From a virus: a DNA stretch of 64,000 nt. A program made the position numbers and the translations under genes. The stretch is from IMG/VR virus record IMGVR_UViG_3300043568_000598, positions 1 to 64,000 of that record; one strand, 5' to 3'. The notes beneath the pieces were generated by a model. That model was not told the origin of the DNA and ran no database searches. It worked only from the letters and a program-made list of their open reading frames with translations. Of this stretch, positions 1 through 64,000 are shown piece after piece. Position 1 is the stretch's first letter. Each line of letters opens with the position of its first letter.

Positions 1-23
1 ACACCGGGTAAATTGGAGAGCTA

Positions 24-1076
24 ATGGCTATCGGTCGCATTTCCGGTCAGCTCTTGAAGTCAAATCTTCTTCGCGCAGGCGAAAATTTGGCATTCGAGAC
101 AGACCTACTCTATCTAGATGTTGTGAATTCTCGAATCGGGATACGCACAGCGACCCCCACGGTTGACCTCGATGTCAACGGACACACCCGGTCTACAAAT
201 ATCACCGTAGACAATCAATTAAATGTTGGAAACTTGCACTTTACTGGTAATACTATCACCAGTGATTCCGGCACTATAAATTTTGCAGCGGCAGCAGGTG
301 AAGCCACGGTGTATCACGCAAGACTGCAGATAGACGATCTACAACTGCAGGGCAATATCATATCGACCACTGTCAGCAACAGCAGCATAGAAATCGATCC
401 CAACGGTACCGGCACAGTTAACATCATAGCCAATACCAATGTCACTGGAAATCTTGCAGTATCAGGTAATGTTAACGCTACTGGAAATATAGTTATTGGC
501 GGTAACATAACCATTGGCGATGCGCTCACAGATAATATTGTGATCAACGCCAGCATACGCAGTGACCTAGTACCAGAAACTGATAACACTTTTGATTTAG
601 GATCTCCTACATTCCGTTGGAGATCTATCTACGTCAACGAGTTTTTTACAACAGCATTGAATGTACCAACATTAGATATTGGTAATTTAATGTTTCGTGA
701 TAACGAAATTACTACCACAACTGGGTCGGATCTTTACATTGACGGTAACGGCGCAGGCGGTGTAAGACTAGGTAATTTCCGTATAGTAGATAACGTTATC
801 ACAAACGTGTCAACCAACGCTATCACGCAAATAGCACAGTCTGGCACAGGATATTTTAAGATTCAGGGCACTAATGGTTTTGTTTTTCCTAGGGGTGACG
901 ACGCTCAGAGGCCAACTGCATATGCAGTATTGGGTATGACTAGATATAACATAAACTCAAAGGCCTTAGAAGTATGGGACGGGTTAACTTGGGCATCACC
1001 AGCTGGGTCAAGCGGTGCTGTATCTGAAACCACAGCCAACGATATTTCAGCATCATTTGCTATAATGTTAGGATAA
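24..1076 (+). CDS. Virion structural / fibre-like protein
   Basis: A 350-residue protein that opens with MAIGRISGQLLKSNLLRAGE and continues as short beta-rich repeats of the type G-N-I-x-I, rich in Asn, Thr and Gly. This is typical of phage fibre shafts and of accessory virion proteins in T4-like marine phages. Near the C-terminus (about residues 290-330) is a stretch around FPRGDDAQRP and ALEVWDGLTW, a motif often seen in phage tail proteins. No enzyme motif is visible. A GGAGAG ribosome site lies 6 nt before the ATG. It is the first of a run of co-directional structural genes. Its exact position in the particle cannot be told from sequence. Confidence 0.6.
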   Translation: MAIGRISGQLLKSNLLRAGENLAFETDLLYLDVVNSRIGIRTATPTVDLDVNGHTRSTNITVDNQLNVGNLHFTGNTITSDSGTINFAAAAGEATVYHARLQIDDLQLQGNIISTTVSNSSIEIDPNGTGTVNIIANTNVTGNLAVSGNVNATGNIVIGGNITIGDALTDNIVINASIRSDLVPETDNTFDLGSPTFRWRSIYVNEFFTTALNVPTLDIGNLMFRDNEITTTTGSDLYIDGNGAGGVRLGNFRIVDNVITNVSTNAITQIAQSGTGYFKIQGTNGFVFPRGDDAQRPTAYAVLGMTRYNINSKALEVWDGLTWASPAGSSGAVSETTANDISASFAIMLG

Positions 1077-1083
1077 AAATAAA

Positions 1084-1416
1084 ATGCCAACCCTATTTAG
1101 ACACGCAGTTACAACATCAGTAGGTATTACACCTGTAGATGTGTTACAGATTCAAGAAGGAGTTAGAGCCACAGTGATTGGTTGCAACATTGCCAATGTC
1201 ACTGACTACGACACTGTGGTTGTTAACATGTATGTCGTAGATGAAAATTCCACACAGGCTACTTATGTGCGAGGTATTGTTATAGCTCCTAACAGTGCGG
1301 TCAAAGTTATTACACAAGGTGAGAAATTAATTTTACCTGCAACTTCGGGTATTCGTATTGAAGCAGATACTGAAGACAGTGTAGACATTACAATCAGTTA
1401 CGTTGAAATATCATAA
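1084..1416 (+). CDS. Small predicted virion protein, function unknown
   Basis: A 110-residue protein with alternating hydrophobic and polar residues (predicted all-beta) and no signal peptide, membrane segment or catalytic motif. It starts 8 nt after the upstream gene and is followed 10 nt later by the next, so the three are probably co-transcribed. The context, small beta proteins between fibre genes, suggests a fibre or baseplate accessory role. I do not recognise the family. The 106-residue protein at 14981 has a similar size and look and may be a distant relative. Confidence 0.5.
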   Translation: MPTLFRHAVTTSVGITPVDVLQIQEGVRATVIGCNIANVTDYDTVVVNMYVVDENSTQATYVRGIVIAPNSAVKVITQGEKLILPATSGIRIEADTEDSVDITISYVEIS

Positions 1417-1425
1417 GGATATATT

Positions 1426-1791
1426 ATGCCAAGTACATATTATTTAGGTCAAAGCCCAGACGAAGCATTAGGAGATTCCCCAAGATATTGGTACGCTCTG
1501 CGCAGAAATCAAGACGGCGAGTTGTTTCTTTTGAGAAGCGATCAACTCAAAGACAAAGACAGTATTGAATTAAATCTCCCCGGCGCCCCACAAGAAAACT
1601 TTGAAGATTTTGAGCCAGGTGTCGACTATTTCGAAGGCATTGGCCCGGACCATGAAATAGAATATGAAAATTTGGTATGGACACAATATCGATGGGATAA
1701 TAGAAATTTATTATATTACATTGACAATCAGGGAAGATTAACACAACGAATAAATCAGGGATACACATATCCTGCAGGTACATCAAGTTAA
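1426..1791 (+). CDS. Small acidic predicted virion protein
   Basis: A 121-residue acidic, Tyr-rich protein (many Asp/Glu, Tyr and Trp). It begins MPSTYYLGQSPDEALGDSPR and has an AAGGA ribosome site before the ATG. No known domain or catalytic motif is visible. It sits directly upstream of the 1862-residue modular virion protein, so it may belong to the same baseplate or adhesin assembly. The function is unknown; the assignment as a structural component is inferred from neighbours. Confidence 0.5.
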   Translation: MPSTYYLGQSPDEALGDSPRYWYALRRNQDGELFLLRSDQLKDKDSIELNLPGAPQENFEDFEPGVDYFEGIGPDHEIEYENLVWTQYRWDNRNLLYYIDNQGRLTQRINQGYTYPAGTSS

Positions 1792-1802
1792 CGGAATAAA
1801 TC

Positions 1803-4800
1803 ATGGCAGAATTTAAGATCAGTAGAATTAGATATACATGGCGAAATTTGTGGAGTACTACCACCGCATACAATCGAGATGACGTAGTCAAATACGGAGG
1901 ATCCACATGGATTTGCCAACGACAGCACACTGCATCTGCATTTGCCACCGATCAAATATATCTAGCTAATCCAGGCGACACAGCCCCAACTCCAGCTTGG
2001 TTCAAGATGACCGACGGCAATGAATGGAGAGGAACTTGGGTCGGCCCTTCGAGATTATATAATCCAGGCGACCTTGCTCTTTACGGCGGCATAATATATC
2101 TATGTGTGACCAGTCATACTTCACAGTCTACATTTGATGCCAGTCTTGCAAATTGGGCTGTGTATCTTTCTTCAGATAATTGGCGCTCAGCATGGGCTCC
2201 GTCTACACGATATGGGCAGGGAGACATAGTAAGATACAACGGTATAGTCTATCGCTGTATAGTAGGTCATACCTCTGGTACCACATCACAAGGTCTTGAG
2301 ATAGGCAACAATGATACTGAGGATGACAGCACGGGTGAACTATGGCAAGTCTATTACGAAGGCATTCAATATGTAGGTGAATGGGCCGCTGCTACGCGAT
2401 ACAGACTTAACGATCTTGTGAAATACGGAGGCAGTGTTCTTCGCTGCGTAGTCGGACACACTGCCGGCGGAAGTATCACTAATGCTAATTTTGTTACAGA
2501 ATTTCTTGGACAGAATTTTTACGACACATGGTCGGCCTCGGTATACTATGCTATTGGAGACATCGTTCGACACGGTGGATATCTCTACGTAGCTGCTGCA
2601 AATAATTATGCCAGTGCTATTCCGCCAGAAGCCGCTGCGACTTGGAGGGTGCTATCTAAAGCAGTTAATTTTATAGGTACATGGAGTGCTGATGTAGATT
2701 ATAAGATAGGTGATGTTGTACGTCGTGGTGGAAATTTATATATTGCCACAGCAGATACCACCAGTGACGGCAGCTCACTAGATTACCTAGATGCAGGAAA
2801 TTGGGAAATAGTCACTGTAGGACAACAGTGGCGCGGTGGCTGGTCCGAAGATGAGGCATACAGTGTCAACGATGCTGTGTTATTTCTTGGCAACACCTAC
2901 GTCTGTAACGTTGAACACACTTCCACAGATCAAAATTTCCCAGGCGATAACGGATCCGGTTTCTTCTATTGGGATTTAGTACTGCAAGCCGGTCAACCTT
3001 CCGGCATGTTTCAACGAGGCGATTTATTAAGTTATGATCTTTCGAGATCGTTACAGGCTGACGGCAGTACGTTTGGTCCTGCAGCAGTACATATAGGATC
3101 AGAAAATCAAGTTGTAATAGTCAACGACCAAAACAGTGTTGACTATGCGTTCTGGGGCGACCTAGCCAGGGTAAAATATGTAAGTTTGGACGGAGTTGAT
3201 GACAACACAGATCCAGAACGTGGTACCAGCCAGTTTCTTCCTTGGAGAACCATACGCTATGCCTGCGAACAAGTAGACGACGGGTTTGCTGGCCACACCA
3301 CTATCAAGGTTGCTGTGGGAGAATACGTAGAAGTAACTCCGATTATAGTTCCACGACGAACTGTGGTGCTAGGAGCAGAACTTAGATCAACTACAATCAA
3401 ACCAGCGCCAGCTAATCCTGCTCTAGCTCAAGACAGCACATATGTCGCAGCATATCTCACACATATTTCTAATTTTATGGGATCATTGCTGCTTGGAAAT
3501 TCAATTACTCCTAGTCCTAATAATAGTGTAGCTCAAGTTCTTCCTCAACCTAGACAGATACAAACAGGGGTTGATGTTGTCAACATGCCGATCTTCACAA
3601 CTAATCCCGGAACCTCTGATGCTGGAACAGTTACCCAAATAAGAAATCTCATAACCAATATCAAAGGTTATATTGCATTCTTTGTAGACAGTACTGGATC
3701 TAATCCCACAGTCACTGGATCTAATACACAGTCTACAGACAACAATAAAATAAATGCCACAATTATTTTAGAAAACAACAAGTCTTTTATTGTAGCAGAA
3801 GCAGTTGCTTATCTTGATCTGTTTTATGCCAATTATGATATAGATCCACAACTGGTAAACACCATTGTACGTTCTTTCATCGATGCATGGAAATATGATA
3901 TTATCTATACCGGAAACTACAAATCTTTATTTGCTGCCCGCTATTATAGAAATGCTGTTTTAGGATGTACCGAGACAGAAGATATGTTCTACGTGAGAGA
4001 TGCTACAGGTATTAGAAACTGCACTCTCAAAGGCATAGAATCAGAGTTAAACCCGCCAGTGGCGTTTGATCTTTATCAACTGCCGTTGGGCGGAGCATAT
4101 GTGTCATTAGATCCTGGATGGGGACCTGCAGACACCCGTGTATGGATCACCACTCGCTCACCATACATTCAAGGTGTTACTACTATTGGTACTGGATGTA
4201 TTGGCCAAAAAGTCGACGGCGCTCTGCACAATGGCGGCAATCGATCTATAGTTAGCAACGACTTTACACAGGTTCTCAGCGATGGTATTGGTGCATGGGT
4301 GTTGAACAATGCTAGAGCTGAATTGGTATCTGTGTTCTCATATTATGCACACATCGGTTACCTAGCACAAGACGGTGGTATAATCAGAGCCACTAACGGC
4401 AACTCGTCATACGGAACATACGGAGCAATTGCAGACGGCATCGACGCTACTGAAGTTCCAGTAATTGCAAGAAATTATACCAGAGCACAACAGGCCATAG
4501 TAGCAGCAGCATTTGCCGGGGACTTTGTTGACGAAATACAGATTTTAGAATGGAACAACGCCGGCCAAGACTATTCCAGTGCAACTGCTACCTTTGTTGG
4601 AGCTGGTGTTAACGCTAACGTAGTGTTTGAAGATTTCCGCGACGATGCAGTATTTCAAGCAAGATTAATAGATGCCAATGCCGGTACTGCACAAATTGCG
4701 CAGGCCATAGGTGGCGGCGGGTACAGTGTCGTACAAAATAATGCTCAGACTGGCGATGCTACCACTATTACATTAGCCACTGCTGATCCAAATTCTATTG

Positions 4801-7391
4801 CTGAATATCTTGGCATGCGAATTATCATTACCAGCGGTGCAGGCACCGGGCAGTATGGATATATCACGGCATATAATAATGTTACTAAAGTATTAACTGT
4901 GGCTAGAGAATCTGATGATCAACCGGGATGGGATCATGTTATTCCAGGCAAACCTGCTACTGTTCCATTGTTAACAAATACCGTGTATAGAATTGAACCA
5001 AGAGTGATATTTTCAGCACCCGCATATTCAGCCACACAGATCACAGTGCCTGTGAATACTATATGGTCTGAAATCATCTACGGTGAAACCACAGAAACAT
5101 ACACTAATATAGCAGTTAACGAATCTGGTACAGGTACTACTATAGATGTGGCAGCAGCATTAGCTACATTTAATGTCGTAAAACAAGGTAGAGACTACAC
5201 AATTACAATCAATAATAGCGGTGCAGGCTACGAAGCAGGCCAATTATTAACTATTGACGGGGATCTTATAGGCGGTGCAACACCAATCAACGACCTACTG
5301 ATTTTAGTAACCACGGTCAGCGATGACAGTACCAACTCAATTCTAACTGCACAACAAAAAACTTATGGCACAGGCGAAGACAATGAAGCTGCCAGCGGAA
5401 GATTTGTTGTTGTGTCTACTGGCGGTAGTGCTGCTCTTTACAGTGAAGACGGTACTACCTGGACTGATTTTAACATGCCCACTTCCGGAGACTGGAAGTG
5501 TTTGGCAGCAGGGCGAGTTCGTTATCCAGCTTTAGGAAATCACATATTCGTAGCGATACGTACAGGCAGCTCAGTAGCCGCCAGTTCTACAGACGGTATC
5601 ACCTGGGCCACCAGAGCCATGCCAGCATCGAGACAGTGGAATTCTGCGATCTACGGTGGCGGACTATTTATTGCTGTGGCTACAAATTCAAACTCGGCTG
5701 CATACAGTCTCAACGGTACAAGCTGGAGCACGGTAACACTACCTACATTTGGCGACTCTACACTAAACGAATGGGTAGATGTGGCCTACGGCAAAAACAG
5801 ATATGTGGTATTAGCCAACACTGCAAATACTGTGGCAGTAGGCACCTACAATTCCACGTTAAACACTTGGTCGTGGACTGGCTATATCATGGACGTGGTT
5901 GAAGACTCTAGTTCTAAAGATTGGGTCAGCATTGCCTATGGCAACGATAGATTTGTTGCAATATCCAATACAGGTGACGTGGCATATAGTTTTGATGGAG
6001 CGACCTGGTTGCCTGCTACCATGCCATCACAGGACGGAAGTACAGCACACAATTGGAAGAAGATTCGTTATGCACAGGGTGTGTTCTTTGCTATAGGTGA
6101 TACTGGTGCCCGCAACATCGGTGCCGATCCGACAGCTGGACCTTCAAACTATGCAGCACAATCTATAGATGGCGTAGTGTGGACTTCAAGAACGTTAGCT
6201 TCTTCTAAAGAATGGGTCAGCGTGGCATTTGGTAATCCTTATGTAGACTCTAGAGATTCTACAGTAGGTAAAAGCACACCGATGTGGATAGCCATAGACA
6301 ACACAGATACATTTAACAAGATACAGACCGGTGCAAGAGCAATGGGTCGAGTTACTGTGAGTTCCGGTATTATTCGTTCAGTGAAACTGTGGGATCCAGG
6401 TTCAGGATATACAGAAGGGCCTACATGTACATTTGTTGATCCTAACAACGGGTCTGACGCTCGCATCGAAGTTCGAACAGCTGACGGAGTTATAGGCAGC
6501 ACCAGTTGGATCAACCGAGGACTGGGATATCGCACTCAAAGTACCTCAGTCACAGTTTCAGGCAACGGATTTTCAGACGTGATACCTTCTGGTAAATTTA
6601 TTGTTATAAACGATTTGCTTGCATATCCTGGTCCCGGAGCTAACTTGACTATTGCAGGATTGTCCGGATCATATACACTGGTAGCTATCACTGAGATAGG
6701 CCAGACAGATAGAGGACTGGCAGCATTAATTCGCGTATCACCAGAAATCAAAGTTCGCGATAATCTATCACATCTAACAGAAATAACCATTAGAACTAGA
6801 TTTAGTCAATGCCGTATTACAGGACATGATTTCTTAGATGTAGGTACTGGTAATTTTGAAGAAACTAATTATCCAGAGTTATATTCTGGGTTCTATACTC
6901 CTGCTCCGGAAAACGAAGTTGTAGAACTAGATCGTGGCAGAGTATTTTACACTTCAACTGATCAAAGCGGTAACTTTAGAACTGGTGAACTGTTTGCGGT
7001 TGAGCAGGCTACAGGTATTGTTACCATTAGTTCAGATTTCTTTGATCTGGGAGGATTATCAGAACTAAGATTAGGCGGTATTAGAGTAGGCGGAACAGGT
7101 GCGGTAGTTAGAGAATTTTCTACAGACCCGTTGTTCACAGCAGATTCTAATAACATTGTACCTACCCAGCGAGCAATTAAAGCATACCTTGCTGGAAGAC
7201 TAAGTATTGGTGGATCAGAAATAGCGGTAGGTAGTTTTATTGCTGGTACTGTATTAGTAGGACCAGATAGATTTAACAACACAGCTAATATAAAAATCAT
7301 AGTACCAACAAGGGCAGAATTTGACAGTGCAAATTCAGGAATAAGTGGTATGATGTTGGCACAGACAATGTTTTACAAGTCGTTTAGATGA
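1803..7391 (+). CDS. Giant modular virion/adhesin protein (W-Y repeats, beta-helix-like, Asp-box-like repeats)
   Basis: An 1862-residue protein. Residues about 10-390 hold seven repeats of about 45-60 residues with the pattern W...W....Y..GD(I/V)V..GG..Y.C...HT, resembling small carbohydrate-binding modules (CBM5/12 style). From about residue 455 a DG.DDN...PWRTIRYA segment resembles the start of tailspike beta-helix domains. A conserved block around GVTTIGTGCIGQKVDGALHN follows (about 785-880). Residues about 1200-1480 carry repeats with S.DG.TW and W..(I/V)AYG...FVA, an Asp-box-like beta-propeller signature. The C-terminus (about 1665-1800), with GHDFLD.GTGNF and FSTDPLFTADS, is shared with the next gene. 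It is probably a receptor-binding or baseplate-periphery protein. No catalytic residues can be named. Confidence 0.7.
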   Translation: MAEFKISRIRYTWRNLWSTTTAYNRDDVVKYGGSTWICQRQHTASAFATDQIYLANPGDTAPTPAWFKMTDGNEWRGTWVGPSRLYNPGDLALYGGIIYLCVTSHTSQSTFDASLANWAVYLSSDNWRSAWAPSTRYGQGDIVRYNGIVYRCIVGHTSGTTSQGLEIGNNDTEDDSTGELWQVYYEGIQYVGEWAAATRYRLNDLVKYGGSVLRCVVGHTAGGSITNANFVTEFLGQNFYDTWSASVYYAIGDIVRHGGYLYVAAANNYASAIPPEAAATWRVLSKAVNFIGTWSADVDYKIGDVVRRGGNLYIATADTTSDGSSLDYLDAGNWEIVTVGQQWRGGWSEDEAYSVNDAVLFLGNTYVCNVEHTSTDQNFPGDNGSGFFYWDLVLQAGQPSGMFQRGDLLSYDLSRSLQADGSTFGPAAVHIGSENQVVIVNDQNSVDYAFWGDLARVKYVSLDGVDDNTDPERGTSQFLPWRTIRYACEQVDDGFAGHTTIKVAVGEYVEVTPIIVPRRTVVLGAELRSTTIKPAPANPALAQDSTYVAAYLTHISNFMGSLLLGNSITPSPNNSVAQVLPQPRQIQTGVDVVNMPIFTTNPGTSDAGTVTQIRNLITNIKGYIAFFVDSTGSNPTVTGSNTQSTDNNKINATIILENNKSFIVAEAVAYLDLFYANYDIDPQLVNTIVRSFIDAWKYDIIYTGNYKSLFAARYYRNAVLGCTETEDMFYVRDATGIRNCTLKGIESELNPPVAFDLYQLPLGGAYVSLDPGWGPADTRVWITTRSPYIQGVTTIGTGCIGQKVDGALHNGGNRSIVSNDFTQVLSDGIGAWVLNNARAELVSVFSYYAHIGYLAQDGGIIRATNGNSSYGTYGAIADGIDATEVPVIARNYTRAQQAIVAAAFAGDFVDEIQILEWNNAGQDYSSATATFVGAGVNANVVFEDFRDDAVFQARLIDANAGTAQIAQAIGGGGYSVVQNNAQTGDATTITLATADPNSIAEYLGMRIIITSGAGTGQYGYITAYNNVTKVLTVARESDDQPGWDHVIPGKPATVPLLTNTVYRIEPRVIFSAPAYSATQITVPVNTIWSEIIYGETTETYTNIAVNESGTGTTIDVAAALATFNVVKQGRDYTITINNSGAGYEAGQLLTIDGDLIGGATPINDLLILVTTVSDDSTNSILTAQQKTYGTGEDNEAASGRFVVVSTGGSAALYSEDGTTWTDFNMPTSGDWKCLAAGRVRYPALGNHIFVAIRTGSSVAASSTDGITWATRAMPASRQWNSAIYGGGLFIAVATNSNSAAYSLNGTSWSTVTLPTFGDSTLNEWVDVAYGKNRYVVLANTANTVAVGTYNSTLNTWSWTGYIMDVVEDSSSKDWVSIAYGNDRFVAISNTGDVAYSFDGATWLPATMPSQDGSTAHNWKKIRYAQGVFFAIGDTGARNIGADPTAGPSNYAAQSIDGVVWTSRTLASSKEWVSVAFGNPYVDSRDSTVGKSTPMWIAIDNTDTFNKIQTGARAMGRVTVSSGIIRSVKLWDPGSGYTEGPTCTFVDPNNGSDARIEVRTADGVIGSTSWINRGLGYRTQSTSVTVSGNGFSDVIPSGKFIVINDLLAYPGPGANLTIAGLSGSYTLVAITEIGQTDRGLAALIRVSPEIKVRDNLSHLTEITIRTRFSQCRITGHDFLDVGTGNFEETNYPELYSGFYTPAPENEVVELDRGRVFYTSTDQSGNFRTGELFAVEQATGIVTISSDFFDLGGLSELRLGGIRVGGTGAVVREFSTDPLFTADSNNIVPTQRAIKAYLAGRLSIGGSEIAVGSFIAGTVLVGPDRFNNTANIKIIVPTRAEFDSANSGISGMMLAQTMFYKSFR

Positions 7392-7403
7392 TTTACGTAA
7401 CAA

Positions 7404-7411
7404 ACTAAATA
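7404..7411 (+). promoter_or_regulatory. Candidate T4-type late promoter (ACTAAATA)
   Basis: ACTAAATA lies 18 nt before the ATG of the 2509-residue protein and just after the stop of its paralog. A GGAG ribosome site lies between. It matches the NNTAAATA element that recurs before units in this genome (T4 late consensus TATAAATA). Predicted from sequence only. Confidence 0.5.
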
Positions 7412-7429
7412 TAGAATACGGAGTAGAAA

Positions 7430-10400
7430 ATGGCAGAATTTAAATTAGGTAGAATCAGATTTGTTTGGAAAAACACATGGTCTCCAACCACCACCTATTA
7501 CATAGATGATGTAGTAAGGCACGGTGGCCGCACATACATCTGTGCGGTAGGGCACACTTCTGCTTCGGATTTCAACACAGATTTAGAATACAATCCAACC
7601 AAATGGAATCAGATGAGCGACGGTCAAAGTTGGACCGGCGATTGGAATGTGTCGACGTTGTATAAACTGAACGATGTGGTCAAGTACGGTGGTGTACTTT
7701 ACATCTGTAACGACAGTCACACTTCTGCAGCTACAACAGCGTCTGGGTTGGAAGCAGATCAAGCCAAATGGACTTTGTATGCAGAAGGATTTGATTGGAA
7801 AAACGATTGGACAGTGGCTACTCGCTACAAAGTAAATGATCTAGTTCAATACGGCGGATATACTTATGTGTGTAATCTTTACCATACTTCTGCTGCAACC
7901 ACAGCACTGGGCCTAGAAGCAGATCAAGCCAAATGGGATACCTTCAACCAAGGAATAGAATACAAAGGCACATGGACCACTGCTGTTAGATATAAAGTCA
8001 ACGATGTAGTAAAATACGGTGCTGGATTATGGATCTGTGTTACTCAACATACTGCAGATGCGGCATTCTTAACAGACAGCACCGCAGGTCGTTGGAGTCA
8101 ATTCACCGAAGGCACAGAATTTGAAGATACATGGAATAATGCAACTCTGTATCAGCCAGGTGACATTGTACGATATGGCGGAAATCAATACATTGCAAAA
8201 ACTGTGCATACTGCTGTGGATGCTACAGAAACACCTACAACACAACCGTCAAGATGGGATCTGTATACAGAAGGGTTTAAATTTCAATCTGCGTGGGCAA
8301 ATACCACATCATATAAGATAGGCGAAGTAGTCAGCATAGGCGGCTATACCTATTTGGCCGCACAAGATTCTCCTTCAAATACTTACACTGTTACAGCAGT
8401 AACAGCATCTACTGACACATTTACTATAGCCTCAACCGCAGGTATAGTAGTGGGTATGGCAGTAAGATTTACTGGCACAACATTTGGTAATGTGTTTACC
8501 ACATCTAGGTATTATGTAAAAACAGTAGCAGCAGGTAATATTACTGTATCAACAACCCCAGGCGGTACAACATTTAATATCACAGCCGACGCCAGCGGCA
8601 CAATGACTGCAACAGTTTCTGCAGAACCACCAAACACCACATACTGGTCAAGACTCAATGCCGGTATCAGTTGGCAAGGTCTATGGTCAGATGACCGAGA
8701 TTATCTGCTAGGTGATGCTGTAAGATTTGGCGCAAATGCCTACATATGTTTATTAGCTCATAGGTCAGAAGGTGATGACGGATCCACAGTGGGTGCAACA
8801 GGTGGCGGACAGGCCAACAGCAGACCCGATCAAGATAGTACAGGCACATACTGGAGCCTATTAAGTGTGGGATCCGAAACTGATATTCTGTCAGTTCGTG
8901 GAGATTTGGTCTATTACAGCGGATCCGGTCCTACTAGATTACCTGTTGGACGTGAAGGTCAAGTATTAACCTCTAACGGTACCGATCCAGAATGGGTTAC
9001 TTTAGGTGAAGTAGATCACACATATTTTGTAGCACCTACAGGCGTTGATTTACCATCACCAGTACACGGCAAAACTTGGGACAAACCATTTAAGACCATT
9101 CGCTATGCTTGTGAACAAGTAGAACGTGGTCCTAGAAATCCCGATGCACGATATCTATTAGAACTGAACCGGGTATTTGTTCAACGTGAAGTCACAGAAT
9201 TTATTCAGCGCCAGATCACAACTGCCGGAGTTGGAAGTATTTGGGAAAGTTTTGACTACGATGATTTCAAATGCGAGCGAGATGTAGGCTTTACATTAGA
9301 TGCTGTGATCTATGATCTGTGCCATGGCGGTAATGTTAAATCACGCGGTGTTGCTAATTCATTGATTGGCGGACTCAGCGAAGGTGAAACAGAAGCATAT
9401 CCAGGATTAGCCATTGAAGGCGATCAATCAGTAGCTGCCTACAACTACATGCTCACAGTTGTTGGCAATGTTTTAGCACAGACAGCTCCAACAATAAATT
9501 ATCAGACACTGAACGGCGATAATTCCACTGCTACAGTGGCTCAATATTTTAACAGCAATCTTACAGCAGAAGCTGAAGCATTAGCCACAGTAACAGCATC
9601 AGTTACACTGATCACTAATGCAATCACCGCACGAGCAGCAGCAGTTACAGCACCTCAGATAGCAGCAGCTATAGCTTCTGTGCCAGCAAGACGTAGTCCT
9701 AGCAATCTAATCAATATAGCTACAGGACAGTATCGTGAAACACTACCGATCATTGTGCCAGAACAGACCTGTGTACAAGGTGACGAACTGCGTTCAACTA
9801 ACGCAGGACCTGCAGGTAGCCTGACTAACAGATCTGATGCAGGATACAGCGTAGGTGCATTGACTAGATTACAAACAGTGGTTGATCAAATCGTACGAGG
9901 CGCCAACGTTACAGAAAGTTCAGGTAATACCGCAGTTCAAAGCGCAGCATTTCCATACGCCAGTACCGAAGAAGCTGCAGATGCAGCACAGTTGGTCAGA
10001 GTCATGCAGCATCAAATTGATTTTAAGATCAGCTCTACATTCATGGAGAGTTCTGCAGACCCTACAGGATATAATACATCATTCTTAACAGGATTTGGCG
10101 ATGCAAGAGCACTGCTTCGTGAAAACAAAGAATTTATCAAAGAAGAAATCACTGCATTTTTGACAGTAAACTATCCTACAGTAAAGTACAGCAGAACCAA
10201 ATGCAAACGTGATGTGGCGTTTATCGTTGATGCTATGGGCTATGATTTGACCTATGGCGGTAACTGGGCTACTTTAGTAGCTGGCACAGCCTACTTTGAC
10301 GGCGATAACAGCACAGCATTACAGATTGACAGCACAGAAATCGCAGCCACAGTAGCCGCTTACGGCAGATTAAAGACTGTGGTGCAGGCGATTATTGCTA

Positions 10401-13400
10401 ATAGTCTTGTAACTAAATCTACAGGCAACGCCGCCACTCAATGGACCAGTACTGATTTACCGAACGGTTCGACTGCTCAAGTCACTGTAGGAGCATTGGT
10501 AGACATCATTACTAATATCATACAAGGCGACTCTACTGAGGCTGTAACACCACAGATTACAATTACTACTATATCTGGTACAGACACACTTACCAGCAAC
10601 AGTCATGGATTAAGTGTAGGCGATGCGATAATTCCAAGAGAAACTGGTAACGGATTAACTAACGGTGTCAAATATTGGGTAGTAGGCACAGTAAACACCA
10701 ACACATTCCAACTTGCAGCCACATACGGTGGCAGTGTGTTAGCTACATTTACCAACGGCGCCGGTATCAGTATACCTGTGGAAGTTATAGATTATCCTAC
10801 AGCTACTAATGCTGTTACATCTACTACTGCATTGATAGCAGCCGCAGTGACATTAGATGCTGCACAAGAAACTATAGTTACTGCTGCTACTACATATATT
10901 AGCACAAACTTTCCTACATTGGTCTACAATTCAGCCAAGTGTGAAAGAGACGTAAGATTGATATTAGAAGCTGTGATGTTTGACTTTATGTTCGACAGCA
11001 ACTTCAAAACTAGAGAAGCCGCATACTCATATTTGAGAGCCACGGCTGCTGATGTATTCAGTCTAAATCAGAAAACAGCTACTCGTGCATCGTTTACCTA
11101 TGTCAAAGGCTTAGCCAAAGCCAACGTAGGCGGCAACGCAACTGCACAAGCCCGCATTGAAACACTAATGACCACATTAGATGACATTGTATATGGTGCA
11201 ACCAACGAAGGCAGTCGTTGTGCCACAGGCAACAGAATGGTCGATTATGCTGTGTTACAATTAGAGCGTAACAGATCGTACATTGTAGCAGAAATTGATG
11301 CTTACATTGACTCGACCTATTCTACTACAGTTACAACAGCTACAGCAGCCACTGACTTGTTTACTTGCACATCTACAGCATGGATGCGTAGAAATGCTGC
11401 TATACGATTTACAGGCACAGCCTTTGGTGGAGTGAACACCACTACTACTTACTATGTGCAGAATGTAGTAAGTAGCACAACTTTTAAAATTGCTACCACT
11501 AGAGATTCAAACACAGCCTTTGACATCACTGTCGACGGCAGCGGTTCTATGGCAGTAGCATTGTTCTACAGCAGCGATGCTTGCCTCAGAGACGTTAACA
11601 CATATATTGATGCATTAAAGTATGATTTAAAATATCCAGGTAACTACAAATCTAGATTCGCAGCCAGATATTACGCTAACAGCGTAACAGGCAGTCTAGA
11701 AGAGGACATGTACTATCTCAGAGATGCCACTGGCGTAAGAGATCAAACTCTACAAGGACTCACCGGGGACTTGTTGGCTGAAAATGAATTTGGCACATCA
11801 AGAGTTTCAGCGGGAGCCTATTGTTCGTTGGATCCAGGTTGGGGTCCAGAAGATTATCGTGCATGGATCATCACACGTTCACCGTATGTTCAAGGTGTTA
11901 CCACAATAGGTACAGCGGCTGTGGGTCAAAAGATCGACGGCGCATTACACAATGGTGGCAATGATTCTATTGTTTCCAATGACTTCACACAGGTTATCAG
12001 TGATGGTATTGGTGCATGGATTACCAACAACGGTCGTGCTGAACTTGTTTCTGTATTCTCATACTACGCACACATCGCATACCTAGCAGAAAATGGCGGA
12101 CGTATTAGAGCCACTAACGGAAATAACTCCTATGGTGATTTTGGTTCTGTAGCAGAAGGAGTTGACTCCACTGAATCTCCGACCACAGGTATAGTAGACA
12201 ACAGACTGCAATTCGAAGCTGCGATCGATCGTGTTATCACTGATGGATCTGCCTTGCTGCAAATTGAATTTATCAATGCAGGTATTGACTATACAGAAGT
12301 TACTTATGCACTTACAGGTGGTGGCACTGGTGCAGTAGTCGAAGCGGATGAATTCCGTGACGATGCAGTATATCAAGTCCGCATGTTGGATTTGATAGAA
12401 GACAGTACAAATGCTGCAGAAGCCGAAGGCAACTTTGGAGGCTTTGGTTATATCACCAACTCTAATACTGCACAGGGCGGTACTTCTACTTCAATTACCA
12501 TTGCTGCCACAGACGGTGAATCCAGCACCGCCTACATAGGCATGAAGGTTGTAATCACTGGTGGTGCTGCTGTAGGACAGTTTGGTATAATTAACACATA
12601 CAATTCGGGCACTAAGGTGGCTGGATTGATCAAAGAATCAGACGGCACCGCAGGATTTGATCATCTAGTAGCAGGCACAACAATTGTATCACCAGACGCT
12701 TCCAGTACCTACATTATAGAACCTAGAGTAACGTTCTCTGCGCCTGGATACACCAGTACAGCAGCTACATTGCCAACCAGCGGAGATTGGAGAGCCGTGA
12801 AATACGGTGAAACTGCTGCTGTATATACCACACTAACTGGCACCTACGCAGGTACAGGAACAGGCGCTAGATTCACAGTGCTACGCAACGGATGGAAATA
12901 TACACCATCTGTGCAGACTGCAGGTACAGGGTACACTAGACTACAAACTATAACCATACTGGGCACCAGTCTCGGCGGCACTACACCTACTAACGATCTA
13001 GTGATCACTATCACCGCCGTGAATTCTACTACAGGTGCTATCATAGACTTTGATCACAGTGGCTACGGCATTAGCGGCAGATATGTTGCTTTACGAAGTG
13101 GTAGCACAGTGGGTGCGACTTCGGAAGATGGCATCAATTGGGACACAAGAGCCAGCTTGATGCCTAGTGGAGCAGCATGGTCAGCTATGGCCGCAGGCTT
13201 GTTTGACGATGGATCTACAGTAGGTAAAGTCAGCAAGTTTGTAGCAGTGGCAGGTACTTCAGCTAATACTACTGGAGCATACAGTTCGGACGGTATAACA
13301 TGGGCAGCGGCCAGTATGCAGACTTCCGCTACATGGGTTGATGTAGCATTTGGCGCACAGAAATTTGTGGCAGTCAGCAGCGATGTGACCACTGTGAGAA

Positions 13401-14959
13401 TCAGCAACGACGGTGAATTGTGGGATCAAACTGGTACATTAACTACTACTGGATTCACTGCGATTGCCTACGGAAAGAACAGATTTGTCGCAATTAAAAG
13501 TGGCACCGCAGTGACTAATCATGCTACATCGACCACAGTCGCAGGCACATGGACTGCAGGCACACTACCTAGTTCGTCAAACTGGAACAGCATAGCTTAT
13601 GGTAACAATAGATTTGTTGCTATTTCAAATACCAGCGGCACAGTTGCAGCTTATAGTTTAGACGGTATAACATGGGTAGCCAGCACATTACCTTCGACAG
13701 CACAATGGACTAAAATCACTTACGGTCAAGGAGTGTTCCTTGCTGTGAGTACAACCACAGCAGCAGCAACATCGCCGGACGGTATTACTTGGACCGCAAG
13801 AACTACATCCACAGCGGCCAGCGGTTTCTCAGCAATCACTTTTGGTAATAGAAATAGATACGGTCTGTTTGTGGGTGTCGGAGCAGGTACAGGCGATGTA
13901 GCTACTTATATTAGAACAGGTGCTACTGCTACAGGCCGTGCTAAGGTATCACAAAACAAGATTTTCCAGGTCAATATGGTAGAACCGGGATCAGGATATG
14001 ATACAGTACCAACTATAACATTTACTGATCCTAACAACACATTTGAAGCTCCGACTACCGTGAGAAAGAATCGTGGGGTATTAGCTAATCCTAGTTTTGT
14101 AAACAGAGGAACACAGTATGTTACTGGTAGTGGTGAAGTAGACACCGGCGACGGATATTCAGATTTATTCCAGCCAGGCTCATTTGTGGCCAGTCGCAGA
14201 CTTAGCCTGCAGCCTGTACCGGGTTCCAACGTGGTGTTTAGCCATCTACCTGCTAGAGTGTTCAAGTTAGTTAACACTGTGACTTTCCTCGGAGAGAATG
14301 ACGGTTCATATACCACATTCTTACAAATAAGTCCTTCGCTAACTATATCAGAAGCTCCACCTGACGGTACAAGTATAGCGATGAGACTGCGATACAGTCA
14401 GGTTAGATTGACAGGTCACGATTTCTTGGATATTGGTACAGGTAGCTTTGTCGATACCAACTATCCAGGTGCACCTGTAAATCCACCAACACCTGCTAAT
14501 GAAGCAGTAGAATCAGGCGGGGGTCGTGTGTTCTTTACATCAACTGACCAAGACGGTAACTTCCGAGTTGGTGATTTGTTTGCAATTGAACAATCAACTG
14601 GTATTGCAACTTTGAATGCTGATGCATTTAACATTTCCGGACTGCAAGAACTTAATTTGGGTAACGTTACTTTGGGCGGCGGTTCAGCAACAATTACTGA
14701 ATTCTCAACAGATCCGTTCTTTACAGCAGATTCAGATAACGTTGTGCCAACACAGCGAGCTATTAAGGCGTTTATTGCATCACAGATTGGTGGAGGCGGA
14801 GCCAGTTTGAACGTTAACTCAGTTACAGCAGGTAATGTCTTTATCAGCTCTAACGTAATAACAACAGTAACCGGCGGACCTATCAAGATGAATGCTACCT
14901 TTGAGTTCAGAGGCGGAGTCACTGGACTTCCGTTGGCCTTCAACTACTTTTTGAACTAA
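7430..14959 (+). CDS. Giant modular virion/adhesin protein, paralog of the preceding gene
   Basis: A 2509-residue paralog of the 1862-residue protein with the same order of parts. There are seven W...W...Y...DVV.YGG..Y.C...HTS repeats (about 10-460), a beta-helix-like entry at about 535-565 (TWDKPFKTIRYACEQV), the conserved GVTTIGTA.VGQKIDGALHN block (about 1490), Asp-box-like repeats (about 1880-2140) and the same C-terminal GHDFLD/FSTDPFFTADS region. It is longer because of an insertion holding four C.RDV...(I/L)(D/E)A..(Y/F)D repeats near residues 614, 924, 1170 and 1384, plus two related beta modules with VRFTGT.F / IRFTGTAFGG. It is a likely receptor-binding or peripheral tail component. 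No enzyme site is visible. The ribosome site is GGAG. Confidence 0.7.
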   Translation: MAEFKLGRIRFVWKNTWSPTTTYYIDDVVRHGGRTYICAVGHTSASDFNTDLEYNPTKWNQMSDGQSWTGDWNVSTLYKLNDVVKYGGVLYICNDSHTSAATTASGLEADQAKWTLYAEGFDWKNDWTVATRYKVNDLVQYGGYTYVCNLYHTSAATTALGLEADQAKWDTFNQGIEYKGTWTTAVRYKVNDVVKYGAGLWICVTQHTADAAFLTDSTAGRWSQFTEGTEFEDTWNNATLYQPGDIVRYGGNQYIAKTVHTAVDATETPTTQPSRWDLYTEGFKFQSAWANTTSYKIGEVVSIGGYTYLAAQDSPSNTYTVTAVTASTDTFTIASTAGIVVGMAVRFTGTTFGNVFTTSRYYVKTVAAGNITVSTTPGGTTFNITADASGTMTATVSAEPPNTTYWSRLNAGISWQGLWSDDRDYLLGDAVRFGANAYICLLAHRSEGDDGSTVGATGGGQANSRPDQDSTGTYWSLLSVGSETDILSVRGDLVYYSGSGPTRLPVGREGQVLTSNGTDPEWVTLGEVDHTYFVAPTGVDLPSPVHGKTWDKPFKTIRYACEQVERGPRNPDARYLLELNRVFVQREVTEFIQRQITTAGVGSIWESFDYDDFKCERDVGFTLDAVIYDLCHGGNVKSRGVANSLIGGLSEGETEAYPGLAIEGDQSVAAYNYMLTVVGNVLAQTAPTINYQTLNGDNSTATVAQYFNSNLTAEAEALATVTASVTLITNAITARAAAVTAPQIAAAIASVPARRSPSNLINIATGQYRETLPIIVPEQTCVQGDELRSTNAGPAGSLTNRSDAGYSVGALTRLQTVVDQIVRGANVTESSGNTAVQSAAFPYASTEEAADAAQLVRVMQHQIDFKISSTFMESSADPTGYNTSFLTGFGDARALLRENKEFIKEEITAFLTVNYPTVKYSRTKCKRDVAFIVDAMGYDLTYGGNWATLVAGTAYFDGDNSTALQIDSTEIAATVAAYGRLKTVVQAIIANSLVTKSTGNAATQWTSTDLPNGSTAQVTVGALVDIITNIIQGDSTEAVTPQITITTISGTDTLTSNSHGLSVGDAIIPRETGNGLTNGVKYWVVGTVNTNTFQLAATYGGSVLATFTNGAGISIPVEVIDYPTATNAVTSTTALIAAAVTLDAAQETIVTAATTYISTNFPTLVYNSAKCERDVRLILEAVMFDFMFDSNFKTREAAYSYLRATAADVFSLNQKTATRASFTYVKGLAKANVGGNATAQARIETLMTTLDDIVYGATNEGSRCATGNRMVDYAVLQLERNRSYIVAEIDAYIDSTYSTTVTTATAATDLFTCTSTAWMRRNAAIRFTGTAFGGVNTTTTYYVQNVVSSTTFKIATTRDSNTAFDITVDGSGSMAVALFYSSDACLRDVNTYIDALKYDLKYPGNYKSRFAARYYANSVTGSLEEDMYYLRDATGVRDQTLQGLTGDLLAENEFGTSRVSAGAYCSLDPGWGPEDYRAWIITRSPYVQGVTTIGTAAVGQKIDGALHNGGNDSIVSNDFTQVISDGIGAWITNNGRAELVSVFSYYAHIAYLAENGGRIRATNGNNSYGDFGSVAEGVDSTESPTTGIVDNRLQFEAAIDRVITDGSALLQIEFINAGIDYTEVTYALTGGGTGAVVEADEFRDDAVYQVRMLDLIEDSTNAAEAEGNFGGFGYITNSNTAQGGTSTSITIAATDGESSTAYIGMKVVITGGAAVGQFGIINTYNSGTKVAGLIKESDGTAGFDHLVAGTTIVSPDASSTYIIEPRVTFSAPGYTSTAATLPTSGDWRAVKYGETAAVYTTLTGTYAGTGTGARFTVLRNGWKYTPSVQTAGTGYTRLQTITILGTSLGGTTPTNDLVITITAVNSTTGAIIDFDHSGYGISGRYVALRSGSTVGATSEDGINWDTRASLMPSGAAWSAMAAGLFDDGSTVGKVSKFVAVAGTSANTTGAYSSDGITWAAASMQTSATWVDVAFGAQKFVAVSSDVTTVRISNDGELWDQTGTLTTTGFTAIAYGKNRFVAIKSGTAVTNHATSTTVAGTWTAGTLPSSSNWNSIAYGNNRFVAISNTSGTVAAYSLDGITWVASTLPSTAQWTKITYGQGVFLAVSTTTAAATSPDGITWTARTTSTAASGFSAITFGNRNRYGLFVGVGAGTGDVATYIRTGATATGRAKVSQNKIFQVNMVEPGSGYDTVPTITFTDPNNTFEAPTTVRKNRGVLANPSFVNRGTQYVTGSGEVDTGDGYSDLFQPGSFVASRRLSLQPVPGSNVVFSHLPARVFKLVNTVTFLGENDGSYTTFLQISPSLTISEAPPDGTSIAMRLRYSQVRLTGHDFLDIGTGSFVDTNYPGAPVNPPTPANEAVESGGGRVFFTSTDQDGNFRVGDLFAIEQSTGIATLNADAFNISGLQELNLGNVTLGGGSATITEFSTDPFFTADSDNVVPTQRAIKAFIASQIGGGGASLNVNSVTAGNVFISSNVITTVTGGPIKMNATFEFRGGVTGLPLAFNYFLN

Positions 14960-14962
14960 ATA
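14955..14962 (+). promoter_or_regulatory. Candidate late promoter (ACTAAATA) overlapping a stop codon
   Basis: ACTAAATA includes the TAA stop of the 2509-residue gene. The next ATG (14981) follows after a GGAG ribosome site. It belongs to the same late-element family seen elsewhere in the window. Stop codon and promoter share bases, an economy repeated at several junctions here. Confidence 0.45.
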
Positions 14963-14980
14963 TATCATGGAGAATAAATT

Positions 14981-15301
14981 ATGGCAACAGGAAGATTAGG
15001 AATTGCGGATTTATCCGCAGCAACCAATACTACATTGTATACATGCCCTGCAAGTACATTTACGGTGGCTACCGTGAGTATCTGTAATCGCGGAGCATCT
15101 ACATGCACAGTACAACTGGCTATTGCCAGTGCGGCAACCCCAGCGGCGGCAGAATACATAGAATTTGATGCTACTTTGTCGTCTAAAGGTGTACTAGAAC
15201 GCACGGGTATTGTGTTAGATACTGGCAAATTATTAGTGGTTAGATCAAGTGCTACCAGTGTGTCGGCGGTGGTTTACGGCATCGAAACATCCACTGCTTG
15301 A
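14981..15301 (+). CDS. Small predicted virion protein
   Basis: A 106-residue beta-rich protein, start MATGRLGIADLSAATNTTLY, rich in Ala, Thr and Ser, with no catalytic motif. A TGGAGAA ribosome site precedes the ATG. The pattern (external-looking beta protein with the TVATVSICNRG and VLERTGIVLDTGK segments) is common among accessory virion proteins that sit beside fibre genes. It is followed 15 nt later by a second small gene and then by three fibre paralogs. Specific function unknown. Confidence 0.5.
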   Translation: MATGRLGIADLSAATNTTLYTCPASTFTVATVSICNRGASTCTVQLAIASAATPAAAEYIEFDATLSSKGVLERTGIVLDTGKLLVVRSSATSVSAVVYGIETSTA

Positions 15302-15316
15302 TAAAAAGGACACATC

Positions 15317-15658
15317 ATGGGAAGAAAAATCACAACAGGCGCAACAGGATCTACAGTAGCTTTCAACACAGTTAATGTGGATGTTACTGCCAACACTGAT
15401 GCAGTAGCAGGGGGTGTATACTGGTGCAACACCACTGCCGGGGCAGTTACACTTACTCTTCCATCTGGTCCTTCAACCGGCGATTATGTAGAAATATATG
15501 ACATTGCCAACACATTTGACACCAACAATCTCACAGTGGCGAGAAATGGACAATTGATCATGGGAGCTGCAGATAACTTAACCGTTACCACTGAAGGTGC
15601 TGCTTTCAATTTGGTATATTATAATGCAACCTATGGTTGGAGAATTCTCACAGTCTAA
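15317..15658 (+). CDS. Small predicted fibre-associated protein
   Basis: A 113-residue protein with alternating hydrophobic and polar residues. Its centre (about residues 45-95: TTAGAVTLTLPSGPSTGDYV, then a YNATYGWRILTV end) resembles the beta domain found at the ends of many phage tail proteins, where water-exposed loops follow a (T)LPSG....GD motif. An AAGGA ribosome site is present. It lies between the giant adhesins and the C1q-like fibre paralogs, so a role in the fibre or its tip is likely, but I cannot assign one. Confidence 0.5.
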   Translation: MGRKITTGATGSTVAFNTVNVDVTANTDAVAGGVYWCNTTAGAVTLTLPSGPSTGDYVEIYDIANTFDTNNLTVARNGQLIMGAADNLTVTTEGAAFNLVYYNATYGWRILTV

Positions 15659-15667
15659 GGATAACTG

Positions 15668-16612
15668 ATGGCAACGTATTCAAGTTTCAAGAAGATCGAC
15701 GCAGATGCTATAGTTAGTGCAACTATATTGCCGGCTGACATTGCCGCAAATACAATAACTGCGACAAATATCACCGATGCCAATGTGCCCGCAGCAGCAT
15801 TTAGCGGCACCGTTACATCTGCTAAAATAGCGTCAACCATTGACCTCAGCGGTAAAACAGTTACTTACAGAGCAATTGTCAACGGAGATGTATCAGCCAC
15901 GGCAGCTATCGCAGGTGCAAAACTTGCGTCTGGCGCAGCAACAACTAATTTAGGATTTACACCTATCAATCAAGCTGGTGATACTGTCACAGGCCAAATA
16001 CTGGTGCCCGCAGGCAGTGTGGCTGCACCCAGTATTATCAACAGCGGCAGCACTGCTTCAGGCATCAATCTAACTACCAATAACGTGGCCATTGTGGCGG
16101 GCGGATCAACAGCAGTCAATGTGAACAGCAGCGGCTTTGTTACTAGACCAGGGAATCCGGCGTTTCAGGCTTGGGGCACAACTGGCTGGCATTATGCTCC
16201 CGCTTACGGCGGAACAGGCGAGAGAGAACTCACAACCGTTCCAGCTTGGTCTACCGCATATGAAGCTGGCGGTACAAATTTTAATACCACTAACGGTAGA
16301 TTTACTGCACCAGTGGCAGGATATTATAGATTTTCAACTTGGTGGTATTTATTGAACGATGCTAATACTCCGCCAAACTATGTTCATCTTTTCTTTAGAA
16401 AGAACAATAATAGAGGGTGGACCGCTGGCGGTCGTAGTCCGTACATAATGGCCATGCACCAAAACACCAACAGTTACGATGATGGATATAGTCATAGTGC
16501 TGTGATAGATTTGGCTGCAAGTGATTATGTAAGCCTGGCCATAGTATGGCATGGTAACAGCAGTCGACATCACGCTGGCCATCAATATTTTAGTGGACAG
16601 TTAATAGGATAA
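15668..16612 (+). CDS. Fibre protein with C1q-like C-terminal domain, copy 1
   Basis: 314 residues, first of three tandem paralogs. The N-terminus (MATYSSFKKIDADAIVSATI) is shared by all three and probably docks to the same partner. The middle holds the fibre motif KTVTYRAIVNGDV...KLASGAATTNLGFTP. The C-terminal ~130 residues contain NGRFTAPVAGYYRFSTWW and end in a beta-strand pattern like the C1q/TNF-type trimeric jelly roll found at the tips of other phage and bacterial fibres. It is predicted to trimerise and bind a receptor. Variation among the three copies is mostly C-terminal, as expected for host-range proteins. The ribosome site is AAGGA. Confidence 0.65.
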   Translation: MATYSSFKKIDADAIVSATILPADIAANTITATNITDANVPAAAFSGTVTSAKIASTIDLSGKTVTYRAIVNGDVSATAAIAGAKLASGAATTNLGFTPINQAGDTVTGQILVPAGSVAAPSIINSGSTASGINLTTNNVAIVAGGSTAVNVNSSGFVTRPGNPAFQAWGTTGWHYAPAYGGTGERELTTVPAWSTAYEAGGTNFNTTNGRFTAPVAGYYRFSTWWYLLNDANTPPNYVHLFFRKNNNRGWTAGGRSPYIMAMHQNTNSYDDGYSHSAVIDLAASDYVSLAIVWHGNSSRHHAGHQYFSGQLIG

Positions 16613-16615
16613 TTT

Positions 16616-17584
16616 ATGGCCACATATTCAAGTTTTAAACGAATTAACACCGAAGCCATTGTCGACGGGGCAGTTTCTGGCGCGACTCTCGGTACTAATT
16701 CTATAGTAACTGCTGCCTTTGACTCAGCAAGTGTTCGAACCACTGATATACAAGACTCTGCAGTGGGAACTACGCAGCTGGCCAGTAACCTAAACCTCAG
16801 CGGAAAAACCGTCACGTATAGGCCAATTATCAACGCCGACATTGCTGCTGCTGCCATTGCTGGTGGTCAGTTAGCTTCTGGAGCCATTGCTGCAAACATA
16901 GGATATACCCCAGCCAATCTTGCCGGCGCAACACTCAGTGGTGCATTGCAATTACCTACAGCCAGTGCAGGAGCACCGTCTTTGGCCAGTAGCAGCGACA
17001 CCAACACTGGCATACATTTTGCTGGCAGCGACCAAGTACAGATCAGCACTGCGGCAGGCAACACGAACGCTTTTGTCAAAAGCGGCAGCAATATCATGCA
17101 CACTCAGCCAAATCTGCCAGCATTCCATGCCAGCGGCAATGGCGGATGGTATTATGCCAATAGCTTCGGCGGCGTCAATAGATGGACTGAGCTAAACAAT
17201 TTACAACCCGGTGGCGGTTGGACGTGGCAAGTGACCCAGAAAGGTGGCAGCAACATGTCTTCTAACGGTCGCTTTACAGCACCAGTGGCTGGCTGGTATA
17301 GTTTTTATTGCCAGACTTATGCTTATAACGATACTAATAACAGTGCTGGCTATACTCACTGGAACATTGGATACAATGGTAGCATTGCCACTGACAGAGT
17401 CACAGGTCGAGTGCCTCATACACTATATGGTCACCAAGTCAGTGCCAACCACGTGCCAGGAATTATGACTACACTAGAGATATATTTAAATGCCAGTGAT
17501 TATGCCATTCCACAACCTTACATGGCATCCAGTATACGATTCCACGGCGACCATAGTTTATGGTGCGGATACTTAATAGGATAA
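16616..17584 (+). CDS. Fibre protein with C1q-like C-terminal domain, copy 2
   Basis: 322 residues, 3 nt downstream of copy 1. It has the same N-terminus (MATYSSFKRINTEAIVDGAV), the same central KTVTYRPIINADI...QLASGAIAANIGYTP segment and a C1q-like end with NGRFTAPVAGWYSFYCQTY. The tip sequence between the framework strands differs from copies 1 and 3. It probably arose by tandem duplication. No enzymatic residues are seen. The short spacing implies translational coupling. Confidence 0.65.
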   Translation: MATYSSFKRINTEAIVDGAVSGATLGTNSIVTAAFDSASVRTTDIQDSAVGTTQLASNLNLSGKTVTYRPIINADIAAAAIAGGQLASGAIAANIGYTPANLAGATLSGALQLPTASAGAPSLASSSDTNTGIHFAGSDQVQISTAAGNTNAFVKSGSNIMHTQPNLPAFHASGNGGWYYANSFGGVNRWTELNNLQPGGGWTWQVTQKGGSNMSSNGRFTAPVAGWYSFYCQTYAYNDTNNSAGYTHWNIGYNGSIATDRVTGRVPHTLYGHQVSANHVPGIMTTLEIYLNASDYAIPQPYMASSIRFHGDHSLWCGYLIG

Positions 17585-17592
17585 CGAGATAA

Positions 17593-18561
17593 ATGGCAAC
17601 CTACAATAGTTTTAAAAGAATTGCATCAGATTCGTTCGTTGCTAACACCATCGGCAGCGCGGATATTTCTTCAGGGGCAGTAATCAACGGAAAACTGGCC
17701 ACTGATGCAGTTACATCAGCCAAGATCGCTACAGGTGCTATTGGCACAACTGAGTTAGCAGCCGCAGTAGATTTATCATCTAAAACTGTAACTTACCGCA
17801 CTATACTGAATGCAGATATCAGCGGGAGTGCTGCAATTGCCAGCACAAAACTCGCATCAGGTGCAGCTACCACCAACTTGGGATACACACCGTTGAATAG
17901 CAACGGCAGCTCCATGACCGGTCCCTTGAGAACTATCGCTGGCAGTGCAGCTGCCCCAGCTATAGCACTAAGCGGAAATACCAACACGGGAATTTTCTTT
18001 GGCAACGACGACACCGTGCGTATCAGTACAAATGGTGTGGAACGAGCGAGATTTGACCCCAACGGCAGATTCTTGCAAGGCACTGCCCAGGCCACTGGCA
18101 GTCCCATGTTTCAAAGCACTGGAACTGGAGGCTGGTTGTACAACAATCAATTAGGATCTGGAACAGGTTGGCAAGAAATCAACAGTAACTTTGGCTGGAC
18201 CGGATATCAACGCGGCGGCACCAATTTTAACTATACCAATGGTCGTTATACAGCACCAGTGGCCGGCCATTATAATTTTCAATGGCTAAGCTATCAACAC
18301 AACGATACCAGTTGGACCAGCGCCACAGGCCATATGCACATGAGTTTAGGCAGAAACGGTGGAGTTTCTATGTCTGCAGGCCGCACACCTCACGGTATAT
18401 GGAGCCACGGTAATGGAAGTCCTTATCCCCATGGTGTTAACTGGCAAGCCGATACCTATCTTGCTGCCGGAGACTATGTCAGCATTTGGTGTGCTTGGAC
18501 CAGCAACAATAATAGATTCCATGCAAGTCATTCGTTTTTCAACGGATATTTGATCGGATAA
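17593..18561 (+). CDS. Fibre protein with C1q-like C-terminal domain, copy 3
   Basis: 322 residues, 8 nt after copy 2. It carries the shared start MATYNSFKRIASDSFVANTI, the KTVTYRTILNADI...KLASGAATTNLGYTP centre and a C-terminal NGRYTAPVAGHYNFQWLSY C1q-like domain. Its final ISTNGVERARFDPNG segment (about residues 135-155) also resembles motifs near phage fibre tips. With its two neighbours it forms a cassette that could supply alternative receptor-binding tips. Whether all three are assembled together cannot be told from sequence. Confidence 0.65.
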   Translation: MATYNSFKRIASDSFVANTIGSADISSGAVINGKLATDAVTSAKIATGAIGTTELAAAVDLSSKTVTYRTILNADISGSAAIASTKLASGAATTNLGYTPLNSNGSSMTGPLRTIAGSAAAPAIALSGNTNTGIFFGNDDTVRISTNGVERARFDPNGRFLQGTAQATGSPMFQSTGTGGWLYNNQLGSGTGWQEINSNFGWTGYQRGGTNFNYTNGRYTAPVAGHYNFQWLSYQHNDTSWTSATGHMHMSLGRNGGVSMSAGRTPHGIWSHGNGSPYPHGVNWQADTYLAAGDYVSIWCAWTSNNNRFHASHSFFNGYLIG

Positions 18562-18564
18562 ATA
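18557..18564 (+). promoter_or_regulatory. Candidate late promoter (GATAAATA) overlapping a stop codon
   Basis: GATAAATA includes the TAA of fibre copy 3 and lies 19 nt before the next ATG at 18584, with CGGAGA as ribosome site between. It matches the late-element family of this genome. Confidence 0.45.
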
Positions 18565-18583
18565 CAACGGAGAATACAAAAAC

Positions 18584-19204
18584 ATGCCTCAATTTTCGGT
18601 TTTTTTAACAGCACTAGAAAGCAAAATGCTAGAGCACACAGTGGCTAATCCTTCTGATTGGATAGATAATCTAGTAGAGTGGCGAGTACGAATTGCACAG
18701 GATGAATATCTTCCTACAGCAATCGAACAACTTAAAGCTAATGGTGCTACTACGATTCCAGGAACCCGCGACGCAATAATTCTAGCAGTGGATTTACCAC
18801 CAAAAAATCCTAACTGGACACCCGTCGAACGTGACGATCCTAACGATGACTTAACCGTGGAATATACATTTGATTTAGAAGATGATGATATTAAAATGTT
18901 AGCTTGGATGTATGAAAATCCTCATACGCACATTCGTGATTGGATAGCTGAACGTACTCAGATAGCTATTAAAGAAAAAGCAGATACAATTTTTAAAGAA
19001 CTGCTTACGGATCCCACATGGACAGATCCAATACCAACAGATCCTGCAGCCCTTATTGATCTTGTGGAACTTAAATCAGCAGCACAACATCTAGAAGAAA
19101 CTAGAGTGGCGATGCTGACAATGACAGCAGCATTAGCTAACACCACTGGCGAACCCTACCTTCCTCCTACTATTCCGTTTATGACCTACAAACATCATAA
19201 ATGA
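18584..19204 (+). CDS. Conserved-looking phage protein, function unknown
   Basis: 206 residues, mostly helical by composition, acidic in the middle (about residues 80-105, with DDPNDDLTVEY) and ending SYKHHK-like with MTYKHHK. It begins MPQFSVFLTALESKMLEHTV. No membrane segment, signal or catalytic motif is visible. It is the last gene of the plus-strand structural run and is followed by a strong terminator. It could be a fibre assembly factor (chaperone genes often follow fibre genes), but this rests only on position. Confidence 0.45.
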   Translation: MPQFSVFLTALESKMLEHTVANPSDWIDNLVEWRVRIAQDEYLPTAIEQLKANGATTIPGTRDAIILAVDLPPKNPNWTPVERDDPNDDLTVEYTFDLEDDDIKMLAWMYENPHTHIRDWIAERTQIAIKEKADTIFKELLTDPTWTDPIPTDPAALIDLVELKSAAQHLEETRVAMLTMTAALANTTGEPYLPPTIPFMTYKHHK

Positions 19205-19224
19205 ATTGTCTAATAGCCCGCAAT

Positions 19225-19251
19225 AAAAAAGCACCCTAGGGTGCTTTTTTT
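19225..19251. terminator. Bidirectional rho-independent terminator
   Basis: GCACC-CTAG-GGTGC forms a perfect hairpin flanked by six A on the left and a run of T on the right, so it works on both strands. It ends the plus-strand fibre run and, in reverse, the 12-kb minus-strand halogenase/oxygenase operon. Confidence 0.9.
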
Positions 19252-20872
19252 ATTCTTTGTCTTTGTAGTGCTTAGTTTTTAAATACTGATAATGACTTGG
19301 ACACTTGTTAACAACATGCTCGTTTTTTGCTTTTTTCTGCCGCCAGTAGTTTTCTGTAGCAGTATTAAAAATTGCAGGAACAGTTCTAGCTGTGCCTATG
19401 TACAGCCCGTCGTATTTAATTTTTTCTAATGACATACGATTTACGGGCAACATATGATTGCCAACAAATATGTCAGGAAATCCTCCATCACCAGTACCCA
19501 GTTCGTGCGATCTCAGCATTTTACCAGCAATATCAGATGCTATAGTATGCAATTCAGACAACTCTTTATCTATCATGCGATAGTCTAATTCAATATTTTC
19601 AGTGACATGCTGCCAATAGGGAGTGTCTCTACGAGATGACAGTGTATAGTGACATGTGACAAAAGTTTTAAAACTTTGCATAGTGACATTGGCCATATAG
19701 TTAAACCAATCAACATGCATCCTATTGACTTGTTCGTTGTCTAAAGTTTGAAATAGCAATACTAACATTTCTTGAACACTGAACAATCCTGTGCTTTCCA
19801 AAGGTTCTATAAACGCATAGGACAATCCCACACCCACTACATTTTTTTCCCAGCATTTGTCATGTGTACCATTTTTAATTTTGACCAGTCTAAATTCTAA
19901 ATTGTCTGTACGATTGGGATCGTGATATGTCATTTTATCACTGTTCAAATAGTCTTTATATTCTTGCAGTGCATCTTCTTCACTGATAAATTTACTGCTA
20001 AACACATAGCCGCTGCCAATTCTATGATATAGAGGAATATTCCAAACCCAGCCATTGTTATAAGCTGTGCAGTTTGTGACGTTTTCCATCTCAAGTTCTT
20101 TATCGTGATATGGCACATGACAAGTCCATGCTCTGTCATTTGGCAGAAGATTGTTAAAACTTTCAAACGGCACACCCATGGTCTGTTCCAGCAACAGCGA
20201 TCTGAATCCAGTGCAGTCGATATACAAATCACCTTTGACTTTCTCGCCATTCTTCAACAGCAAGTAATCGATGTACCCATCTTCTTCCTTGACAATGCTT
20301 TCAATGTGCTGTTTAGTATGAGTAACTCCTGCAGGTATACACATCTGATCTCTTAGAAATTCACCAAACAATGCAGCATCCATGTGATACGCCACATCAT
20401 TTTTAAAACTGTAACCTTCTAACTTGTGTGAGGTGTTATCACATATTTTATTGTTGTAGATCAGAGGCATATTGCTGTACATACAATCATAGAAGTCATT
20501 CCATGGAGTATCCGGATATAGCAATTTTTTATGATACCAGTCTCTAATACCGTCTGTGGTATTTTTCTTATCTTTTAGTCCAAACGGATAGTAGAATGAT
20601 TCACCTTTTTTGTAAAAATCAGTAAATTTAATAGCCAGTTTGTGTGTGGCATTGCAGTGTGGCATCCAATCTTCGTCATTTAAATCTAAAAGATGAAGAA
20701 ATAAATTTAATGTTCCGAGCGTTGATTCGCCTACACCCACGGTAGGTACATCGGGGGATTCTACAAGTTCGAATTTAATGTTAGGAAACTTTTTTGATAG
20801 CAATGCGGCGCTCATCCACCCTGCACTACCCCCACCGACTATAACAATTTTTTTGATAGGTGTTTTCATCAT
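19250..20872 (-). CDS. Flavin-dependent (tryptophan-type) halogenase, copy 1
   Basis: 540 residues, the usual size for PrnA/RebH-type halogenases. These use FADH2, O2 and halide to form hypohalous acid that chlorinates or brominates an aromatic substrate, classically tryptophan. Diagnostic parts are all visible: the FAD-binding GGGSAGWM (residues 13-20), GVGEST (46-51), the catalytic Lys in the HKLAIKF segment (K78, aligned to PrnA K79), the GWVWNIP motif that excludes monooxygenation, and EPLEST holding the catalytic Glu. It is the last gene of the operon and overlaps the upstream PKHD-type oxygenase by 4 nt. It closely resembles the copy at 21411. No flavin reductase gene is seen in the window, so FADH2 must come from elsewhere. 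The true substrate is unknown. Confidence 0.9.
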   Translation of the reverse strand: MMKTPIKKIVIVGGGSAGWMSAALLSKKFPNIKFELVESPDVPTVGVGESTLGTLNLFLHLLDLNDEDWMPHCNATHKLAIKFTDFYKKGESFYYPFGLKDKKNTTDGIRDWYHKKLLYPDTPWNDFYDCMYSNMPLIYNNKICDNTSHKLEGYSFKNDVAYHMDAALFGEFLRDQMCIPAGVTHTKQHIESIVKEEDGYIDYLLLKNGEKVKGDLYIDCTGFRSLLLEQTMGVPFESFNNLLPNDRAWTCHVPYHDKELEMENVTNCTAYNNGWVWNIPLYHRIGSGYVFSSKFISEEDALQEYKDYLNSDKMTYHDPNRTDNLEFRLVKIKNGTHDKCWEKNVVGVGLSYAFIEPLESTGLFSVQEMLVLLFQTLDNEQVNRMHVDWFNYMANVTMQSFKTFVTCHYTLSSRRDTPYWQHVTENIELDYRMIDKELSELHTIASDIAGKMLRSHELGTGDGGFPDIFVGNHMLPVNRMSLEKIKYDGLYIGTARTVPAIFNTATENYWRQKKAKNEHVVNKCPSHYQYLKTKHYKDKE

Positions 20873-21411
20873 CTAAAATCCGGGCCGTGTATCCAACCTA
20901 CTATTGCATGTCTCACGCCTGTAGTCACTGAAGTTACTCTGTGTGTCATAAATGATGGAAAGATAGTTATCATGCCTTGTTGTTTTATTTTTGGATCTGA
21001 GATCGCTGGCATAAATTCTAAATCGCCTCCTTCGTATTCTGTAGGATCAGTGAGTTGAATAGTGAATGATAATTTTCTCACAGTGTCACCTGGTATAGAA
21101 TCTGTATGCCACACATAGTGATCACCTCTATCGGCTGAATATCTAAAAACAAACGGAGGATCTATTCTGTTGTAACCTTCTAAATGATACCGGTATGTTT
21201 GTGAATTTTTAAGAAATATTACCTTAAAAATTTTATCTTCAAGGTCTTCTCTTAGGCCTCGATTACATATTTGAACACTTCGAAATTGTTTGTTAGTTAT
21301 AAAATTTCCAAACTTTGCAACAGTACCTTCAACCCATTTGGTTGAATCTTCTATAATCTCTTTACACTCTTGAGCAGTAAAAAGAGGTATTGTAATCGTT
21401 TGGGCCACCAT
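20869..21411 (-). CDS. PKHD-type 2-oxoglutarate/Fe(II) hydroxylase
   Basis: 180 residues with the double-stranded beta-helix signature of Fe(II)/2-oxoglutarate dioxygenases: H102-x-D104 (in VWHTDS), distal H157 (in FMTHRVT) and R167 as the probable 2-oxoglutarate anchor. The EYEGGDLEF segment between them is typical of prolyl-4-hydroxylase-like PKHD enzymes such as PiuC. These couple 2-oxoglutarate decarboxylation to hydroxylation of a protein or small molecule. The gene lies between the two closely related halogenases with 1- and 4-nt overlaps, so the three are translated together. Substrate unknown. Confidence 0.85.
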   Translation of the reverse strand: MVAQTITIPLFTAQECKEIIEDSTKWVEGTVAKFGNFITNKQFRSVQICNRGLREDLEDKIFKVIFLKNSQTYRYHLEGYNRIDPPFVFRYSADRGDHYVWHTDSIPGDTVRKLSFTIQLTDPTEYEGGDLEFMPAISDPKIKQQGMITIFPSFMTHRVTSVTTGVRHAIVGWIHGPDFR

Positions 21412-23033
21412 TATTCTTTGCCATTATAGATATTTTCTTTAAGATACTGATAGTGCGATGGTGCAGTTTCCGTTAGAGAGTTGATATATTCTTTCTTTTG
21501 ATCCCAGTAGTCCTGAGTTTGACTGGTATAAAACTCTGGAACTGATCCATGCCTTGATTCGATCAACATCTTAACAACTGCCATTTGTGTGGCACTCACT
21601 GGTAGCACATGCATGCCTACTAAAATATCAGGCATGCCGCCCATGCTCTGATCTGCAGGCATACTATGTGTTTGGAGTAACTTGATTGCCAAATCGCCAG
21701 CTGCGGTAGGCGGTAACTGGTTTAGTTTTCTATCAAACATTAATGAATCCATTTCTATATTTTCAGTAACATGTTGCCAGTATGGAGTATCTCTGCGAGA
21801 GCTAAACACATAGTGATATGTTACAAAGTTCTTAAAACTTTCCATAACATAGTTGGTTACATAATTGAAATTATCAACATGAATTTTATTGATCTGTTTG
21901 TTATGCAGTGTTTCGCACAGTTTTAATAGTAATTCTTGAACACTCAACAAACCAGTGCTTTCTAAAGGTTCTACAAATGCATAGGATAGACCTATACCAA
22001 CACAATTTTTAACCCATGCTCGATCATGTGCTCCGTTTTTGATTTCAATTAATCTAAATTCGCAGAGTTTGCTTCTTGCCGGATTAAGTACCGTCATAGC
22101 CTCACTATCAAGATAGTCTTTGTATTCTTGCAGTGCATCTTCTTTGCTGATAAACTTGTCACAAAAAACATAACCACTGCCGATTCTGTTATATAGTGGA
22201 ATATTCCACACCCAACCATTGTTGTGTGCTGTGCAATTAGTAACGTTTTCCATTTCAATTTCTTTAATAGTGTATGGAACGTGTGTTACCCATGCATGAT
22301 TATTAGGCAAATGACTCGAATACGATTCAAACGGAACACCCATAGCCTGCTCCAGTAGCAATGATCTAAATCCTGTGCAGTCAATGTACAAATCAGCTTC
22401 GAGAGTATCACCGTTATTTAATTTAAGACCGCTAATGTACCCGTCGCCGTCTTTAAGTACTTGTTCAATATGTGCTTGCACATGCACTACCCCTGCCGGA
22501 ATACACAGTTTATCCCTTAAAAAGTTGCCGAACAGTGTGGCATCCATATGATAAGCAGAATCATTGCGCCAGCTGAATCCAGGAAGCTGCCCGTCTTTGT
22601 TATCAAATATTTTAGTTTGATAAATCATAGGCATTGAACTGTATACACTTTCATAGAAATCGTTAACGTCTAGTTCAGGATGCATTGTTTTCTTAACATA
22701 CCAATCTGTAGCACCTTGCTGTGTATTTTGCAAGTCTTTAATTCCAAAAGGATAATAAAAAGTTTCGCCTTTCTTATAAAAATCAGTAAATTTGATAGCT
22801 AATTTGTAAGTAGCATTGCAATACTCCATCCAGTCTTCATCTTTGAGACCCAGCAATCCTAGATACTGATTAATAGTTCCGAGTGTGGATTCGCCCACCC
22901 CGATAATTGGAACGTCTGGCGATTCAACCAGCGCAATTTCCATATCTGGAAATTGTTTTGATAACATAGCTGCACTCATCCATCCCGAACTGCCACCACC
23001 GGCAATAATAATACGTTTAATTGGTTTTTTCAT
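21411..23033 (-). CDS. Flavin-dependent (tryptophan-type) halogenase, copy 2
   Basis: 540 residues, close paralog of the 19250-20872 enzyme along its whole length. Key elements are intact: FAD-binding GGGSSGWM (residues 12-19), GVGEST (45-50), K77 in YKLAIKF, GWVWNIP, and EPLEST with the catalytic Glu. All residues needed for halogenation are present, so it is not a decayed copy. A candidate late element (ACTAAATA) and a GGAG-like site lie just upstream, suggesting that copy 2, the PKHD gene and copy 1 can also be transcribed on their own. The halogenation target is unknown. Divergence between copies 1 and 2 suggests different substrates or positions. Confidence 0.9.
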   Translation of the reverse strand: MKKPIKRIIIAGGGSSGWMSAAMLSKQFPDMEIALVESPDVPIIGVGESTLGTINQYLGLLGLKDEDWMEYCNATYKLAIKFTDFYKKGETFYYPFGIKDLQNTQQGATDWYVKKTMHPELDVNDFYESVYSSMPMIYQTKIFDNKDGQLPGFSWRNDSAYHMDATLFGNFLRDKLCIPAGVVHVQAHIEQVLKDGDGYISGLKLNNGDTLEADLYIDCTGFRSLLLEQAMGVPFESYSSHLPNNHAWVTHVPYTIKEIEMENVTNCTAHNNGWVWNIPLYNRIGSGYVFCDKFISKEDALQEYKDYLDSEAMTVLNPARSKLCEFRLIEIKNGAHDRAWVKNCVGIGLSYAFVEPLESTGLLSVQELLLKLCETLHNKQINKIHVDNFNYVTNYVMESFKNFVTYHYVFSSRRDTPYWQHVTENIEMDSLMFDRKLNQLPPTAAGDLAIKLLQTHSMPADQSMGGMPDILVGMHVLPVSATQMAVVKMLIESRHGSVPEFYTSQTQDYWDQKKEYINSLTETAPSHYQYLKENIYNGKE

Positions 23034-23057
23034 AAACTGTCCTAACTCCCGTTTGAA

Positions 23058-23065
23058 TATTTAGT
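23058..23065 (-). promoter_or_regulatory. Candidate internal late promoter (ACTAAATA)
   Basis: Reading on the minus strand, ACTAAATA lies 24 nt before the ATG of halogenase copy 2, in one of the few gaps of the operon (41 nt). It could give extra expression of the last three genes. Confidence 0.45.
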
Positions 23066-23074
23066 TGAGTACTT

Positions 23075-23707
23075 TTAGATGTAACCTACATCTTGGCTAT
23101 CGCCGTTTTTCCAATAATCTCTAAGAAGGTTAAATGATATGGAAATACGAACGTCGTCTGTTTTATTTCTTTTTACAGAATGTTGTAGCCATCCAGGAAA
23201 TAATAGTAATTTACCCACAGCTGGTTTAATATCATAGTATTTTTCAGCTATGTTTCCGAATGGAAATAGTTCTTGTTGCATCCACGGTATAGCATTCATA
23301 AGGCTAAAATTACCGTCGTTGCCAGTAGTTTGGTAATAATAAGTTCCGGAAATAAATGCATCGCTGTGCTGATGCCATTCTTGACCTTGGTCTCTGCCAG
23401 TTTTGTTGATCCAACTGTGTCGGAGAGCAATCGGCACAGGGTGCCATGATTGTGTTTGATCAATGTATTTTTTAACGTGTGTTTCGATGTATTTTTTTAA
23501 ATGTGTTAATTCAAAATCTTTAATAGAGTTAGTCCGAGATTTGATATTAGTCTGTACACCGTCCTCCCAACCAGGAGGATTATTAAAAATATCAGTTTGT
23601 TCTATTATAGGCAATTTTTTTCTTATCTCATCCTGCACTAGAAAAATTTCCTGCATTGTTCCCTGATGTTCGTATATCAATGTAGGAAATAGCGATACAA
23701 TAGGCAT
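23075..23707 (-). CDS. 2-oxoglutarate/Fe(II) oxygenase-like protein (TIGR02466 type)
   Basis: 210 residues starting MPIVSLFPTLIYEHQG, the typical opening of the putative 2OG-Fe(II) oxygenase family TIGR02466. Metal ligands are visible as H114-x-D116 (in WHQHSDAF) and H176 (in LQHSVKR), with R187 as the likely 2-oxoglutarate anchor. GKLLLFPGWLQHSV is the family's usual distal-His strand. The reaction is presumably hydroxylation of an unknown substrate. It follows the three unknown paralogs (23709-25854) and precedes the halogenase/PKHD/halogenase trio. Confidence 0.8.
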   Translation of the reverse strand: MPIVSLFPTLIYEHQGTMQEIFLVQDEIRKKLPIIEQTDIFNNPPGWEDGVQTNIKSRTNSIKDFELTHLKKYIETHVKKYIDQTQSWHPVPIALRHSWINKTGRDQGQEWHQHSDAFISGTYYYQTTGNDGNFSLMNAIPWMQQELFPFGNIAEKYYDIKPAVGKLLLFPGWLQHSVKRNKTDDVRISISFNLLRDYWKNGDSQDVGYI

Positions 23708-23708
23708 C

Positions 23709-24404
23709 TTACAGTCCTAAATCTTTTAAGATTTTTTTACGTTTAAAATATTGCCCATTAAGCGCAAACGGAACAATTCCGACTTGTTTGATATATTCTT
23801 CGTACGATACAGTGTGCATTGAGATTTTTATATCCGACTCGGACAACGGTATTACATGTGCTAATTCTTTACCGGCCGGAATTGTTAGGTCTTTAGGAAA
23901 CATAGTTTTAGGAACCAACAAGTTTACACTGGTAGTATGCTGATATTTGTAGTCGACTACGCCGTTGACTACAAATGGTTTAAATTCGTCATCATGCCAG
24001 AATGTATTAGTGTAAAGAAAATTAACCCCAGTTTTTTCTTTGATTTTCCAAGGACTATTAAGTTTTAAGTGATAAAATCCTTTGAGATATTCACCCCACT
24101 GGCTAGGATGATGTCCCTCAGCATCGTCTTCAGGAAACCATTTTAACGATCCGCCCTCTGTTCCAATCCAATAGTCTTCCCAACTTTGTAATATAAATCC
24201 AGTTCGATATAGTGTACTCACCCCCGGACATGTTTTCATAGTACCGCGCATAGGACCTTGATGTTTAACTGTCGTGGGTAAGTTTTTCCAAAAACTAGGT
24301 AATCTTTCTTCCGCATATAAAATAGGAAATAGTGTTTCTACTTCGGGATTGGCGGTGAAACAATCTAATACAATTTTTGATTTTTTAAAAAAGAATGAAA
24401 ACAT
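23709..24404 (-). CDS. Uncharacterised operon protein, paralog A
   Basis: 231 residues, the most divergent of three adjacent paralogs. Shared landmarks are P.FWKNLP near the start, a TMKTCPGVSTLYRTGFIL segment, SPWKIKEKTGVNFLYTN, a VNGVVDYKY segment and an IPAGKELAHVIPLSES segment. The distribution of PP(G)/F-rich strands suggests a compact beta fold. I know no proven activity for this type; such genes accompany halogenases and 2OG enzymes in aquatic viruses as I recall (possibly DUF6065), which needs checking. No clear metal-binding HxD triad is seen, so I do not call it an oxygenase. Role unknown. Confidence 0.5.
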   Translation of the reverse strand: MFSFFFKKSKIVLDCFTANPEVETLFPILYAEERLPSFWKNLPTTVKHQGPMRGTMKTCPGVSTLYRTGFILQSWEDYWIGTEGGSLKWFPEDDAEGHHPSQWGEYLKGFYHLKLNSPWKIKEKTGVNFLYTNTFWHDDEFKPFVVNGVVDYKYQHTTSVNLLVPKTMFPKDLTIPAGKELAHVIPLSESDIKISMHTVSYEEYIKQVGIVPFALNGQYFKRKKILKDLGL

Positions 24405-24409
24405 TATTA

Positions 24410-25120
24410 TTACCTATAAGTTTTTTTAGAATGAAATAGGTCGGCATATATACCAGCCCAATAAGTACTAAGCCTATATTTAAAACTAGACCTAGCCCAC
24501 TCGTCTTTATCTGAGATGTGTGTAATATTCATCTGCCAATCTTCTCGCTTGAAAGGAAAAACCACCACTAATGGGTCTCCGGGATTGATAGTAAATGATT
24601 TTTCTTTGACAAGGCCAACAAGGCCAATAGGCTCATCGTGTTTATCAGTATCAACTACTCCTGGAAAAATTGAAAATTCTTTTCTAAATCTGTAATAGGG
24701 ATCAAACAACATGCAACTATACCCCGGAGGAGTTTTAATATGCCATGGTTGATTTATTTTTAGATAATGATGCTTTTTGCCATCTTCTGCTTTGAACTGG
24801 GCTTGATGCCACGGATGTTTACCTACATGGTTGTCGGTATGTCTGCATCGATAATCAAATCCTGTAATAAAGTTTGCATCAACAAATTCTTTGATTTGAA
24901 TTTCATATGTAGCACGTATAACATATCCAGTGGTCATGTAATCCAATACTGGCACACATCGTTTAATCGTAGGGGTATGAGGTTTGGTATATGGTTCAAT
25001 TTCTGGTACTTCAATGGGAGTATCTTTATACCAGTCTGGAATTACTTTCCCAGCAGGCATAGGCGGAAACATGTCAATTGCTTCTAAATCACTGCCGGAA
25101 AATGTTATTAATTTGGTCAT
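24410..25120 (-). CDS. Uncharacterised operon protein, paralog B
   Basis: 236 residues, clearly related to the 25117-25854 gene. Conserved points are the IPDWYKD start region, a TIKRCVPVLDYMTTGYVIRA segment (about 51-70), INQPWHIKTPPGYSCMLFDP (about 122-141), a FPGVVDTDKHD segment, and a PGDPLVVVFPFKREDW segment near residue 180. Its paralog has the same landmarks at nearly the same spacing, so both come from one duplication. The three genes are packed with 4-6 nt spacing or overlap and sit in the middle of the halogenase/oxygenase operon. This suggests a shared substrate-handling or partner role, which is inference. Confidence 0.5.
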   Translation of the reverse strand: MTKLITFSGSDLEAIDMFPPMPAGKVIPDWYKDTPIEVPEIEPYTKPHTPTIKRCVPVLDYMTTGYVIRATYEIQIKEFVDANFITGFDYRCRHTDNHVGKHPWHQAQFKAEDGKKHHYLKINQPWHIKTPPGYSCMLFDPYYRFRKEFSIFPGVVDTDKHDEPIGLVGLVKEKSFTINPGDPLVVVFPFKREDWQMNITHISDKDEWARSSFKYRLSTYWAGIYADLFHSKKTYR

Positions 25121-25854
25121 TTAAATTGTTTCTCAGAATGGAATAATTTTTTATATGCATTAAACAAATAATATTTTGATTTGTTTAGTATAGTATCTGC
25201 AGTGAATTCAGATTCCCAGTTGTCTCGTTTAAATGGAATAATTTGTACTAACGGATCGCCGCAATAAAATCTAACCTCAGTATTAACTTCTGTTAAGTAT
25301 CCTACCACTGGAATCTTTTGATTAAACTTATCTGTGTCGATAATAGCAGGCATGATACTGAATTGGTTTTGAAACAAGTAGTAAGGCTGCACCACTAAAC
25401 AACTGTAACCCGGGGGAGTCTGCACTGTCCACTCGGAGTTAAATCGAAAATAGTTTGTTAAATTTTTCTTATCTGTTGATCGCATTGGGCATGTACTTTC
25501 AGCATAAATGCCGACAGCATTGTTAGGATGTAGTCCCTGCATGTCATCAGTTTTTTTAGAATCATTTATTTTGTTGCGTACTGTATTCGCGGTAACAATA
25601 TTCATTTTAGGAACAAAATTTTCAATCTTTTCACTGACTCTAACTTCGTAAGTGGCTCTTAGAATATATCCGGCTGTTATAAAATCTTCAACCGGAACAC
25701 AGGCTCGAATACTTTTTAAAGCATTTTCATCGAAGCTGTATGTGTCCTTGGCTTTAGCCATATTTGCATACCACTCTGGCAGATATTCTCTAGCCGGTAT
25801 AGGCTTCCAGTGTTCTAATGCAGTCTTATCGTCTATGTTAAATTTAATCTTCAT
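25117..25854 (-). CDS. Uncharacterised operon protein, paralog C
   Basis: 245 residues with the same signature as paralog B: IPAREYLPEWYANM at about 18-31, a SIRACVPVEDFITAGYILRA segment, NSEWTVQTPPGYSCLVVQPY, a MPAIIDTDKFN segment and YCGDPLVQIIPFKRDNW. It overlaps paralog B by 4 nt and the upstream oxygenase by 4 nt. There is no signal peptide or membrane helix, so it should act in the cytoplasm of the infected cell. Function unknown. Conservation of the PPGYSC and GDPL...PFKR.(D/N)W motifs across paralogs marks the residues most likely to matter. Confidence 0.5.
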   Translation of the reverse strand: MKIKFNIDDKTALEHWKPIPAREYLPEWYANMAKAKDTYSFDENALKSIRACVPVEDFITAGYILRATYEVRVSEKIENFVPKMNIVTANTVRNKINDSKKTDDMQGLHPNNAVGIYAESTCPMRSTDKKNLTNYFRFNSEWTVQTPPGYSCLVVQPYYLFQNQFSIMPAIIDTDKFNQKIPVVGYLTEVNTEVRFYCGDPLVQIIPFKRDNWESEFTADTILNKSKYYLFNAYKKLFHSEKQFK

Positions 25855-26453
25855 CTATTAGATTTGTCTTCGTCTATTTCTATTAACCATGTGGTTAATA
25901 TATATTTGTTTTTGTCCCCAATAGGAGGATTTCCCCTGTGTGTATGAGTCCAATCAGCTGGCCATATTAACAGTTTATTTTTCTTGGGAACGATCCTAGT
26001 ATTTTGATATAAAAATTCTGTTTCACCTGCATCGTCTATATCGTTCATGTAAAGCTGTATCACAATTCTTCTTTTAGAATCCTCTCCAAGTGCTTCATAA
26101 TGCCACTGATGAAAGCCACCACCTGGAACAATTTTTTTCATCTTGATCTGTTCTACTTTATAAGATCTATCTTGTAGTATGCTAAACTTGTCAGTGTAAA
26201 TAGGCATTATTTTTTGCCATAATACTTCAAGAAAATGATTTACATATTGTGGATGTAGTGTACTAATTACTTTTGGATCCAGCATATAAAGCTGTTCATC
26301 ATCCTTCCAGTGTTTAGGAACGGTATCCTGTTGGTGCAATGATAAGTCGGCTATTTTATCGTAGTAGTTGATAACATCTTGAAAGTATGAGTTTTGAAAG
26401 TAGTTTTCAAATACGCCAATAAATCCTTGAAATTCATATTTTTCAAAATTCAT
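25851..26453 (-). CDS. 2-oxoglutarate/Fe(II) oxygenase-like protein
   Basis: 200 residues with a dioxygenase-like core: GGGFHQWHYE (H115, H118, E120) as candidate proximal ligands, then a MNDIDDAGETEFLYQ segment typical of the beta-helix fold, then WPADWTHTHRGNPP (H170/H172) as the distal ligand region and K183 or nearby as a possible 2-oxoglutarate contact. The carboxylate ligand would be Glu rather than the more common Asp. The overall pattern (GxTEFxxxxxxxxPxxGxxxxWPAxWTHxHRG) matches 2OG oxygenases found in marine viruses and bacteria. Substrate unknown. Confidence 0.75.
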   Translation of the reverse strand: MNFEKYEFQGFIGVFENYFQNSYFQDVINYYDKIADLSLHQQDTVPKHWKDDEQLYMLDPKVISTLHPQYVNHFLEVLWQKIMPIYTDKFSILQDRSYKVEQIKMKKIVPGGGFHQWHYEALGEDSKRRIVIQLYMNDIDDAGETEFLYQNTRIVPKKNKLLIWPADWTHTHRGNPPIGDKNKYILTTWLIEIDEDKSNR

Positions 26454-27115
26454 TCTATTTCTAACCTATAATTACCAGCCAACGAAATCCTAACATCGTC
26501 AGTGCTGTAAAACGGATATACTTGATGTTGCAACTCTGCAGGGAATATACAAATCTTTCCTTCAAGTTTTTTATCAACTGGAATAGGATAGTTATCAATT
26601 TTTCCAAGAGCATCAACGTACACAAACTCAAAATTAGCAGTGCGATTTTTAATCAAATCAGGATTGGCAATGTTATCTTTTTCGTCAGCTATCGTGTATG
26701 GAATAGTAGTCCATATAACAAAACTATAAATTCCGCTATGATTGTGTAACGGCAAGAACTCACCGCGCCGTTGAAGATTTACCCATATGCGTTCAAGAGA
26801 TAATTTAATTTCTTTGTTTTCAGCGTTTGCTACAGAATTAAATAATCTGTCAAAATATTGATATTTGTTCTCGTAGACACCTAATAATTTTAGTACTTCT
26901 TTATCTATCAAAGAAATTAGCTCGTCTGATAATTTATAATTTATTGAATAGCCTTGTTGTTTTTTGTGATAAAGTCTTAATAAATCTTTAGACTCATCTA
27001 GCTCTGTTGAAAAATCCGTAAGGAACTTATTTGTTTCTTGTTTTATTCGTTGGAATATAAACGGATTGAATGTATCCAAATATATACCAACGTTGGGTAG
27101 GCTATAAAAACTCAT
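26450..27115 (-). CDS. 2-oxoglutarate/Fe(II) oxygenase-like protein
   Basis: 221 residues. The C-terminal half has LPLHNHSGIYSFVIW (H124-x-H126 region), an EGKICIFPAELQHQVYPF segment (distal H197) and DVRISLAGNY (R209), the layout of TIGR02466-like Fe(II)/2OG oxygenases. The proximal motif is H-N-H instead of H-x-D, so the iron site may differ or use other residues. The N-terminal ~100 residues are helical and unique to this copy. It overlaps the downstream oxygenase by 4 nt. A 37-nt gap separates it from the upstream halogenase. Activity is inferred from fold-level motifs only. Confidence 0.7.
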   Translation of the reverse strand: MSFYSLPNVGIYLDTFNPFIFQRIKQETNKFLTDFSTELDESKDLLRLYHKKQQGYSINYKLSDELISLIDKEVLKLLGVYENKYQYFDRLFNSVANAENKEIKLSLERIWVNLQRRGEFLPLHNHSGIYSFVIWTTIPYTIADEKDNIANPDLIKNRTANFEFVYVDALGKIDNYPIPVDKKLEGKICIFPAELQHQVYPFYSTDDVRISLAGNYRLEIE

Positions 27116-27152
27116 ACTAATAATTATCTAAAATTAATAGCAGCGTTTGCAA

Positions 27153-28682
27153 TTATGATTGCTTACTGGTTCGACGAATAAAGTTGATAAAATCGGAATA
27201 AGTCATGTTCTCTTGTACACCACTATCTATGATTTTTTGATACTCGTTAATAACACCGCTGACATCTGCTAATCCTATAATAGGAACGGTATTTCCAGAA
27301 AATACTTTGGCCGAAGTCTCTGGTGTGATATGTCCTAGTCCGGCTAACACAAAGCTCCAGAGTCCCATGTCGGGGGCCGCAAATGATATATCAAGATCTC
27401 GATTTGCAGGCATTTGTGTTTTACACATGGTTAGTAAATTATCAACGAATTCAGTTTTGGTTTTTCCTGAACTAACATACTTCCAAAACTCACTGTCAGT
27501 TCTGCCTCCCATGTAATGAGCGATTAGAAATTCTTTAGTAGCATCATACAATTTAGCAGTACGTCGATTATAGCTGTTTCTGCTGCCCGGATTCAGCGTG
27601 TCTTCTAACTTAGGTTTTAAAAATTCAAAAACAAATGTCATCAGTTGAGCGATAGTAGTGTGTATGCTGGTAGCTTCTAACGGCTCTGCAAATGCAGCAG
27701 CGAGCCCGATTGCCAGACAATTTTTCTCCCAGACATTTTCTAGTCGTCCGGTGTCAAATTTTAGTACACGTATTGGATCAATGGGTCTGCCTAACGTGGT
27801 TTCTATTTCTGCTTGAGCTTGATCTGCAGTGATAAAATTATCATCAAACACATAACCGCAGCCCTTGCGGTGCTGACTCGGTATCTGCCACATCCATCCA
27901 GATGATTGAGCCCATGCAGTAGTGTACAACTCTGGAATTTCATTATCTTCAAACGGCAATAAAAACGGCATTGCAGAGTTGACTGGTAAATTTTCTTTAT
28001 AGCTGATCCACTTAGCATTTAATTTTTTCATCAATACTTGTTTAAATCCGCTGGCATCAATAAAAAAGTCTCCATCGATCAGTTTTCCAGACTTTAGCAA
28101 TACAGATGTTATATTTCCATTCGCAGAATCTAAATTTACATCTAACACTTCATCGTCAACTACAGAAACTCCTGGAGTTTTCAAAGTGACTTTTTTAAAG
28201 TATTTGCCAACCGCATGTGCATCGAAGTGCAATGCGGTTCCTATGCTGTCAAAGGAAAATGTTTTTTTATTAAAATTAGAAATTTTACGTTCTATTTTTT
28301 GACCTATGATTGAACTTCGGTGAACATTTGCTGGATCTGTGCTATGGTAGTAGGCGAAAATATAATCAACTATGTTATCTGATGCAGGGTTGCCACCGAT
28401 CGGGCCCATATAACTTTCACCTACTGTTTTCCAATCTTTGTGATGAATTCCGTATTTTAATGTGGCTCCAGTTTCTTGGAAAAATTCCAGCAGATTGCAA
28501 CCAAAGTCCCATGATTCATTTTTTAAAATAGATGTGAGCAGTCCAGTTGATCCTTCACCAGCACCCACAATACCAATAGCTGACGACTCAACTACAGTAA
28601 GAGTGTGTCCTAGGTTAGCTTTGCTGATCATTAAAGCAGCTATCCATCCTGCGGTACCGCCGCCTACTATAACAATATTCAT
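27153..28682 (-). CDS. Flavin-dependent (tryptophan-type) halogenase, divergent copy 3
   Basis: 509 residues, distinct from the two 540-residue copies but with every hallmark: FAD-binding GGGTAGWI (residues 7-14), AGEGST (41-46, in place of VGExT), a Lys in TLKYGIHHKDW (K76, matching PrnA K79), GWMWQIP, and EPLEATS with the catalytic Glu. It belongs to a different branch from copies 1 and 2 and probably acts on another substrate. It overlaps the upstream oxygenase start by 1 nt. A pair of an oxygenase and a halogenase is repeated at both ends of this operon. Confidence 0.9.
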   Translation of the reverse strand: MNIVIVGGGTAGWIAALMISKANLGHTLTVVESSAIGIVGAGEGSTGLLTSILKNESWDFGCNLLEFFQETGATLKYGIHHKDWKTVGESYMGPIGGNPASDNIVDYIFAYYHSTDPANVHRSSIIGQKIERKISNFNKKTFSFDSIGTALHFDAHAVGKYFKKVTLKTPGVSVVDDEVLDVNLDSANGNITSVLLKSGKLIDGDFFIDASGFKQVLMKKLNAKWISYKENLPVNSAMPFLLPFEDNEIPELYTTAWAQSSGWMWQIPSQHRKGCGYVFDDNFITADQAQAEIETTLGRPIDPIRVLKFDTGRLENVWEKNCLAIGLAAAFAEPLEATSIHTTIAQLMTFVFEFLKPKLEDTLNPGSRNSYNRRTAKLYDATKEFLIAHYMGGRTDSEFWKYVSSGKTKTEFVDNLLTMCKTQMPANRDLDISFAAPDMGLWSFVLAGLGHITPETSAKVFSGNTVPIIGLADVSGVINEYQKIIDSGVQENMTYSDFINFIRRTSKQS

Positions 28683-29314
28683 TAATATCCTTCTTTATTA
28701 TCATATGTTAACATTACGTTCATAGCAACAACAACTCGTAAGTTACCAGTTGTGTGTGCAGGCGTATGGTGATCAAGCCACGATGGAAAAAGTAACAAAT
28801 CGCCTTCCTCTACCAGCATCTGTTTTTTGTCCGGCCAATACATTTCAGGCAATTCATTTTTATTTTTTGTTGGAATAACACTTTTTATCATTCTGGCATT
28901 GGGATTCAAAAATACAGTTCCAGAATTTTCGTTGTCTAGTGTTACGTAGTGTACAGCAGACCACTGTATGGTCCTTGGCCCCCCAGTGTGATCATGCGGA
29001 AATTGGGAAGTAGAATTAGTCATCATTCCGTACCAGCAGGTTACTTTAAAAGTCCACCCTTTAGAAAAATCAATACCGGTAAATTCTAAAAATTCTCGAA
29101 TGTCATCTTCGTAAAATTTTGATACTATCATCCATGGTATTTTGTGAGCGCCCGGAACATAATCAGTGTAGGCATTAGTCACGGTGTCATTGACTCCATT
29201 CCTAACATATTGCGGATACACATTGTCCATGAGATATTTTTTAATCTTATCGTGATTGCGCACTTTCATCTTGACCAAGTTAACTGGAAATAACGGAACA
29301 GGAGTTATCGACAT
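28682..29314 (-). CDS. 2-oxoglutarate/Fe(II) oxygenase-like protein
   Basis: 210 residues. SQFPHDHTGG carries the H107-D108-H109 cluster (proximal metal site; the exact pair is unclear), the following SAVHYVTLDNENSGTVFLNP is the typical core strand pair, and the VEEGDLLLFPSWLDHHTP segment carries the distal His (H182/H183), with R193 near the end as a probable 2-oxoglutarate contact. The domain covers most of the protein, so there is no extra module. It is translationally coupled to the 509-residue halogenase (stop and start overlap). Confidence 0.8.
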   Translation of the reverse strand: MSITPVPLFPVNLVKMKVRNHDKIKKYLMDNVYPQYVRNGVNDTVTNAYTDYVPGAHKIPWMIVSKFYEDDIREFLEFTGIDFSKGWTFKVTCWYGMMTNSTSQFPHDHTGGPRTIQWSAVHYVTLDNENSGTVFLNPNARMIKSVIPTKNKNELPEMYWPDKKQMLVEEGDLLLFPSWLDHHTPAHTTGNLRVVVAMNVMLTYDNKEGY

Positions 29315-29315
29315 G

Positions 29316-30026
29316 TTAGTCTATCCATTTAGAAAAATTATCAATGATTGGCTGCTCAAACTCATATCGATCAATAAAAAATAATAGTGTAGTACGAGGT
29401 TCTTTAACATTCACTTTGAAGGTATTTGGTCTATGCCATAGATTAGAATCATATGCTATTAGTCTATTATACGTGTTTCCTATCCGAATGGTTTCTTCAA
29501 AATGTGTGTGATTATTTTTTAAATCTTGTTTGTATTCTTCTGTTACTATACTGGTGGTGTTAAACAGTTTTCTAGATGGAAAATCAGGTACAGAAAAATC
29601 TTCTGCACCTTTCTTTAAGAAGATCGAAGTACCACTATCAAAATTTGTTTCGTTGGGATTTAAATATACCAATCCGGCCAAGGTGACGTCGTCGTTGTGT
29701 ATCCATCCAATGTTTGCATCTGCGTCGTCATATTGTTCGTTGATATGAAAACTTATGTGTATTACAAATTGTGAAATTCCTGGGAATACTTCTCTGGCAA
29801 TTTTTTTAGCAAAAAACACTGCAAAATTCTTAGTTTCCTCGTCGGTGGATTCTAATAAATTAATTGTGCGTTTTCCAGGATAACGATCCGATTTAGTATA
29901 TTCTTGGTGTTGTGCAAGAGCTAACACCTTGTTTGGATTATTGAAGAAATTATTTCTACAAACAATTACTTCCTTTAGCGGGTGTTTAGTTTTATCAAAA
30001 TTGTATATGGTCTGTGTATTACTCAT
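29316..30026 (-). CDS. DUF6445-like / 2OG-oxygenase-fold protein
   Basis: 236 residues. It shows an iron-site layout: GWIHNDDVTLAGLVYLNP (H110-x-D112), then SGTSIFLKK, then RLIAYDSNLWHRPN (H198) and RTTLLFFIDR (R211). This matches a group often annotated only as DUF6445, believed to be related to prolyl-hydroxylase-like enzymes; I recall the family from memory and could not search. Fold and metal residues support a dioxygenase, but activity is unproven. It lies between two 2OG enzymes with a 1-nt gap and a 4-nt overlap. Confidence 0.65.
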   Translation of the reverse strand: MSNTQTIYNFDKTKHPLKEVIVCRNNFFNNPNKVLALAQHQEYTKSDRYPGKRTINLLESTDEETKNFAVFFAKKIAREVFPGISQFVIHISFHINEQYDDADANIGWIHNDDVTLAGLVYLNPNETNFDSGTSIFLKKGAEDFSVPDFPSRKLFNTTSIVTEEYKQDLKNNHTHFEETIRIGNTYNRLIAYDSNLWHRPNTFKVNVKEPRTTLLFFIDRYEFEQPIIDNFSKWID

Positions 30027-30604
30027 GCCAATTTCCTACTAAGATTGAATACCATGGTAATGCGGCCTTCTGTATTATGTGTTTGAGGAACAACATGTGG
30101 TATCCACGACTCCCACATTAAAAGCAGTCCTTTTTTTGGAGTGATGGAAATTTCCTCAATATTAGTAGCTGTATCTCCTAACCTAGGCAACATGACAAAA
30201 TTTCTAAACGGTCTTGGATCGCTTATAATTAACGGCGAAGATCCTTCGGGAACTTGAAGATATAGCAAACCAGATAAAATAGAATTAGGATGTGTATGTG
30301 ACTCGTGATAGTTTCCTTCAAACATCTCACTTACAAATACTTGTGTTTCAAAATTAATTTGTTGCTCGTCGTACCCTAGTTGTCTAAGGTAGTTTCTAGC
30401 AGTTTTATGTACAAGATTTTTAAATGGTTCTATGTCAGGTTGTTTTCCAAGCTGCATGGAAGTATCGAATGTATTTTTATAACCCCATCGGTGTCTTGCA
30501 TAATCTGGATCGCTTAGGTATTTTTTAGCTACAGGCAACATTGCATCTGCTAATATCAGATGTAATTCAGTAAGTACTGCTGTTGGAAAATGATACTGAA
30601 TCAC
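30023..30604 (-). CDS. 2-oxoglutarate/Fe(II) oxygenase-like protein (TIGR02466 type)
   Basis: 193 residues. FEGNYHESHTHPNSILSGLL is the family's proximal site (H103, H105), PKKGLLLMWESWIPHVV the distal site (H170), and GRITMVFNLSRK the 2-oxoglutarate-contacting strand (R181). It is a compact single-domain enzyme of the putative TIGR02466 family, whose members often have H-x-H instead of H-x-D. It overlaps both neighbours by 4 nt. Its protein or small-molecule target is unknown. Confidence 0.8.
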   Translation of the reverse strand: MIQYHFPTAVLTELHLILADAMLPVAKKYLSDPDYARHRWGYKNTFDTSMQLGKQPDIEPFKNLVHKTARNYLRQLGYDEQQINFETQVFVSEMFEGNYHESHTHPNSILSGLLYLQVPEGSSPLIISDPRPFRNFVMLPRLGDTATNIEEISITPKKGLLLMWESWIPHVVPQTHNTEGRITMVFNLSRKLA

Positions 30605-31152
30605 ATAGGTCCTTGTGGATTACGTTGTAGATCAAATGCCTGTAAATAATTTGGACCATCAATAGTCACGTAATGCAGAAACACTTGAATACACTCAGTT
30701 CCTTGAAAAGGATCACGCCAGTGGTAGGATTTAGCACCTTTGTAAATTACAGCATCTCCTGGATTTAATGACACACTATCTGTTTCGCCATCGGGTTTTG
30801 TGAAATGTATAGGCCACTTATCACCTGCAAGATTCACACTTACACTAATTTCACAAGCTTCGGCATCGATATGAGATTTCAATTCGGCACCTCGTTTATA
30901 CCATCTGCCATAACAATATGTGGGATATAATCTTTCACCTACTAAGTCATTCATATAAAAAATCTTTGAAATTAGCAACTGGTGTACTATTTGACTATTG
31001 TATAATGCCGGTGAGCCGGCAACTTGTGGATCTGCTTTAGCGAACGTTTTAATGCATTCTTTTTTAAAATTGTTTGCAACAATGCTGGCTGCGATAGGAT
31101 GCAAAAAATCTTCTACTACAAAATAATTGTTTTGTTGTAAATCAGCATTCAT
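30601..31152 (-). CDS. 2-oxoglutarate/Fe(II) oxygenase-like protein
   Basis: 183 residues with H94-x-D96 (in LKSHIDAEACEISVSVNL), a GDAVIYKGAKSYHWRDPF strand with distal H144, and an unusual C-terminal strand (CIQVFLHYV) without the usual Arg. The spacing between proximal and distal His (50 residues) is typical of prolyl-4-hydroxylase-like enzymes. It starts right after groES (1-nt gap) and is therefore the first oxygenase translated. The first ~80 residues are helical. Substrate unknown. Confidence 0.75.
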   Translation of the reverse strand: MNADLQQNNYFVVEDFLHPIAASIVANNFKKECIKTFAKADPQVAGSPALYNSQIVHQLLISKIFYMNDLVGERLYPTYCYGRWYKRGAELKSHIDAEACEISVSVNLAGDKWPIHFTKPDGETDSVSLNPGDAVIYKGAKSYHWRDPFQGTECIQVFLHYVTIDGPNYLQAFDLQRNPQGPM

Positions 31153-31153
31153 T

Positions 31154-31456
31154 TTAGTCAGGTTCTACAATACACCACACATCGGATTCTGGCAAACACC
31201 AATATATTTCGTTGCCGACGACTATTTTAGACCCTGCAGCCGGATGGCATAAGATTTCATCTCCGGCCTTAACAGTCATTGGTATTAAAACTGCTGTTTT
31301 TTCAGAATATTTTCCAGGGCCAACTGCTATAACTGTGGCTTTAGATGTTCGCTCGTCTACAGCCGCAGGAGCAAGTACAATACCGCCAGAAGATACTTGT
31401 TCTGGCTCGTGTCTCTTAACTAAAATTCTATCATGCGCTGGTTTTAAAACTGGCAT
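31154..31456 (-). CDS. groES: GroES-type co-chaperonin
   Basis: 100 residues, standard length for GroES (Cpn10). Visible parts are a KPAHDRILVKR opening strand, the mobile-loop tripeptide region SSGGIVLAP (residues 22-30) that docks to GroEL, the KATVIAVGPGKY segment, and an AGDEILCHPAAGSKI segment near the C-terminus. It would cap host GroEL, as T4 gp31 does for capsid folding. It is the first gene of the halogenase/oxygenase operon, behind a perfect T4-late element and an AAGGAG ribosome site. Being in this operon rather than beside capsid genes is unusual and may mean that it helps fold fibre or operon proteins. Confidence 0.93.
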   Translation of the reverse strand: MPVLKPAHDRILVKRHEPEQVSSGGIVLAPAAVDERTSKATVIAVGPGKYSEKTAVLIPMTVKAGDEILCHPAAGSKIVVGNEIYWCLPESDVWCIVEPD

Positions 31457-31504
31457 TTATTTCTCCTTAAATTGATTAACATATGCTCTCTTGGTGAAGT
31501 AGGG

Positions 31505-31512
31505 TATTTATA
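31505..31512 (-). promoter_or_regulatory. T4-type late promoter (perfect TATAAATA) for the groES operon
   Basis: On the minus strand the exact T4 late consensus TATAAATA lies about 50 nt before the groES ATG. The leader includes TTAAGGAGAAATAA, a strong ribosome site. This is the only clear promoter at the head of the 12-kb operon, which suggests late expression, together with virion assembly. Confidence 0.7.
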
Positions 31513-31559
31513 GTTGGCAATGCATAGGGTCGGCAGTTTGTGATATTATAGTTTTTTAC

Positions 31560-31567
31560 GCTAAATA
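31560..31567 (+). promoter_or_regulatory. Candidate late promoter (GCTAAATA) for the fibre gene
   Basis: GCTAAATA lies 20 nt before the ATG of the 694-residue fibre and is divergent from the groES late promoter about 50 nt away. Both units should be switched on together, late in infection. Confidence 0.5.
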
Positions 31568-31587
31568 TTTCTATATGTGGAATCCCG

Positions 31588-33672
31588 ATGACTGCTCCTA
31601 TTAAAAACCTACGAGTAATACCCCGAGAAGCCGATTTTTTAGATAGAAAAATTGGCTCATCTGGTGAAATCTTTTATGACCGCGATCAAAATACACTAAG
31701 ACTGTATGATGGAAATCTATTAGGGGGAATTGTTCTTGCCAAGACAGATTTAACCAATATATCCAATGCTGTGTTCCTAGCCAAAGCTACTTCAGCAGGA
31801 TTCAGTGGCGGAGTGCAGTCAGGCGTGGCTGGAAAAATAGCCTATTATCCGTCAAATGGTTCTCAAGTCAATGACTTAACTGCTTTAACATGGTTAGATG
31901 ACTCGACCAATACGCTGGTGTTATCAGGTGTAATAGATATCACAGGCCAAAAAAATCGCATCAGATTCCATTGGGATACTCTAGCAGATCTTAACGCAGA
32001 AGTATCTCCTGTAGACTATCACGGCATGGTAGCACATGTGCATGACACAGGCAAACTGTATTATGCTCATAACGGTGCTTGGGTGCCTGTGGCAGCAGAA
32101 AGCAGCCTCCCTAACTCATTTAGTACCATTGCAATAGCCGGACAGCCATCAGTGACTGCAGACACAACCGCAGATACTCTTACACTTGTAGCTGGTACTG
32201 GTATTACACTGACCACAAATGCTGGCACAGATACCATTACCATTACAGGCACAGCCAGCACAGGCAATATAACCTTTGCGGCCAACACCATAGACAGCAC
32301 AGATAGCACAGCTATCACAGTGACTCCGGCAGTAAATTTTGAATCAGATGTTGTAGTAGGTAATGAAATTGTATTCGCAGACGGTTCAAGACAGAGTACT
32401 TCTGCTGTTGGTGTACCAGGACCACAAGGTGAACAAGGTCCACCTGGGGCTTCAGGAGCAGGCACGGGCGATGTACTCAGTGCCGGCGGCGGCTATGTGG
32501 ACAATAGGATTGTTCGCTACGATGGAACCACAGGCACAATCATACAGGTCAGTAGTGCCAGCATATCAGATGCTGGCCTGCTCACCGCTACCAGCTTCAG
32601 TGGTAACGGCAGTTTAATCACAGCTCTAAATGCCACTGAATTAACCAGCGGTACTATACCTAATGCCCGCTTTCCAGCTACTTTGCCTGCAACATCAGGT
32701 GTCAATCTAACCGCACTAAATGCCACACAACTAACTTCAGGCACAGTACCTGACGCACGATTCCCAGAGACTCTGCCAGCAACATCGGGTGTCAATCTAA
32801 CCGCACTGAATGCCACCCAACTGACTTCGGGCACTGTACCTATAGGTCGTATAGGAGCCACAGGCACACCTAGTGCCAGCACCTATTTAAGAGGCGACAA
32901 CTCTTGGGCCGAGGCCACAGGGGGGAGTGCTTCAGACAGCTTTAGCACCATAGCGGTAGCAGGACAAAGTTCAGTGGTTGCTGATTCGGCTACAGACACA
33001 TTGACTTTGGTAGCAGGATCAAACATAACCATAACCACAAATGCCGGTACAGATACCATAACTATTGCTGCTGCAGGTGGCGGGACTGCATCCGATAGTT
33101 TTGCTACAATTGCAGTAGCAGGACAAAGTTCAGTGGTTGCTGATTCGGCTACAGACACATTGACTTTGGTAGCAGGCACCGGTATTTCAATCACCACTGA
33201 TGCCAGCACAGACACATTAACTATAAACAGCACAGTCACAGCAGGCGCCACAGCATTCACGGGACTTAGTGATGCAGTGTCTGCTTCATTAACTATAGAT
33301 AAGATCTATCTACCTGCGATCACTATGCTGGTAGTAACCAATAACGGAGCCAGTGCATATCGATTTGATCAATACGGTGCTTCCGACGATCCTACAATTT
33401 TTGCTATCAATGGTACTACAATAGCATTTAATTTGCAAGCAACTGGACATCCATTTTTAATTCAAGATAACACAGGTACTAATTTCAACACAGGACTCGT
33501 GCATGTAACTACGGCAGGAGTAGTGACTACAGGCTCCTCAGCACAAGGCAAAGATTCAGGAACATTGTATTGGAAGATTCCCGACACTGCATCGGGTAGT
33601 TATAGATATCAGTGCGGAAGTCATGCTGCTATGATAGGAACTATCACAGTGAAAAACTTTGGCAGTATTTAA
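31588..33672 (+). CDS. Fibre protein with collagen-like stretch and cupredoxin-like C-terminus
   Basis: 694 residues. The N-terminus (MTAPIKNLRVIPREADFLDR) resembles an adapter found in other fibre proteins. Short repeats follow, then GPQGEQGPPGASGAG near residues 275-289 (collagen-like Gly-X-Y), then three ~28-residue repeats with ALNATQLTSGTVPDARFP (about 350-425), then two copies of an AVAGQSSVVADSATDTLTLV unit encoded by an exact 62-bp repeat. The C-terminal ~100 residues look like a cupredoxin: H621 in ATGHPFL and C676-x2-H679-x2-M682 in QCGSHAAMIGT, the type-1 copper ligand set. It is divergent from the oxygenase/halogenase operon. It is probably a trimeric tail or adhesin fibre. Copper binding is inferred from ligands only. 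Confidence 0.75.
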   Translation: MTAPIKNLRVIPREADFLDRKIGSSGEIFYDRDQNTLRLYDGNLLGGIVLAKTDLTNISNAVFLAKATSAGFSGGVQSGVAGKIAYYPSNGSQVNDLTALTWLDDSTNTLVLSGVIDITGQKNRIRFHWDTLADLNAEVSPVDYHGMVAHVHDTGKLYYAHNGAWVPVAAESSLPNSFSTIAIAGQPSVTADTTADTLTLVAGTGITLTTNAGTDTITITGTASTGNITFAANTIDSTDSTAITVTPAVNFESDVVVGNEIVFADGSRQSTSAVGVPGPQGEQGPPGASGAGTGDVLSAGGGYVDNRIVRYDGTTGTIIQVSSASISDAGLLTATSFSGNGSLITALNATELTSGTIPNARFPATLPATSGVNLTALNATQLTSGTVPDARFPETLPATSGVNLTALNATQLTSGTVPIGRIGATGTPSASTYLRGDNSWAEATGGSASDSFSTIAVAGQSSVVADSATDTLTLVAGSNITITTNAGTDTITIAAAGGGTASDSFATIAVAGQSSVVADSATDTLTLVAGTGISITTDASTDTLTINSTVTAGATAFTGLSDAVSASLTIDKIYLPAITMLVVTNNGASAYRFDQYGASDDPTIFAINGTTIAFNLQATGHPFLIQDNTGTNFNTGLVHVTTAGVVTTGSSAQGKDSGTLYWKIPDTASGSYRYQCGSHAAMIGTITVKNFGSI

Positions 33673-33947
33673 TTTTTCTGCGCTTGTGACCAGTCTCTAA
33701 TTCTTGTTTCTAATTTTTTTCGTATGTCAGTGATATCCTGTTTCATATCACCTCCCATAGTAGGCAGCTGACGACTGTAAATCATCTCCATGTGCATGCT
33801 GTCTAATTTTTTTATTTCCGCAATTAGTTTATTCAACAGTTGTTGAGATTCTTGTTTGACTGGGCCGTCAGGCATGGTGCCTATAGCAGCACGATATTTT
33901 GCGCAGTCCTCTTGAAATCTACTGGACCTTTGTAATAGATTTGACAT
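33669..33947 (-). CDS. Small helical protein, function unknown
   Basis: 92 residues, strongly helical with coiled-coil-like spacing (LLNKLIAEIKKLDSMHMEMI near the middle). It converges with the fibre gene, overlapping it by 4 nt, and its start overlaps the end of the upstream Nudix-like gene. It is probably the last gene of the gp14-gp15 unit. T4-like phages often have a small helical gene here, but I cannot name it. Candidate roles are neck or tail assembly factor; none is supported by a motif. Confidence 0.5.
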   Translation of the reverse strand: MSNLLQRSSRFQEDCAKYRAAIGTMPDGPVKQESQQLLNKLIAEIKKLDSMHMEMIYSRQLPTMGGDMKQDITDIRKKLETRIRDWSQAQKN

Positions 33948-34317
33948 TTTCCAACTCCAATATGGTTTCTATTTTTACACGTATTACTTGATTATTTAAT
34001 GTGGTGCGTAGGCCTGAATGTAATTGTTTGGGCAAATGATTCAAATCTGCCCAACATACTGTGGCTGACACTGTGGTCAAAAATTCTTGCTCTACTACAC
34101 ATACATATGTTCCGTATTCAAACCCACGATCTTCTGATAGATACAGCTCGATAGGTACTATACGACCCTGTGAGTATTGAGTCATTAGTGCGTGTGCATC
34201 CTCTAAGAGACTGTTGTTACGCTGAAATGTAGGCACGGTCCATCGATCGTTGTCTAGGATCAGTAGGATTCTACCTGTGGTTTTAGCTAAGAATAATAAT
34301 CCGGCACGCTGTTGCAT
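33919..34317 (-). CDS. Nudix-fold-like protein with degenerate active site
   Basis: 132 residues from the ATG at 34317, which follows the gp15 stop by 8 nt. A longer reading from 34353 would overlap gp15 by 28 nt. The start QQRAGLLFLAKTTGRILLIL, then DRWTVPTF, then a helix, resembles the opening strands of Nudix hydrolases, but the catalytic Nudix box (G-x5-E-x7-R-E-x2-E-E) is not recognisable. It may be a catalytically dead relative recruited as a structural or assembly protein. It is linked to the gp14/gp15 tail genes. Confidence in the fold is moderate and in a function low. Confidence 0.45.
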   Translation of the reverse strand: MQQRAGLLFLAKTTGRILLILDNDRWTVPTFQRNNSLLEDAHALMTQYSQGRIVPIELYLSEDRGFEYGTYVCVVEQEFLTTVSATVCWADLNHLPKQLHSGLRTTLNNQVIRVKIETILELENVKSITKVQ

Positions 34318-34325
34318 GCAGATAC

Positions 34326-35903
34326 TTATCCGCCTGCTGCTTTGAAGTTCCATTCTCCTGGCATATACTCGCCTTCAAACGCCTTGAGCCATTGATCACC
34401 GTCCCACTTATACTTGATTCCTGTGCGAATATTTTGGATATGAGTGGGGGAGAATGTTTCCCCGGCCATATCGGCAGCTTCTAATGTGTTGTCCACAGGA
34501 TTCCAAACGGTAGCCCATGTCTGTCCAGTCCATTCTACAATGGAGTTGGCTATGATAACAGGATCTGTTCCGTCTTGGTTTTCCCAACTTGAGTCGTTGT
34601 TGCTGGGATTGCGCCAAGCCTGTGGTCCTCTGTATGGAATCCGTGTGCTGTCTGCTGGGTTAGAAGGCAGATTAATGTATCCTCCACGATTCTCACTGTT
34701 GTTGACATCATCTAACATTAGGAATCGCAGTCCTAATGGTATCTGTGCATGCGATCCGTATACTTCTAGGGGATTGTACTTGTAAGGATCTATAATGGCG
34801 TCCACTGTACCTCTAGCAGCAATTCCCGGAATTGTGCTGGCTATGTCGTCATTGGCAGGGTATGTGTCTGCATCTAGAGTCACCGTGAGTACAGTAGCGT
34901 CTAAAGGGTTGATCACAAACGTTCCTACTATTTCAAATCCGCTGAATTTCTTAAACCACACTTCACTGCCCGGTACATATCCGCCTTGTACTTCTAAAAT
35001 CTTAGCCCACTCTACAGGCTCACCATTTTTGTATTCACGCTGATCAAGCCCAGTTGATATCACTGCGTCTGTGGGATTCACTATCGTGAGATCATATTGG
35101 TTGTCATTGACTGAACCGGTGTTAGATTTAAACAGCAACACTCGATAACGTCCGTATGTTTTTCCAGCTAATGAAGTGTTAGGCTGTGAAGTATTGTATA
35201 TGAGATCTGAAAGATTTAATACTTCACCTTGTTCTGTAAACACATTGGCCACTATGCTCTGTACTATGCCTAGCTTTTTAACCTTGGCTGGTGGTGATAT
35301 AAATATCGGCATTTCAAAATCCATACTGCAGATGTCTATGTCTGATTCTGCACCTTGAGGAATAGTTCTGCTGGAAAAATTAGTGCTGGTCAAATACATG
35401 GCACTGAGACTGGTCCAGTCTATGTAGTTGTCTGTGGTCTGTAGTTCCAGGCTGGGATTAAACAGCACCAATATCTGTTCTAACAATTGCAGTTTTTGAT
35501 CTGTATTTGAGGTCCACAGATCGGCTTTCATAGTCAGTTTGAACGGAGTGGGCATGAGTCTTTCAACCGTGTAACTGCCGCCTTGAGCGCCAGCGTATTC
35601 TCTAGTACCACTGGCGTCTGTGAATCTACGTTCTCTTATGTGTATCTTAGATACAAATGTGGGATCACTGAGTCTACTGGTGTCCATTTCGATGCCTGTG
35701 ATATAGCAGGCAATCCTTGGCACAGTGGGCATTTTGTTTTCTGAATTGTCTTTGATCATGCTGGCCACTTGTCTAGTCAAGTCGCCGTACATTACAGGTA
35801 TCTGTTTCTGCTCACCGTCCCCGGCTTGATATTTAAATCCAATGAACACACGCATGAATTGTGTAACATAGCGTCTTATCTGTCCGTCATAGTGAAAATC
35901 CAT
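34326..35903 (-). CDS. gp15: Tail sheath stabiliser/completion protein (gp15-like)
   Basis: 525 residues. The N-terminal ~230 residues match T4 gp15 in order: FHYDGQIRRYVTQFMRVF, QIPVMYGD, VPRIACYI, a PTPFKLTMKADLWTSN segment, LLEQILVLFNPSLEL and MDFEMPIFISPP. In T4 gp15 (272 residues) forms the hexameric ring that caps the tail. The remaining ~290 residues, ending GQTWATVWNPVDN and KYKWDGDQWLKAFEGEYMPG, are extra and beta-rich, so this is an extended form. The start codon overlaps the gp14 stop by 1 nt. It is on the minus strand, opposite to gp13, unlike T4. Confidence 0.8.
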   Translation of the reverse strand: MDFHYDGQIRRYVTQFMRVFIGFKYQAGDGEQKQIPVMYGDLTRQVASMIKDNSENKMPTVPRIACYITGIEMDTSRLSDPTFVSKIHIRERRFTDASGTREYAGAQGGSYTVERLMPTPFKLTMKADLWTSNTDQKLQLLEQILVLFNPSLELQTTDNYIDWTSLSAMYLTSTNFSSRTIPQGAESDIDICSMDFEMPIFISPPAKVKKLGIVQSIVANVFTEQGEVLNLSDLIYNTSQPNTSLAGKTYGRYRVLLFKSNTGSVNDNQYDLTIVNPTDAVISTGLDQREYKNGEPVEWAKILEVQGGYVPGSEVWFKKFSGFEIVGTFVINPLDATVLTVTLDADTYPANDDIASTIPGIAARGTVDAIIDPYKYNPLEVYGSHAQIPLGLRFLMLDDVNNSENRGGYINLPSNPADSTRIPYRGPQAWRNPSNNDSSWENQDGTDPVIIANSIVEWTGQTWATVWNPVDNTLEAADMAGETFSPTHIQNIRTGIKYKWDGDQWLKAFEGEYMPGEWNFKAAGG

Positions 35904-37291
35904 TATAGGTCTGCCTCAGGTCTAAGAGCCTTGCTGAGACTCTGCTTTTCTTTGACTGTGTGTCCGTCTATGGTACTCACAGTAGGATTATTAATGAATG
36001 TGGCCTTCTGGGTCTGTCTTACATCTTTGCCTGCAAATGTGCCGGCGGCCACATCGCTGGCTCCAAGATTGCTCATAGTCATGCGCACATTATCTTCAAA
36101 TTTACGCCATCTTGCCCCGTCGAATCTAAACAGTCTGTTGGGTAGATAATCTGTTCGCAGTGCAAACTGTCCATTGATAGGATTGTTCGGGAAAGAAATG
36201 CCTGCGGTAAAAGGAGCACCATTAGGAGGCACACCGTCTTCGGTTAGATAGCCATCATATCCATCTCCGTCTGACGTTAATATTACGCTGCTGGCAGTCT
36301 GCCCGACATACACAGGATTGCCGTCTGTGTCATACAACAGATTACCAGCTTCGTCGGTAGCCTGCGTAGCAGCATCTACTGTGACGTCTGTGGCATCTGT
36401 ACTGGCCAATTCTACATCGCCGTCGGCAGTACGTTGCAGTGTGTAGTACTTGCTGGTGTCGTAGCCGCTGCGTGGTGCATCTGCTTCTGCTTGATTTAAT
36501 ACCGCAGCAGTGATCTGCATTTCTTTTTCGTAGGTGCTGACTACATCTCTCAGCGTATCAGCTAACGCAAAATAAGTAGTGTTAGGAGGAGCCACACCCG
36601 TGACTTCTTGGATTACCTGATATTTTTTGCCGTTGGCAGCAAGTACAACATCATTAGGATAGTATGTTACGGTCGAGTTGTAAGTGCCTTTGTAGAATTC
36701 TCTGTCTGCGATATCGTCTAAGATCTGCTTGAATTCTTGACTGTCTACTAATGGCTTGCACTTGGCACGATACAGATGTGGGTACCATGTGGCTGAAAAT
36801 CCTTCTGCTGCTCTGCTGACTTCTTCAATCACAAAGAAACGTTTCAGCGCAAATGTCAAATCATTAAGAGCATACTCGTCTTTGAGGTGCGGCAGTTCTA
36901 TAACATCGCCTGCTATAATTTTACGACCTAATTTTTCTACAGTATCCGTGATGTGGAAAGTGATAAAAATAGTGTCATTCTGCAGGAACAAGCCGAACTG
37001 GCTGAGGTTAAAATCAATATCAGATATATTGTAGACTCCGCGCATCACATATACATCAGGATCATACTTGCGATCTCTATTTTCTAAAAACAATAGATCC
37101 TGTATGTTTGCTACATTATCAGTAGTGTAGTTAGGAGTGCTTGGAGTATCGCCCTGTATAGCTGTACCAGGACCTATGTATCTGTGCACCAGCACATCTG
37201 TACCGCCAACTTGGAACATTTCCCAGGCGGATCTATCTATAAAGCGGAAATCGTTGCCCTTTTCGGGACGGTATAAACTGAGTCTTGGCAT
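35903..37291 (-). CDS. gp14: Neck protein gp14-like
   Basis: 462 residues from MPRLSLYRPEKG (an ATG two codons upstream at 37297 is possible but would sit 1 nt after the promoter element). Features of T4-like gp14 are the opening SLYRPEKGNDFRFIDR, the ENRDRKYDPDVYVMRGVY segment and the KLGRKIIAGDVIELPHLKDE core (about residues 120-145). The neck ring formed by gp13 and gp14 joins head and tail. After ~200 residues, extra segments include a GTYNSTVTYYPNDVVLAANG stretch resembling the W-Y modules of the giant adhesins. It is divergent from gp13 with only 27-33 nt between. Confidence 0.8.
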   Translation of the reverse strand: MPRLSLYRPEKGNDFRFIDRSAWEMFQVGGTDVLVHRYIGPGTAIQGDTPSTPNYTTDNVANIQDLLFLENRDRKYDPDVYVMRGVYNISDIDFNLSQFGLFLQNDTIFITFHITDTVEKLGRKIIAGDVIELPHLKDEYALNDLTFALKRFFVIEEVSRAAEGFSATWYPHLYRAKCKPLVDSQEFKQILDDIADREFYKGTYNSTVTYYPNDVVLAANGKKYQVIQEVTGVAPPNTTYFALADTLRDVVSTYEKEMQITAAVLNQAEADAPRSGYDTSKYYTLQRTADGDVELASTDATDVTVDAATQATDEAGNLLYDTDGNPVYVGQTASSVILTSDGDGYDGYLTEDGVPPNGAPFTAGISFPNNPINGQFALRTDYLPNRLFRFDGARWRKFEDNVRMTMSNLGASDVAAGTFAGKDVRQTQKATFINNPTVSTIDGHTVKEKQSLSKALRPEADL

Positions 37292-37298
37292 AGTCATA

Positions 37299-37306
37299 TA
37301 TTTACC
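37299..37306 (-). promoter_or_regulatory. Candidate late promoter (GGTAAATA) for gp14
   Basis: On the minus strand GGTAAATA ends 7 nt before the ATG chosen for gp14. Expected initiation about 6 nt downstream would leave almost no leader. It is paired back-to-back with the gp13 element, 5 nt away. Confidence 0.5.
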
Positions 37307-37311
37307 GCTAC

Positions 37312-37319
37312 GATAAATA
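37312..37319 (+). promoter_or_regulatory. Candidate late promoter (GATAAATA), 5 nt before the gp13 ATG
   Basis: GATAAATA followed by exactly 5 nt and then the ATG of gp13, with no Shine-Dalgarno. If initiation follows T4 late geometry, the transcript starts at or next to the A of the ATG (leaderless). Confidence 0.6.
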
Positions 37320-37324
37320 CTCGT

Positions 37325-38080
37325 ATGAGCACATCAGACCAAGCCAAAAATTCTGTTTACAACTACTGCAAAACCATGCTAGGCGATGGTATGGTAGATG
37401 TAGAACTAGATCCCATCCATTACGACACAGCACTTAATCGTGCTCTAGCAGTTTTCCGCCAGCGTAGCGATAACGCTGTGGAAGAAAGCTATATGTTTTT
37501 AACCTTAACTGAGAGTACCAACGAGTATATATTACCTAAAGAAATACAACAGGTACGTCAAATATTCCGCAGATCAGTGGGCTCGAGAACTGGCAACGGC
37601 ACAGGCGGTACAGTATTTGAACCATTTAATTTGGCCTATGCCAATACCTACCTGTTAAGCAGCACTAACATGGGCGGTTTACTAACATATGAATTGTTTA
37701 GTCAGTATCAGGAATTAGTGGGTAAGATGTTTGGTAGCTACATTAATTTTACTTGGAATCCACAAAATCATAAAATTATCATACATCAACGCCCTCGAGG
37801 CGAAGAAAGTGTTATGCTAATGGTGTATAATACCAAGCCAGACTTTGCTATCATAGACGATGTGTATTCTGGACAATGGATCAAGGACTACGCTCTGGCC
37901 AACTGCAAGATGATGCTAGGACAAGCTCGCAGCAAGTTTGGACAGATTGCAGGACCACAAGGTGGCACACAGCTCAACGGCACAGCACTGATCACAGAAG
38001 GCCAAACCGAAATAGAAAAACTAATGGAAGATCTCAAAACTGGTATTACTACACAGGGTTGGGGTTGGATAACTGGTTGA
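37325..38080 (+). CDS. gp13: Neck protein gp13-like
   Basis: 251 residues, helical start (MSTSDQAKNSVYNYCKTMLG), then the EYILPKEIQQVRQIFRR segment, SYINFTWNPQNHKIIIHQRP and the C-terminal ALANCKMMLGQARSKFGQIA followed by the GQTEIEKLMEDLKTGI helix. This order is that of T4-like neck protein gp13, which with gp14 forms the neck where tail attaches. T4 gp13 is 309 residues, so this one is shorter. Its TGA stop lies inside the -35 box of the next gene's promoter. No ribosome site is visible. Confidence 0.8.
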   Translation: MSTSDQAKNSVYNYCKTMLGDGMVDVELDPIHYDTALNRALAVFRQRSDNAVEESYMFLTLTESTNEYILPKEIQQVRQIFRRSVGSRTGNGTGGTVFEPFNLAYANTYLLSSTNMGGLLTYELFSQYQELVGKMFGSYINFTWNPQNHKIIIHQRPRGEESVMLMVYNTKPDFAIIDDVYSGQWIKDYALANCKMMLGQARSKFGQIAGPQGGTQLNGTALITEGQTEIEKLMEDLKTGITTQGWGWITG

Positions 38081-38106
38081 CATCTTAATTTCACACATGT
38101 TATAAT
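38077..38106 (+). promoter_or_regulatory. Consensus sigma70 promoter of the dNMP kinase gene
   Basis: TTGACA (38077-38082), 18-nt spacer, TATAAT (38101-38106): both boxes are perfect host sigma70 consensus. The gp13 stop codon overlaps the -35. It gives an early, host-polymerase unit inside a block of late genes. The transcript would start near 38113 and includes an AAAGGGGA ribosome site. Confidence 0.88.
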
Positions 38107-38126
38107 TGTTCTAAAGGGGACAATTT

Positions 38127-38783
38127 ATGATCATAGGTGTATGCGGTTTTATAGGCTCGGGCAAAGACACCGTAGCCGACTATCTAGTCAATTTTCACGA
38201 ATTTCGCAGAGAAAGTTTTGCTTCGACACTCAAAGACGCTGTAGCCAGTGTGTTTGGATGGGATCGAACTCTGCTGGAAGGACGCACTGCACAGGCTCGT
38301 GAGTGGCGAGAACAAGTTGATCCTTGGTGGGCAGAACGCTTAGACATGCCTACATTAACTCCTAGATGGGTTCTACAATACTGGGGCACTGAAGTATGTC
38401 GTAGATCGTTTCACGATGACATATGGATCGCTTCGCTGGAAAACAAGCTTCGTATGAGCAAGGACCATATTGTGATTTCAGACTGTAGATTCCCCAACGA
38501 AATCAAATCAATTAAAGATGCAGGTGGCCAGATTGTTTGGGTACAACGTGGAGAATTACCTGAGTGGTATGCTGATGCTATCAGTGCTAATCAAGGCAAT
38601 AACGTAGGTCTTAATGCCATGAAGATGCGCAAAATACATGCATCAGAATGGGCATGGTTGGGCAGTGAGTTTGACAGCATTGTCAATAACAATGGTACCA
38701 TCGATGAACTATATCGTCAGAGTGCAGAACTAATAGTCAGCCACAAGATCGCCTTGTCGCCAAGTAATTCCCTCTTTGCCTAA
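38127..38783 (+). CDS. gp1: Deoxynucleoside monophosphate kinase (T4 gp1-like)
   Basis: 218 residues with the P-loop GFIGSGKDT (residues 7-15) at the start of an NMP-kinase fold, then an EFRRESFASTLKDAVASVFG segment, a LTPRWVLQYWGTEVCRR segment and DHIVISDCRFPNE, as in T4 gene 1 dNMP kinase and its cyanophage homologs. It phosphorylates dNMPs to dNDPs for phage DNA synthesis. Expression from the sigma70 promoter fits an early metabolic role, though the gene sits between neck and sheath genes. Its 3' end overlaps the opposing HNH-like gene by 54 nt. Confidence 0.88.
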   Translation: MIIGVCGFIGSGKDTVADYLVNFHEFRRESFASTLKDAVASVFGWDRTLLEGRTAQAREWREQVDPWWAERLDMPTLTPRWVLQYWGTEVCRRSFHDDIWIASLENKLRMSKDHIVISDCRFPNEIKSIKDAGGQIVWVQRGELPEWYADAISANQGNNVGLNAMKMRKIHASEWAWLGSEFDSIVNNNGTIDELYRQSAELIVSHKIALSPSNSLFA

Positions 38784-39068
38784 GATAGCAGCACAGTTCA
38801 AGCACACGGTTTTGAGATTATTTGGTCTGCAGTTGTTGAGATTTTCATCTATGTGGAACACCCTAAACACTTCTGTGTGCGGACTTTTGCACCCGCATTT
38901 TTCACACACGGTCTTGGGTTTGTATCCTGCACGTTGCCAACGAGGAATATGCGCACCCGCACCGTGTGATAAACAGATTTCACAGAGTGTTCTATAGTAG
39001 GCACGAGAGTCTTTGTAGTAATTAATGGCTCTAGGTCTCTGTGCGCAGGCCTTGCATAGTGGTCGCAT
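38730..39068 (-). CDS. HNH-like zinc-finger protein
   Basis: 112 residues with two Cys pairs near the start (CKAC and CEIC), then CEKCGCKS, and HIDENLNNCRPNNLKTVCLNC (21 residues at about 72-92, split here by H72, N-N-C, N87-region and the closing C-x2-C), the pattern of a compact HNH nuclease or zinc finger with a His-Asn-Asn core. Such small genes are common free-standing homing-type nucleases in T4-like phages. It is convergent with, and overlaps 54 nt of, the dNMP kinase gene. A GGTAAATA element lies 4 nt before its ATG. Cleavage activity is not proven. Confidence 0.65.
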   Translation of the reverse strand: MRPLCKACAQRPRAINYYKDSRAYYRTLCEICLSHGAGAHIPRWQRAGYKPKTVCEKCGCKSPHTEVFRVFHIDENLNNCRPNNLKTVCLNCAAILGKEGITWRQGDLVADY

Positions 39069-39072
39069 GTGA

Positions 39073-39080
39073 TATTTACC
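39073..39080 (-). promoter_or_regulatory. Candidate late promoter (GGTAAATA), 4 nt before the HNH-like ATG
   Basis: On the minus strand GGTAAATA, 4 nt, then ATG; no ribosome site. It is the closest minus-strand relative of the 5-nt arrangement seen on the plus strand. Confidence 0.45.
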
Positions 39081-39131
39081 CTTTTAGACCCCTTTTGTTA
39101 TGCACCTAACTCGCTGTTTTTGGAATAGTAT

Positions 39132-39139
39132 GCTAAATA
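39132..39139 (+). promoter_or_regulatory. Candidate late promoter (GCTAAATA) for gp18
   Basis: GCTAAATA 33 nt before the sheath ATG; the leader contains CAGGAG, a normal ribosome site. In contrast to the leaderless set, this highly expressed gene keeps a Shine-Dalgarno. Confidence 0.55.
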
Positions 39140-39172
39140 TTATGAGCAACTATTACCAGGAGAATAGGCGAT

Positions 39173-42100
39173 ATGGCACTAACATCACCAGGCGTACAAG
39201 TTACGGTAATCGACGAGAGTTTTTATACACCAGCAGAACCTGGTACGGTCCCTCTTATTGTCGTAGCAACAGCCCAAGATAAAACAAACGGAGCTGGCAC
39301 TAACACAGCTTCAGCAACAACCAAAGCAAATGCTGGCAAAGCATTTAAAGTTACCAGCCAAAGAGATCTTACCGATCTGTTTGGAGTTCCGTTCTTTGAG
39401 CAGACAGCGAGTTCAACTCCTATTCATGGCTCAGAGCGTAACGAGTATGGACTATTAGCAGCATACAGTTTATTAGGTGTAAGCAACGCGGCATTTATTG
39501 TTCGTGCTGATGTAGACTTAGACGAACTTGCAGCACAAGTAGATGCCCCGGGAGCGAGCCCAGTAAACGGCAAATGGTGGATCGATACGCAGGCTACAAC
39601 TTGGGGTATCCAAGAGTGGAACAGTGCAGCCGCTACCACAGTAGGCGGACAGAAATTTACTAACAAAGTGCCATTGGTACTTACAGACGCAGATTTTCCA
39701 AGCAAAATAGAAACAACTAATGCTCCTAAAACTTCAGTAGGACAAATTGGCGATTACGCAGTAGTGTTCCGCACAGTTGAAGGTGATACTTCCTACGGTA
39801 CAGCAGAAGATCTTGCAAGAATCTACTACAAGTCTGCTGGTAACGGTGGACTTGGAGATAATGCTCTAAGTGGTACACCAGTTGATGCAGGCGATTGGGT
39901 ATTATTAGGATCAAATGCGTGGAAGGCCAGCTGGCCAGTGGTGATCAGCTCTACCTATAGCGGCACACTCAGTGGCACATTGTTTATTAATAACACTTCT
40001 ATCGTTGCTGGATCCTTAACCACAATTAAAGATAATATTATTGCAGCAAATATTCAAGGTGTAAATGCACAGGTCATTTCAAATAAACTTTATATATACG
40101 CAGACGGTAGAAGCGGGTCAACTGGTGATTCTGCAACTGCTATAGACGGTCGGGTTCAATTAGACAACGGAACAGCTTCATGGGCAACTATTGGTATCAC
40201 AGCCGGTGAATATCTCAGCCCTAAGTTGCAACAGACTCCGCACACAGATGTGCCGACCTTCAAGCGTGGTGATAACACTACTACTGTAGCAGGATATGCT
40301 ACAGGTTCTGTATGGATTAAAACCACAGAACCTAATCGAGGTGCTCGCTGGAGAGCCAAACAGTGGAGCTCTGCTACACAATCATGGGTAGCATCAGAGG
40401 CACCGATTTATGCATCCACAAACGCAGCCTTGTATTATTTGGATCGCAGTGGCGGTGGCGCAAACATTTCAGTAGACACATTGTTTGTACAAAGCAACGC
40501 ACAAGAAAACAGCGGATTTGACACAACACCAGACACAGCTGAATTCCGTGTATGGTATAGAAACGTTGGTGCAGGTCAAGGCACCAGCATTACATCTAAC
40601 ATTGTCAAAAGTGGAACCTTTACCGCAGCATCTACAAGAACATTTACATTGGCTGAAAGCATTGTAGGGCAGTTGGCATTAGATGCAGCTAAAACAATTA
40701 CATTGAGCACAGCTACAGGAAATGCTCCTACAGGCGACAACAGCGATGCAGACAAGTTTGCTGCTGCTATCAACGCAGCTGGCTTCACAAACATCGAAGC
40801 TTCTGTAGTAGCTGTAACAGCGACTCAGAGCAGATTGGTAATTACTCACAATGACGGCGGCGATTTTAGACTCACAGATGGCACAGGTACTCCTTTGTCA
40901 ACTTTGTTCACAGCCTATAACATCAAGACTAGAGCAGGTACAGAAAACTTCTATAACATCTCATTGGGCAGTGGCGCAGTGGGAGCAGAAGATCTTGCTA
41001 CAGGTGCTGCAGAAGACTACTTGGTATCTGGATATAAACCTCTAGCTGCAGATGATCCGAGATTTGCTGCCGGACCTGATGCACCATTAAATGAACCAGC
41101 TGATCAACAAATGTGGTACAATCCTAATTTTGCTGATGTAGATATCATGGTTCACAACGGCAACACATGGGTAGGATATAGATATGGTGCTCCAGGAGCT
41201 AATACAACATCATCACCTTATTACGAAGCTGCAACAGCTACTCTGAGAACAGGTTACTTGCCTATTGTTGCTGCCAGCAATCCATATGTGTCTGGTGTTA
41301 CTACATCAGGCGATCTATGGATTAGCACAGCTGATTTGGAAAACTTCCCAACAATTTACAGATACAACAGCAACTTAACTGATATCGGCGATGCTACACT
41401 GCGTTGGGAATTAGTAGACAAAACAGATCAAACAACTGAAGAAGGTGTATTGTTTGCAGACGCTCGTTGGAATACTACAGGAACAAGTTCAAGTCAATCA
41501 ACTATAGAAGACTTGATCACCAACAACTTCTTAGACCCAGATGCTCCAGATCCAGCACTGTATCCTAAAGGCATGTTGTTGTGGAATCTTAGACGCAGTG
41601 GCGGCAACGTCAAGCAGTATCAAAACAGCTACATCGATACAGCCAGCGACAATCCAAGAACAAGCTCAGCGACACTGGCAGGATCAGCATTTCTTAGCGG
41701 TTCTGGTCTGAGCATGGAGACTTATTTCCCAGATCGTTGGGTTACTGCTTCAGGCAACAACGAAGACGGTTCGGGATCATTCGGTCGCAAGGCACAACGC
41801 AAAGTGGTTACACAGGCGTTGAAGTCAGTGATTGACACAAGCCAAGAAATCCGCGATGAAGAACGCAGAAACTTCAATATTATAGCTTGCCCAGGATATC
41901 CAGAAACAATGAGCAACCTAGTTAATCTCAACATTGACAGAGGTATTACTGCGTTTGTGGTAGGTGATACTCCATTGAGATTGCCAGCAGATGCTACTTC
42001 ATTGAACAACTGGGGTACTAACGCAGAATTAGTCACAGACAACGGTGATGACGGTGTTGTGACCTATGATGAATACTTGGCCACATACTATCCAAATGGA

Positions 42101-42718
42101 TTTACCACTGACCTAAGCGGTTCTAATGCAGTGGTTCCAGCAAGTCACATGATGCTGAAGACTATCGCACTCAGCGACAATGTCAGCTTCCCATGGTTTG
42201 CACCAGCAGGTACAAGACGTGGCGGTATTACCAACGCCACAGCAGTAGGGTATATTGATGCAGCCACAGGTGAATTCCAAACAGTTGCATTGAACGAAGG
42301 TCAACGCGATACATTATACGAACTAAAAATTAATCCAATTCCATTCTTTAACGGTGTTGGTTTAGTAGCATACGGTCAAAAGACCCGTGCAAGAAATGCA
42401 TCAGCATTAGATCGTATCAACGTAGCACGTTTAGTAGTATACCTGCGTAGTCAGTTGAACAAGTTGGCTCGTCCATATCTGTTTGAACCCAATGACAAGA
42501 TTACCAGAGACGAAATCAAACAAGCGGCAGAAAGCCTATTGTTAGAATTAGTAGGCTTGAGAGCAATTTACGACTTTGCGGTTGTGTGTGATGAAAGCAA
42601 TAACACTCCGTCTCGTATCGATCGCAACGAACTTTATGTTGATATCGCTATAGAGCCAGTGAAAGCCATTGAGTTCATTTACATTCCATTGCGTATCAAG
42701 AACACAGGAGAAATTTAA
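39173..42718 (+). CDS. gp18: Tail sheath protein gp18
   Basis: 1181 residues. The start MALTSPGVQVTVIDESFYTP is the typical sheath N-terminal arm, and the C-terminal third has the conserved sheath core: an IRDEERRNFNIIACPGYPET segment, the TDNGDDGVVTYDEYLATYYP segment, FPWFAPAGTRRGGITNATAV, LYELKINPIPFFNGVGLVAY, GQKTRARNASALDRINVARL and ELYVDIAIEPVKAIEFIYIP. T4 gp18 is 659 residues, so about 500 extra residues form inserted domains (about 100-800), probably exposed on the outside of the sheath. gp18 subunits contract to drive the tube through the envelope. It is followed 2 nt later by the tube gene. Confidence 0.93.
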   Translation: MALTSPGVQVTVIDESFYTPAEPGTVPLIVVATAQDKTNGAGTNTASATTKANAGKAFKVTSQRDLTDLFGVPFFEQTASSTPIHGSERNEYGLLAAYSLLGVSNAAFIVRADVDLDELAAQVDAPGASPVNGKWWIDTQATTWGIQEWNSAAATTVGGQKFTNKVPLVLTDADFPSKIETTNAPKTSVGQIGDYAVVFRTVEGDTSYGTAEDLARIYYKSAGNGGLGDNALSGTPVDAGDWVLLGSNAWKASWPVVISSTYSGTLSGTLFINNTSIVAGSLTTIKDNIIAANIQGVNAQVISNKLYIYADGRSGSTGDSATAIDGRVQLDNGTASWATIGITAGEYLSPKLQQTPHTDVPTFKRGDNTTTVAGYATGSVWIKTTEPNRGARWRAKQWSSATQSWVASEAPIYASTNAALYYLDRSGGGANISVDTLFVQSNAQENSGFDTTPDTAEFRVWYRNVGAGQGTSITSNIVKSGTFTAASTRTFTLAESIVGQLALDAAKTITLSTATGNAPTGDNSDADKFAAAINAAGFTNIEASVVAVTATQSRLVITHNDGGDFRLTDGTGTPLSTLFTAYNIKTRAGTENFYNISLGSGAVGAEDLATGAAEDYLVSGYKPLAADDPRFAAGPDAPLNEPADQQMWYNPNFADVDIMVHNGNTWVGYRYGAPGANTTSSPYYEAATATLRTGYLPIVAASNPYVSGVTTSGDLWISTADLENFPTIYRYNSNLTDIGDATLRWELVDKTDQTTEEGVLFADARWNTTGTSSSQSTIEDLITNNFLDPDAPDPALYPKGMLLWNLRRSGGNVKQYQNSYIDTASDNPRTSSATLAGSAFLSGSGLSMETYFPDRWVTASGNNEDGSGSFGRKAQRKVVTQALKSVIDTSQEIRDEERRNFNIIACPGYPETMSNLVNLNIDRGITAFVVGDTPLRLPADATSLNNWGTNAELVTDNGDDGVVTYDEYLATYYPNGFTTDLSGSNAVVPASHMMLKTIALSDNVSFPWFAPAGTRRGGITNATAVGYIDAATGEFQTVALNEGQRDTLYELKINPIPFFNGVGLVAYGQKTRARNASALDRINVARLVVYLRSQLNKLARPYLFEPNDKITRDEIKQAAESLLLELVGLRAIYDFAVVCDESNNTPSRIDRNELYVDIAIEPVKAIEFIYIPLRIKNTGEI

Positions 42719-42720
42719 AA

Positions 42721-43371
42721 ATGGCAATTACATCGCTTAACAACATTGGTATTCCAACTACCAACGCAGCTGGCAGCACTCAAGTGCTGTTGATGCCAAA
42801 GTTAAAATATCGCTTTAGAGTTACACTGTTAGGATTTGGAGTTGCCGCAGCTACTGAACTTACTAAACAGGTACAAGATGTTACAAGACCTAAAGTGTCG
42901 TTTGAAGAAATGACACTGGACGTCTACAACTCAAAAGTTAAATTAGCTGGCAAATACACACTTGAAAACGTTACACTGACATTGCGTGACGATGCCAGTG
43001 GACAAGTGCAGAAATTAGTTGGCCAACAGATTCAGAAGCAGTATGACTTTATGGAACAGGCTTCTGCACGTTCAGGTATTGACTACAAATTTACCACACG
43101 TATCGAAGTGCTTGACGGCGGTAATGGTGCTCTAGTACCAACCACCTTAGAAACATTTGAACTATATGGTTGTTTTGTGCAGAATGCAGACTACGGTGAT
43201 GCAAACTACAGTACCAACGAGCACATGACAGTGGCACTGACTATTGCCTACGATAACCTATCACAGTTCGCAGCTGGTACAACAGCAGTGAGCCCAATAG
43301 GCGGTATTGGAGCAGCAGTAGGAAGAACTATTGGTGCTGCTACTACAGGTGCGTCTACAGCCCAGGGATAA
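42721..43371 (+). CDS. gp19: Tail tube protein gp19
   Basis: 216 residues, start MAITSLNNIGIPTTNAAGST. Features are KYRFRVTLLGFG, TRPKVSFEEMTLDVYNSKV and ENVTLTLRDDASGQVQKLV, the hallmark strands of T4-like tube protein. T4 gp19 is 163 residues; the last ~40 residues here are a Gly/Ala-rich extension. It forms the inner tube inside the sheath and lies directly downstream of gp18, as in T4. The ribosome site is AGGAGA. It ends at a strong terminator. Confidence 0.9.
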   Translation: MAITSLNNIGIPTTNAAGSTQVLLMPKLKYRFRVTLLGFGVAAATELTKQVQDVTRPKVSFEEMTLDVYNSKVKLAGKYTLENVTLTLRDDASGQVQKLVGQQIQKQYDFMEQASARSGIDYKFTTRIEVLDGGNGALVPTTLETFELYGCFVQNADYGDANYSTNEHMTVALTIAYDNLSQFAAGTTAVSPIGGIGAAVGRTIGAATTGASTAQG

Positions 43372-43387
43372 TAGTAATATTAACTCA

Positions 43388-43417
43388 AAAAGCCCGACTA
43401 AAAATCGGGCTTTTTTT
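43388..43417 (+). terminator. Rho-independent terminator after gp19
   Basis: AGCCCGA-loop-TCGGGCT hairpin (43391-43411) followed by TTTTTT closes the sheath-tube unit. A late element (43422) begins just after it. Confidence 0.9.
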
Positions 43418-43421
43418 GTGG

Positions 43422-43429
43422 CATAAATA
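43422..43429 (+). promoter_or_regulatory. Candidate late promoter (CATAAATA), 5 nt before ATG
   Basis: CATAAATA, 5 nt (TTTGT), ATG at 43435, with no Shine-Dalgarno; it directly follows a terminator, so the downstream gene needs its own promoter. This is one of the clearest examples of the leaderless-type arrangement. Confidence 0.65.
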
Positions 43430-43434
43430 TTTGT

Positions 43435-44532
43435 ATGGCAAATAAATTCACGAGATATCTATCAGAGTTCGGTTCAGGCTTGATCGAAGGCGTAACCAAG
43501 CCCAAGGGTCAACAGAGTAACTATCGTCATGCCACGAGATTATTTGTTGATAACAATCTTAGACTCAGTCCTAAGACCAAGTTTCTTTACTATGTTCAGT
43601 TTGAAATAGACAACACAGTAAGAGGCATGAGTGCATTCACCGCCAAGCATGCCAACGAAGCTGGACTGTTAGTAAAGAGTGCAGACTTACCAAAATTTAA
43701 TTTTGATTCAGTGGTAAAAAATCAATACAATCGCAAAAAGATAGTTTATAAACAGATCAACTACGAACCTGTAAACATCAACATGCACGACGACAGCAAT
43801 GCTGTGATCAATGCCATGTGGGCCTTGTATTACGGTTATTATATTGCAGATCGTCACAATCCGGATGCAGCCTTCAAGCCCAATCATCTTAGAAAGACTG
43901 GTACACAAATTGACAATTTTAGATATGGCTTAGACAACGACAAGAAAGAAGCAGACTTCTTTAAATCGGTAACTATCTATACCATGAGTCGTAGACGATT
44001 TGTTGGATATACTTTGGTAAATCCCAGAATCAAGACTTGGAATCACGGGGGCATGGACTATGGAGCCAGTGAATTCAATGAAAGCCAAATGACGTTAGAG
44101 TACGAGGCTGTGAGATATACCACTGGCAATGTAAGTGTTGGTACACCTAAAGGATTTGCCACATTACACTATGACACTGTGCCAAGTCCATTAAGTGTGG
44201 CAGGCGGTGGCGTTGCCACACTTACAGGCGAAGGCGGAGTTTTAGATGGCCTGGAGCAGATTTTCGGTGACATTGGGTCAGGCGGTGCTTTCAGCACTCC
44301 TGGAGGATTCATTGGTACATTAGCCAAGTCCATAAACACCTACAAGAATTTTAAGAGCCTAAGCAAAGAGCAGTTGGCCAGTGAAGCAATTGGCATCCTT
44401 AGCAATCCTGGAAATATCACAGCGGCAGCACAGAGTATAGGCGGGGTAGTAGGTGCTATCTTTCCCAAGAGCGCCAGCACAGAAACTACAACCAGCGCCA
44501 GCCAACGGAACGTGGTAGGAGGTCCAGATTAA
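43435..44532 (+). CDS. Tube-fold baseplate protein (gp48/gp54-like)
   Basis: 365 residues. The region KFLYYVQFEID, then LLVKSADLPKFNFDSVV, YNRKKIVYKQINYEPVNINM and DDSNAVINAMWALYYGYYIA follows the strand order of tail-tube folds. In T4-like phages this describes baseplate tube cap or initiator proteins (gp48, gp54). Its position right after gp19 supports this. The last ~110 residues are Gly-rich and low-complexity. Which of gp48 or gp54 it equals cannot be decided here. Confidence 0.6.
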   Translation: MANKFTRYLSEFGSGLIEGVTKPKGQQSNYRHATRLFVDNNLRLSPKTKFLYYVQFEIDNTVRGMSAFTAKHANEAGLLVKSADLPKFNFDSVVKNQYNRKKIVYKQINYEPVNINMHDDSNAVINAMWALYYGYYIADRHNPDAAFKPNHLRKTGTQIDNFRYGLDNDKKEADFFKSVTIYTMSRRRFVGYTLVNPRIKTWNHGGMDYGASEFNESQMTLEYEAVRYTTGNVSVGTPKGFATLHYDTVPSPLSVAGGGVATLTGEGGVLDGLEQIFGDIGSGGAFSTPGGFIGTLAKSINTYKNFKSLSKEQLASEAIGILSNPGNITAAAQSIGGVVGAIFPKSASTETTTSASQRNVVGGPD

Positions 44533-44535
44533 TCT

Positions 44536-44901
44536 ATGACTACTAATTTACCAGCACAACCTATAGAAGACAGTGCAGCTACTACTAAATTATACTTTGA
44601 AAACTACGGTGAGGCAGCATTAGAGTTTCCTTCCAATGATGTCACAGCCGCAGTGAGTTTTTTCCAGCAGGCCGGGTTTGATCTCGATGCTGCTTCGACC
44701 TGTGCAGCCGTAATCCTAAGACAGGCCAAGATTGACAGCACACCTATCTTTGAAATACTCGATACGTTGAAAAGTTTCTCCAGAGTTTCGTTAGGGCAGA
44801 TCGTGGCAGAGATACTCAACAACAATCGTGTGTCCACATCTATATTAGGCTACAGAACCACTGATATAAAGCCTAACCAAACAAGAAACATAGCTGCCTA
44901 A
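44536..44901 (+). CDS. Small conserved-looking protein, function unknown
   Basis: 121 residues, helical, including AVILRQAKIDSTPIFEILD and SRVSLGQIVAEILNNNRVST segments, without catalytic motifs. It starts 3 nt after the preceding gene and its stop overlaps the gp4 start by 1 nt, so it is translationally coupled between a baseplate gene and gp4. It may be a tail or head-completion accessory protein, but only the neighbours suggest it. Confidence 0.5.
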   Translation: MTTNLPAQPIEDSAATTKLYFENYGEAALEFPSNDVTAAVSFFQQAGFDLDAASTCAAVILRQAKIDSTPIFEILDTLKSFSRVSLGQIVAEILNNNRVSTSILGYRTTDIKPNQTRNIAA

Positions 44902-45341
44902 TGTCTAAATTCGCACAGGGACGATTTGAAATGAAAAACCCTGCCAAATATGTAGGGAAGAAAACTCCATTGGCTCGTAGTTCGTGGGAATTTGTGTTTA
45001 TGCGTATGTTAGATGAGCATCAAGGTGTGGAAAATTGGGCCAGCGAAAGTATACAAATCCCATACCGAGACCCTATGACTGGCAAATACACAATATATGT
45101 GCCTGATTTCTTTGTGGTCTACAAAGACAAAACTGGCAAGAAACATGCAGAAGTGGTAGAGGTCAAACCGCAGAGTCAAACCCTAAGAGAATCAGTGGGC
45201 AAAAGCAGATACAATCAAGAGCAGTATATTAAAAACATGGCCAAATGGGAAGCTGCCACAGCTTGGTGTAAACAGCAAGGTATTAGGTTTAGAGTGGTCA
45301 ATGAAGGGGATATTTTCCATCAAGGCACCAAACGCAGATAA
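44901..45341 (+). CDS. gp4: Head completion protein gp4-like
   Basis: 146 residues, similar to T4 gp4 (150 residues). Key segments are KKTPLARSSWEFVFMRMLDE, ENWASESIQIPYRDPMTGKY and then VPDFFVVYKDKTGKKHAEVV followed by EVKPQSQ. The PD...(E)VK arrangement resembles a PD-(D/E)XK (TnsA-like) nuclease core. gp4 is added to the filled head in T4. It lies just upstream of the terminase small subunit. Whether the nuclease residues are active is unknown. Confidence 0.85.
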   Translation: MSKFAQGRFEMKNPAKYVGKKTPLARSSWEFVFMRMLDEHQGVENWASESIQIPYRDPMTGKYTIYVPDFFVVYKDKTGKKHAEVVEVKPQSQTLRESVGKSRYNQEQYIKNMAKWEAATAWCKQQGIRFRVVNEGDIFHQGTKRR

Positions 45342-45348
45342 GTATGAT

Positions 45349-45819
45349 ATGACTAAAAAATTAGAAGAACTATTTGATTTAGAATCTCAGCCCGAGCCTG
45401 CACTACCACCTCCGCCTGTACATGAAGAAATCAATAGTCTTGAAGATCAGTTTCAAGCGGTACAAAAGATAGTACAAACACTGCCGCATATACAAGAACT
45501 GGATAATCTTGATGAGCAAGAACTGGATAATTTGGCAAAAAAAGCAGAACAGGCCTACGATGATCTCATGGATTTGGGCATGAACGTAGAAGTGAGATAT
45601 TCGGGTAGGATTTTTGAAGTAGCCAGCTCAATGATGGGCAACGCTATTACTGCCAAAAGCAACAAGATAGAAAAGAAACTCAAAGCTGTGGATCTACAGC
45701 TGAAAAAACTTAAAATAGACAACGATGCTGGAGTAGATCCCAACAATGTAATAAACGGGCAGGGCTATGTGATTACAGATCGCAATGAGCTGCTGAAAAA
45801 ATTAAGCGGAAAAGCATAA
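45349..45819 (+). CDS. gp16: Terminase small subunit (gp16-like)
   Basis: 156 residues from ATG 45349, 7 nt after the gp4 stop; a longer reading from 45301 would overlap gp4 by 41 nt and lacks support. T4 gp16 is 164 residues. Shared traits are an acidic N-terminus, the central helical AYDDLMDLGMNVEVRYSGRI region, then ASSMMGNAITAKSNKIEKKL and DLQLKKLKIDND. It forms a ring that recognises DNA and stimulates the large subunit gp17. Unlike T4, three unrelated genes separate it from gp17. Confidence 0.78.
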   Translation: MTKKLEELFDLESQPEPALPPPPVHEEINSLEDQFQAVQKIVQTLPHIQELDNLDEQELDNLAKKAEQAYDDLMDLGMNVEVRYSGRIFEVASSMMGNAITAKSNKIEKKLKAVDLQLKKLKIDNDAGVDPNNVINGQGYVITDRNELLKKLSGKA

Positions 45820-45822
45820 ATA
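45815..45822 (+). promoter_or_regulatory. Candidate late promoter (CATAAATA), 5 nt before ATG, overlapping the gp16 stop
   Basis: CATAAATA contains the TAA stop of gp16; 5 nt (CTCAT) then ATG at 45828. There is no ribosome site within the usual distance. Confidence 0.6.
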
Positions 45823-45827
45823 CTCAT

Positions 45828-46424
45828 ATGAAAACTTTTAAAGAATATCTCGTCGAAAACAAAAAAATCTACAGCTTCAAGATCAAAGTTGCAGGCGATG
45901 TTCCTGAAAAATTCCAAGAAGCTCTTAAATCGCGCTTGGACAGCTGCAAGGTTATGACATTTGAAAAACTGTCAACTACACCCATACAGAAATTGCCACT
46001 GGATTTTCCGGGCAAAGAAAACATGCAGGTTACCATATATGAAGTAATTTGCGAATATCCTATTACTCCACCAGAAATAGAAACACACGTTAAAGCTATA
46101 GGCATAGACGAAGATTGTTTCCGTGTAAGAAACAGCGGTGAGCCTACAGAAGTAGATCAAGTGTTGATGGACAACGAACCCAGTGGCGAAGCTATGTTAG
46201 ACGAACAAGACATGGACAAAGGCACAGGAAAAATCAAACACAAAGATTACTTCGGTGATGATTTCAACAAAGGGTTTCTAAAAGATTTAAGCAAAACAGC
46301 CAAGCAGAGAACCAAAGACGGGTTCGCTGCTGAATATAAAATACCCAAGCAAAAAATAGACAAAGCCGGATCTATGAGTCCAATGTCAAATGCTGGCAAA
46401 CCAGATCCACGCAAAGGAAATTAA
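45828..46424 (+). CDS. Predicted virion or packaging-associated protein, unknown
   Basis: 198 residues. The first ~115 look folded (KTFKEYLVENKKIYSFKIKV, then MQVTIYEVICEYPITPPEIE), resembling a ferredoxin-like alpha/beta layout; the rest is charged and probably disordered, ending GKPDPRKGN. The opening MKTFKEYLVE is frequent at the start of phage virion proteins in T4-like marine phages. It is in the gp16-gp17 interval and may be packaged or part of the prohead. No activity can be assigned. Confidence 0.5.
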   Translation: MKTFKEYLVENKKIYSFKIKVAGDVPEKFQEALKSRLDSCKVMTFEKLSTTPIQKLPLDFPGKENMQVTIYEVICEYPITPPEIETHVKAIGIDEDCFRVRNSGEPTEVDQVLMDNEPSGEAMLDEQDMDKGTGKIKHKDYFGDDFNKGFLKDLSKTAKQRTKDGFAAEYKIPKQKIDKAGSMSPMSNAGKPDPRKGN

Positions 46425-46426
46425 CT

Positions 46427-47158
46427 ATGAACTTTCAAGAACTATTGGCCAAGATGCAGGAGTTAGACAGGCCCGCCACAGAAGCCTGCGGTGACTCACC
46501 TATGCCAATGGGCATGCCTAGCATGCCACCGATGTCAGCAAAACCAGACACTCCACCACCGAGCATGAGTTTAAATCTCAATGCACAAGGCATGGACAAC
46601 ATCGAAGAACTAATGAAGCTGATGACCAAAGTTAATCCAGATATGATTAACCAACCAGCACCGATGAGCTCTATCAGCATCGAGCCTATGGACAAGCCCA
46701 TGGGCGGACTACCTCCATTAAAGATGCTGCCAGACATGGACTCAAAGCCACACAGCGAGCCAGATGCAGATAACATGGGCGGTCCGAGCGACATGGATGC
46801 AGACAATATGCCGCCAATGGGCGACTTAGATCGCGATGACGGCGATGATGTAACCAAAGACATGGGCGACATTGACGGTGATGGAGATCATGACATGGAT
46901 GATCACGATGCTGAAAAGAAAGAAAAAGATGAAGCATTTGGTAATTCACTGAACGGTTCAGAGCCAGAGTACGCAGGCGTTGACGCTGCTATTCCAGACG
47001 GTGATGATCTAAACAAGCCTAAGAAAAGCTTCAGCGGTAAACCATATCGCGGTGACAACCCTATGGCCGCAGGCGCTTACGAAAGCAAAGAACAACTACG
47101 TGCCAGTATACGAGAAGAACTACTTCAGAGATTGGCAGAAGCTAAAGGAGCGAAATAA
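46427..47158 (+). CDS. Low-complexity acidic Met/Pro/Asp-rich protein
   Basis: 243 residues, 2 nt after the previous gene. It has a short N-terminal helix (MNFQELLAKMQELDRPATEA), a Met/Pro-rich segment (about 25-130), then an Asp-rich tract (about 120-165, DDGDDVTKDMGDIDGDGDHD) and a C-terminal helix (EQLRASIREELLQRLAEAK). Most of it is probably disordered, like a scaffold or linker. The Asp-rich part could bind cations, but no EF-hand loop is complete. The T4-like head-core proteins have comparable acidic low-complexity character; a scaffold role is only a guess. Confidence 0.45.
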   Translation: MNFQELLAKMQELDRPATEACGDSPMPMGMPSMPPMSAKPDTPPPSMSLNLNAQGMDNIEELMKLMTKVNPDMINQPAPMSSISIEPMDKPMGGLPPLKMLPDMDSKPHSEPDADNMGGPSDMDADNMPPMGDLDRDDGDDVTKDMGDIDGDGDHDMDDHDAEKKEKDEAFGNSLNGSEPEYAGVDAAIPDGDDLNKPKKSFSGKPYRGDNPMAAGAYESKEQLRASIREELLQRLAEAKGAK

Positions 47159-47802
47159 TGTCAGGATTTAAAATTTCATCTGAGTCACTAAGACCAGAAT
47201 TTTATCAAGTGGTAATTACACTAACTGGTGGTGCAGGAACATACCCTACAGCAGACGGCAACGACAACGGAGCAGTATGCCCACAAGATCACAGCGCATT
47301 TGCAACAAAGCCAGCTACATTGGCAATTGGCCGTCGTGTGGCTAGGGGTCATCAACGTTTCTTAGCCATTGTTGAAAATCTACAAAAATACGCTGACGCA
47401 CAAATTCAAGACGTGCAGTTTACCAGTGCTGGCGTAACAGTAGCAGCCAATCAAGCAACCGCAGTTACATTTACGGTGCGATATGACCGTGCAGGTGCAG
47501 CAGGTGCCGGCACATCAGACGGTGTATTAGGCGGAACAAGAGCAGAAATCGGAACACCTTTTGAATTTACCGCTACTACAGATGGTACTATTACTGTGGA
47601 TTCGACTGCTAAGGCATTGAGATATCAAGTTGGCCAAGCCATTGGCAGAACCAACTATGTTAAGAGTATGAGAGTATTTGATGGCGGTCAAGGTGCTGAA
47701 ATACAAGAATCATTAACTGTTACATTGCCCGACACGCTTGCAGACATTTACAAAGACGTAGCTGTAACCCTAGTCGATGCAGCAGAAACCATCGATAGTT
47801 AA
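47158..47802 (+). CDS. Predicted structural protein, beta-rich
   Basis: 214 residues, start MSGFKISSESLRPEFYQVVI; overlaps the preceding stop by 1 nt. The middle has VTFTVRYDRAG and a FEFTATTDGTITVDSTAKAL stretch, ending with ALRYQVGQAIGRTNYVKSMR and VFDGGQGAEIQESLTVTLPD. The strand pattern suggests a virion surface or tail protein. It lies directly before the terminator and gp17. No known family is recognised. Confidence 0.5.
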   Translation: MSGFKISSESLRPEFYQVVITLTGGAGTYPTADGNDNGAVCPQDHSAFATKPATLAIGRRVARGHQRFLAIVENLQKYADAQIQDVQFTSAGVTVAANQATAVTFTVRYDRAGAAGAGTSDGVLGGTRAEIGTPFEFTATTDGTITVDSTAKALRYQVGQAIGRTNYVKSMRVFDGGQGAEIQESLTVTLPDTLADIYKDVAVTLVDAAETIDS

Positions 47803-47820
47803 TACAAACTAACAAACCAA

Positions 47821-47847
47821 ATAGGCTCTCCGGAGCCTATTTTTTTC
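47821..47847 (+). terminator. Rho-independent terminator before gp17
   Basis: ATAGGCTC-TCCG-GAGCCTAT hairpin (47821-47840) followed by TTTTTT. It separates the gp16-to-47802 unit from gp17, which carries its own late element. Confidence 0.9.
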
Positions 47848-47855
47848 ATTAAATA
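47848..47855 (+). promoter_or_regulatory. Candidate late promoter (ATTAAATA), 5 nt before the gp17 ATG
   Basis: ATTAAATA, then AACAT, then ATG at 47861; no Shine-Dalgarno. It sits immediately downstream of a terminator, so it must serve gp17. The second base pair differs from the T4 consensus TATAAATA. Confidence 0.58.
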
Positions 47856-47860
47856 AACAT

Positions 47861-49447
47861 ATGTCAAAATCCTTAGACGGCAATCTAATCAAGAAAGCCC
47901 ATGCACCGATACGCTATAATCTAGAAGAAGTCAAGCACCTAGAAGCCTGTATGGATCCAGTTACTGGACCTTTATACTTTGCCAAAAACTTTATCAAGAT
48001 ACAACATCCTACTAGAGGATCAATACCGTTTGAGCCCTACGGGTTTCAAGAACTACTGATTGACGCATACCATACCAACAAAGAATGCATAGCCATGTTG
48101 CCACGTCAGATGGGCAAGACCACCTGCGCAGTAGCATACCTATTATGGTATACTCAGTTCATGCCAGACGTACAGGTATTGATCGCTGCACACAAGTACG
48201 AAGGTGCTCGAGACATCATGGATCGTTATCGATATGCTTATGAAAATTTACCCGATTTTATCCGTGCTGGAGTATATTCGTATAACAGAAACACCATCGA
48301 ATACGATAATGGATCACGCATACAAGCAACTACCACAACTGAAAACACAGGTCGTGGCAAATCTCTTTCGCTAATATACTGCGACGAGTTTGCATTCGTA
48401 CAACCACCAGAGAAAGCCAAAGAGTTCTGGACAGCATTATCACCAACATTAGCCACAGGTGGTAAAGCTATTATTACATCAACACCTAACTCAGACGAAG
48501 ATCAATTCGCCATGATTTGGTTAGAAGCCAACAAGCGATTTGACGACTTTGGCAATGAAACTAAATTAGGTGTCAACGGTTTCTTCCCCTTCTTTGCACC
48601 GTGGCAAGAACACCCAGACCGTGACGACGAGTGGGCTAGATTAGAACGTGCTAAGATTGGCGAAGAACGATTCCGTAGAGAGTTTGAATGCGAGTTCTTG
48701 ATCTATGACGAAACTCTAATCAACTCTGTGAAGTTAGTTGAACTTGCAGGATCGGACCCTATGATGAACATGGGGCAGACTCGTTGGTATAAAGAAATAA
48801 ATCCCAGAGCCACATATCTAATAGCTCTAGACCCTAGCTTGGGCACAGGTGGAGACTACGGGGCTATACAGGTCTATGAAATGCCTGAAATGGTGCAGGT
48901 AGCAGAATGGCATCACAATACCACTCCTGTGCAGCAACAGGTCAGAGTGTTGAGAGAAATACTAAAATACATCTATGAAAGAGGTGAAGAACAGGGCGGT
49001 GCACCTATTATGTATTACAGTGTTGAAAACAATACCATAGGTGAATCTGCCCTAATAGTGATCAACGACATAGGTGAAGAAAACTTTCATGGATTGTTCC
49101 TTTCAGAGCCCATCCGCAAAGGACACATTCGCAAGTTCCGTAAAGGATTCAACACCACACATAGAAGTAAAATATCTGCTTGCAGCCAGCTAAAGAACAT
49201 GATTGAAAATCATAAAATGACCATCCACAGCAAGCCCTTGATATCCGAGCTGAAAACATACATTGCTTCGGGACTAGGGTTTAAAGCCAAGAGCGGAGAA
49301 CACGACGATCTAGTCAGTTCAACACTGCTGATCATGCGCATGGCAGATGTGTTAGCAGACTGGGATCCACAGATCTACGACAAAATGACGGAAAAAATCA
49401 CTGATGAATCTATGCCTATGCCGATCTTTGTAAGCATGGGCCTTTGA
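47861..49447 (+). CDS. gp17: Terminase large subunit gp17
   Basis: 528 residues. The ATPase half has Walker A PRQMGKTT (residues 81-88), Walker B LIYCDEFAF with D175/E176, and the coupling motif TSTPN (206-210). The C-terminal nuclease half has ALDPSLGTGGDYGAIQV (Asp near 324) and EHDDLVSS (Asp near 481-482) as acidic metal ligands. It packages DNA into proheads and cuts the concatemer. T4 gp17 is 610 residues. It is preceded by a terminator and a late element 5 nt from its ATG. Confidence 0.95.
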   Translation: MSKSLDGNLIKKAHAPIRYNLEEVKHLEACMDPVTGPLYFAKNFIKIQHPTRGSIPFEPYGFQELLIDAYHTNKECIAMLPRQMGKTTCAVAYLLWYTQFMPDVQVLIAAHKYEGARDIMDRYRYAYENLPDFIRAGVYSYNRNTIEYDNGSRIQATTTTENTGRGKSLSLIYCDEFAFVQPPEKAKEFWTALSPTLATGGKAIITSTPNSDEDQFAMIWLEANKRFDDFGNETKLGVNGFFPFFAPWQEHPDRDDEWARLERAKIGEERFRREFECEFLIYDETLINSVKLVELAGSDPMMNMGQTRWYKEINPRATYLIALDPSLGTGGDYGAIQVYEMPEMVQVAEWHHNTTPVQQQVRVLREILKYIYERGEEQGGAPIMYYSVENNTIGESALIVINDIGEENFHGLFLSEPIRKGHIRKFRKGFNTTHRSKISACSQLKNMIENHKMTIHSKPLISELKTYIASGLGFKAKSGEHDDLVSSTLLIMRMADVLADWDPQIYDKMTEKITDESMPMPIFVSMGL

Positions 49448-49453
49448 TAAATA
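49446..49453 (+). promoter_or_regulatory. Candidate late promoter (GATAAATA), overlapping the gp17 stop, 5 nt before ATG
   Basis: GATAAATA starts at the G of the gp17 TGA stop; TACTT, then ATG at 49459. No ribosome site is present within reach. Confidence 0.55.
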
Positions 49454-49458
49454 TACTT

Positions 49459-51345
49459 ATGGACGCAACAAACAACATCGCCACAGATTTATTCTACAAA
49501 GTACGTAGCCGCTTCTCCGGCCTAAAACTAGGTGCAGGTTCAGGGGAGATCACTATCAATCCAGAGCAAGCTAGGTTCTTTGATTTTGACTACACAGAAG
49601 GTCAAAATCCTATAGGACATGTCAGTATCAGCCTTGCAGAACCCAACTCTATGAAAGTGTATTTTTCTAATGGAATTACAGAAGGCATGGATGACGGGCA
49701 AAAAACAAACTGGTACGGCTTTTTGAAAGAACTGCGTCAATTTGCCAAACGAAGATTATTAAGTTTTGACACACGTGATATTGCTAAAGATAATTTAGAT
49801 AAACGAGATTACGAGTTCCTAAGTCAAAATGCACAACCTAAACCACAGACAAATATGATACAGAAATCAGTCGGAGAAAGCCTAATGAGTGAAAGCACAA
49901 TGTACGGTAGCAAAACAATGAGCTACCAAAAATTAATGGACACACGTCTAATTATTAAACACAGCCATGCAGTGATGGATGACACACAACCAGGTGCCAG
50001 AACTAGAAATATTAATGCCCTGTTTGTAGAGAATCAAGACGGTGAAAGATTTAAGTATCCTTTCATTCACTTAGCTGGTGCTAGAGCCATGCAGCGTCAC
50101 GTGGCCAACGGCGGCTTACCTTACGACGATCTAGGCAAGAGTATTACACAGATGAGCGAAGAGATTGCACAACTCAAGAGTTTCGGCAACTACGTAGTAC
50201 GCAACGACCTAATGAACTCAGATACTAACTCTGTGGTCGAAAGAAGCACAGAATATCTAAATCATCTAAGAGAACAGATCAAGGCATTGAGCAAACAAAG
50301 CCATTACGAGGCATACAAAGAATCATTCCAAGCCTACGACAGCGAAGAAATTCCACAAGATGTAGTAGAAGATTTCAAACAAAAATTCACGGTCAGATCA
50401 TTCAAAGAAGATATCGCAACTGTGTTTCCGGTCTTATACAGACTGATGAAAGAAGGAAGCACCATAGGCTATGACGACATAGTCGCTATGACACAAGAAG
50501 AAATCAACAACGAAGACCTAACGGTTGAAACAGAAGACAACGATCCATTTGCTCAATTTGAAAATTGGGTCATGGGTCTAGGCGAAGATAGTGCAGTGAC
50601 CAGTGAAGACCCCGACGAACAGGCAGCAGCATTACAGGAACTACAAGAACTTGTAGGCCAGCATTTTCCAGCAGGCGTTGACGGAACTAACGCTATCGAG
50701 AGTCTCAAAGGCTTAATTGAAGATCCAGAATTGTACAAACGAATTAAAGAACAAGCAGCACAAGATCCGGATGCATGTGTACGACCATTGATTAACGATT
50801 GGTTAGAATTTAATGCACCCGAAGCACTAGAACAGTTAGATTTTGGCGACATGGTGGATGACCCGGAAGCAGCCCAAGGAGGTGACCAAACTGCCCCGGA
50901 AGCGGAACCAGCACCAGTTGATCCAGCAGCAGCGGCTGTACCTGCAGAAGAACCAGTACCGCAAGAGGCTGTGGATCCCGACAATCCTAGGGACTACGAA
51001 AGACCAGCGATTGATCGTAAGAAGTCAGGCGAGCCACCGTTGACCATGAAAGATGTAGAATACAAAGACGACAAGCCCAAACGTGATTTCGAAAAGAGAA
51101 AGCAGAGGCTCAACACCGAAGAATTAGCAGAGTTTATCACATCATTTTATGATCGTGACACCGGCACATTCCCCAAAGGCCCAGAAGGCGTTGCTATCAT
51201 GGTAGGTAAGAAATTTGGTGAACAGGCAGAATCAGTGGCTCGTAGATTTGTAGAAAGAATGGCACCGAACCAGACAACTGATCAAAATCCAGAGTTGTCA
51301 CGTATTAGAGAATTGTCAGGCATTAGCCAAGGCATTGGAATGTAA
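49459..51345 (+). CDS. Large predicted virion-associated protein, unknown
   Basis: 628 residues from ATG 49459; an upstream in-frame TTG (49444) would overlap gp17 and bury the promoter element. The first ~350 residues look folded (GHVSISLAEPNSMKVYFSNG, LKELRQFAKRRLLSFDTRD); a Pro/Ala/Glu-rich linker follows (about 480-530), and the C-terminal ~100 residues (LNTEELAEFITSFYDRDTGT, then FPKGPEGVAIMVGKKFGEQA) form a separate helical domain. Similar proteins occur in T4-like aquatic phages, as I recall, without known function. Its place after gp17 and before a terminator suggests a head or packaging role. Confidence 0.5.
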   Translation: MDATNNIATDLFYKVRSRFSGLKLGAGSGEITINPEQARFFDFDYTEGQNPIGHVSISLAEPNSMKVYFSNGITEGMDDGQKTNWYGFLKELRQFAKRRLLSFDTRDIAKDNLDKRDYEFLSQNAQPKPQTNMIQKSVGESLMSESTMYGSKTMSYQKLMDTRLIIKHSHAVMDDTQPGARTRNINALFVENQDGERFKYPFIHLAGARAMQRHVANGGLPYDDLGKSITQMSEEIAQLKSFGNYVVRNDLMNSDTNSVVERSTEYLNHLREQIKALSKQSHYEAYKESFQAYDSEEIPQDVVEDFKQKFTVRSFKEDIATVFPVLYRLMKEGSTIGYDDIVAMTQEEINNEDLTVETEDNDPFAQFENWVMGLGEDSAVTSEDPDEQAAALQELQELVGQHFPAGVDGTNAIESLKGLIEDPELYKRIKEQAAQDPDACVRPLINDWLEFNAPEALEQLDFGDMVDDPEAAQGGDQTAPEAEPAPVDPAAAAVPAEEPVPQEAVDPDNPRDYERPAIDRKKSGEPPLTMKDVEYKDDKPKRDFEKRKQRLNTEELAEFITSFYDRDTGTFPKGPEGVAIMVGKKFGEQAESVARRFVERMAPNQTTDQNPELSRIRELSGISQGIGM

Positions 51346-51366
51346 CAGTTTCGTCGCAGTTAGATC

Positions 51367-51391
51367 GGGCACTTCGGTGCCCTTTCTTTTG
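51367..51391 (+). terminator. Rho-independent terminator
   Basis: GGGCAC-TTCG-GTGCCC hairpin with a stable UUCG tetraloop followed by TTTCTTTT. It ends the gp17-to-51345 unit and forms the left border of the small cassette that follows. Confidence 0.9.
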
Positions 51392-51415
51392 GCTAAATGA
51401 AATCAAACTTTTGTG

Positions 51416-51478
51416 TAAACGTTTAGTCCTACTAAAGCGTTATATATATACGTAGGGAATATTCTTTACGTAAAACAA
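51416..51478 (+). promoter_or_regulatory. Intergenic control region with palindromes upstream of the secreted protein gene
   Basis: TAAACGTTTA (51416-51425) is a perfect 10-bp palindrome; an AT tract TATATATATA follows (51441-51450), then two TACGTA-type palindromes near 51449 and 51474. A -10-like box is present, but no good -35 is found at 17 bp. It could be a regulated host-type promoter with operators. Predicted only. Confidence 0.35.
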
Positions 51479-51496
51479 CCTAAAGGAAACTTTAAA

Positions 51497-51724
51497 ATGA
51501 AATCCATCGCAATCGTAGTAGCATCATTGTTCGCAGTATCGGCATTTGCACAAGCACCTGCAAAGAAAGAAGAAGCCAAGCCAGCAGCGCCAGCTGCTAC
51601 AGCAAGTGCTCCAGCACCAGCTAAGGTAGAGGCTAAGAAGGACGAAAAGAAGCCTGCAAAAAGCGAACCTGCTAAGAAAGAGCCAGCTAAAGCAGACGCA
51701 AAAGCCGCTACTCCAGCGAAGTAA
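51497..51724 (+). CDS. Small secreted Lys/Ala/Pro-rich protein
   Basis: 75 residues: an N-terminal signal peptide (MKSIAIVVASLFAVSAFA, cleavage likely after AFA) followed by ~55 residues of almost only Ala, Pro, Lys and Glu (APAKKEEAKPAAPAATASAP style). There is no fold or enzymatic motif; the mature part should be extended and very basic. Very similar small proteins occur in Betaproteobacteria, from memory, which hints at capture from a host. An AAAGGAA ribosome site precedes the ATG. It could bind cell wall, LPS or nucleic acid in the periplasm; none of these is shown. Confidence 0.6.
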   Translation: MKSIAIVVASLFAVSAFAQAPAKKEEAKPAAPAATASAPAPAKVEAKKDEKKPAKSEPAKKEPAKADAKAATPAK

Positions 51725-51899
51725 TTTCGGATTAGATGGCAGTGATCTCATCTTAGATGATGAGATCACATTTGGCCGTAATCGGCGAGCAGCAGAGTTC
51801 GGTAAGGTAGTTGAAGATGAGTTATCGGACTATGTAAAGTTTAGATTATGGTTAGCAAGGCAATTAGCAATGGCAAAGTATAAGGAAAAGTGGGCATGA
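51720..51899 (+). pseudogene. Reading frame without a start codon (gene remnant or frameshift product)
   Basis: In the +1 frame relative to the 75-residue gene, an open frame runs from 51630 to a TGA at 51897. From 51720 it reads like real protein: NFGLDGSDLILDDEITFGR, RRAAEFGKVVEDELSDYVK, RLWLARQLAMAKYKEKWA. Such RLWLARQLA...Y.EKWA endings resemble small proteins in T4-like aquatic phages (from memory). There is no ATG, GTG or TTG at a sensible place. It may be the tail of a gene cut by insertion of the secreted-protein cassette, a frameshifted extension, or an assembly error. A terminator follows directly. An 11-bp perfect hairpin lies inside. Confidence 0.45.
51742..51769 (+). repeat. Perfect 11-bp inverted repeat
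   Basis: GTGATCTCATC - TTAGAT - GATGAGATCAC, starting 17 nt after the stop of the 75-residue gene. There is no U-run after it, so it is not a standard terminator. It could be an RNA stem that affects frameshifting or stability, or a protein-binding site. Confidence 0.75.
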
Positions 51900-51910
51900 C
51901 CCGCTTTTTC
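51886..51910 (+). terminator. Rho-independent terminator
   Basis: AAAAGTGGG-CATGA-CCCGCTTTTT forms a hairpin with a U-run and overlaps the end of the start-less frame. Right border of the 51.4-51.9 kb cassette. The rest of the 51725-52033 interval holds the start-less frame, this terminator and the gp32 promoter/leader. Confidence 0.75.
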
Positions 51911-51947
51911 TTTTGGTAAAATGAATCAAAAAAATAGCAGATAATCA

Positions 51948-51976
51948 TTGACCTTGATAAATAAAAAGCGCATAAT
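51948..51976 (+). promoter_or_regulatory. Near-consensus sigma70 promoter of gp32, overlapping a late element
   Basis: TTGACC (51948-51953), 17-nt spacer, CATAAT (51971-51976): 5 of 6 matches in each box. A late-type GATAAATA (51956-51963) lies inside the spacer, so the SSB gene could be read both early by host polymerase and late. Confidence 0.65.
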
Positions 51977-52033
51977 AAAACATGTGCATAAGGCATATAA
52001 AACATTTTAGGCATAACATAGGAGGCATTTAAA
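51970..52033 (+). promoter_or_regulatory. gp32 leader with direct repeats, possible autogenous operator
   Basis: The A-rich leader holds two near-identical repeats, GCATAATAAAACAT (51970-51983) and GCATATAAAACAT (51993-52005), plus further GCATAA copies, then a strong TAGGAGG ribosome site. T4 gp32 represses its own translation by binding an unstructured A/U-rich leader; this leader has the right composition and place. Inference by analogy. Confidence 0.4.
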
Positions 52034-53002
52034 ATGGCGTCACTCGCAGAAATCCGTGCTAAACTTCAAGAAGCACAATCAAAGTCCACAGGACAATCCA
52101 CCGGCGGTGGAGACAACGCAATTTACCCACATTGGAACATGCAAGAAGGCAAAGAAGCTGTCGTACGTTTCTTACCTGATGGCAATCCCAACAACACATT
52201 CTTCTGGGTAGAACGTGCAATGATCAAATTGCCGTTTGCAGGTATCAAAGGTGAAACAGACAGTAGGTCAGTACAAGTACAAGTTCCTTGTGTGGAAATG
52301 TACAACGACGGCACAGTTTGCCCAATCCTTTCAGAAGTTCGTGGTTGGTTCAAAGACAAGAGTCTTGAAGAAATGGGTCGTAAGTATTGGAAAAAGCGTT
52401 CATACATTTTCCAAGGCTTTGTGGTTGAAGATCCACTCAAGGAAGATAAACTTCCAGACAATCCTATCCGTAGATTTATTATCGGTCCCCAGATTTACGC
52501 TATCATCCGTTCAGCATTGATGGATCCGGAATTGGATGAGTTGCCAACAGACTTCTTGAAAGGTCTGGACTTCCGTATTGCTAAGACATCTAAAGGTGGC
52601 TTCGCTGACTACTCTACTTCAAAGTGGAGCCGTCGTGAGCGTTCATTGACTGATGTCGAATCAGCGGCAGTAGAAGCACATGGTCTTTTTGATCTCAGCG
52701 GATTCTTGCCAAAGAAACCCACTGATGTAGAACTCAAGGTCATGAAAGAAATGTTTGAAGCTTCCGTTGATGGTGAAGCCTATGACATGGATCGTTGGGG
52801 TCAATACTTCAAACCAGCAGGCATGAGTCAAGCCACTGGTGATCCTAATAGACCAGCAGCCGCTGCCGCCTCTGTGCCAGACGCTGATGACGAACCAGCT
52901 CCTGTAGCCAAAGCTGCTCCAGCAGCCGCTCCAGCAGCTTCAACAGAATCTGCCAGTCGTGCGCAAGACATCCTTGCCATGATTCGCAATCGTCAGAAGT
53001 AA
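52034..53002 (+). CDS. gp32: Single-stranded DNA-binding protein gp32
   Basis: 322 residues (T4: 301). The basic N-terminus (MASLAEIRAKLQEAQSKSTG) is the cooperativity domain; the OB core includes WNMQEGKEAVVRFLPDGNPN, then VPCVEMYNDGTVCPILSEVR, RSYIFQGFVVEDP and RRFIIGPQIYAIIRSALMD; the last ~60 residues are Ala/Pro/Asp-rich, the tail that contacts replication proteins. C86 and C96 keep the T4 spacing of two zinc ligands, but the matching His and third Cys are not evident. It coats ssDNA in replication, recombination and repair. uvsX follows. Confidence 0.92.
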   Translation: MASLAEIRAKLQEAQSKSTGQSTGGGDNAIYPHWNMQEGKEAVVRFLPDGNPNNTFFWVERAMIKLPFAGIKGETDSRSVQVQVPCVEMYNDGTVCPILSEVRGWFKDKSLEEMGRKYWKKRSYIFQGFVVEDPLKEDKLPDNPIRRFIIGPQIYAIIRSALMDPELDELPTDFLKGLDFRIAKTSKGGFADYSTSKWSRRERSLTDVESAAVEAHGLFDLSGFLPKKPTDVELKVMKEMFEASVDGEAYDMDRWGQYFKPAGMSQATGDPNRPAAAAASVPDADDEPAPVAKAAPAAAPAASTESASRAQDILAMIRNRQK

Positions 53003-53013
53003 TTAGACTAAAC

Positions 53014-53041
53014 ATAGAGTGTGGGGCAACTCACACTCTAT
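53014..53041 (+). terminator. Hairpin between gp32 and uvsX (partial terminator or attenuator)
   Basis: ATAGAGTGTG-GGGCAACT-CACACTCTAT, a perfect 10-bp stem followed by only a short T-rich stretch (TTCTC). Likely a weak terminator that lowers uvsX relative to gp32, or an RNA stability element. Confidence 0.6.
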
Positions 53042-53063
53042 TTCTCAACAGGGCAAAAAAATA

Positions 53064-54143
53064 ATGGCAAAAGCATTTGATATTTCTAAATTTAGAAAGT
53101 CAATCACTAAATCTATCGACGGTTTAAGTATTGGCTTCAACGACCCAACCGATTGGGTTAGTACAAACAACTACGCATTAAACTATCTTATCAGCGGAGA
53201 CTTTAAACGTGGTATTCCACTAGGCAAGGTAACTGTGTTTGCTGGTGAAAGTGGTGCAGGTAAATCATTTATCTGTTCAGGCAACCTAGTCAAGAATGCA
53301 CAAGCACAAGGCATCTTTCCAATCTTAATTGATACAGAAAACGCACTTGATGAAAAGTGGTTACACGCACTTGACGTCGACACAAGCCCAGACAAGTTGT
53401 TAAAACTTAACATGGCCATGATTGACGATGTGGCAAAGACTATTACAGAATTTGTGGCGGAATATAAAACAATGCCCGAAGACGAGCGTCCTAAAGTATT
53501 GTTCATTATCGACAGTCTTGGAATGTTACTGACTCCCACTGATGTTAACCAGTTTCAAGCCGGGGATCTTAAAGGTGACATGGGTCGTAAACCTAAAGCA
53601 CTAACAGCACTTGTTCGTAACTGTGTAAACATGTTTGGTAGTCTAGGCATTGGGCTGGTAGCAACTAATCACACATACGCAAGTCAGGATATGTTTGACC
53701 CAGATGACAAGATCAGTGGTGGTCAAGGTTTCATTTATGCAAGCTCAATCGTAGTTGCTATGCGTAAATTAAAACTAAAACTTGATGCAGATGGCAATAA
53801 GACCACAACTGTGCAAGGTATCCGTGCAGCTTGCAAGATCATGAAAACTCGTTACGCAAAGCCGTTTGAAAGTGTACAGGTTGAGATTCCTTATGAAACA
53901 GGTATGAGTCCATATAGTGGATTAGTCGACTTGTTCGAAGCCAAAGGCATGCTCAAGAAAGAAGGTAACAGCCTTGTCTACACTACTAAAGACGGTGAGA
54001 TCATCAAGCAGTTCCGCAAGGCTTGGGAACGCAATGAGAAAGACGGCTTAGACATTGCCATGGAAGACATTTCAAAACATGGCGAAATTTCCGCTTCAGA
54101 GATAACTACTATTGTTGAACCTGAAACGGAGATTACTGAATGA
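53064..54143 (+). CDS. uvsX: UvsX recombinase (RecA/Rad51 family)
   Basis: 359 residues from MAKAFDISKFRKS at 53064; a longer reading from 53019 uses GTG and runs through the hairpin. T4 UvsX is 391 residues. Walker A GESGAGKS is at residues 61-68, and Walker B is in VLFIIDSLGMLL (about 150-160). DNA-binding loop regions follow (SGGQGFIYASSIVVAMRKLK). It forms filaments on ssDNA and drives strand exchange for recombination-dependent replication and repair. It overlaps the next gene by 4 nt. Confidence 0.93.
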   Translation: MAKAFDISKFRKSITKSIDGLSIGFNDPTDWVSTNNYALNYLISGDFKRGIPLGKVTVFAGESGAGKSFICSGNLVKNAQAQGIFPILIDTENALDEKWLHALDVDTSPDKLLKLNMAMIDDVAKTITEFVAEYKTMPEDERPKVLFIIDSLGMLLTPTDVNQFQAGDLKGDMGRKPKALTALVRNCVNMFGSLGIGLVATNHTYASQDMFDPDDKISGGQGFIYASSIVVAMRKLKLKLDADGNKTTTVQGIRAACKIMKTRYAKPFESVQVEIPYETGMSPYSGLVDLFEAKGMLKKEGNSLVYTTKDGEIIKQFRKAWERNEKDGLDIAMEDISKHGEISASEITTIVEPETEITE

Positions 54144-54373
54144 AAGAAGATTTAATTGCCGACTTATGGCATGTGGTAATTGGGCATATACCTGAAAAAC
54201 AAAGGCCAGATGTGGCCACTGATTTTGTAAACACACTGTTGGACTACGGTATCAAAGAAAGTGTATTGGACAGCCTGCAAGGAGTAGATCCCTTTCTTGA
54301 CGAAGCTATCACATATGCTATCGACGGTGAAGAGATTGAAGACGATGCCGACAGCTACGACGAAGAGGAATAA
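54140..54373 (+). CDS. Small acidic protein between uvsX and uvsY
   Basis: 77 residues, helical with a very acidic end (DGEEIEDDADSYDEEE). It starts MKEDLIADLWHVVIGHIPEK, overlaps uvsX by 4 nt and is directly followed by uvsY. Similar small acidic genes are found here in T4-like aquatic phages as I recall. It could interact with the basic recombination proteins or mimic DNA, but this is a guess from charge and location. Confidence 0.55.
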   Translation: MKEDLIADLWHVVIGHIPEKQRPDVATDFVNTLLDYGIKESVLDSLQGVDPFLDEAITYAIDGEEIEDDADSYDEEE

Positions 54374-54829
54374 ATGAATTGGTACGACAAGGTTAGTAAA
54401 GATATAAGCAACATTCCAGATGCTGCGGCCTATTATGAAGCTGAGTTAATCGAAGCAAAACAAGATGTCCGCATAGCGGGTAACATCGAGAAGGCAAGTT
54501 CGCAAATGCCCGGCATCGTGGAAGAACGCTTTAATCAACTTCAAGAAATTGAAGGTATCCTTGAGTACTTAAACATTGAACTTCGTAGACTTCGCAGTCA
54601 ACATTTTCGCAAGTATTTAGAAAACTATCAACGAGCTTTATCTTCTAGGGACTGTGAAAAGTTCGTAGAAGGTGAAGCTGACGTTGTAGATTTTGAAAAG
54701 ATCATCAACGATTTTGCCCTACTACGTAACAAGTGGTTGGGTATTATCAAAGCACTGGATCAAAAACAGTGGCATTTAAGTAACATTGTTAAACTACGAG
54801 TATCTGGGTTAGAAGACGCCAGTCTTTAA
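54374..54829 (+). CDS. uvsY: UvsY recombination mediator
   Basis: 151 residues (T4: 137), helical. The start NWYDKVSKDISNIPDAAAYY and the last third (FALLRNKWLGIIKALDQKQW, then LSNIVKLRVSGLEDA) follow the UvsY pattern of tyrosine/leucine-rich helices ending with an I..I..LR motif. UvsY loads UvsX onto SSB-covered ssDNA. It is placed two genes after uvsX. A GAGGA site precedes the ATG. I rely on length, position and pattern, since pairwise identity is low. Confidence 0.75.
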   Translation: MNWYDKVSKDISNIPDAAAYYEAELIEAKQDVRIAGNIEKASSQMPGIVEERFNQLQEIEGILEYLNIELRRLRSQHFRKYLENYQRALSSRDCEKFVEGEADVVDFEKIINDFALLRNKWLGIIKALDQKQWHLSNIVKLRVSGLEDASL

Positions 54830-54844
54830 TGCTGGGTAATATAC

Positions 54845-54860
54845 GCAGATAAATATCTGC
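54845..54860 (+). promoter_or_regulatory. Late element (GATAAATA) inside a palindrome, 5 nt before ATG
   Basis: GCAGAT-AAAT-ATCTGC is a 6-bp inverted repeat directly adjoining the ATG of the next gene. It contains GATAAATA (54848-54855) with 5 nt to the ATG. No ribosome site is present. The palindrome could be an operator on top of the promoter. Confidence 0.5.
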
Positions 54861-55628
54861 ATGAAACGCATTGTACTAATCACAGGGGGTTTCGATCCCC
54901 TTCATTCTGGGCACATCGCCTATATCAACGCAGCTAAAGAACTTGGCGATTCGTTAATCGTCGGAGTTAATTCTGATGAGTGGTTACGCCGAAAGAAAGG
55001 GCAAGAATTTATGCCCTGGGAAGAACGTGCATCTATCATTGCCGCACTTCACTATGTTGATCGAGTTATTAACTTTGACGACAGCGATAACAGCGCCAAA
55101 GACGCCATTAAGAAAGTCAGAGCAATTCATCCAACAGCTCAGATAATCTTTGCCAACGGCGGAGATCGAACAAAAGAAAACATCCCAGAGATGGATCTAC
55201 TTCAAGAAATGCTTCACTTAGACTTTGTGTTTGGAGTTGGCGGCGAAGATAAAAAAAATTCTAGTAGTTGGATTTTACAAGAATGGAAAGCACCTAAGAC
55301 AGAACGTCCGTGGGGCTACTATCGTGTATTACACGAAGTACCAGGAATGAAAGTAAAGGAACTTACTGTTAATCCTGGGTGCAGTTTAAGTATGCAACGG
55401 CATCAACATAGATCGGAATATTGGATTGTAAGTGAAGGCAACTGTGCAGTAAATAGTACAATGCCTAACGGTTATGCACTTCCAAGTAAACAACTGTCAA
55501 TACACGATGAATTTAAAATACCAGTGCATGATTGGCATCAGTTAACTAATCCGTATACTACACCTTGTAGAATTGTAGAAATACAATACGGTGAACAATG
55601 TGTTGAAGAGGATATAGAAAGAAAATGA
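54861..55628 (+). CDS. Nucleotidyltransferase-cupin fusion (RfaE2/TagD-like + ManC-type cupin)
   Basis: 255 residues in two domains. Residues 1-130 are a cytidylyltransferase fold with GGFDPLHSGH (9-18; the HxGH site) and VGVNSDEWLRRKKGQEFMPW, as in the glycerol-phosphate or heptose nucleotidyltransferases. Residues about 140-250 match the type-II phosphomannose isomerase cupin: ERPWGYYRVL, VKELTVNPGCSLSMQRHQHR, then SEYWIVSEG, and FKIPVHDWHQLTNP. Fusion of these is unusual. It may make an activated sugar for surface glycan synthesis. It heads an operon of glycosyltransferases. Confidence 0.8.
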   Translation: MKRIVLITGGFDPLHSGHIAYINAAKELGDSLIVGVNSDEWLRRKKGQEFMPWEERASIIAALHYVDRVINFDDSDNSAKDAIKKVRAIHPTAQIIFANGGDRTKENIPEMDLLQEMLHLDFVFGVGGEDKKNSSSWILQEWKAPKTERPWGYYRVLHEVPGMKVKELTVNPGCSLSMQRHQHRSEYWIVSEGNCAVNSTMPNGYALPSKQLSIHDEFKIPVHDWHQLTNPYTTPCRIVEIQYGEQCVEEDIERK

Positions 55629-56305
55629 TTAATATTTTTATCGGGTACGACCCGCGAGAAGCTATTGCATTTCATGTGTGTACTAACAGTATTATTAGAC
55701 ATTCTAGTAAACCCGTAGCTATAACTCCGCTTGCTTTAAAGAACATGCAAGACTATGAAGAAAAACACACCGACGGTAGTAATCAATTTATCTATAGTCG
55801 TTTCCTTGTTCCACATCTTATGGAATATAAAGGATGGGCAATCTTTATGGACGGCGATATGCTGTTACGTGATGACATCGAAAAACTATGGGCGTTGAGA
55901 GATGAGTCAAAGGCGGTTATGGTTGTCAAGCACGACTATAAAACTAAGATGACAGAAAAGTATCTAGGGTCAAAGAACGAAGACTATCCTAGAAAAAATT
56001 GGTCAAGCGTCATCCTCTGGAACTGCGAACACGCTGCAAATAAAGTAGTTACTACTGAGTTTATAGAGAATGCCACTGGCGCACAGTTACATAGATTTAC
56101 ATGGTTAACCGATGATCTAATTGGAGAACTTCCTGCTGAATGGAATTGGTTGGATGTAGAATATGATCGTAACCCGTTAGCAAAATTAGTTCATTATACG
56201 TTAGGTACTCCATGTTTTCATGAGTTCGCTGACCAAGGAGATTTTGCAAACGAATGGCATAGAGAAAGGCTCTATGTTGATTACTGTTTACAGCGCGGCT
56301 TATGA
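55625..56305 (+). CDS. GT8-like glycosyltransferase
   Basis: 226 residues, start MINIFIGYDPREAIAFHV. It shows a GT-A fold: FMDGDMLL with D76-x-D78 (metal/nucleotide-sugar binding), SSVILWNCEHA, and a HYTLGTPCFHE stretch near the C-terminus. Related to GT8-family enzymes acting on LPS or glycogenin-like acceptors. It overlaps both neighbours by 4 nt. Sugar donor and acceptor are unknown; it probably adds a residue to a surface glycan or to a virion component. Confidence 0.75.
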   Translation: MINIFIGYDPREAIAFHVCTNSIIRHSSKPVAITPLALKNMQDYEEKHTDGSNQFIYSRFLVPHLMEYKGWAIFMDGDMLLRDDIEKLWALRDESKAVMVVKHDYKTKMTEKYLGSKNEDYPRKNWSSVILWNCEHAANKVVTTEFIENATGAQLHRFTWLTDDLIGELPAEWNWLDVEYDRNPLAKLVHYTLGTPCFHEFADQGDFANEWHRERLYVDYCLQRGL

Positions 56306-57099
56306 TATTTCTCAGCAAGAACGGCGAAGATCCGTATATTAACATGTTTGCACAAGGCTGTAAGACTAAATTTACAGCAACTGATAATTTTCAATACAGC
56401 AGCAGTCAAGATCCTATTGTGCTGAGAGGCATTCTTAAAAAGAAAATAATTCATAAGTGTTGGGAAGATCAACGTGATTTCTATTATATGGATACAGGTT
56501 ATTTCGGTAACGAGATCACAGATTCTAATCCCAACGGATGGAAGTACTGGCATCGCATAGTAAAAAATGATCTACAGCATAACACTGTGATAAAGCGACC
56601 CGATGACAGGTTCCGTCATTTTAATAAAAAAATACACGAATGGAAGCCGCCTGGTAGAAAAATATTGATTGCGAAACCTGACGACAAACCCATGAGATTT
56701 TACGACTACGATATGCAGACATGGCTGGATCATGTAGTGTCAACTATTAAACAGCATACCGATCGTCCGATAGAAATTCGTGATCGTGCAGCTAAAAGAT
56801 TAGATCGAATGGTTACTAATACACTTCAAGAGGCACTAGATGACGATGTGTTTGCTCTAGTGACTTTCAACAGTGTAGCAGCCACAGAAGCTGTGTTTTA
56901 TGGCGTTCCTGTTTTTACGTTAGCCCCTTCAAACGCAGCAGCTCCAATGGGACTACAAGATCTCAGTTTGATAGAAACTCCTCGGTACCCGGACACAGAT
57001 GAGAGATACCAGTGGGCCTGCCATTTGGCTTACGGGCAGTTTCACAACAGCGAGTTATCTTCCGGACGTGCATTAGAATTATTACAGAAGAATTTTTAA
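56302..57099 (+). CDS. KpsC/GT-B-like glycan enzyme, paralog 1
   Basis: 265 residues, first of four tandem relatives. Shared landmarks are the YYMDTGYFGNE segment, RPPGRKILIA-like (PPGRKILIAKPD), TDRPIEIRDRA, and a late FNSVAATEAVFYGVPVFTL segment where the (N/S)S..(T)EA..(Y/W)G(V) pattern recalls the nucleotide-sugar-binding end of GT-B and capsule-export enzymes (KpsC-like). It ends WACHLAYGQFHNSELSSGRA. It may transfer sugars or glycerophosphate to a surface polymer. Function is inferred from the family resemblance. Confidence 0.6.
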   Translation: MIFLSKNGEDPYINMFAQGCKTKFTATDNFQYSSSQDPIVLRGILKKKIIHKCWEDQRDFYYMDTGYFGNEITDSNPNGWKYWHRIVKNDLQHNTVIKRPDDRFRHFNKKIHEWKPPGRKILIAKPDDKPMRFYDYDMQTWLDHVVSTIKQHTDRPIEIRDRAAKRLDRMVTNTLQEALDDDVFALVTFNSVAATEAVFYGVPVFTLAPSNAAAPMGLQDLSLIETPRYPDTDERYQWACHLAYGQFHNSELSSGRALELLQKNF

Positions 57100-57102
57100 A
57101 AT

Positions 57103-58209
57103 ATGAAAGCACTAATAAGCGACAAAGAGATAGCAAATTTTTTAGTGACACTGATTACTAAAAGTTTCAGTGACGCTGATATAGAAACTGCGTTATCTCT
57201 AGAATACAATGAGCAAGAACTAGGTAATGAAATTTTAAATGTCATTGAAAAACGAGATTCTGGAAAACTACACAAGTTCAAAGATAAGATAAAAGGAAAA
57301 CTGCACTCAGCAGTAAGCAACGATCTACGAGCACATGTTAATAAACTTCAAAATTTTTTAGACGGTACCCGCAAGAGAAAAGAATATGTTATTAGAAAAA
57401 ATATTACAGCGATTATAGAAACCTTAGGTGCTGACAATATTCTGCAATTATACAAAGACAGCAATGAACAAGGATTTGTTAAATCAACAGCATTGCACAT
57501 TGACTCGAATACAGAGTTAGTTAGGCGGTCAGTTTATCAAGAATCCGCCGAAACATGCTTTTTTAGAAACATGGACGGTAATGAACAAATGTTACTGTCG
57601 AGAATGGGAGGAGGGCATCCATTCTGGTTTATTGATACAGGGTATACAAACTTTTTACACGGAAAACAGAAAGTATGGCATCGATTGGTTAGAAATAACT
57701 TGCACCATTCGGCAATGTTTAATCCCCCAGTAGATAGGTTGGGAATTTTTGAATCGTTTCCACAATCTTGGAGAGAAGGCGGTGATAAAATTTTAATTAT
57801 AGAACCCGGCGGATTTTCTGCAAGAACGTTTGGTATTGATATCGCCCAGTGGAAAAAAGAAGTCGAAGTTGAAATTAGAAAATATACTGACAAAAAAATA
57901 GTTATTAGAGAAAAACTAAGTAAGAAAGTTAGACAAAATCTATATAAAGAATTGTGCGACGATGATTACTATTGTGTTATAAACATCAATTCAAATGCTG
58001 CTACAGAAGCAGTGTGGGCTGGCGTACCTATAATCACACTTGATAAACATATTACTAATTCAATTAGTCGATCAAAGATTTCGGAAATAAATGATCTTGC
58101 AAGACCTCATCTTGCCAACTGGTTGTGTACGCTCAGTTACAGCCAATTTACCTATGATGAATTAATAGACGGTACTGCATCAACAATAGTAAAAAAATAT
58201 CATGTCTAA
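57103..58209 (+). CDS. KpsC/GT-B-like glycan enzyme, paralog 2 (with extra N-terminal domain)
   Basis: 368 residues. About 100 extra N-terminal residues (ISDKEIANFLVTLITKSFSD, then charged helices) precede the common domain: FFRNMDGNEQ, WFIDTGYTNFLHGKQKVWHR, then DKILIIEPGGFSARTFGIDI, YTDKKIVIREKLS, and INSNAATEAVWAGVPIITLD. The same late landmarks as paralog 1 are present with changed residues. The N-terminal domain is helical and basic and may bind an acceptor or membrane. It overlaps the next gene by 8 nt. Confidence 0.6.
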   Translation: MKALISDKEIANFLVTLITKSFSDADIETALSLEYNEQELGNEILNVIEKRDSGKLHKFKDKIKGKLHSAVSNDLRAHVNKLQNFLDGTRKRKEYVIRKNITAIIETLGADNILQLYKDSNEQGFVKSTALHIDSNTELVRRSVYQESAETCFFRNMDGNEQMLLSRMGGGHPFWFIDTGYTNFLHGKQKVWHRLVRNNLHHSAMFNPPVDRLGIFESFPQSWREGGDKILIIEPGGFSARTFGIDIAQWKKEVEVEIRKYTDKKIVIREKLSKKVRQNLYKELCDDDYYCVININSNAATEAVWAGVPIITLDKHITNSISRSKISEINDLARPHLANWLCTLSYSQFTYDELIDGTASTIVKKYHV

Positions 58210-59146
58210 ATATACTGCTGTTGCATACTTTAGCGGAATCCCCCCTAATAATACTAATCAAGAAAAACCGTTAATTTTAACTAATTTCTGCCAAGGTGTT
58301 ACGGCATCGGGCGACACTGGAATTTTACATAAGGGCATGGATGCGATTCCCTGCGATGTAGCATTAATTCAGGGATTTGTACACGAGCACGGCAAAGATG
58401 CACCTCATCTTAGATTAAGAAGAGCGGCCATAGATCTACAAAAAACAAATAACAAACGATCGTTAATCGTCGACAGCAGCTTGTTCCTTTATACAAATAA
58501 AGCAAATCCTTTACACTATCTTAGATATAGTTTTGATGGAGTATTCCCAACAACAGGTTTTTATTTCGATACCGAGACTGATCCTAGCCGCTGGCAAAAA
58601 ATCAGTAATAATTTAAATTTAAGTTTAAAAGACTATCGATCTCAAGGTAACCATATATTGATTTGCCTACAGCGAAATGGCGGGTGGAGTATGGCAGGCC
58701 TCGACGTTCAAGATTGGGCTATACAGGTTGTTAACACATTAAGACAATACACAGACCGTCCTATTGTTATTCGAGCTCACCCCGGCGATAAAGCAGCACG
58801 TGATTATCTCGATCCTAGAAGCCCTAAATGTAAAATAAAATTTTCTAAAGCAGTTAGGCTCAGTACTAATGTAGACTTAGTAGATGATCTTAAAAATTGT
58901 TGGGCAGCAGTTAATTATAATTCTAGTCCCGTTGTAGGAGCGGCAATAGAGGGTGTTCCTATCTTTGTTATGGATCCACTCAATAGTCAATGTGCAGAAA
59001 TTGCCAACACTGATCTAGCGAAAATTGAAACACCAAACATGCCGGATAGACAGCCATGGGTTGAAAGAATCAGCATGTTTCACTGGAATTTTCAAGAACT
59101 GGTTAGTGGAGAGTGCTGGCAGCACATACGTAAGTTTATTAAATAA
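58202..59146 (+). CDS. KpsC/GT-B-like glycan enzyme, paralog 3
   Basis: 314 residues. Common landmarks are GNHILICLQRNGGWSMAGLD, RQYTDRPIVIRAHPGDKAAR, and then a SSPVVGAAIEGVPIFVMDPL segment that replaces the usual E-A with G-A, and a C-terminal HWNFQELVSG. The IRAHPGDK motif resembles the phosphate-binding region of KpsC-type capsule proteins. It is co-linear with paralogs 1 and 2 and probably performs a related transfer with another donor or acceptor. Confidence 0.6.
   Translation: MSKYTAVAYFSGIPPNNTNQEKPLILTNFCQGVTASGDTGILHKGMDAIPCDVALIQGFVHEHGKDAPHLRLRRAAIDLQKTNNKRSLIVDSSLFLYTNKANPLHYLRYSFDGVFPTTGFYFDTETDPSRWQKISNNLNLSLKDYRSQGNHILICLQRNGGWSMAGLDVQDWAIQVVNTLRQYTDRPIVIRAHPGDKAARDYLDPRSPKCKIKFSKAVRLSTNVDLVDDLKNCWAAVNYNSSPVVGAAIEGVPIFVMDPLNSQCAEIANTDLAKIETPNMPDRQPWVERISMFHWNFQELVSGECWQHIRKFIK
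59138..59145 (+). promoter_or_regulatory. Candidate late promoter (ATTAAATA), 5 nt before ATG, overlapping a stop
   Basis: ATTAAATA overlaps the TAA of the preceding gene; ACTTA, then ATG at 59151, with no ribosome site. Identical in form to the gp17 element. Confidence 0.5.
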
Positions 59147-59150
59147 CTTA

Positions 59151-59963
59151 ATGTACAAATTTCAAATAACACACCAAGACTTTGTTGAAAATCCATGGTT
59201 TCAAAATTGGCAAAACACAAAGGTTGTCGATACCTGGGAACATGTGTCATCAGACATTCCGGTAATCACAGCGTCAAATTTATTACGATATGAGGTAAGA
59301 CGCTGGCTTAAAAATTCTCAACCTGCAATCTATATAGGACGAGGGTATCTTGGTAACCATATAGGCAAAGGTCGATGGTGGTGGCGGTATAGTGTGAACG
59401 GATGGGCTAATACACAATTGATGCCAATACCATATTCTAGATGGGGTTTAACCGAACTTCCCAGACATCCTTGGAAGGTTAAAACAATTAAAAATATTTT
59501 ATTGGCTCCTAGTAAAATGACAGGTAAGGTGTGGGAGTCTAATCAAAACGGCAGCTGGACTGATCAACTGATGGATAAATTTCCAGGAGCAACAGTTAGG
59601 ATTAGACCAAAAGCAAGAAAATCTGCATTACGATGGGCAACGATCTGGGATGATCTAGATTGGGCAGATCTTGTAATTTCTCAATCATCTGCAATCACCT
59701 GCGAAGCATTTTGGTATGGAAAAAAAGTAATAAGTCTAGAACCATGCCCGACATGGGCAGCTGGAAGAACTTTCTTAGATAATTGGCAAGATCCTACAGA
59801 ACCAGCAGGGAGAGATCAATGGCATGAACATCTAGCATGGAGTCAATTTTCTAGAACTGAATGGGAAACTGGAGAAGCCCTAAATCTTATAGAAAAATAT
59901 CTAGGGCCTGTGGTAGATTACAAAAACTACTACAATTACAACTTATTAGAAAATTTTAATTAA
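59151..59963 (+). CDS. KpsC/GT-B-like glycan enzyme, paralog 4
   Basis: 270 residues from ATG 59151 (MYKFQITHQDFVENPWFQNW). A longer reading from 59025 would overlap paralog 3 by more than 120 nt and is not supported. Landmarks are YIGRGYLGNHIGKGRWWWRY, NILLAPSKMTGKVWESNQ, FPGATVRIRPKA, and VISQSSAITCEAFWYGKKVI followed by SLEPCPTWAAG. The C-terminus is HLAWSQFSRTEWETGEALN as in the other paralogs. It ends 8 nt into the opposing rmlD-like gene. Confidence 0.6.
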   Translation: MYKFQITHQDFVENPWFQNWQNTKVVDTWEHVSSDIPVITASNLLRYEVRRWLKNSQPAIYIGRGYLGNHIGKGRWWWRYSVNGWANTQLMPIPYSRWGLTELPRHPWKVKTIKNILLAPSKMTGKVWESNQNGSWTDQLMDKFPGATVRIRPKARKSALRWATIWDDLDWADLVISQSSAITCEAFWYGKKVISLEPCPTWAAGRTFLDNWQDPTEPAGRDQWHEHLAWSQFSRTEWETGEALNLIEKYLGPVVDYKNYYNYNLLENFN

Positions 59964-60774
59964 ATTTTTTCATTTCAGCAATCATTGTATCGTAGTCAAC
60001 AATATCGAAATTAAATTCATTACGAGTATCTATTAAAATTTTATTAACTGGCTTAGGACCTTGTGTTCTAATTATTGTTTTGTTGAAAGCATACACTTCA
60101 TTTATTTTGCACAGTAGATCATATTTGTTAATTTTATTTTTATTACTAACAAGATGATAAATCCCAGATATCGTAGGATCATTTATATATTTGTCAATGC
60201 ATTTAGCAAGTTCTAAAGTAGTAATACCATTCCACCAGGCGTTGTCCCAACCTTGCAATTCTTGTTGAGGATTAGTCGAAATCCAATTAAACAACCCGGT
60301 GCCATTTGTTTTTATTTCCGAACCAATTATACTCATTCTAAATGTAATATCTTTAGAATTATTAACTTCACCGTTTGATTTCGAGCTGCCGTAGGCATTC
60401 ATTTCGGTGTGAATATCATTTTCGACGTACTCGCCTTTCTTTCCGTCAAACACACAATCCGTAGACAGATGTATTAGTCGAGTACTGGAATCTTTAAGAT
60501 TGTATTCTAGATAATGCGGAAACCAAGAGTTAATAATTGCTGCTCTATCGGGTCTGTCAATGCTATCTTTAACCAATAACCCAATACAGTTAATAACAAA
60601 ATCATAATCTGTTAACATTGTAAAAAATGAATCGTTGTGGCTAATTTTTTCAATGTCTATATTGATATTAGAATTCGATCTAGCCGAAGTAGTGACTTTA
60701 TGACCTTGCTGTTTAAGATATCGAGTGATAACATGCCCGGCCATTCCATTGGCACCAATTACTAAAACTTTCAT
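59956..60774 (-). CDS. RmlD-like nucleotide-sugar reductase (extended SDR)
   Basis: 272 residues, Rossmann start VLVIGANGMAGHVITRYLK, then FVINCIGLLVKD, LIHLSTDCVFDGKKGEYVEN and Y-x3-K in AYGSSKSNGE (about residues 129-136), and a substrate-binding region as in dTDP-4-dehydrorhamnose reductase or WbjC/CapF-type reductases. It probably reduces a 4-keto nucleotide sugar, possibly the product of the neighbouring dehydratase. It overlaps that gene by 4 nt. The exact sugar is unknown. Confidence 0.78.
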   Translation of the reverse strand: MKVLVIGANGMAGHVITRYLKQQGHKVTTSARSNSNINIDIEKISHNDSFFTMLTDYDFVINCIGLLVKDSIDRPDRAAIINSWFPHYLEYNLKDSSTRLIHLSTDCVFDGKKGEYVENDIHTEMNAYGSSKSNGEVNNSKDITFRMSIIGSEIKTNGTGLFNWISTNPQQELQGWDNAWWNGITTLELAKCIDKYINDPTISGIYHLVSNKNKINKYDLLCKINEVYAFNKTIIRTQGPKPVNKILIDTRNEFNFDIVDYDTMIAEMKKFN

Positions 60775-61751
60775 ATAAACTTACCTTTCTTAAGCATTTC
60801 TTTAATTTCTTGCTTATTCATAATCTTAGTTACAGACGAAAATTCGTTGTAAGGAAATGGAGTATGATCTTGATAACGAGTGGCCAATGCCTGATTATAC
60901 CCAGCCGGTAACGTTAAGAAATAGTTGTTGTCGTAACAGAATGACAACTGCGATTCATGATGTGAAATTAACATCTCGTCTAACTTTTCACCTGGTCGCA
61001 TACCTGTTTCTTTAACTTCAACTACTCCGTATTCGTCCATTAATACTTCTGCAAGGTCTTTAATATAACATGCAGGCATGTTCATTACAAATGTTTCCCC
61101 GCCTATACTGTCAATGCTTGCTTTGAATAACAACAGGATAGCTTCTTCTAATGTTAAAAAGAAGCGTGTCATTTTCACGTCCGTGATTGTGATAGGTCCG
61201 CCTGACTTGATCTGTTCAATAAAGAACGGAATAACAGAACCGCTAGATCCCATTACGTTGCCGCCGCGAATACAAACAAACTTTGTGTAGTCGCTTAGAT
61301 CATTGGCTTGAACAATAATCTTTTCGCCTACTGCTTTGGTCATTCCGTACAGATTAATCGGTTCTACAGCTTTATCTGATGAAACATCAATGACTTTCTT
61401 TACACGATTTTCAATGGCGGCATTGACTATGTTAGTAGTCCCGTTGACATTTGTTTTAATTGTTTCTTGAACATTCTCTTCACACACCGGAACATGTTTT
61501 AATGCGGCAAGGTGAAAAATATAATCAACATTCTTTGTGGCGATTCTAACAGCTTCATAATCTCGAATGTCACCGATGATGAATTTAAGTTTAGAATTAT
61601 TAAACTTTCGTTTCATTAACACCTGCTGTAACTCGCCTCTAGAAAAACATATAATTTCTTTTACATTATATTTTTCTAATAGCATTGCAATTAATGTCTG
61701 CCCCCATGAGCCAGTAGCACCACTAACAAAGATTCTAGTACCGTTAAACAT
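60771..61751 (-). CDS. UDP-GlcNAc 4,6-dehydratase-like enzyme (CapE/WbjB/PseB type)
   Basis: 326 residues. NAD-binding GATGSWGQ (residues 11-18), GDIRDYEAV, FHLAALKHVPVCEEN, VSSDKAVEPINLYGMTKAVG, an RGGNVMGSSGSVIPFFIEQI segment and MTRFFLTLEEAI are all typical of the polysaccharide-biosynthesis dehydratase family. It forms the 4-keto-6-deoxy sugar. In bacterial capsule or O-antigen clusters it works with a reductase and an epimerase; here the adjacent RmlD-like gene could be that partner. It overlaps the upstream methyltransferase by 8 nt. Confidence 0.85.
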   Translation of the reverse strand: MFNGTRIFVSGATGSWGQTLIAMLLEKYNVKEIICFSRGELQQVLMKRKFNNSKLKFIIGDIRDYEAVRIATKNVDYIFHLAALKHVPVCEENVQETIKTNVNGTTNIVNAAIENRVKKVIDVSSDKAVEPINLYGMTKAVGEKIIVQANDLSDYTKFVCIRGGNVMGSSGSVIPFFIEQIKSGGPITITDVKMTRFFLTLEEAILLLFKASIDSIGGETFVMNMPACYIKDLAEVLMDEYGVVEVKETGMRPGEKLDEMLISHHESQLSFCYDNNYFLTLPAGYNQALATRYQDHTPFPYNEFSSVTKIMNKQEIKEMLKKGKFI

Positions 61752-62304
61752 CTTGACTCCTTAACATGTTGATTATTTCATCATCTGAATATAATTTTTT
61801 GGTTTTTATAAATTCCATAAATTCAGCATATGATACAGATTTATATGATTCTGCTGGATTAATTTTAGTGGCCGGAAGTTTGATCAATGTAAATCCAAAA
61901 TTAGTGTCCATTGGATATATTTCAAATGATGTTTCCTGTAGCATGTAATACAAGACCTTAAAAGAGTCTGAACATCGACTAGACTGGACATATTTTCTAG
62001 AAGGTGGAATCATATCATGCAGTAGAATCCATTTGGTAGCATGGTCTATTGAATTGTTAAAATCTCGTACTACATAGTCGTAATCATGATTCGCATCAAT
62101 GAAGATGATATCAAATTTTTCTTCAGCTGGCAAAGAATTAAAATATTCATCAGTTGTTCCGGTATACATCGCCTTGCCATTCATATCCACTGAGAATTTA
62201 TTTTTAGCCTTGATCGAATTAAAATTAACATTGTCATTAACTCCTAATTCTAAGTAAGAATATTCTTCAATCTTGTGTAGATGGTTGATAATAATACTAC
62301 TCAT
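61744..62304 (-). CDS. SAM-dependent methyltransferase-like protein (Methyltransf_24 type)
   Basis: 186 residues. A short N-terminal helix, then the SAM-binding motif YLELGVNDN, then the FDIIFIDANHDYDYVVRDFN segment (motif IV region) and WILLHDMIPPSRKYV typify a small class-I methyltransferase used for sugars. Some usual loop glycines are missing, so it is a compact version. Likely methylates a nucleotide sugar or glycan; it may cap the product. An AAGGAA site precedes the ATG. Confidence 0.7.
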   Translation of the reverse strand: MSSIIINHLHKIEEYSYLELGVNDNVNFNSIKAKNKFSVDMNGKAMYTGTTDEYFNSLPAEEKFDIIFIDANHDYDYVVRDFNNSIDHATKWILLHDMIPPSRKYVQSSRCSDSFKVLYYMLQETSFEIYPMDTNFGFTLIKLPATKINPAESYKSVSYAEFMEFIKTKKLYSDDEIINMLRSQDV

Positions 62305-62313
62305 ATGTGTTCC

Positions 62314-62955
62314 TTATATATATTTTCTTGACTTTCGAGGAGTCGCTACTGTGCTATCAGCTGCTAAAAATGTAGTATCGATTGCTGGGCCTAGATCATA
62401 GTCATAGTGTTCTTCGGTCAATTTTCTTTTTACAAAATCTTTAGAAGCCTTTGCTTCTGGATTATATTGCGGATTATCTGTGTCAATCCATTTCTGCAAA
62501 AAATGTATTCTTGATTGATTGTAATTCCATGACGATCTACTTTTAGAATATGCAACTTCTTCAGTTATATACATGGCAATGTTAGCTTCCTGCAAGCGAA
62601 TATAAAAATCATCATCTTCGTACCCGCCACCAACGAATCGCTCATCCATCATTCCGATTTGCCTCATCAATTGTTTTTTAAAACCAAAAAATCCAAATCT
62701 ATACAGTCCAACTAATCCGTACCCTTGGTTGATGAGAGACACTGTTTTCTGCACATCAGCGGCGGTTGGCAAAACCTTATCAGACATTATGATTACAATT
62801 TCAGTGTCTGCTTTTGCTGTACACTCATTTACTAATTTTGAAAAAGAAGGATATCCGGTGCCGTCGAAATAATTAATTTTTTCAGGAGTTATGTTCTGTT
62901 TAATGGGATCAAACAGATGAGGTTTATTTGAAATCACATAACAACTATATGACAT
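62314..62955 (-). CDS. Glycosyltransferase (GT-A, galactosyltransferase-like)
   Basis: 213 residues from ATG 62955 (MSYSCYVISNKPH), which has a GGGGGAA site; a start 10 codons upstream would overlap more of the next gene. TEIVIIMSDKVLPT, then GLVGLYRFGFFGFKKQLMRQ, and FVGGGYEDDDFYIRLQEANI fit the C-terminal part of GT2/GT7-like enzymes with G.GYEDDD as the acceptor/metal motif. It may extend a surface glycan. It overlaps the upstream GT25 gene by 11 nt. Confidence 0.68.
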   Translation of the reverse strand: MSYSCYVISNKPHLFDPIKQNITPEKINYFDGTGYPSFSKLVNECTAKADTEIVIIMSDKVLPTAADVQKTVSLINQGYGLVGLYRFGFFGFKKQLMRQIGMMDERFVGGGYEDDDFYIRLQEANIAMYITEEVAYSKSRSSWNYNQSRIHFLQKWIDTDNPQYNPEAKASKDFVKRKLTEEHYDYDLGPAIDTTFLAADSTVATPRKSRKYI

Positions 62956-63637
62956 TAAAATTCCCCCAATAACTTGTCTTTGCATTTGTTAAACTTTTTT
63001 TGCCATCCTTTTTAGTCAACGCCATACCCATTACGTAGTTATGTACTTGAATTATGACATGATGTTGATTGATAGCATTGTCGGCAGGGAGATATGTTTT
63101 AGCATATGTGTTTAATAATTTTTCAGCGGCTGCTGGCTTGATTGCGTATCCACAACAACCTGGCATCGAGCTCTGATAGTAATCAGCTGCCGACGCCTCA
63201 CCTTCGGGATTATCGTAGTAATGACGATACCTGTCAGTTTTTTTAGGGTGACCTAACGCCAACACCAGCACATCCTTCCATTCAACCGGTACATAAGGTC
63301 TCACCAGAACAATGTCGTCTTCCCAAATAACAATAGGTTCGTTGAGCTCCACACACTTTTGCCAAAGACGATAATGACTATAAAAGCATCCTTGGACACC
63401 CGGACTCCAATGTGAATCTGGATCCATAGTCTTAATGACACCATCGGCAGGAGGACCTTTAATGCCCCAAGGATGAATAGTTCTTCCCTCGTCCTTCATC
63501 ATTTTTGTGGCATCATTCCCATAGGTGCCTTCAAATAATTCTACTTCCTCGCCGAACTCAACTAATTGATTTTTTAACTTAGTAGCGGTATCAAGTGATG
63601 CTTGAATCTTCGATAAACAAATAATAAAATTTTTCAT
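62945..63637 (-). CDS. GT25-like LPS glycosyltransferase
   Basis: 230 residues from the ATG at 63637 (MKNFIICLSKIQASLDTATK); the TTG two codons upstream is less likely, since the ATG overlaps the upstream TGA (ATGA). The order GVQGCFYSHYRLWQKCVELN, then PIVIWEDDIVLV, and GCCGYAIKPAAAEKLL matches glycosyltransferase family 25, used in LPS core synthesis. It suggests that the phage edits or builds a lipopolysaccharide-like surface. Donor unknown. Confidence 0.8.
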   Translation of the reverse strand: MKNFIICLSKIQASLDTATKLKNQLVEFGEEVELFEGTYGNDATKMMKDEGRTIHPWGIKGPPADGVIKTMDPDSHWSPGVQGCFYSHYRLWQKCVELNEPIVIWEDDIVLVRPYVPVEWKDVLVLALGHPKKTDRYRHYYDNPEGEASAADYYQSSMPGCCGYAIKPAAAEKLLNTYAKTYLPADNAINQHHVIIQVHNYVMGMALTKKDGKKSLTNAKTSYWGNFNVI

Positions 63638-64000
63638 TGCCAATACGCTTCTGTTCTTTGAACTTTTAGATCTTCAGGTTTACTACGACCTAATTTCTTT
63701 CTACCACCTTTGAGATGATCTAACCATGCGCCCCATTGACTATTAATTAATGGGTGTCCTTCGCCTGACGTCATTCCCGGTGCTGGGCGTAGATCATGCA
63801 AGTGTGCTGCCCAATCTAGTTGTCGCATCTGCGGAAATTTTACTCGTACCGCATCGAACACAAAACTGTCATGCCACTCAGCTAACTGAAAAATTCCTTG
63901 CTCTGCTTGATCATAGAATCTTTGGAATTCTTTGAGAAAAAGTTGAATGTTAGGTGATCGCAGATTCATAGCATACAGGCCGCATTCCGAATATTTGCCT
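63634..64000 (-). CDS. Partial gene, likely glycan-related, 5' end beyond the window
   Basis: The frame is open to the window edge: before the first ATG at 63969 it reads GKYSECGLYA without a stop, so the true start is outside. The visible part includes MNLRSPNIQLFLKEFQRFYD, QLAEWHDSFVFDAVRVKF and PGMTSGEGHPLINSQWGAWL. I do not recognise the family with certainty; it is translationally coupled (ATGA) to the GT25 gene and so is probably part of the carbohydrate unit. Confidence 0.6.
   Translation of the reverse strand, partial: GKYSECGLYAMNLRSPNIQLFLKEFQRFYDQAEQGIFQLAEWHDSFVFDAVRVKFPQMRQLDWAAHLHDLRPAPGMTSGEGHPLINSQWGAWLDHLKGGRKKLGRSKPEDLKVQRTEAYWQ

Follow-up and report, generated by a model that had tools for sequence, protein, structure and literature searches.

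The operon described here, which would encode a set of halogenases and oxygenases, is inherited together with three tandem tail-fibre genes and not with the phage backbone, an association that we regard as the interesting and main new result of this analysis. Aquatic phages commonly carry genes for halogenases and oxygenases, which are usually labelled as metabolic or antibiotic genes without evidence, and their linkage to specific fibre genes supplies a testable substrate. No prior description of this linkage was found in the open-licence full-text literature; since the coverage was restricted to that literature, an earlier description may exist. The parts list was already known from isolated cyanophages. 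An earlier sequence-only reading, which was aware of no phage pathway this large in the literature, overstated that novelty: a 10-gene cluster with halogenase, 2OG-oxygenase and carbamoyltransferase genes, read as a metabolite or capsule pathway, has been described in S-SSM6a (Iyer et al. 2021, PMC7824862), and several isolates carry comparable clusters.

The phage and the organisation of the operon

The window, that is, the whole stretch of 64 kb that was analysed, belongs to an 85-kb virus record, from a freshwater phage, with a T4-like organisation, including tail sheath, sheath stabiliser, terminase, and UvsX-like and ssDNA-binding proteins. By its terminase the phage is not a cyanophage, the nearest isolates being the Pseudomonas PA5oct-like jumbo phages (54%), and the search for relatives of the window found no near-identical isolated phage. 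A cellular origin of the cassette was considered and set aside, as a single genome scan returned just one weak match, from Atlanticothrix silvestris (34%), without the cassette.

The operon consists of 15 minus-strand ORFs (19250-31456) and lies next to the convergent fibre genes (Table 1). Overlaps of 1-4 nt are found at eight of its 14 junctions, in line with the earlier description, with gaps of 1-5 nt at four and of 41 and 37 nt at the remaining two. Family profile searches assign its products to three flavin-dependent halogenases, eight proteins of the 2OG-oxygenase type, three DUF6065 proteins and one GroES. The gene list of the sequence-only reading is confirmed for the halogenases, the oxygenases and GroES, with the count of eight oxygenases holding only if g12 (DUF6445) and g14 (phrog_2954) are included, and it had left the three DUF6065 proteins unnamed.

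Table 1. Features of the operon and of its flanks (positions in the window).
Feature	Position	Strand	Evidence
Three tandem fibre genes, linked to the cassette; candidate substrate	15668..18561 (15668-16612, 16616-17584, 17593-18561)	+	fibre scans
206-aa protein between fibres and operon	18584..19204	+	no Pfam match; homologs beside many fibre genes
Symmetrical terminator, 11-pair stem, between operon and convergent fibre genes	19225..19250	.	stem symmetry
g1, predicted flavin-dependent halogenase, 62% identical to g3	19250..20872	-	PF04820 1.2e-109; motifs
g2, 2OG oxygenase PF13640, weakly PKHD-type	20869..21411	-	1.8e-13; NCBIfam Fe2+ dioxygenase below cut-off; HxD..H..R
g3, predicted flavin-dependent halogenase, closest solved relative VirX1	21411..23033	-	PF04820 3.4e-111; VirX1 E 2e-119; motifs
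g4, 2OG oxygenase PF13759/TIGR02466	23075..23707	-	6.4e-21 and 8.6e-23; HxD..H..R
g5, DUF6065/phrog_7084 protein	23709..24404	-	phrog_7084 1.8e-18
g6, DUF6065/phrog_7084 protein, putative dUTPase-like fold	24410..25120	-	phrog_7084 3.6e-42; model pLDDT 89.5; dUTPase matches
g7, DUF6065/phrog_7084 protein	25117..25854	-	phrog_7084 2.6e-36; DUF6065 just below cut-off
g8, 2OG oxygenase PF13640	25851..26453	-	1.1e-9; HxE..H
g9, 2OG oxygenase PF13759	26450..27115	-	1.1e-9; HxH..H..R
g10, predicted flavin-dependent halogenase, divergent clade	27153..28682	-	PF04820 2e-93; motifs
g11, 2OG oxygenase PF13759	28682..29314	-	3.5e-13; HxH..H..R
g12, DUF6445 protein with 2OG-type residues	29316..30026	-	3.6e-9; invariant H110, D112, H198, R211
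g13, 2OG oxygenase PF13759	30023..30604	-	3.6e-20; TIGR02466 above cut-off; HxH..H..R
g14, 2OG oxygenase, predicted prolyl-4-hydroxylase fold, phrog_2954	30601..31152	-	invariant H94, D96, H144; model
g15, GroES-like co-chaperonin	31154..31456	-	PF00166 4.7e-22
TATAAATA, T4-late-type promoter element ahead of groES	31505..31512	-	count not above chance; conserved ahead of groES in L006 and L013, both diverged
Baseplate/fibre connector past the operon head, short collagen-like run	31588..33672	+	phrog_677 4.6e-46; 6 GXY triplets

The operon is headed by a perfect T4-type element, TATAAATA, which is the basis for calling it late and suggests such an expression. The element, correctly reported by the sequence-only reading, is not rare: it occurs twice in the 64-kb window, against 4.8 times expected, so that an argument from statistical excess was rejected and its presence alone is no proof of a promoter. 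What does support a promoter is its conservation directly ahead of groES in L006 and L013/L014, whose surrounding sequence has diverged; it is absent where groES comes after another same-strand ORF (L009-L012, L026). The terminator claimed for the other end was recovered, at the convergent junction with the fibre genes. Among the cassette ortholog pairs, those with a usable dS mostly give a dN/dS of 0.02-0.2, and these comparable pairs are under purifying selection; many pairs gave no estimate, and the values of 1.01, 0.42 and 0.61 come from nearly identical or saturated pairs and are uninformative.

Predicted enzymes and their partners

The PF04820 scores of g1, g3 and g10 range from 314 to 373 bits (E 1e-93 to 1e-111), against a curated cut-off of 21, and the flavin-binding GxGxxG, the catalytic Lys, and the WxWxIP and PLE(S/A)T motifs are intact in all three when aligned with VirX1, a halogenase that is itself one gene (CPUG_00131) of the Syn10 cluster. 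They are predicted to be flavin-dependent (tryptophan) halogenases and would be active in halogenation. The substrates of characterised flavin halogenases are mostly small molecules. An extra, shorter (~400 aa) and divergent halogenase-like gene, absent from the window, is found between g2 and g1 in L006, L010, L013 and L026, and the related phages G032 (L259, L260) and G006 (L257) have about five halogenase matches each around their fibre genes.

The eight 2OG-type proteins belong to PF13640 (two), PF13759 (four), DUF6445 (one) and phrog_2954 (one). The HxD/E...H metal triad is present in g2, g4, g8 (as HxE), g12 and g14. In g9, g11 and g13, all of them matching PF13759, HxH...H is conserved in its place, which makes their chemistry less certain. 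The model of g14 (pLDDT 92) has a double-stranded beta-helix fold, with a bacterial prolyl-4-hydroxylase (4iw3, E 4.7e-10) as its best match and the viral collagen hydroxylase vCPH among the others, and it resembles AlkB by fold too. This 2OG-oxygenase fold contradicts the public label of phrog_2954, 'ferrochelatase', and the PHROG labels 'minor coat protein' and 'DNA endonuclease V' on oxygenase-like genes were given no weight. A profile search against solved structures gave no significant match for DUF6445 or g14. The motifs and metal-ligand residues kept in these enzymes, in conjunction with the dN/dS values, speak against a loss of the active sites and support the enzymology of the chemical modification system proposed from the sequence alone. 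Further 2OG-type genes lie off the operon, at record positions 72164-73412 (L085), one matching PF13759 and one with a weak PF13640 match only.

The DUF6065 proteins g5-g7 are three paralogs (23709-25854). The best PDB match of the g6 model is a dUTPase (E 9e-4, probability 1.00, TM 0.32 by query and 0.61 by target), a partial match that suggests a dUTPase-like fold. The single dUTPase motif that was checked, motif 3, has a putative counterpart in PG(I/V)(V/I)DTD, with Asp157 being D in 40/49 and E in 9/49. Homologs occur in about 49 haloarchaeal virus records. In the two examined (Hafunaviridae, L273 and L274), the DUF6065 gene is convergent with tail-fibre/adhesin genes about 1 kb away, and the adhesin of these viruses controls host range (PMC8651126). 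The family is the same as in the window, which has three copies, whereas these two records have one, and their annotation shows neither a halogenase nor an oxygenase within 7 kb of it. The groES gene, also named by the sequence-only reading, is missing from the more distant cassettes.

Linkage of the cassette to the fibre genes

The gene order of the operon is shared by about 27 IMG/VR contigs. A scan anchored on the sheath stabiliser, surveying the site between stabiliser and fibres in relatives, revealed a hypervariable hot spot, occupied by the cassette itself in some relatives, by a different mix of its families in others, and by neither in the rest. G012 and G008, whose identities to the window are 96% and 90% in the stabiliser and 93% and 88% in the sheath, have neither the fibre trio nor a window-type cassette, whereas G009 (44% and ~55%) combines fibre genes of 76-81% identity with cassette genes of 66-98%. 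Both are retained in G009, G010, G011, G041, G042 and G001, and thus in phages with only 44-57% identity in the two tail proteins. Measured against the backbone, fibres and enzymes thus travel together, which is evidence of an association and not of what the enzymes act on. The 15-record table behind this comparison is not unbiased, as some records were picked through the halogenase.

With the fibre trio as anchor, a second scan returned full-length orthologs at 26 loci (L168-L193). The cassette is present in all 22 contigs that run past these orthologs (all except L175, L176, L184 and L188), and in 3 of 52 loci with weak or partial fibre similarity only, a contrast that is approximate because many of the 52 weak-match contigs are short. 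Co-occurrence with fibre genes in other genomes, the check suggested by the sequence-only reading, is thus borne out, which lends indirect support to its idea of an action on fibres.

Trp and His are more frequent in the fibre domains beside window-type cassettes (4.3 and 5.3%) than in their weaker homologs (1.7 and 2.3%), these being related sequences compared with phylogeny ignored. A Trp-rich fibre as a general halogenase target was rejected, since the enrichment belongs to one related clade only and the G004 fibres, beside four halogenases, contain 0.4% Trp; nor is Trp abundant in the Gly-rich fibres that accompany cassettes of other lineages. A collagen-like substrate was also discarded, with only one run of six triplets, in the connector, and none in the window fibres.

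Possible functions of the cassette

The explanation we favour, to which we give nearly an even chance, is that of a mobile fibre-linked cassette whose late-expressed enzymes modify tail-fibre adhesins. We infer its catalytic activity, substrate, order of events and benefit as follows. A T4-type late promoter would drive a single transcript as far as the terminator that separates the operon from the convergent fibre genes, and the enzymes would act on the neighbouring tail-fibre/adhesin proteins before or during assembly. The oxygenases would hydroxylate fibre side chains (Pro, Lys, His or Asn type residues), the halogenases would halogenate aromatic residues, and the DUF6065 proteins would be fibre-associated partners, possibly trimeric like dUTPases. 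The changed surface chemistry could then alter host binding, stability or receptor escape. This explanation is favoured by the double dissociation between G012/G008 and G009-type phages, by the cassette in 22/22 fibre-anchored loci, by cyanophage clusters lying behind fibre genes and DUF6065 genes lying beside haloarchaeal adhesin genes, by the predicted prolyl-4-hydroxylase fold of g14, with vCPH among its matches, and by the mostly low dN/dS values. Against it, joint inheritance would also be expected if the hot spot were swapped as a whole, as one host-interaction island, with the enzymes acting elsewhere. Many halogenases of phages stand alone, at a distance from fibre genes, and the small-molecule substrates of most characterised flavin halogenases and the lack of a general Trp enrichment in the fibres also weigh against it.

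A soluble halogenated and hydroxylated metabolite, made from an amino acid or host precursor and acting as a toxin, signal or antibiotic for infected cells, is an unlikely product, even though such a product was proposed for the related S-SSM6a cluster (PMC7824862), the S-CREM1 authors suggested a PrnA-like antibiotic protection, and VirX1 takes many free aromatic substrates (PMC8407142). The ORF list and the profile searches revealed no scaffold-building (NRPS/PKS) or peptide-precursor gene in the 15-gene operon, nor is an export gene visible in it. Enzyme sets differ between phages, and the operon has no carbamoyltransferase. With the families shuffled among relatives, independent site modifications fit better than a fixed pathway, and neither a metabolite nor antibiotic protection explains the tie to particular fibre genes. 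That tie could arise if fibres and enzymes co-vary by matching one host, as would be the case if the enzymes modified the host surface (capsule, LPS, outer proteins), for example in superinfection exclusion. Capsule decoration is the alternative offered by Iyer et al. (PMC7824862), sugar-type genes occur in the fibre hot spot of some relatives (L252, S-SSM7), and the same genome has a minus-strand sugar cluster at 59956-63643 (RmlD-like reductase, polysaccharide-biosynthesis epimerase, methyltransferase, galactosyltransferase-like protein and GT25 glycosyltransferase) and a carbamoyltransferase (PF02543/PF16861) at record positions 75777-77246 (L086:777-2246). However, these glycan genes are far from the operon, little time would be left for a surface change after a late promoter, and the recognised oxygenase types are closest to protein/amino-acid hydroxylases, so we also consider this improbable.

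It is much less probable that the oxygenases deplete 2-oxoglutarate to steer host nitrogen regulation, or serve nucleic-acid repair or modification, as put forward for cyanophages (Sullivan et al. 2010, PMC3037559). The AlkB resemblance of g14 and the dUTPase-like fold of DUF6065 would agree with a role in repair, but g14 is closest in fold to a protein prolyl hydroxylase, the replication genes are elsewhere (52034-54143), and relatives with near-identical tail genes do without the set; the halogenases, the number of divergent copies and the fibre linkage would all be left unexplained. The hypervariable site could also be a mere accumulation point, where oxygenase and halogenase genes gather without joint function. 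To this we give the least credence, in view of the gene order and strong purifying selection kept across diverged contigs and of the tight operon structure.

Related clusters in other phages

Modification of fibres may extend beyond this phage, which we consider possible at somewhat less than an even chance: exchangeable cassettes across phage lineages, comprising halogenases, hydroxylases and a dUTPase-fold partner, would halogenate and hydroxylate tail-fibre adhesins, adding a chemical diversification of receptor binding to that by sequence, and VirX1 would naturally act on a fibre protein of its phage. If true, enzymes encoded by a virus would halogenate viral structural proteins, and VirX1, a biocatalyst whose structure and activity are known but whose native substrate is not stated in the sources consulted, would gain a natural role.

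More distant halogenase loci contain mixtures of the cassette families. In the isolated cyanophages Syn9, Syn10, S-CREM1, P-RSM6, P-TIM40 and S-RIM44, halogenases adjoin 2OG arrays, most of them with DUF6065, and the clusters lie directly downstream of the genes for fibres and Gly-rich fibre tips. In several records, the PF04820 and PF13759 genes show more clustering (within 20 kb) than random placement would produce, S-RIM44 not being significant. The homologs are thus not always scattered singly, although singletons away from fibres also exist (S-PM2, S-MbCM6, S-B64). The Syn10/Syn9 cluster (Kyanoviridae) resembles that of the window in halogenase motifs and clade, in DUF6065 adjoining the halogenases, in its many 2OG genes with DUF6445 and phrog_2954 members, and in its position behind fibre genes; the window differs in its three halogenases, its three DUF6065 genes, groES at the head, and an operon convergent with the fibres.

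The S-CREM1 (10 genes) and S-SCSM1 (24 genes) 2OG arrays likewise contain multiple copies of PF13640 and PF13759, and were treated as metabolic genes in the parts of those papers available to us, where fibre linkage is not discussed. Virion proteomics of S-CREM1 covered 14 proteins and reported no such modifications, the paper being silent on whether they were sought. In S-TIM4, the 2OG gene ORF23 was mutated in host adaptation (PMC6224464); it sits in the baseplate region and not in a fibre cassette, and was set aside as support. The S-SSM6a cluster shares with the window an amino-acid halogenase and several 2OG/cupin hydroxylases, whereas the window operon lacks its carbamoyltransferase, HemK-like methylase and sugar phosphatases; profile searches gave no match to the carbamoyltransferase and HemK-like methylase core among the 15 operon genes. 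S-SSM7, a near relative of S-SSM6a, has its cluster placed between the fibre genes and gp13. Carbamoyltransferase genes are also found in the fibre hot spot of the relatives L246 and L264, adjoining a short divergent halogenase in the latter.
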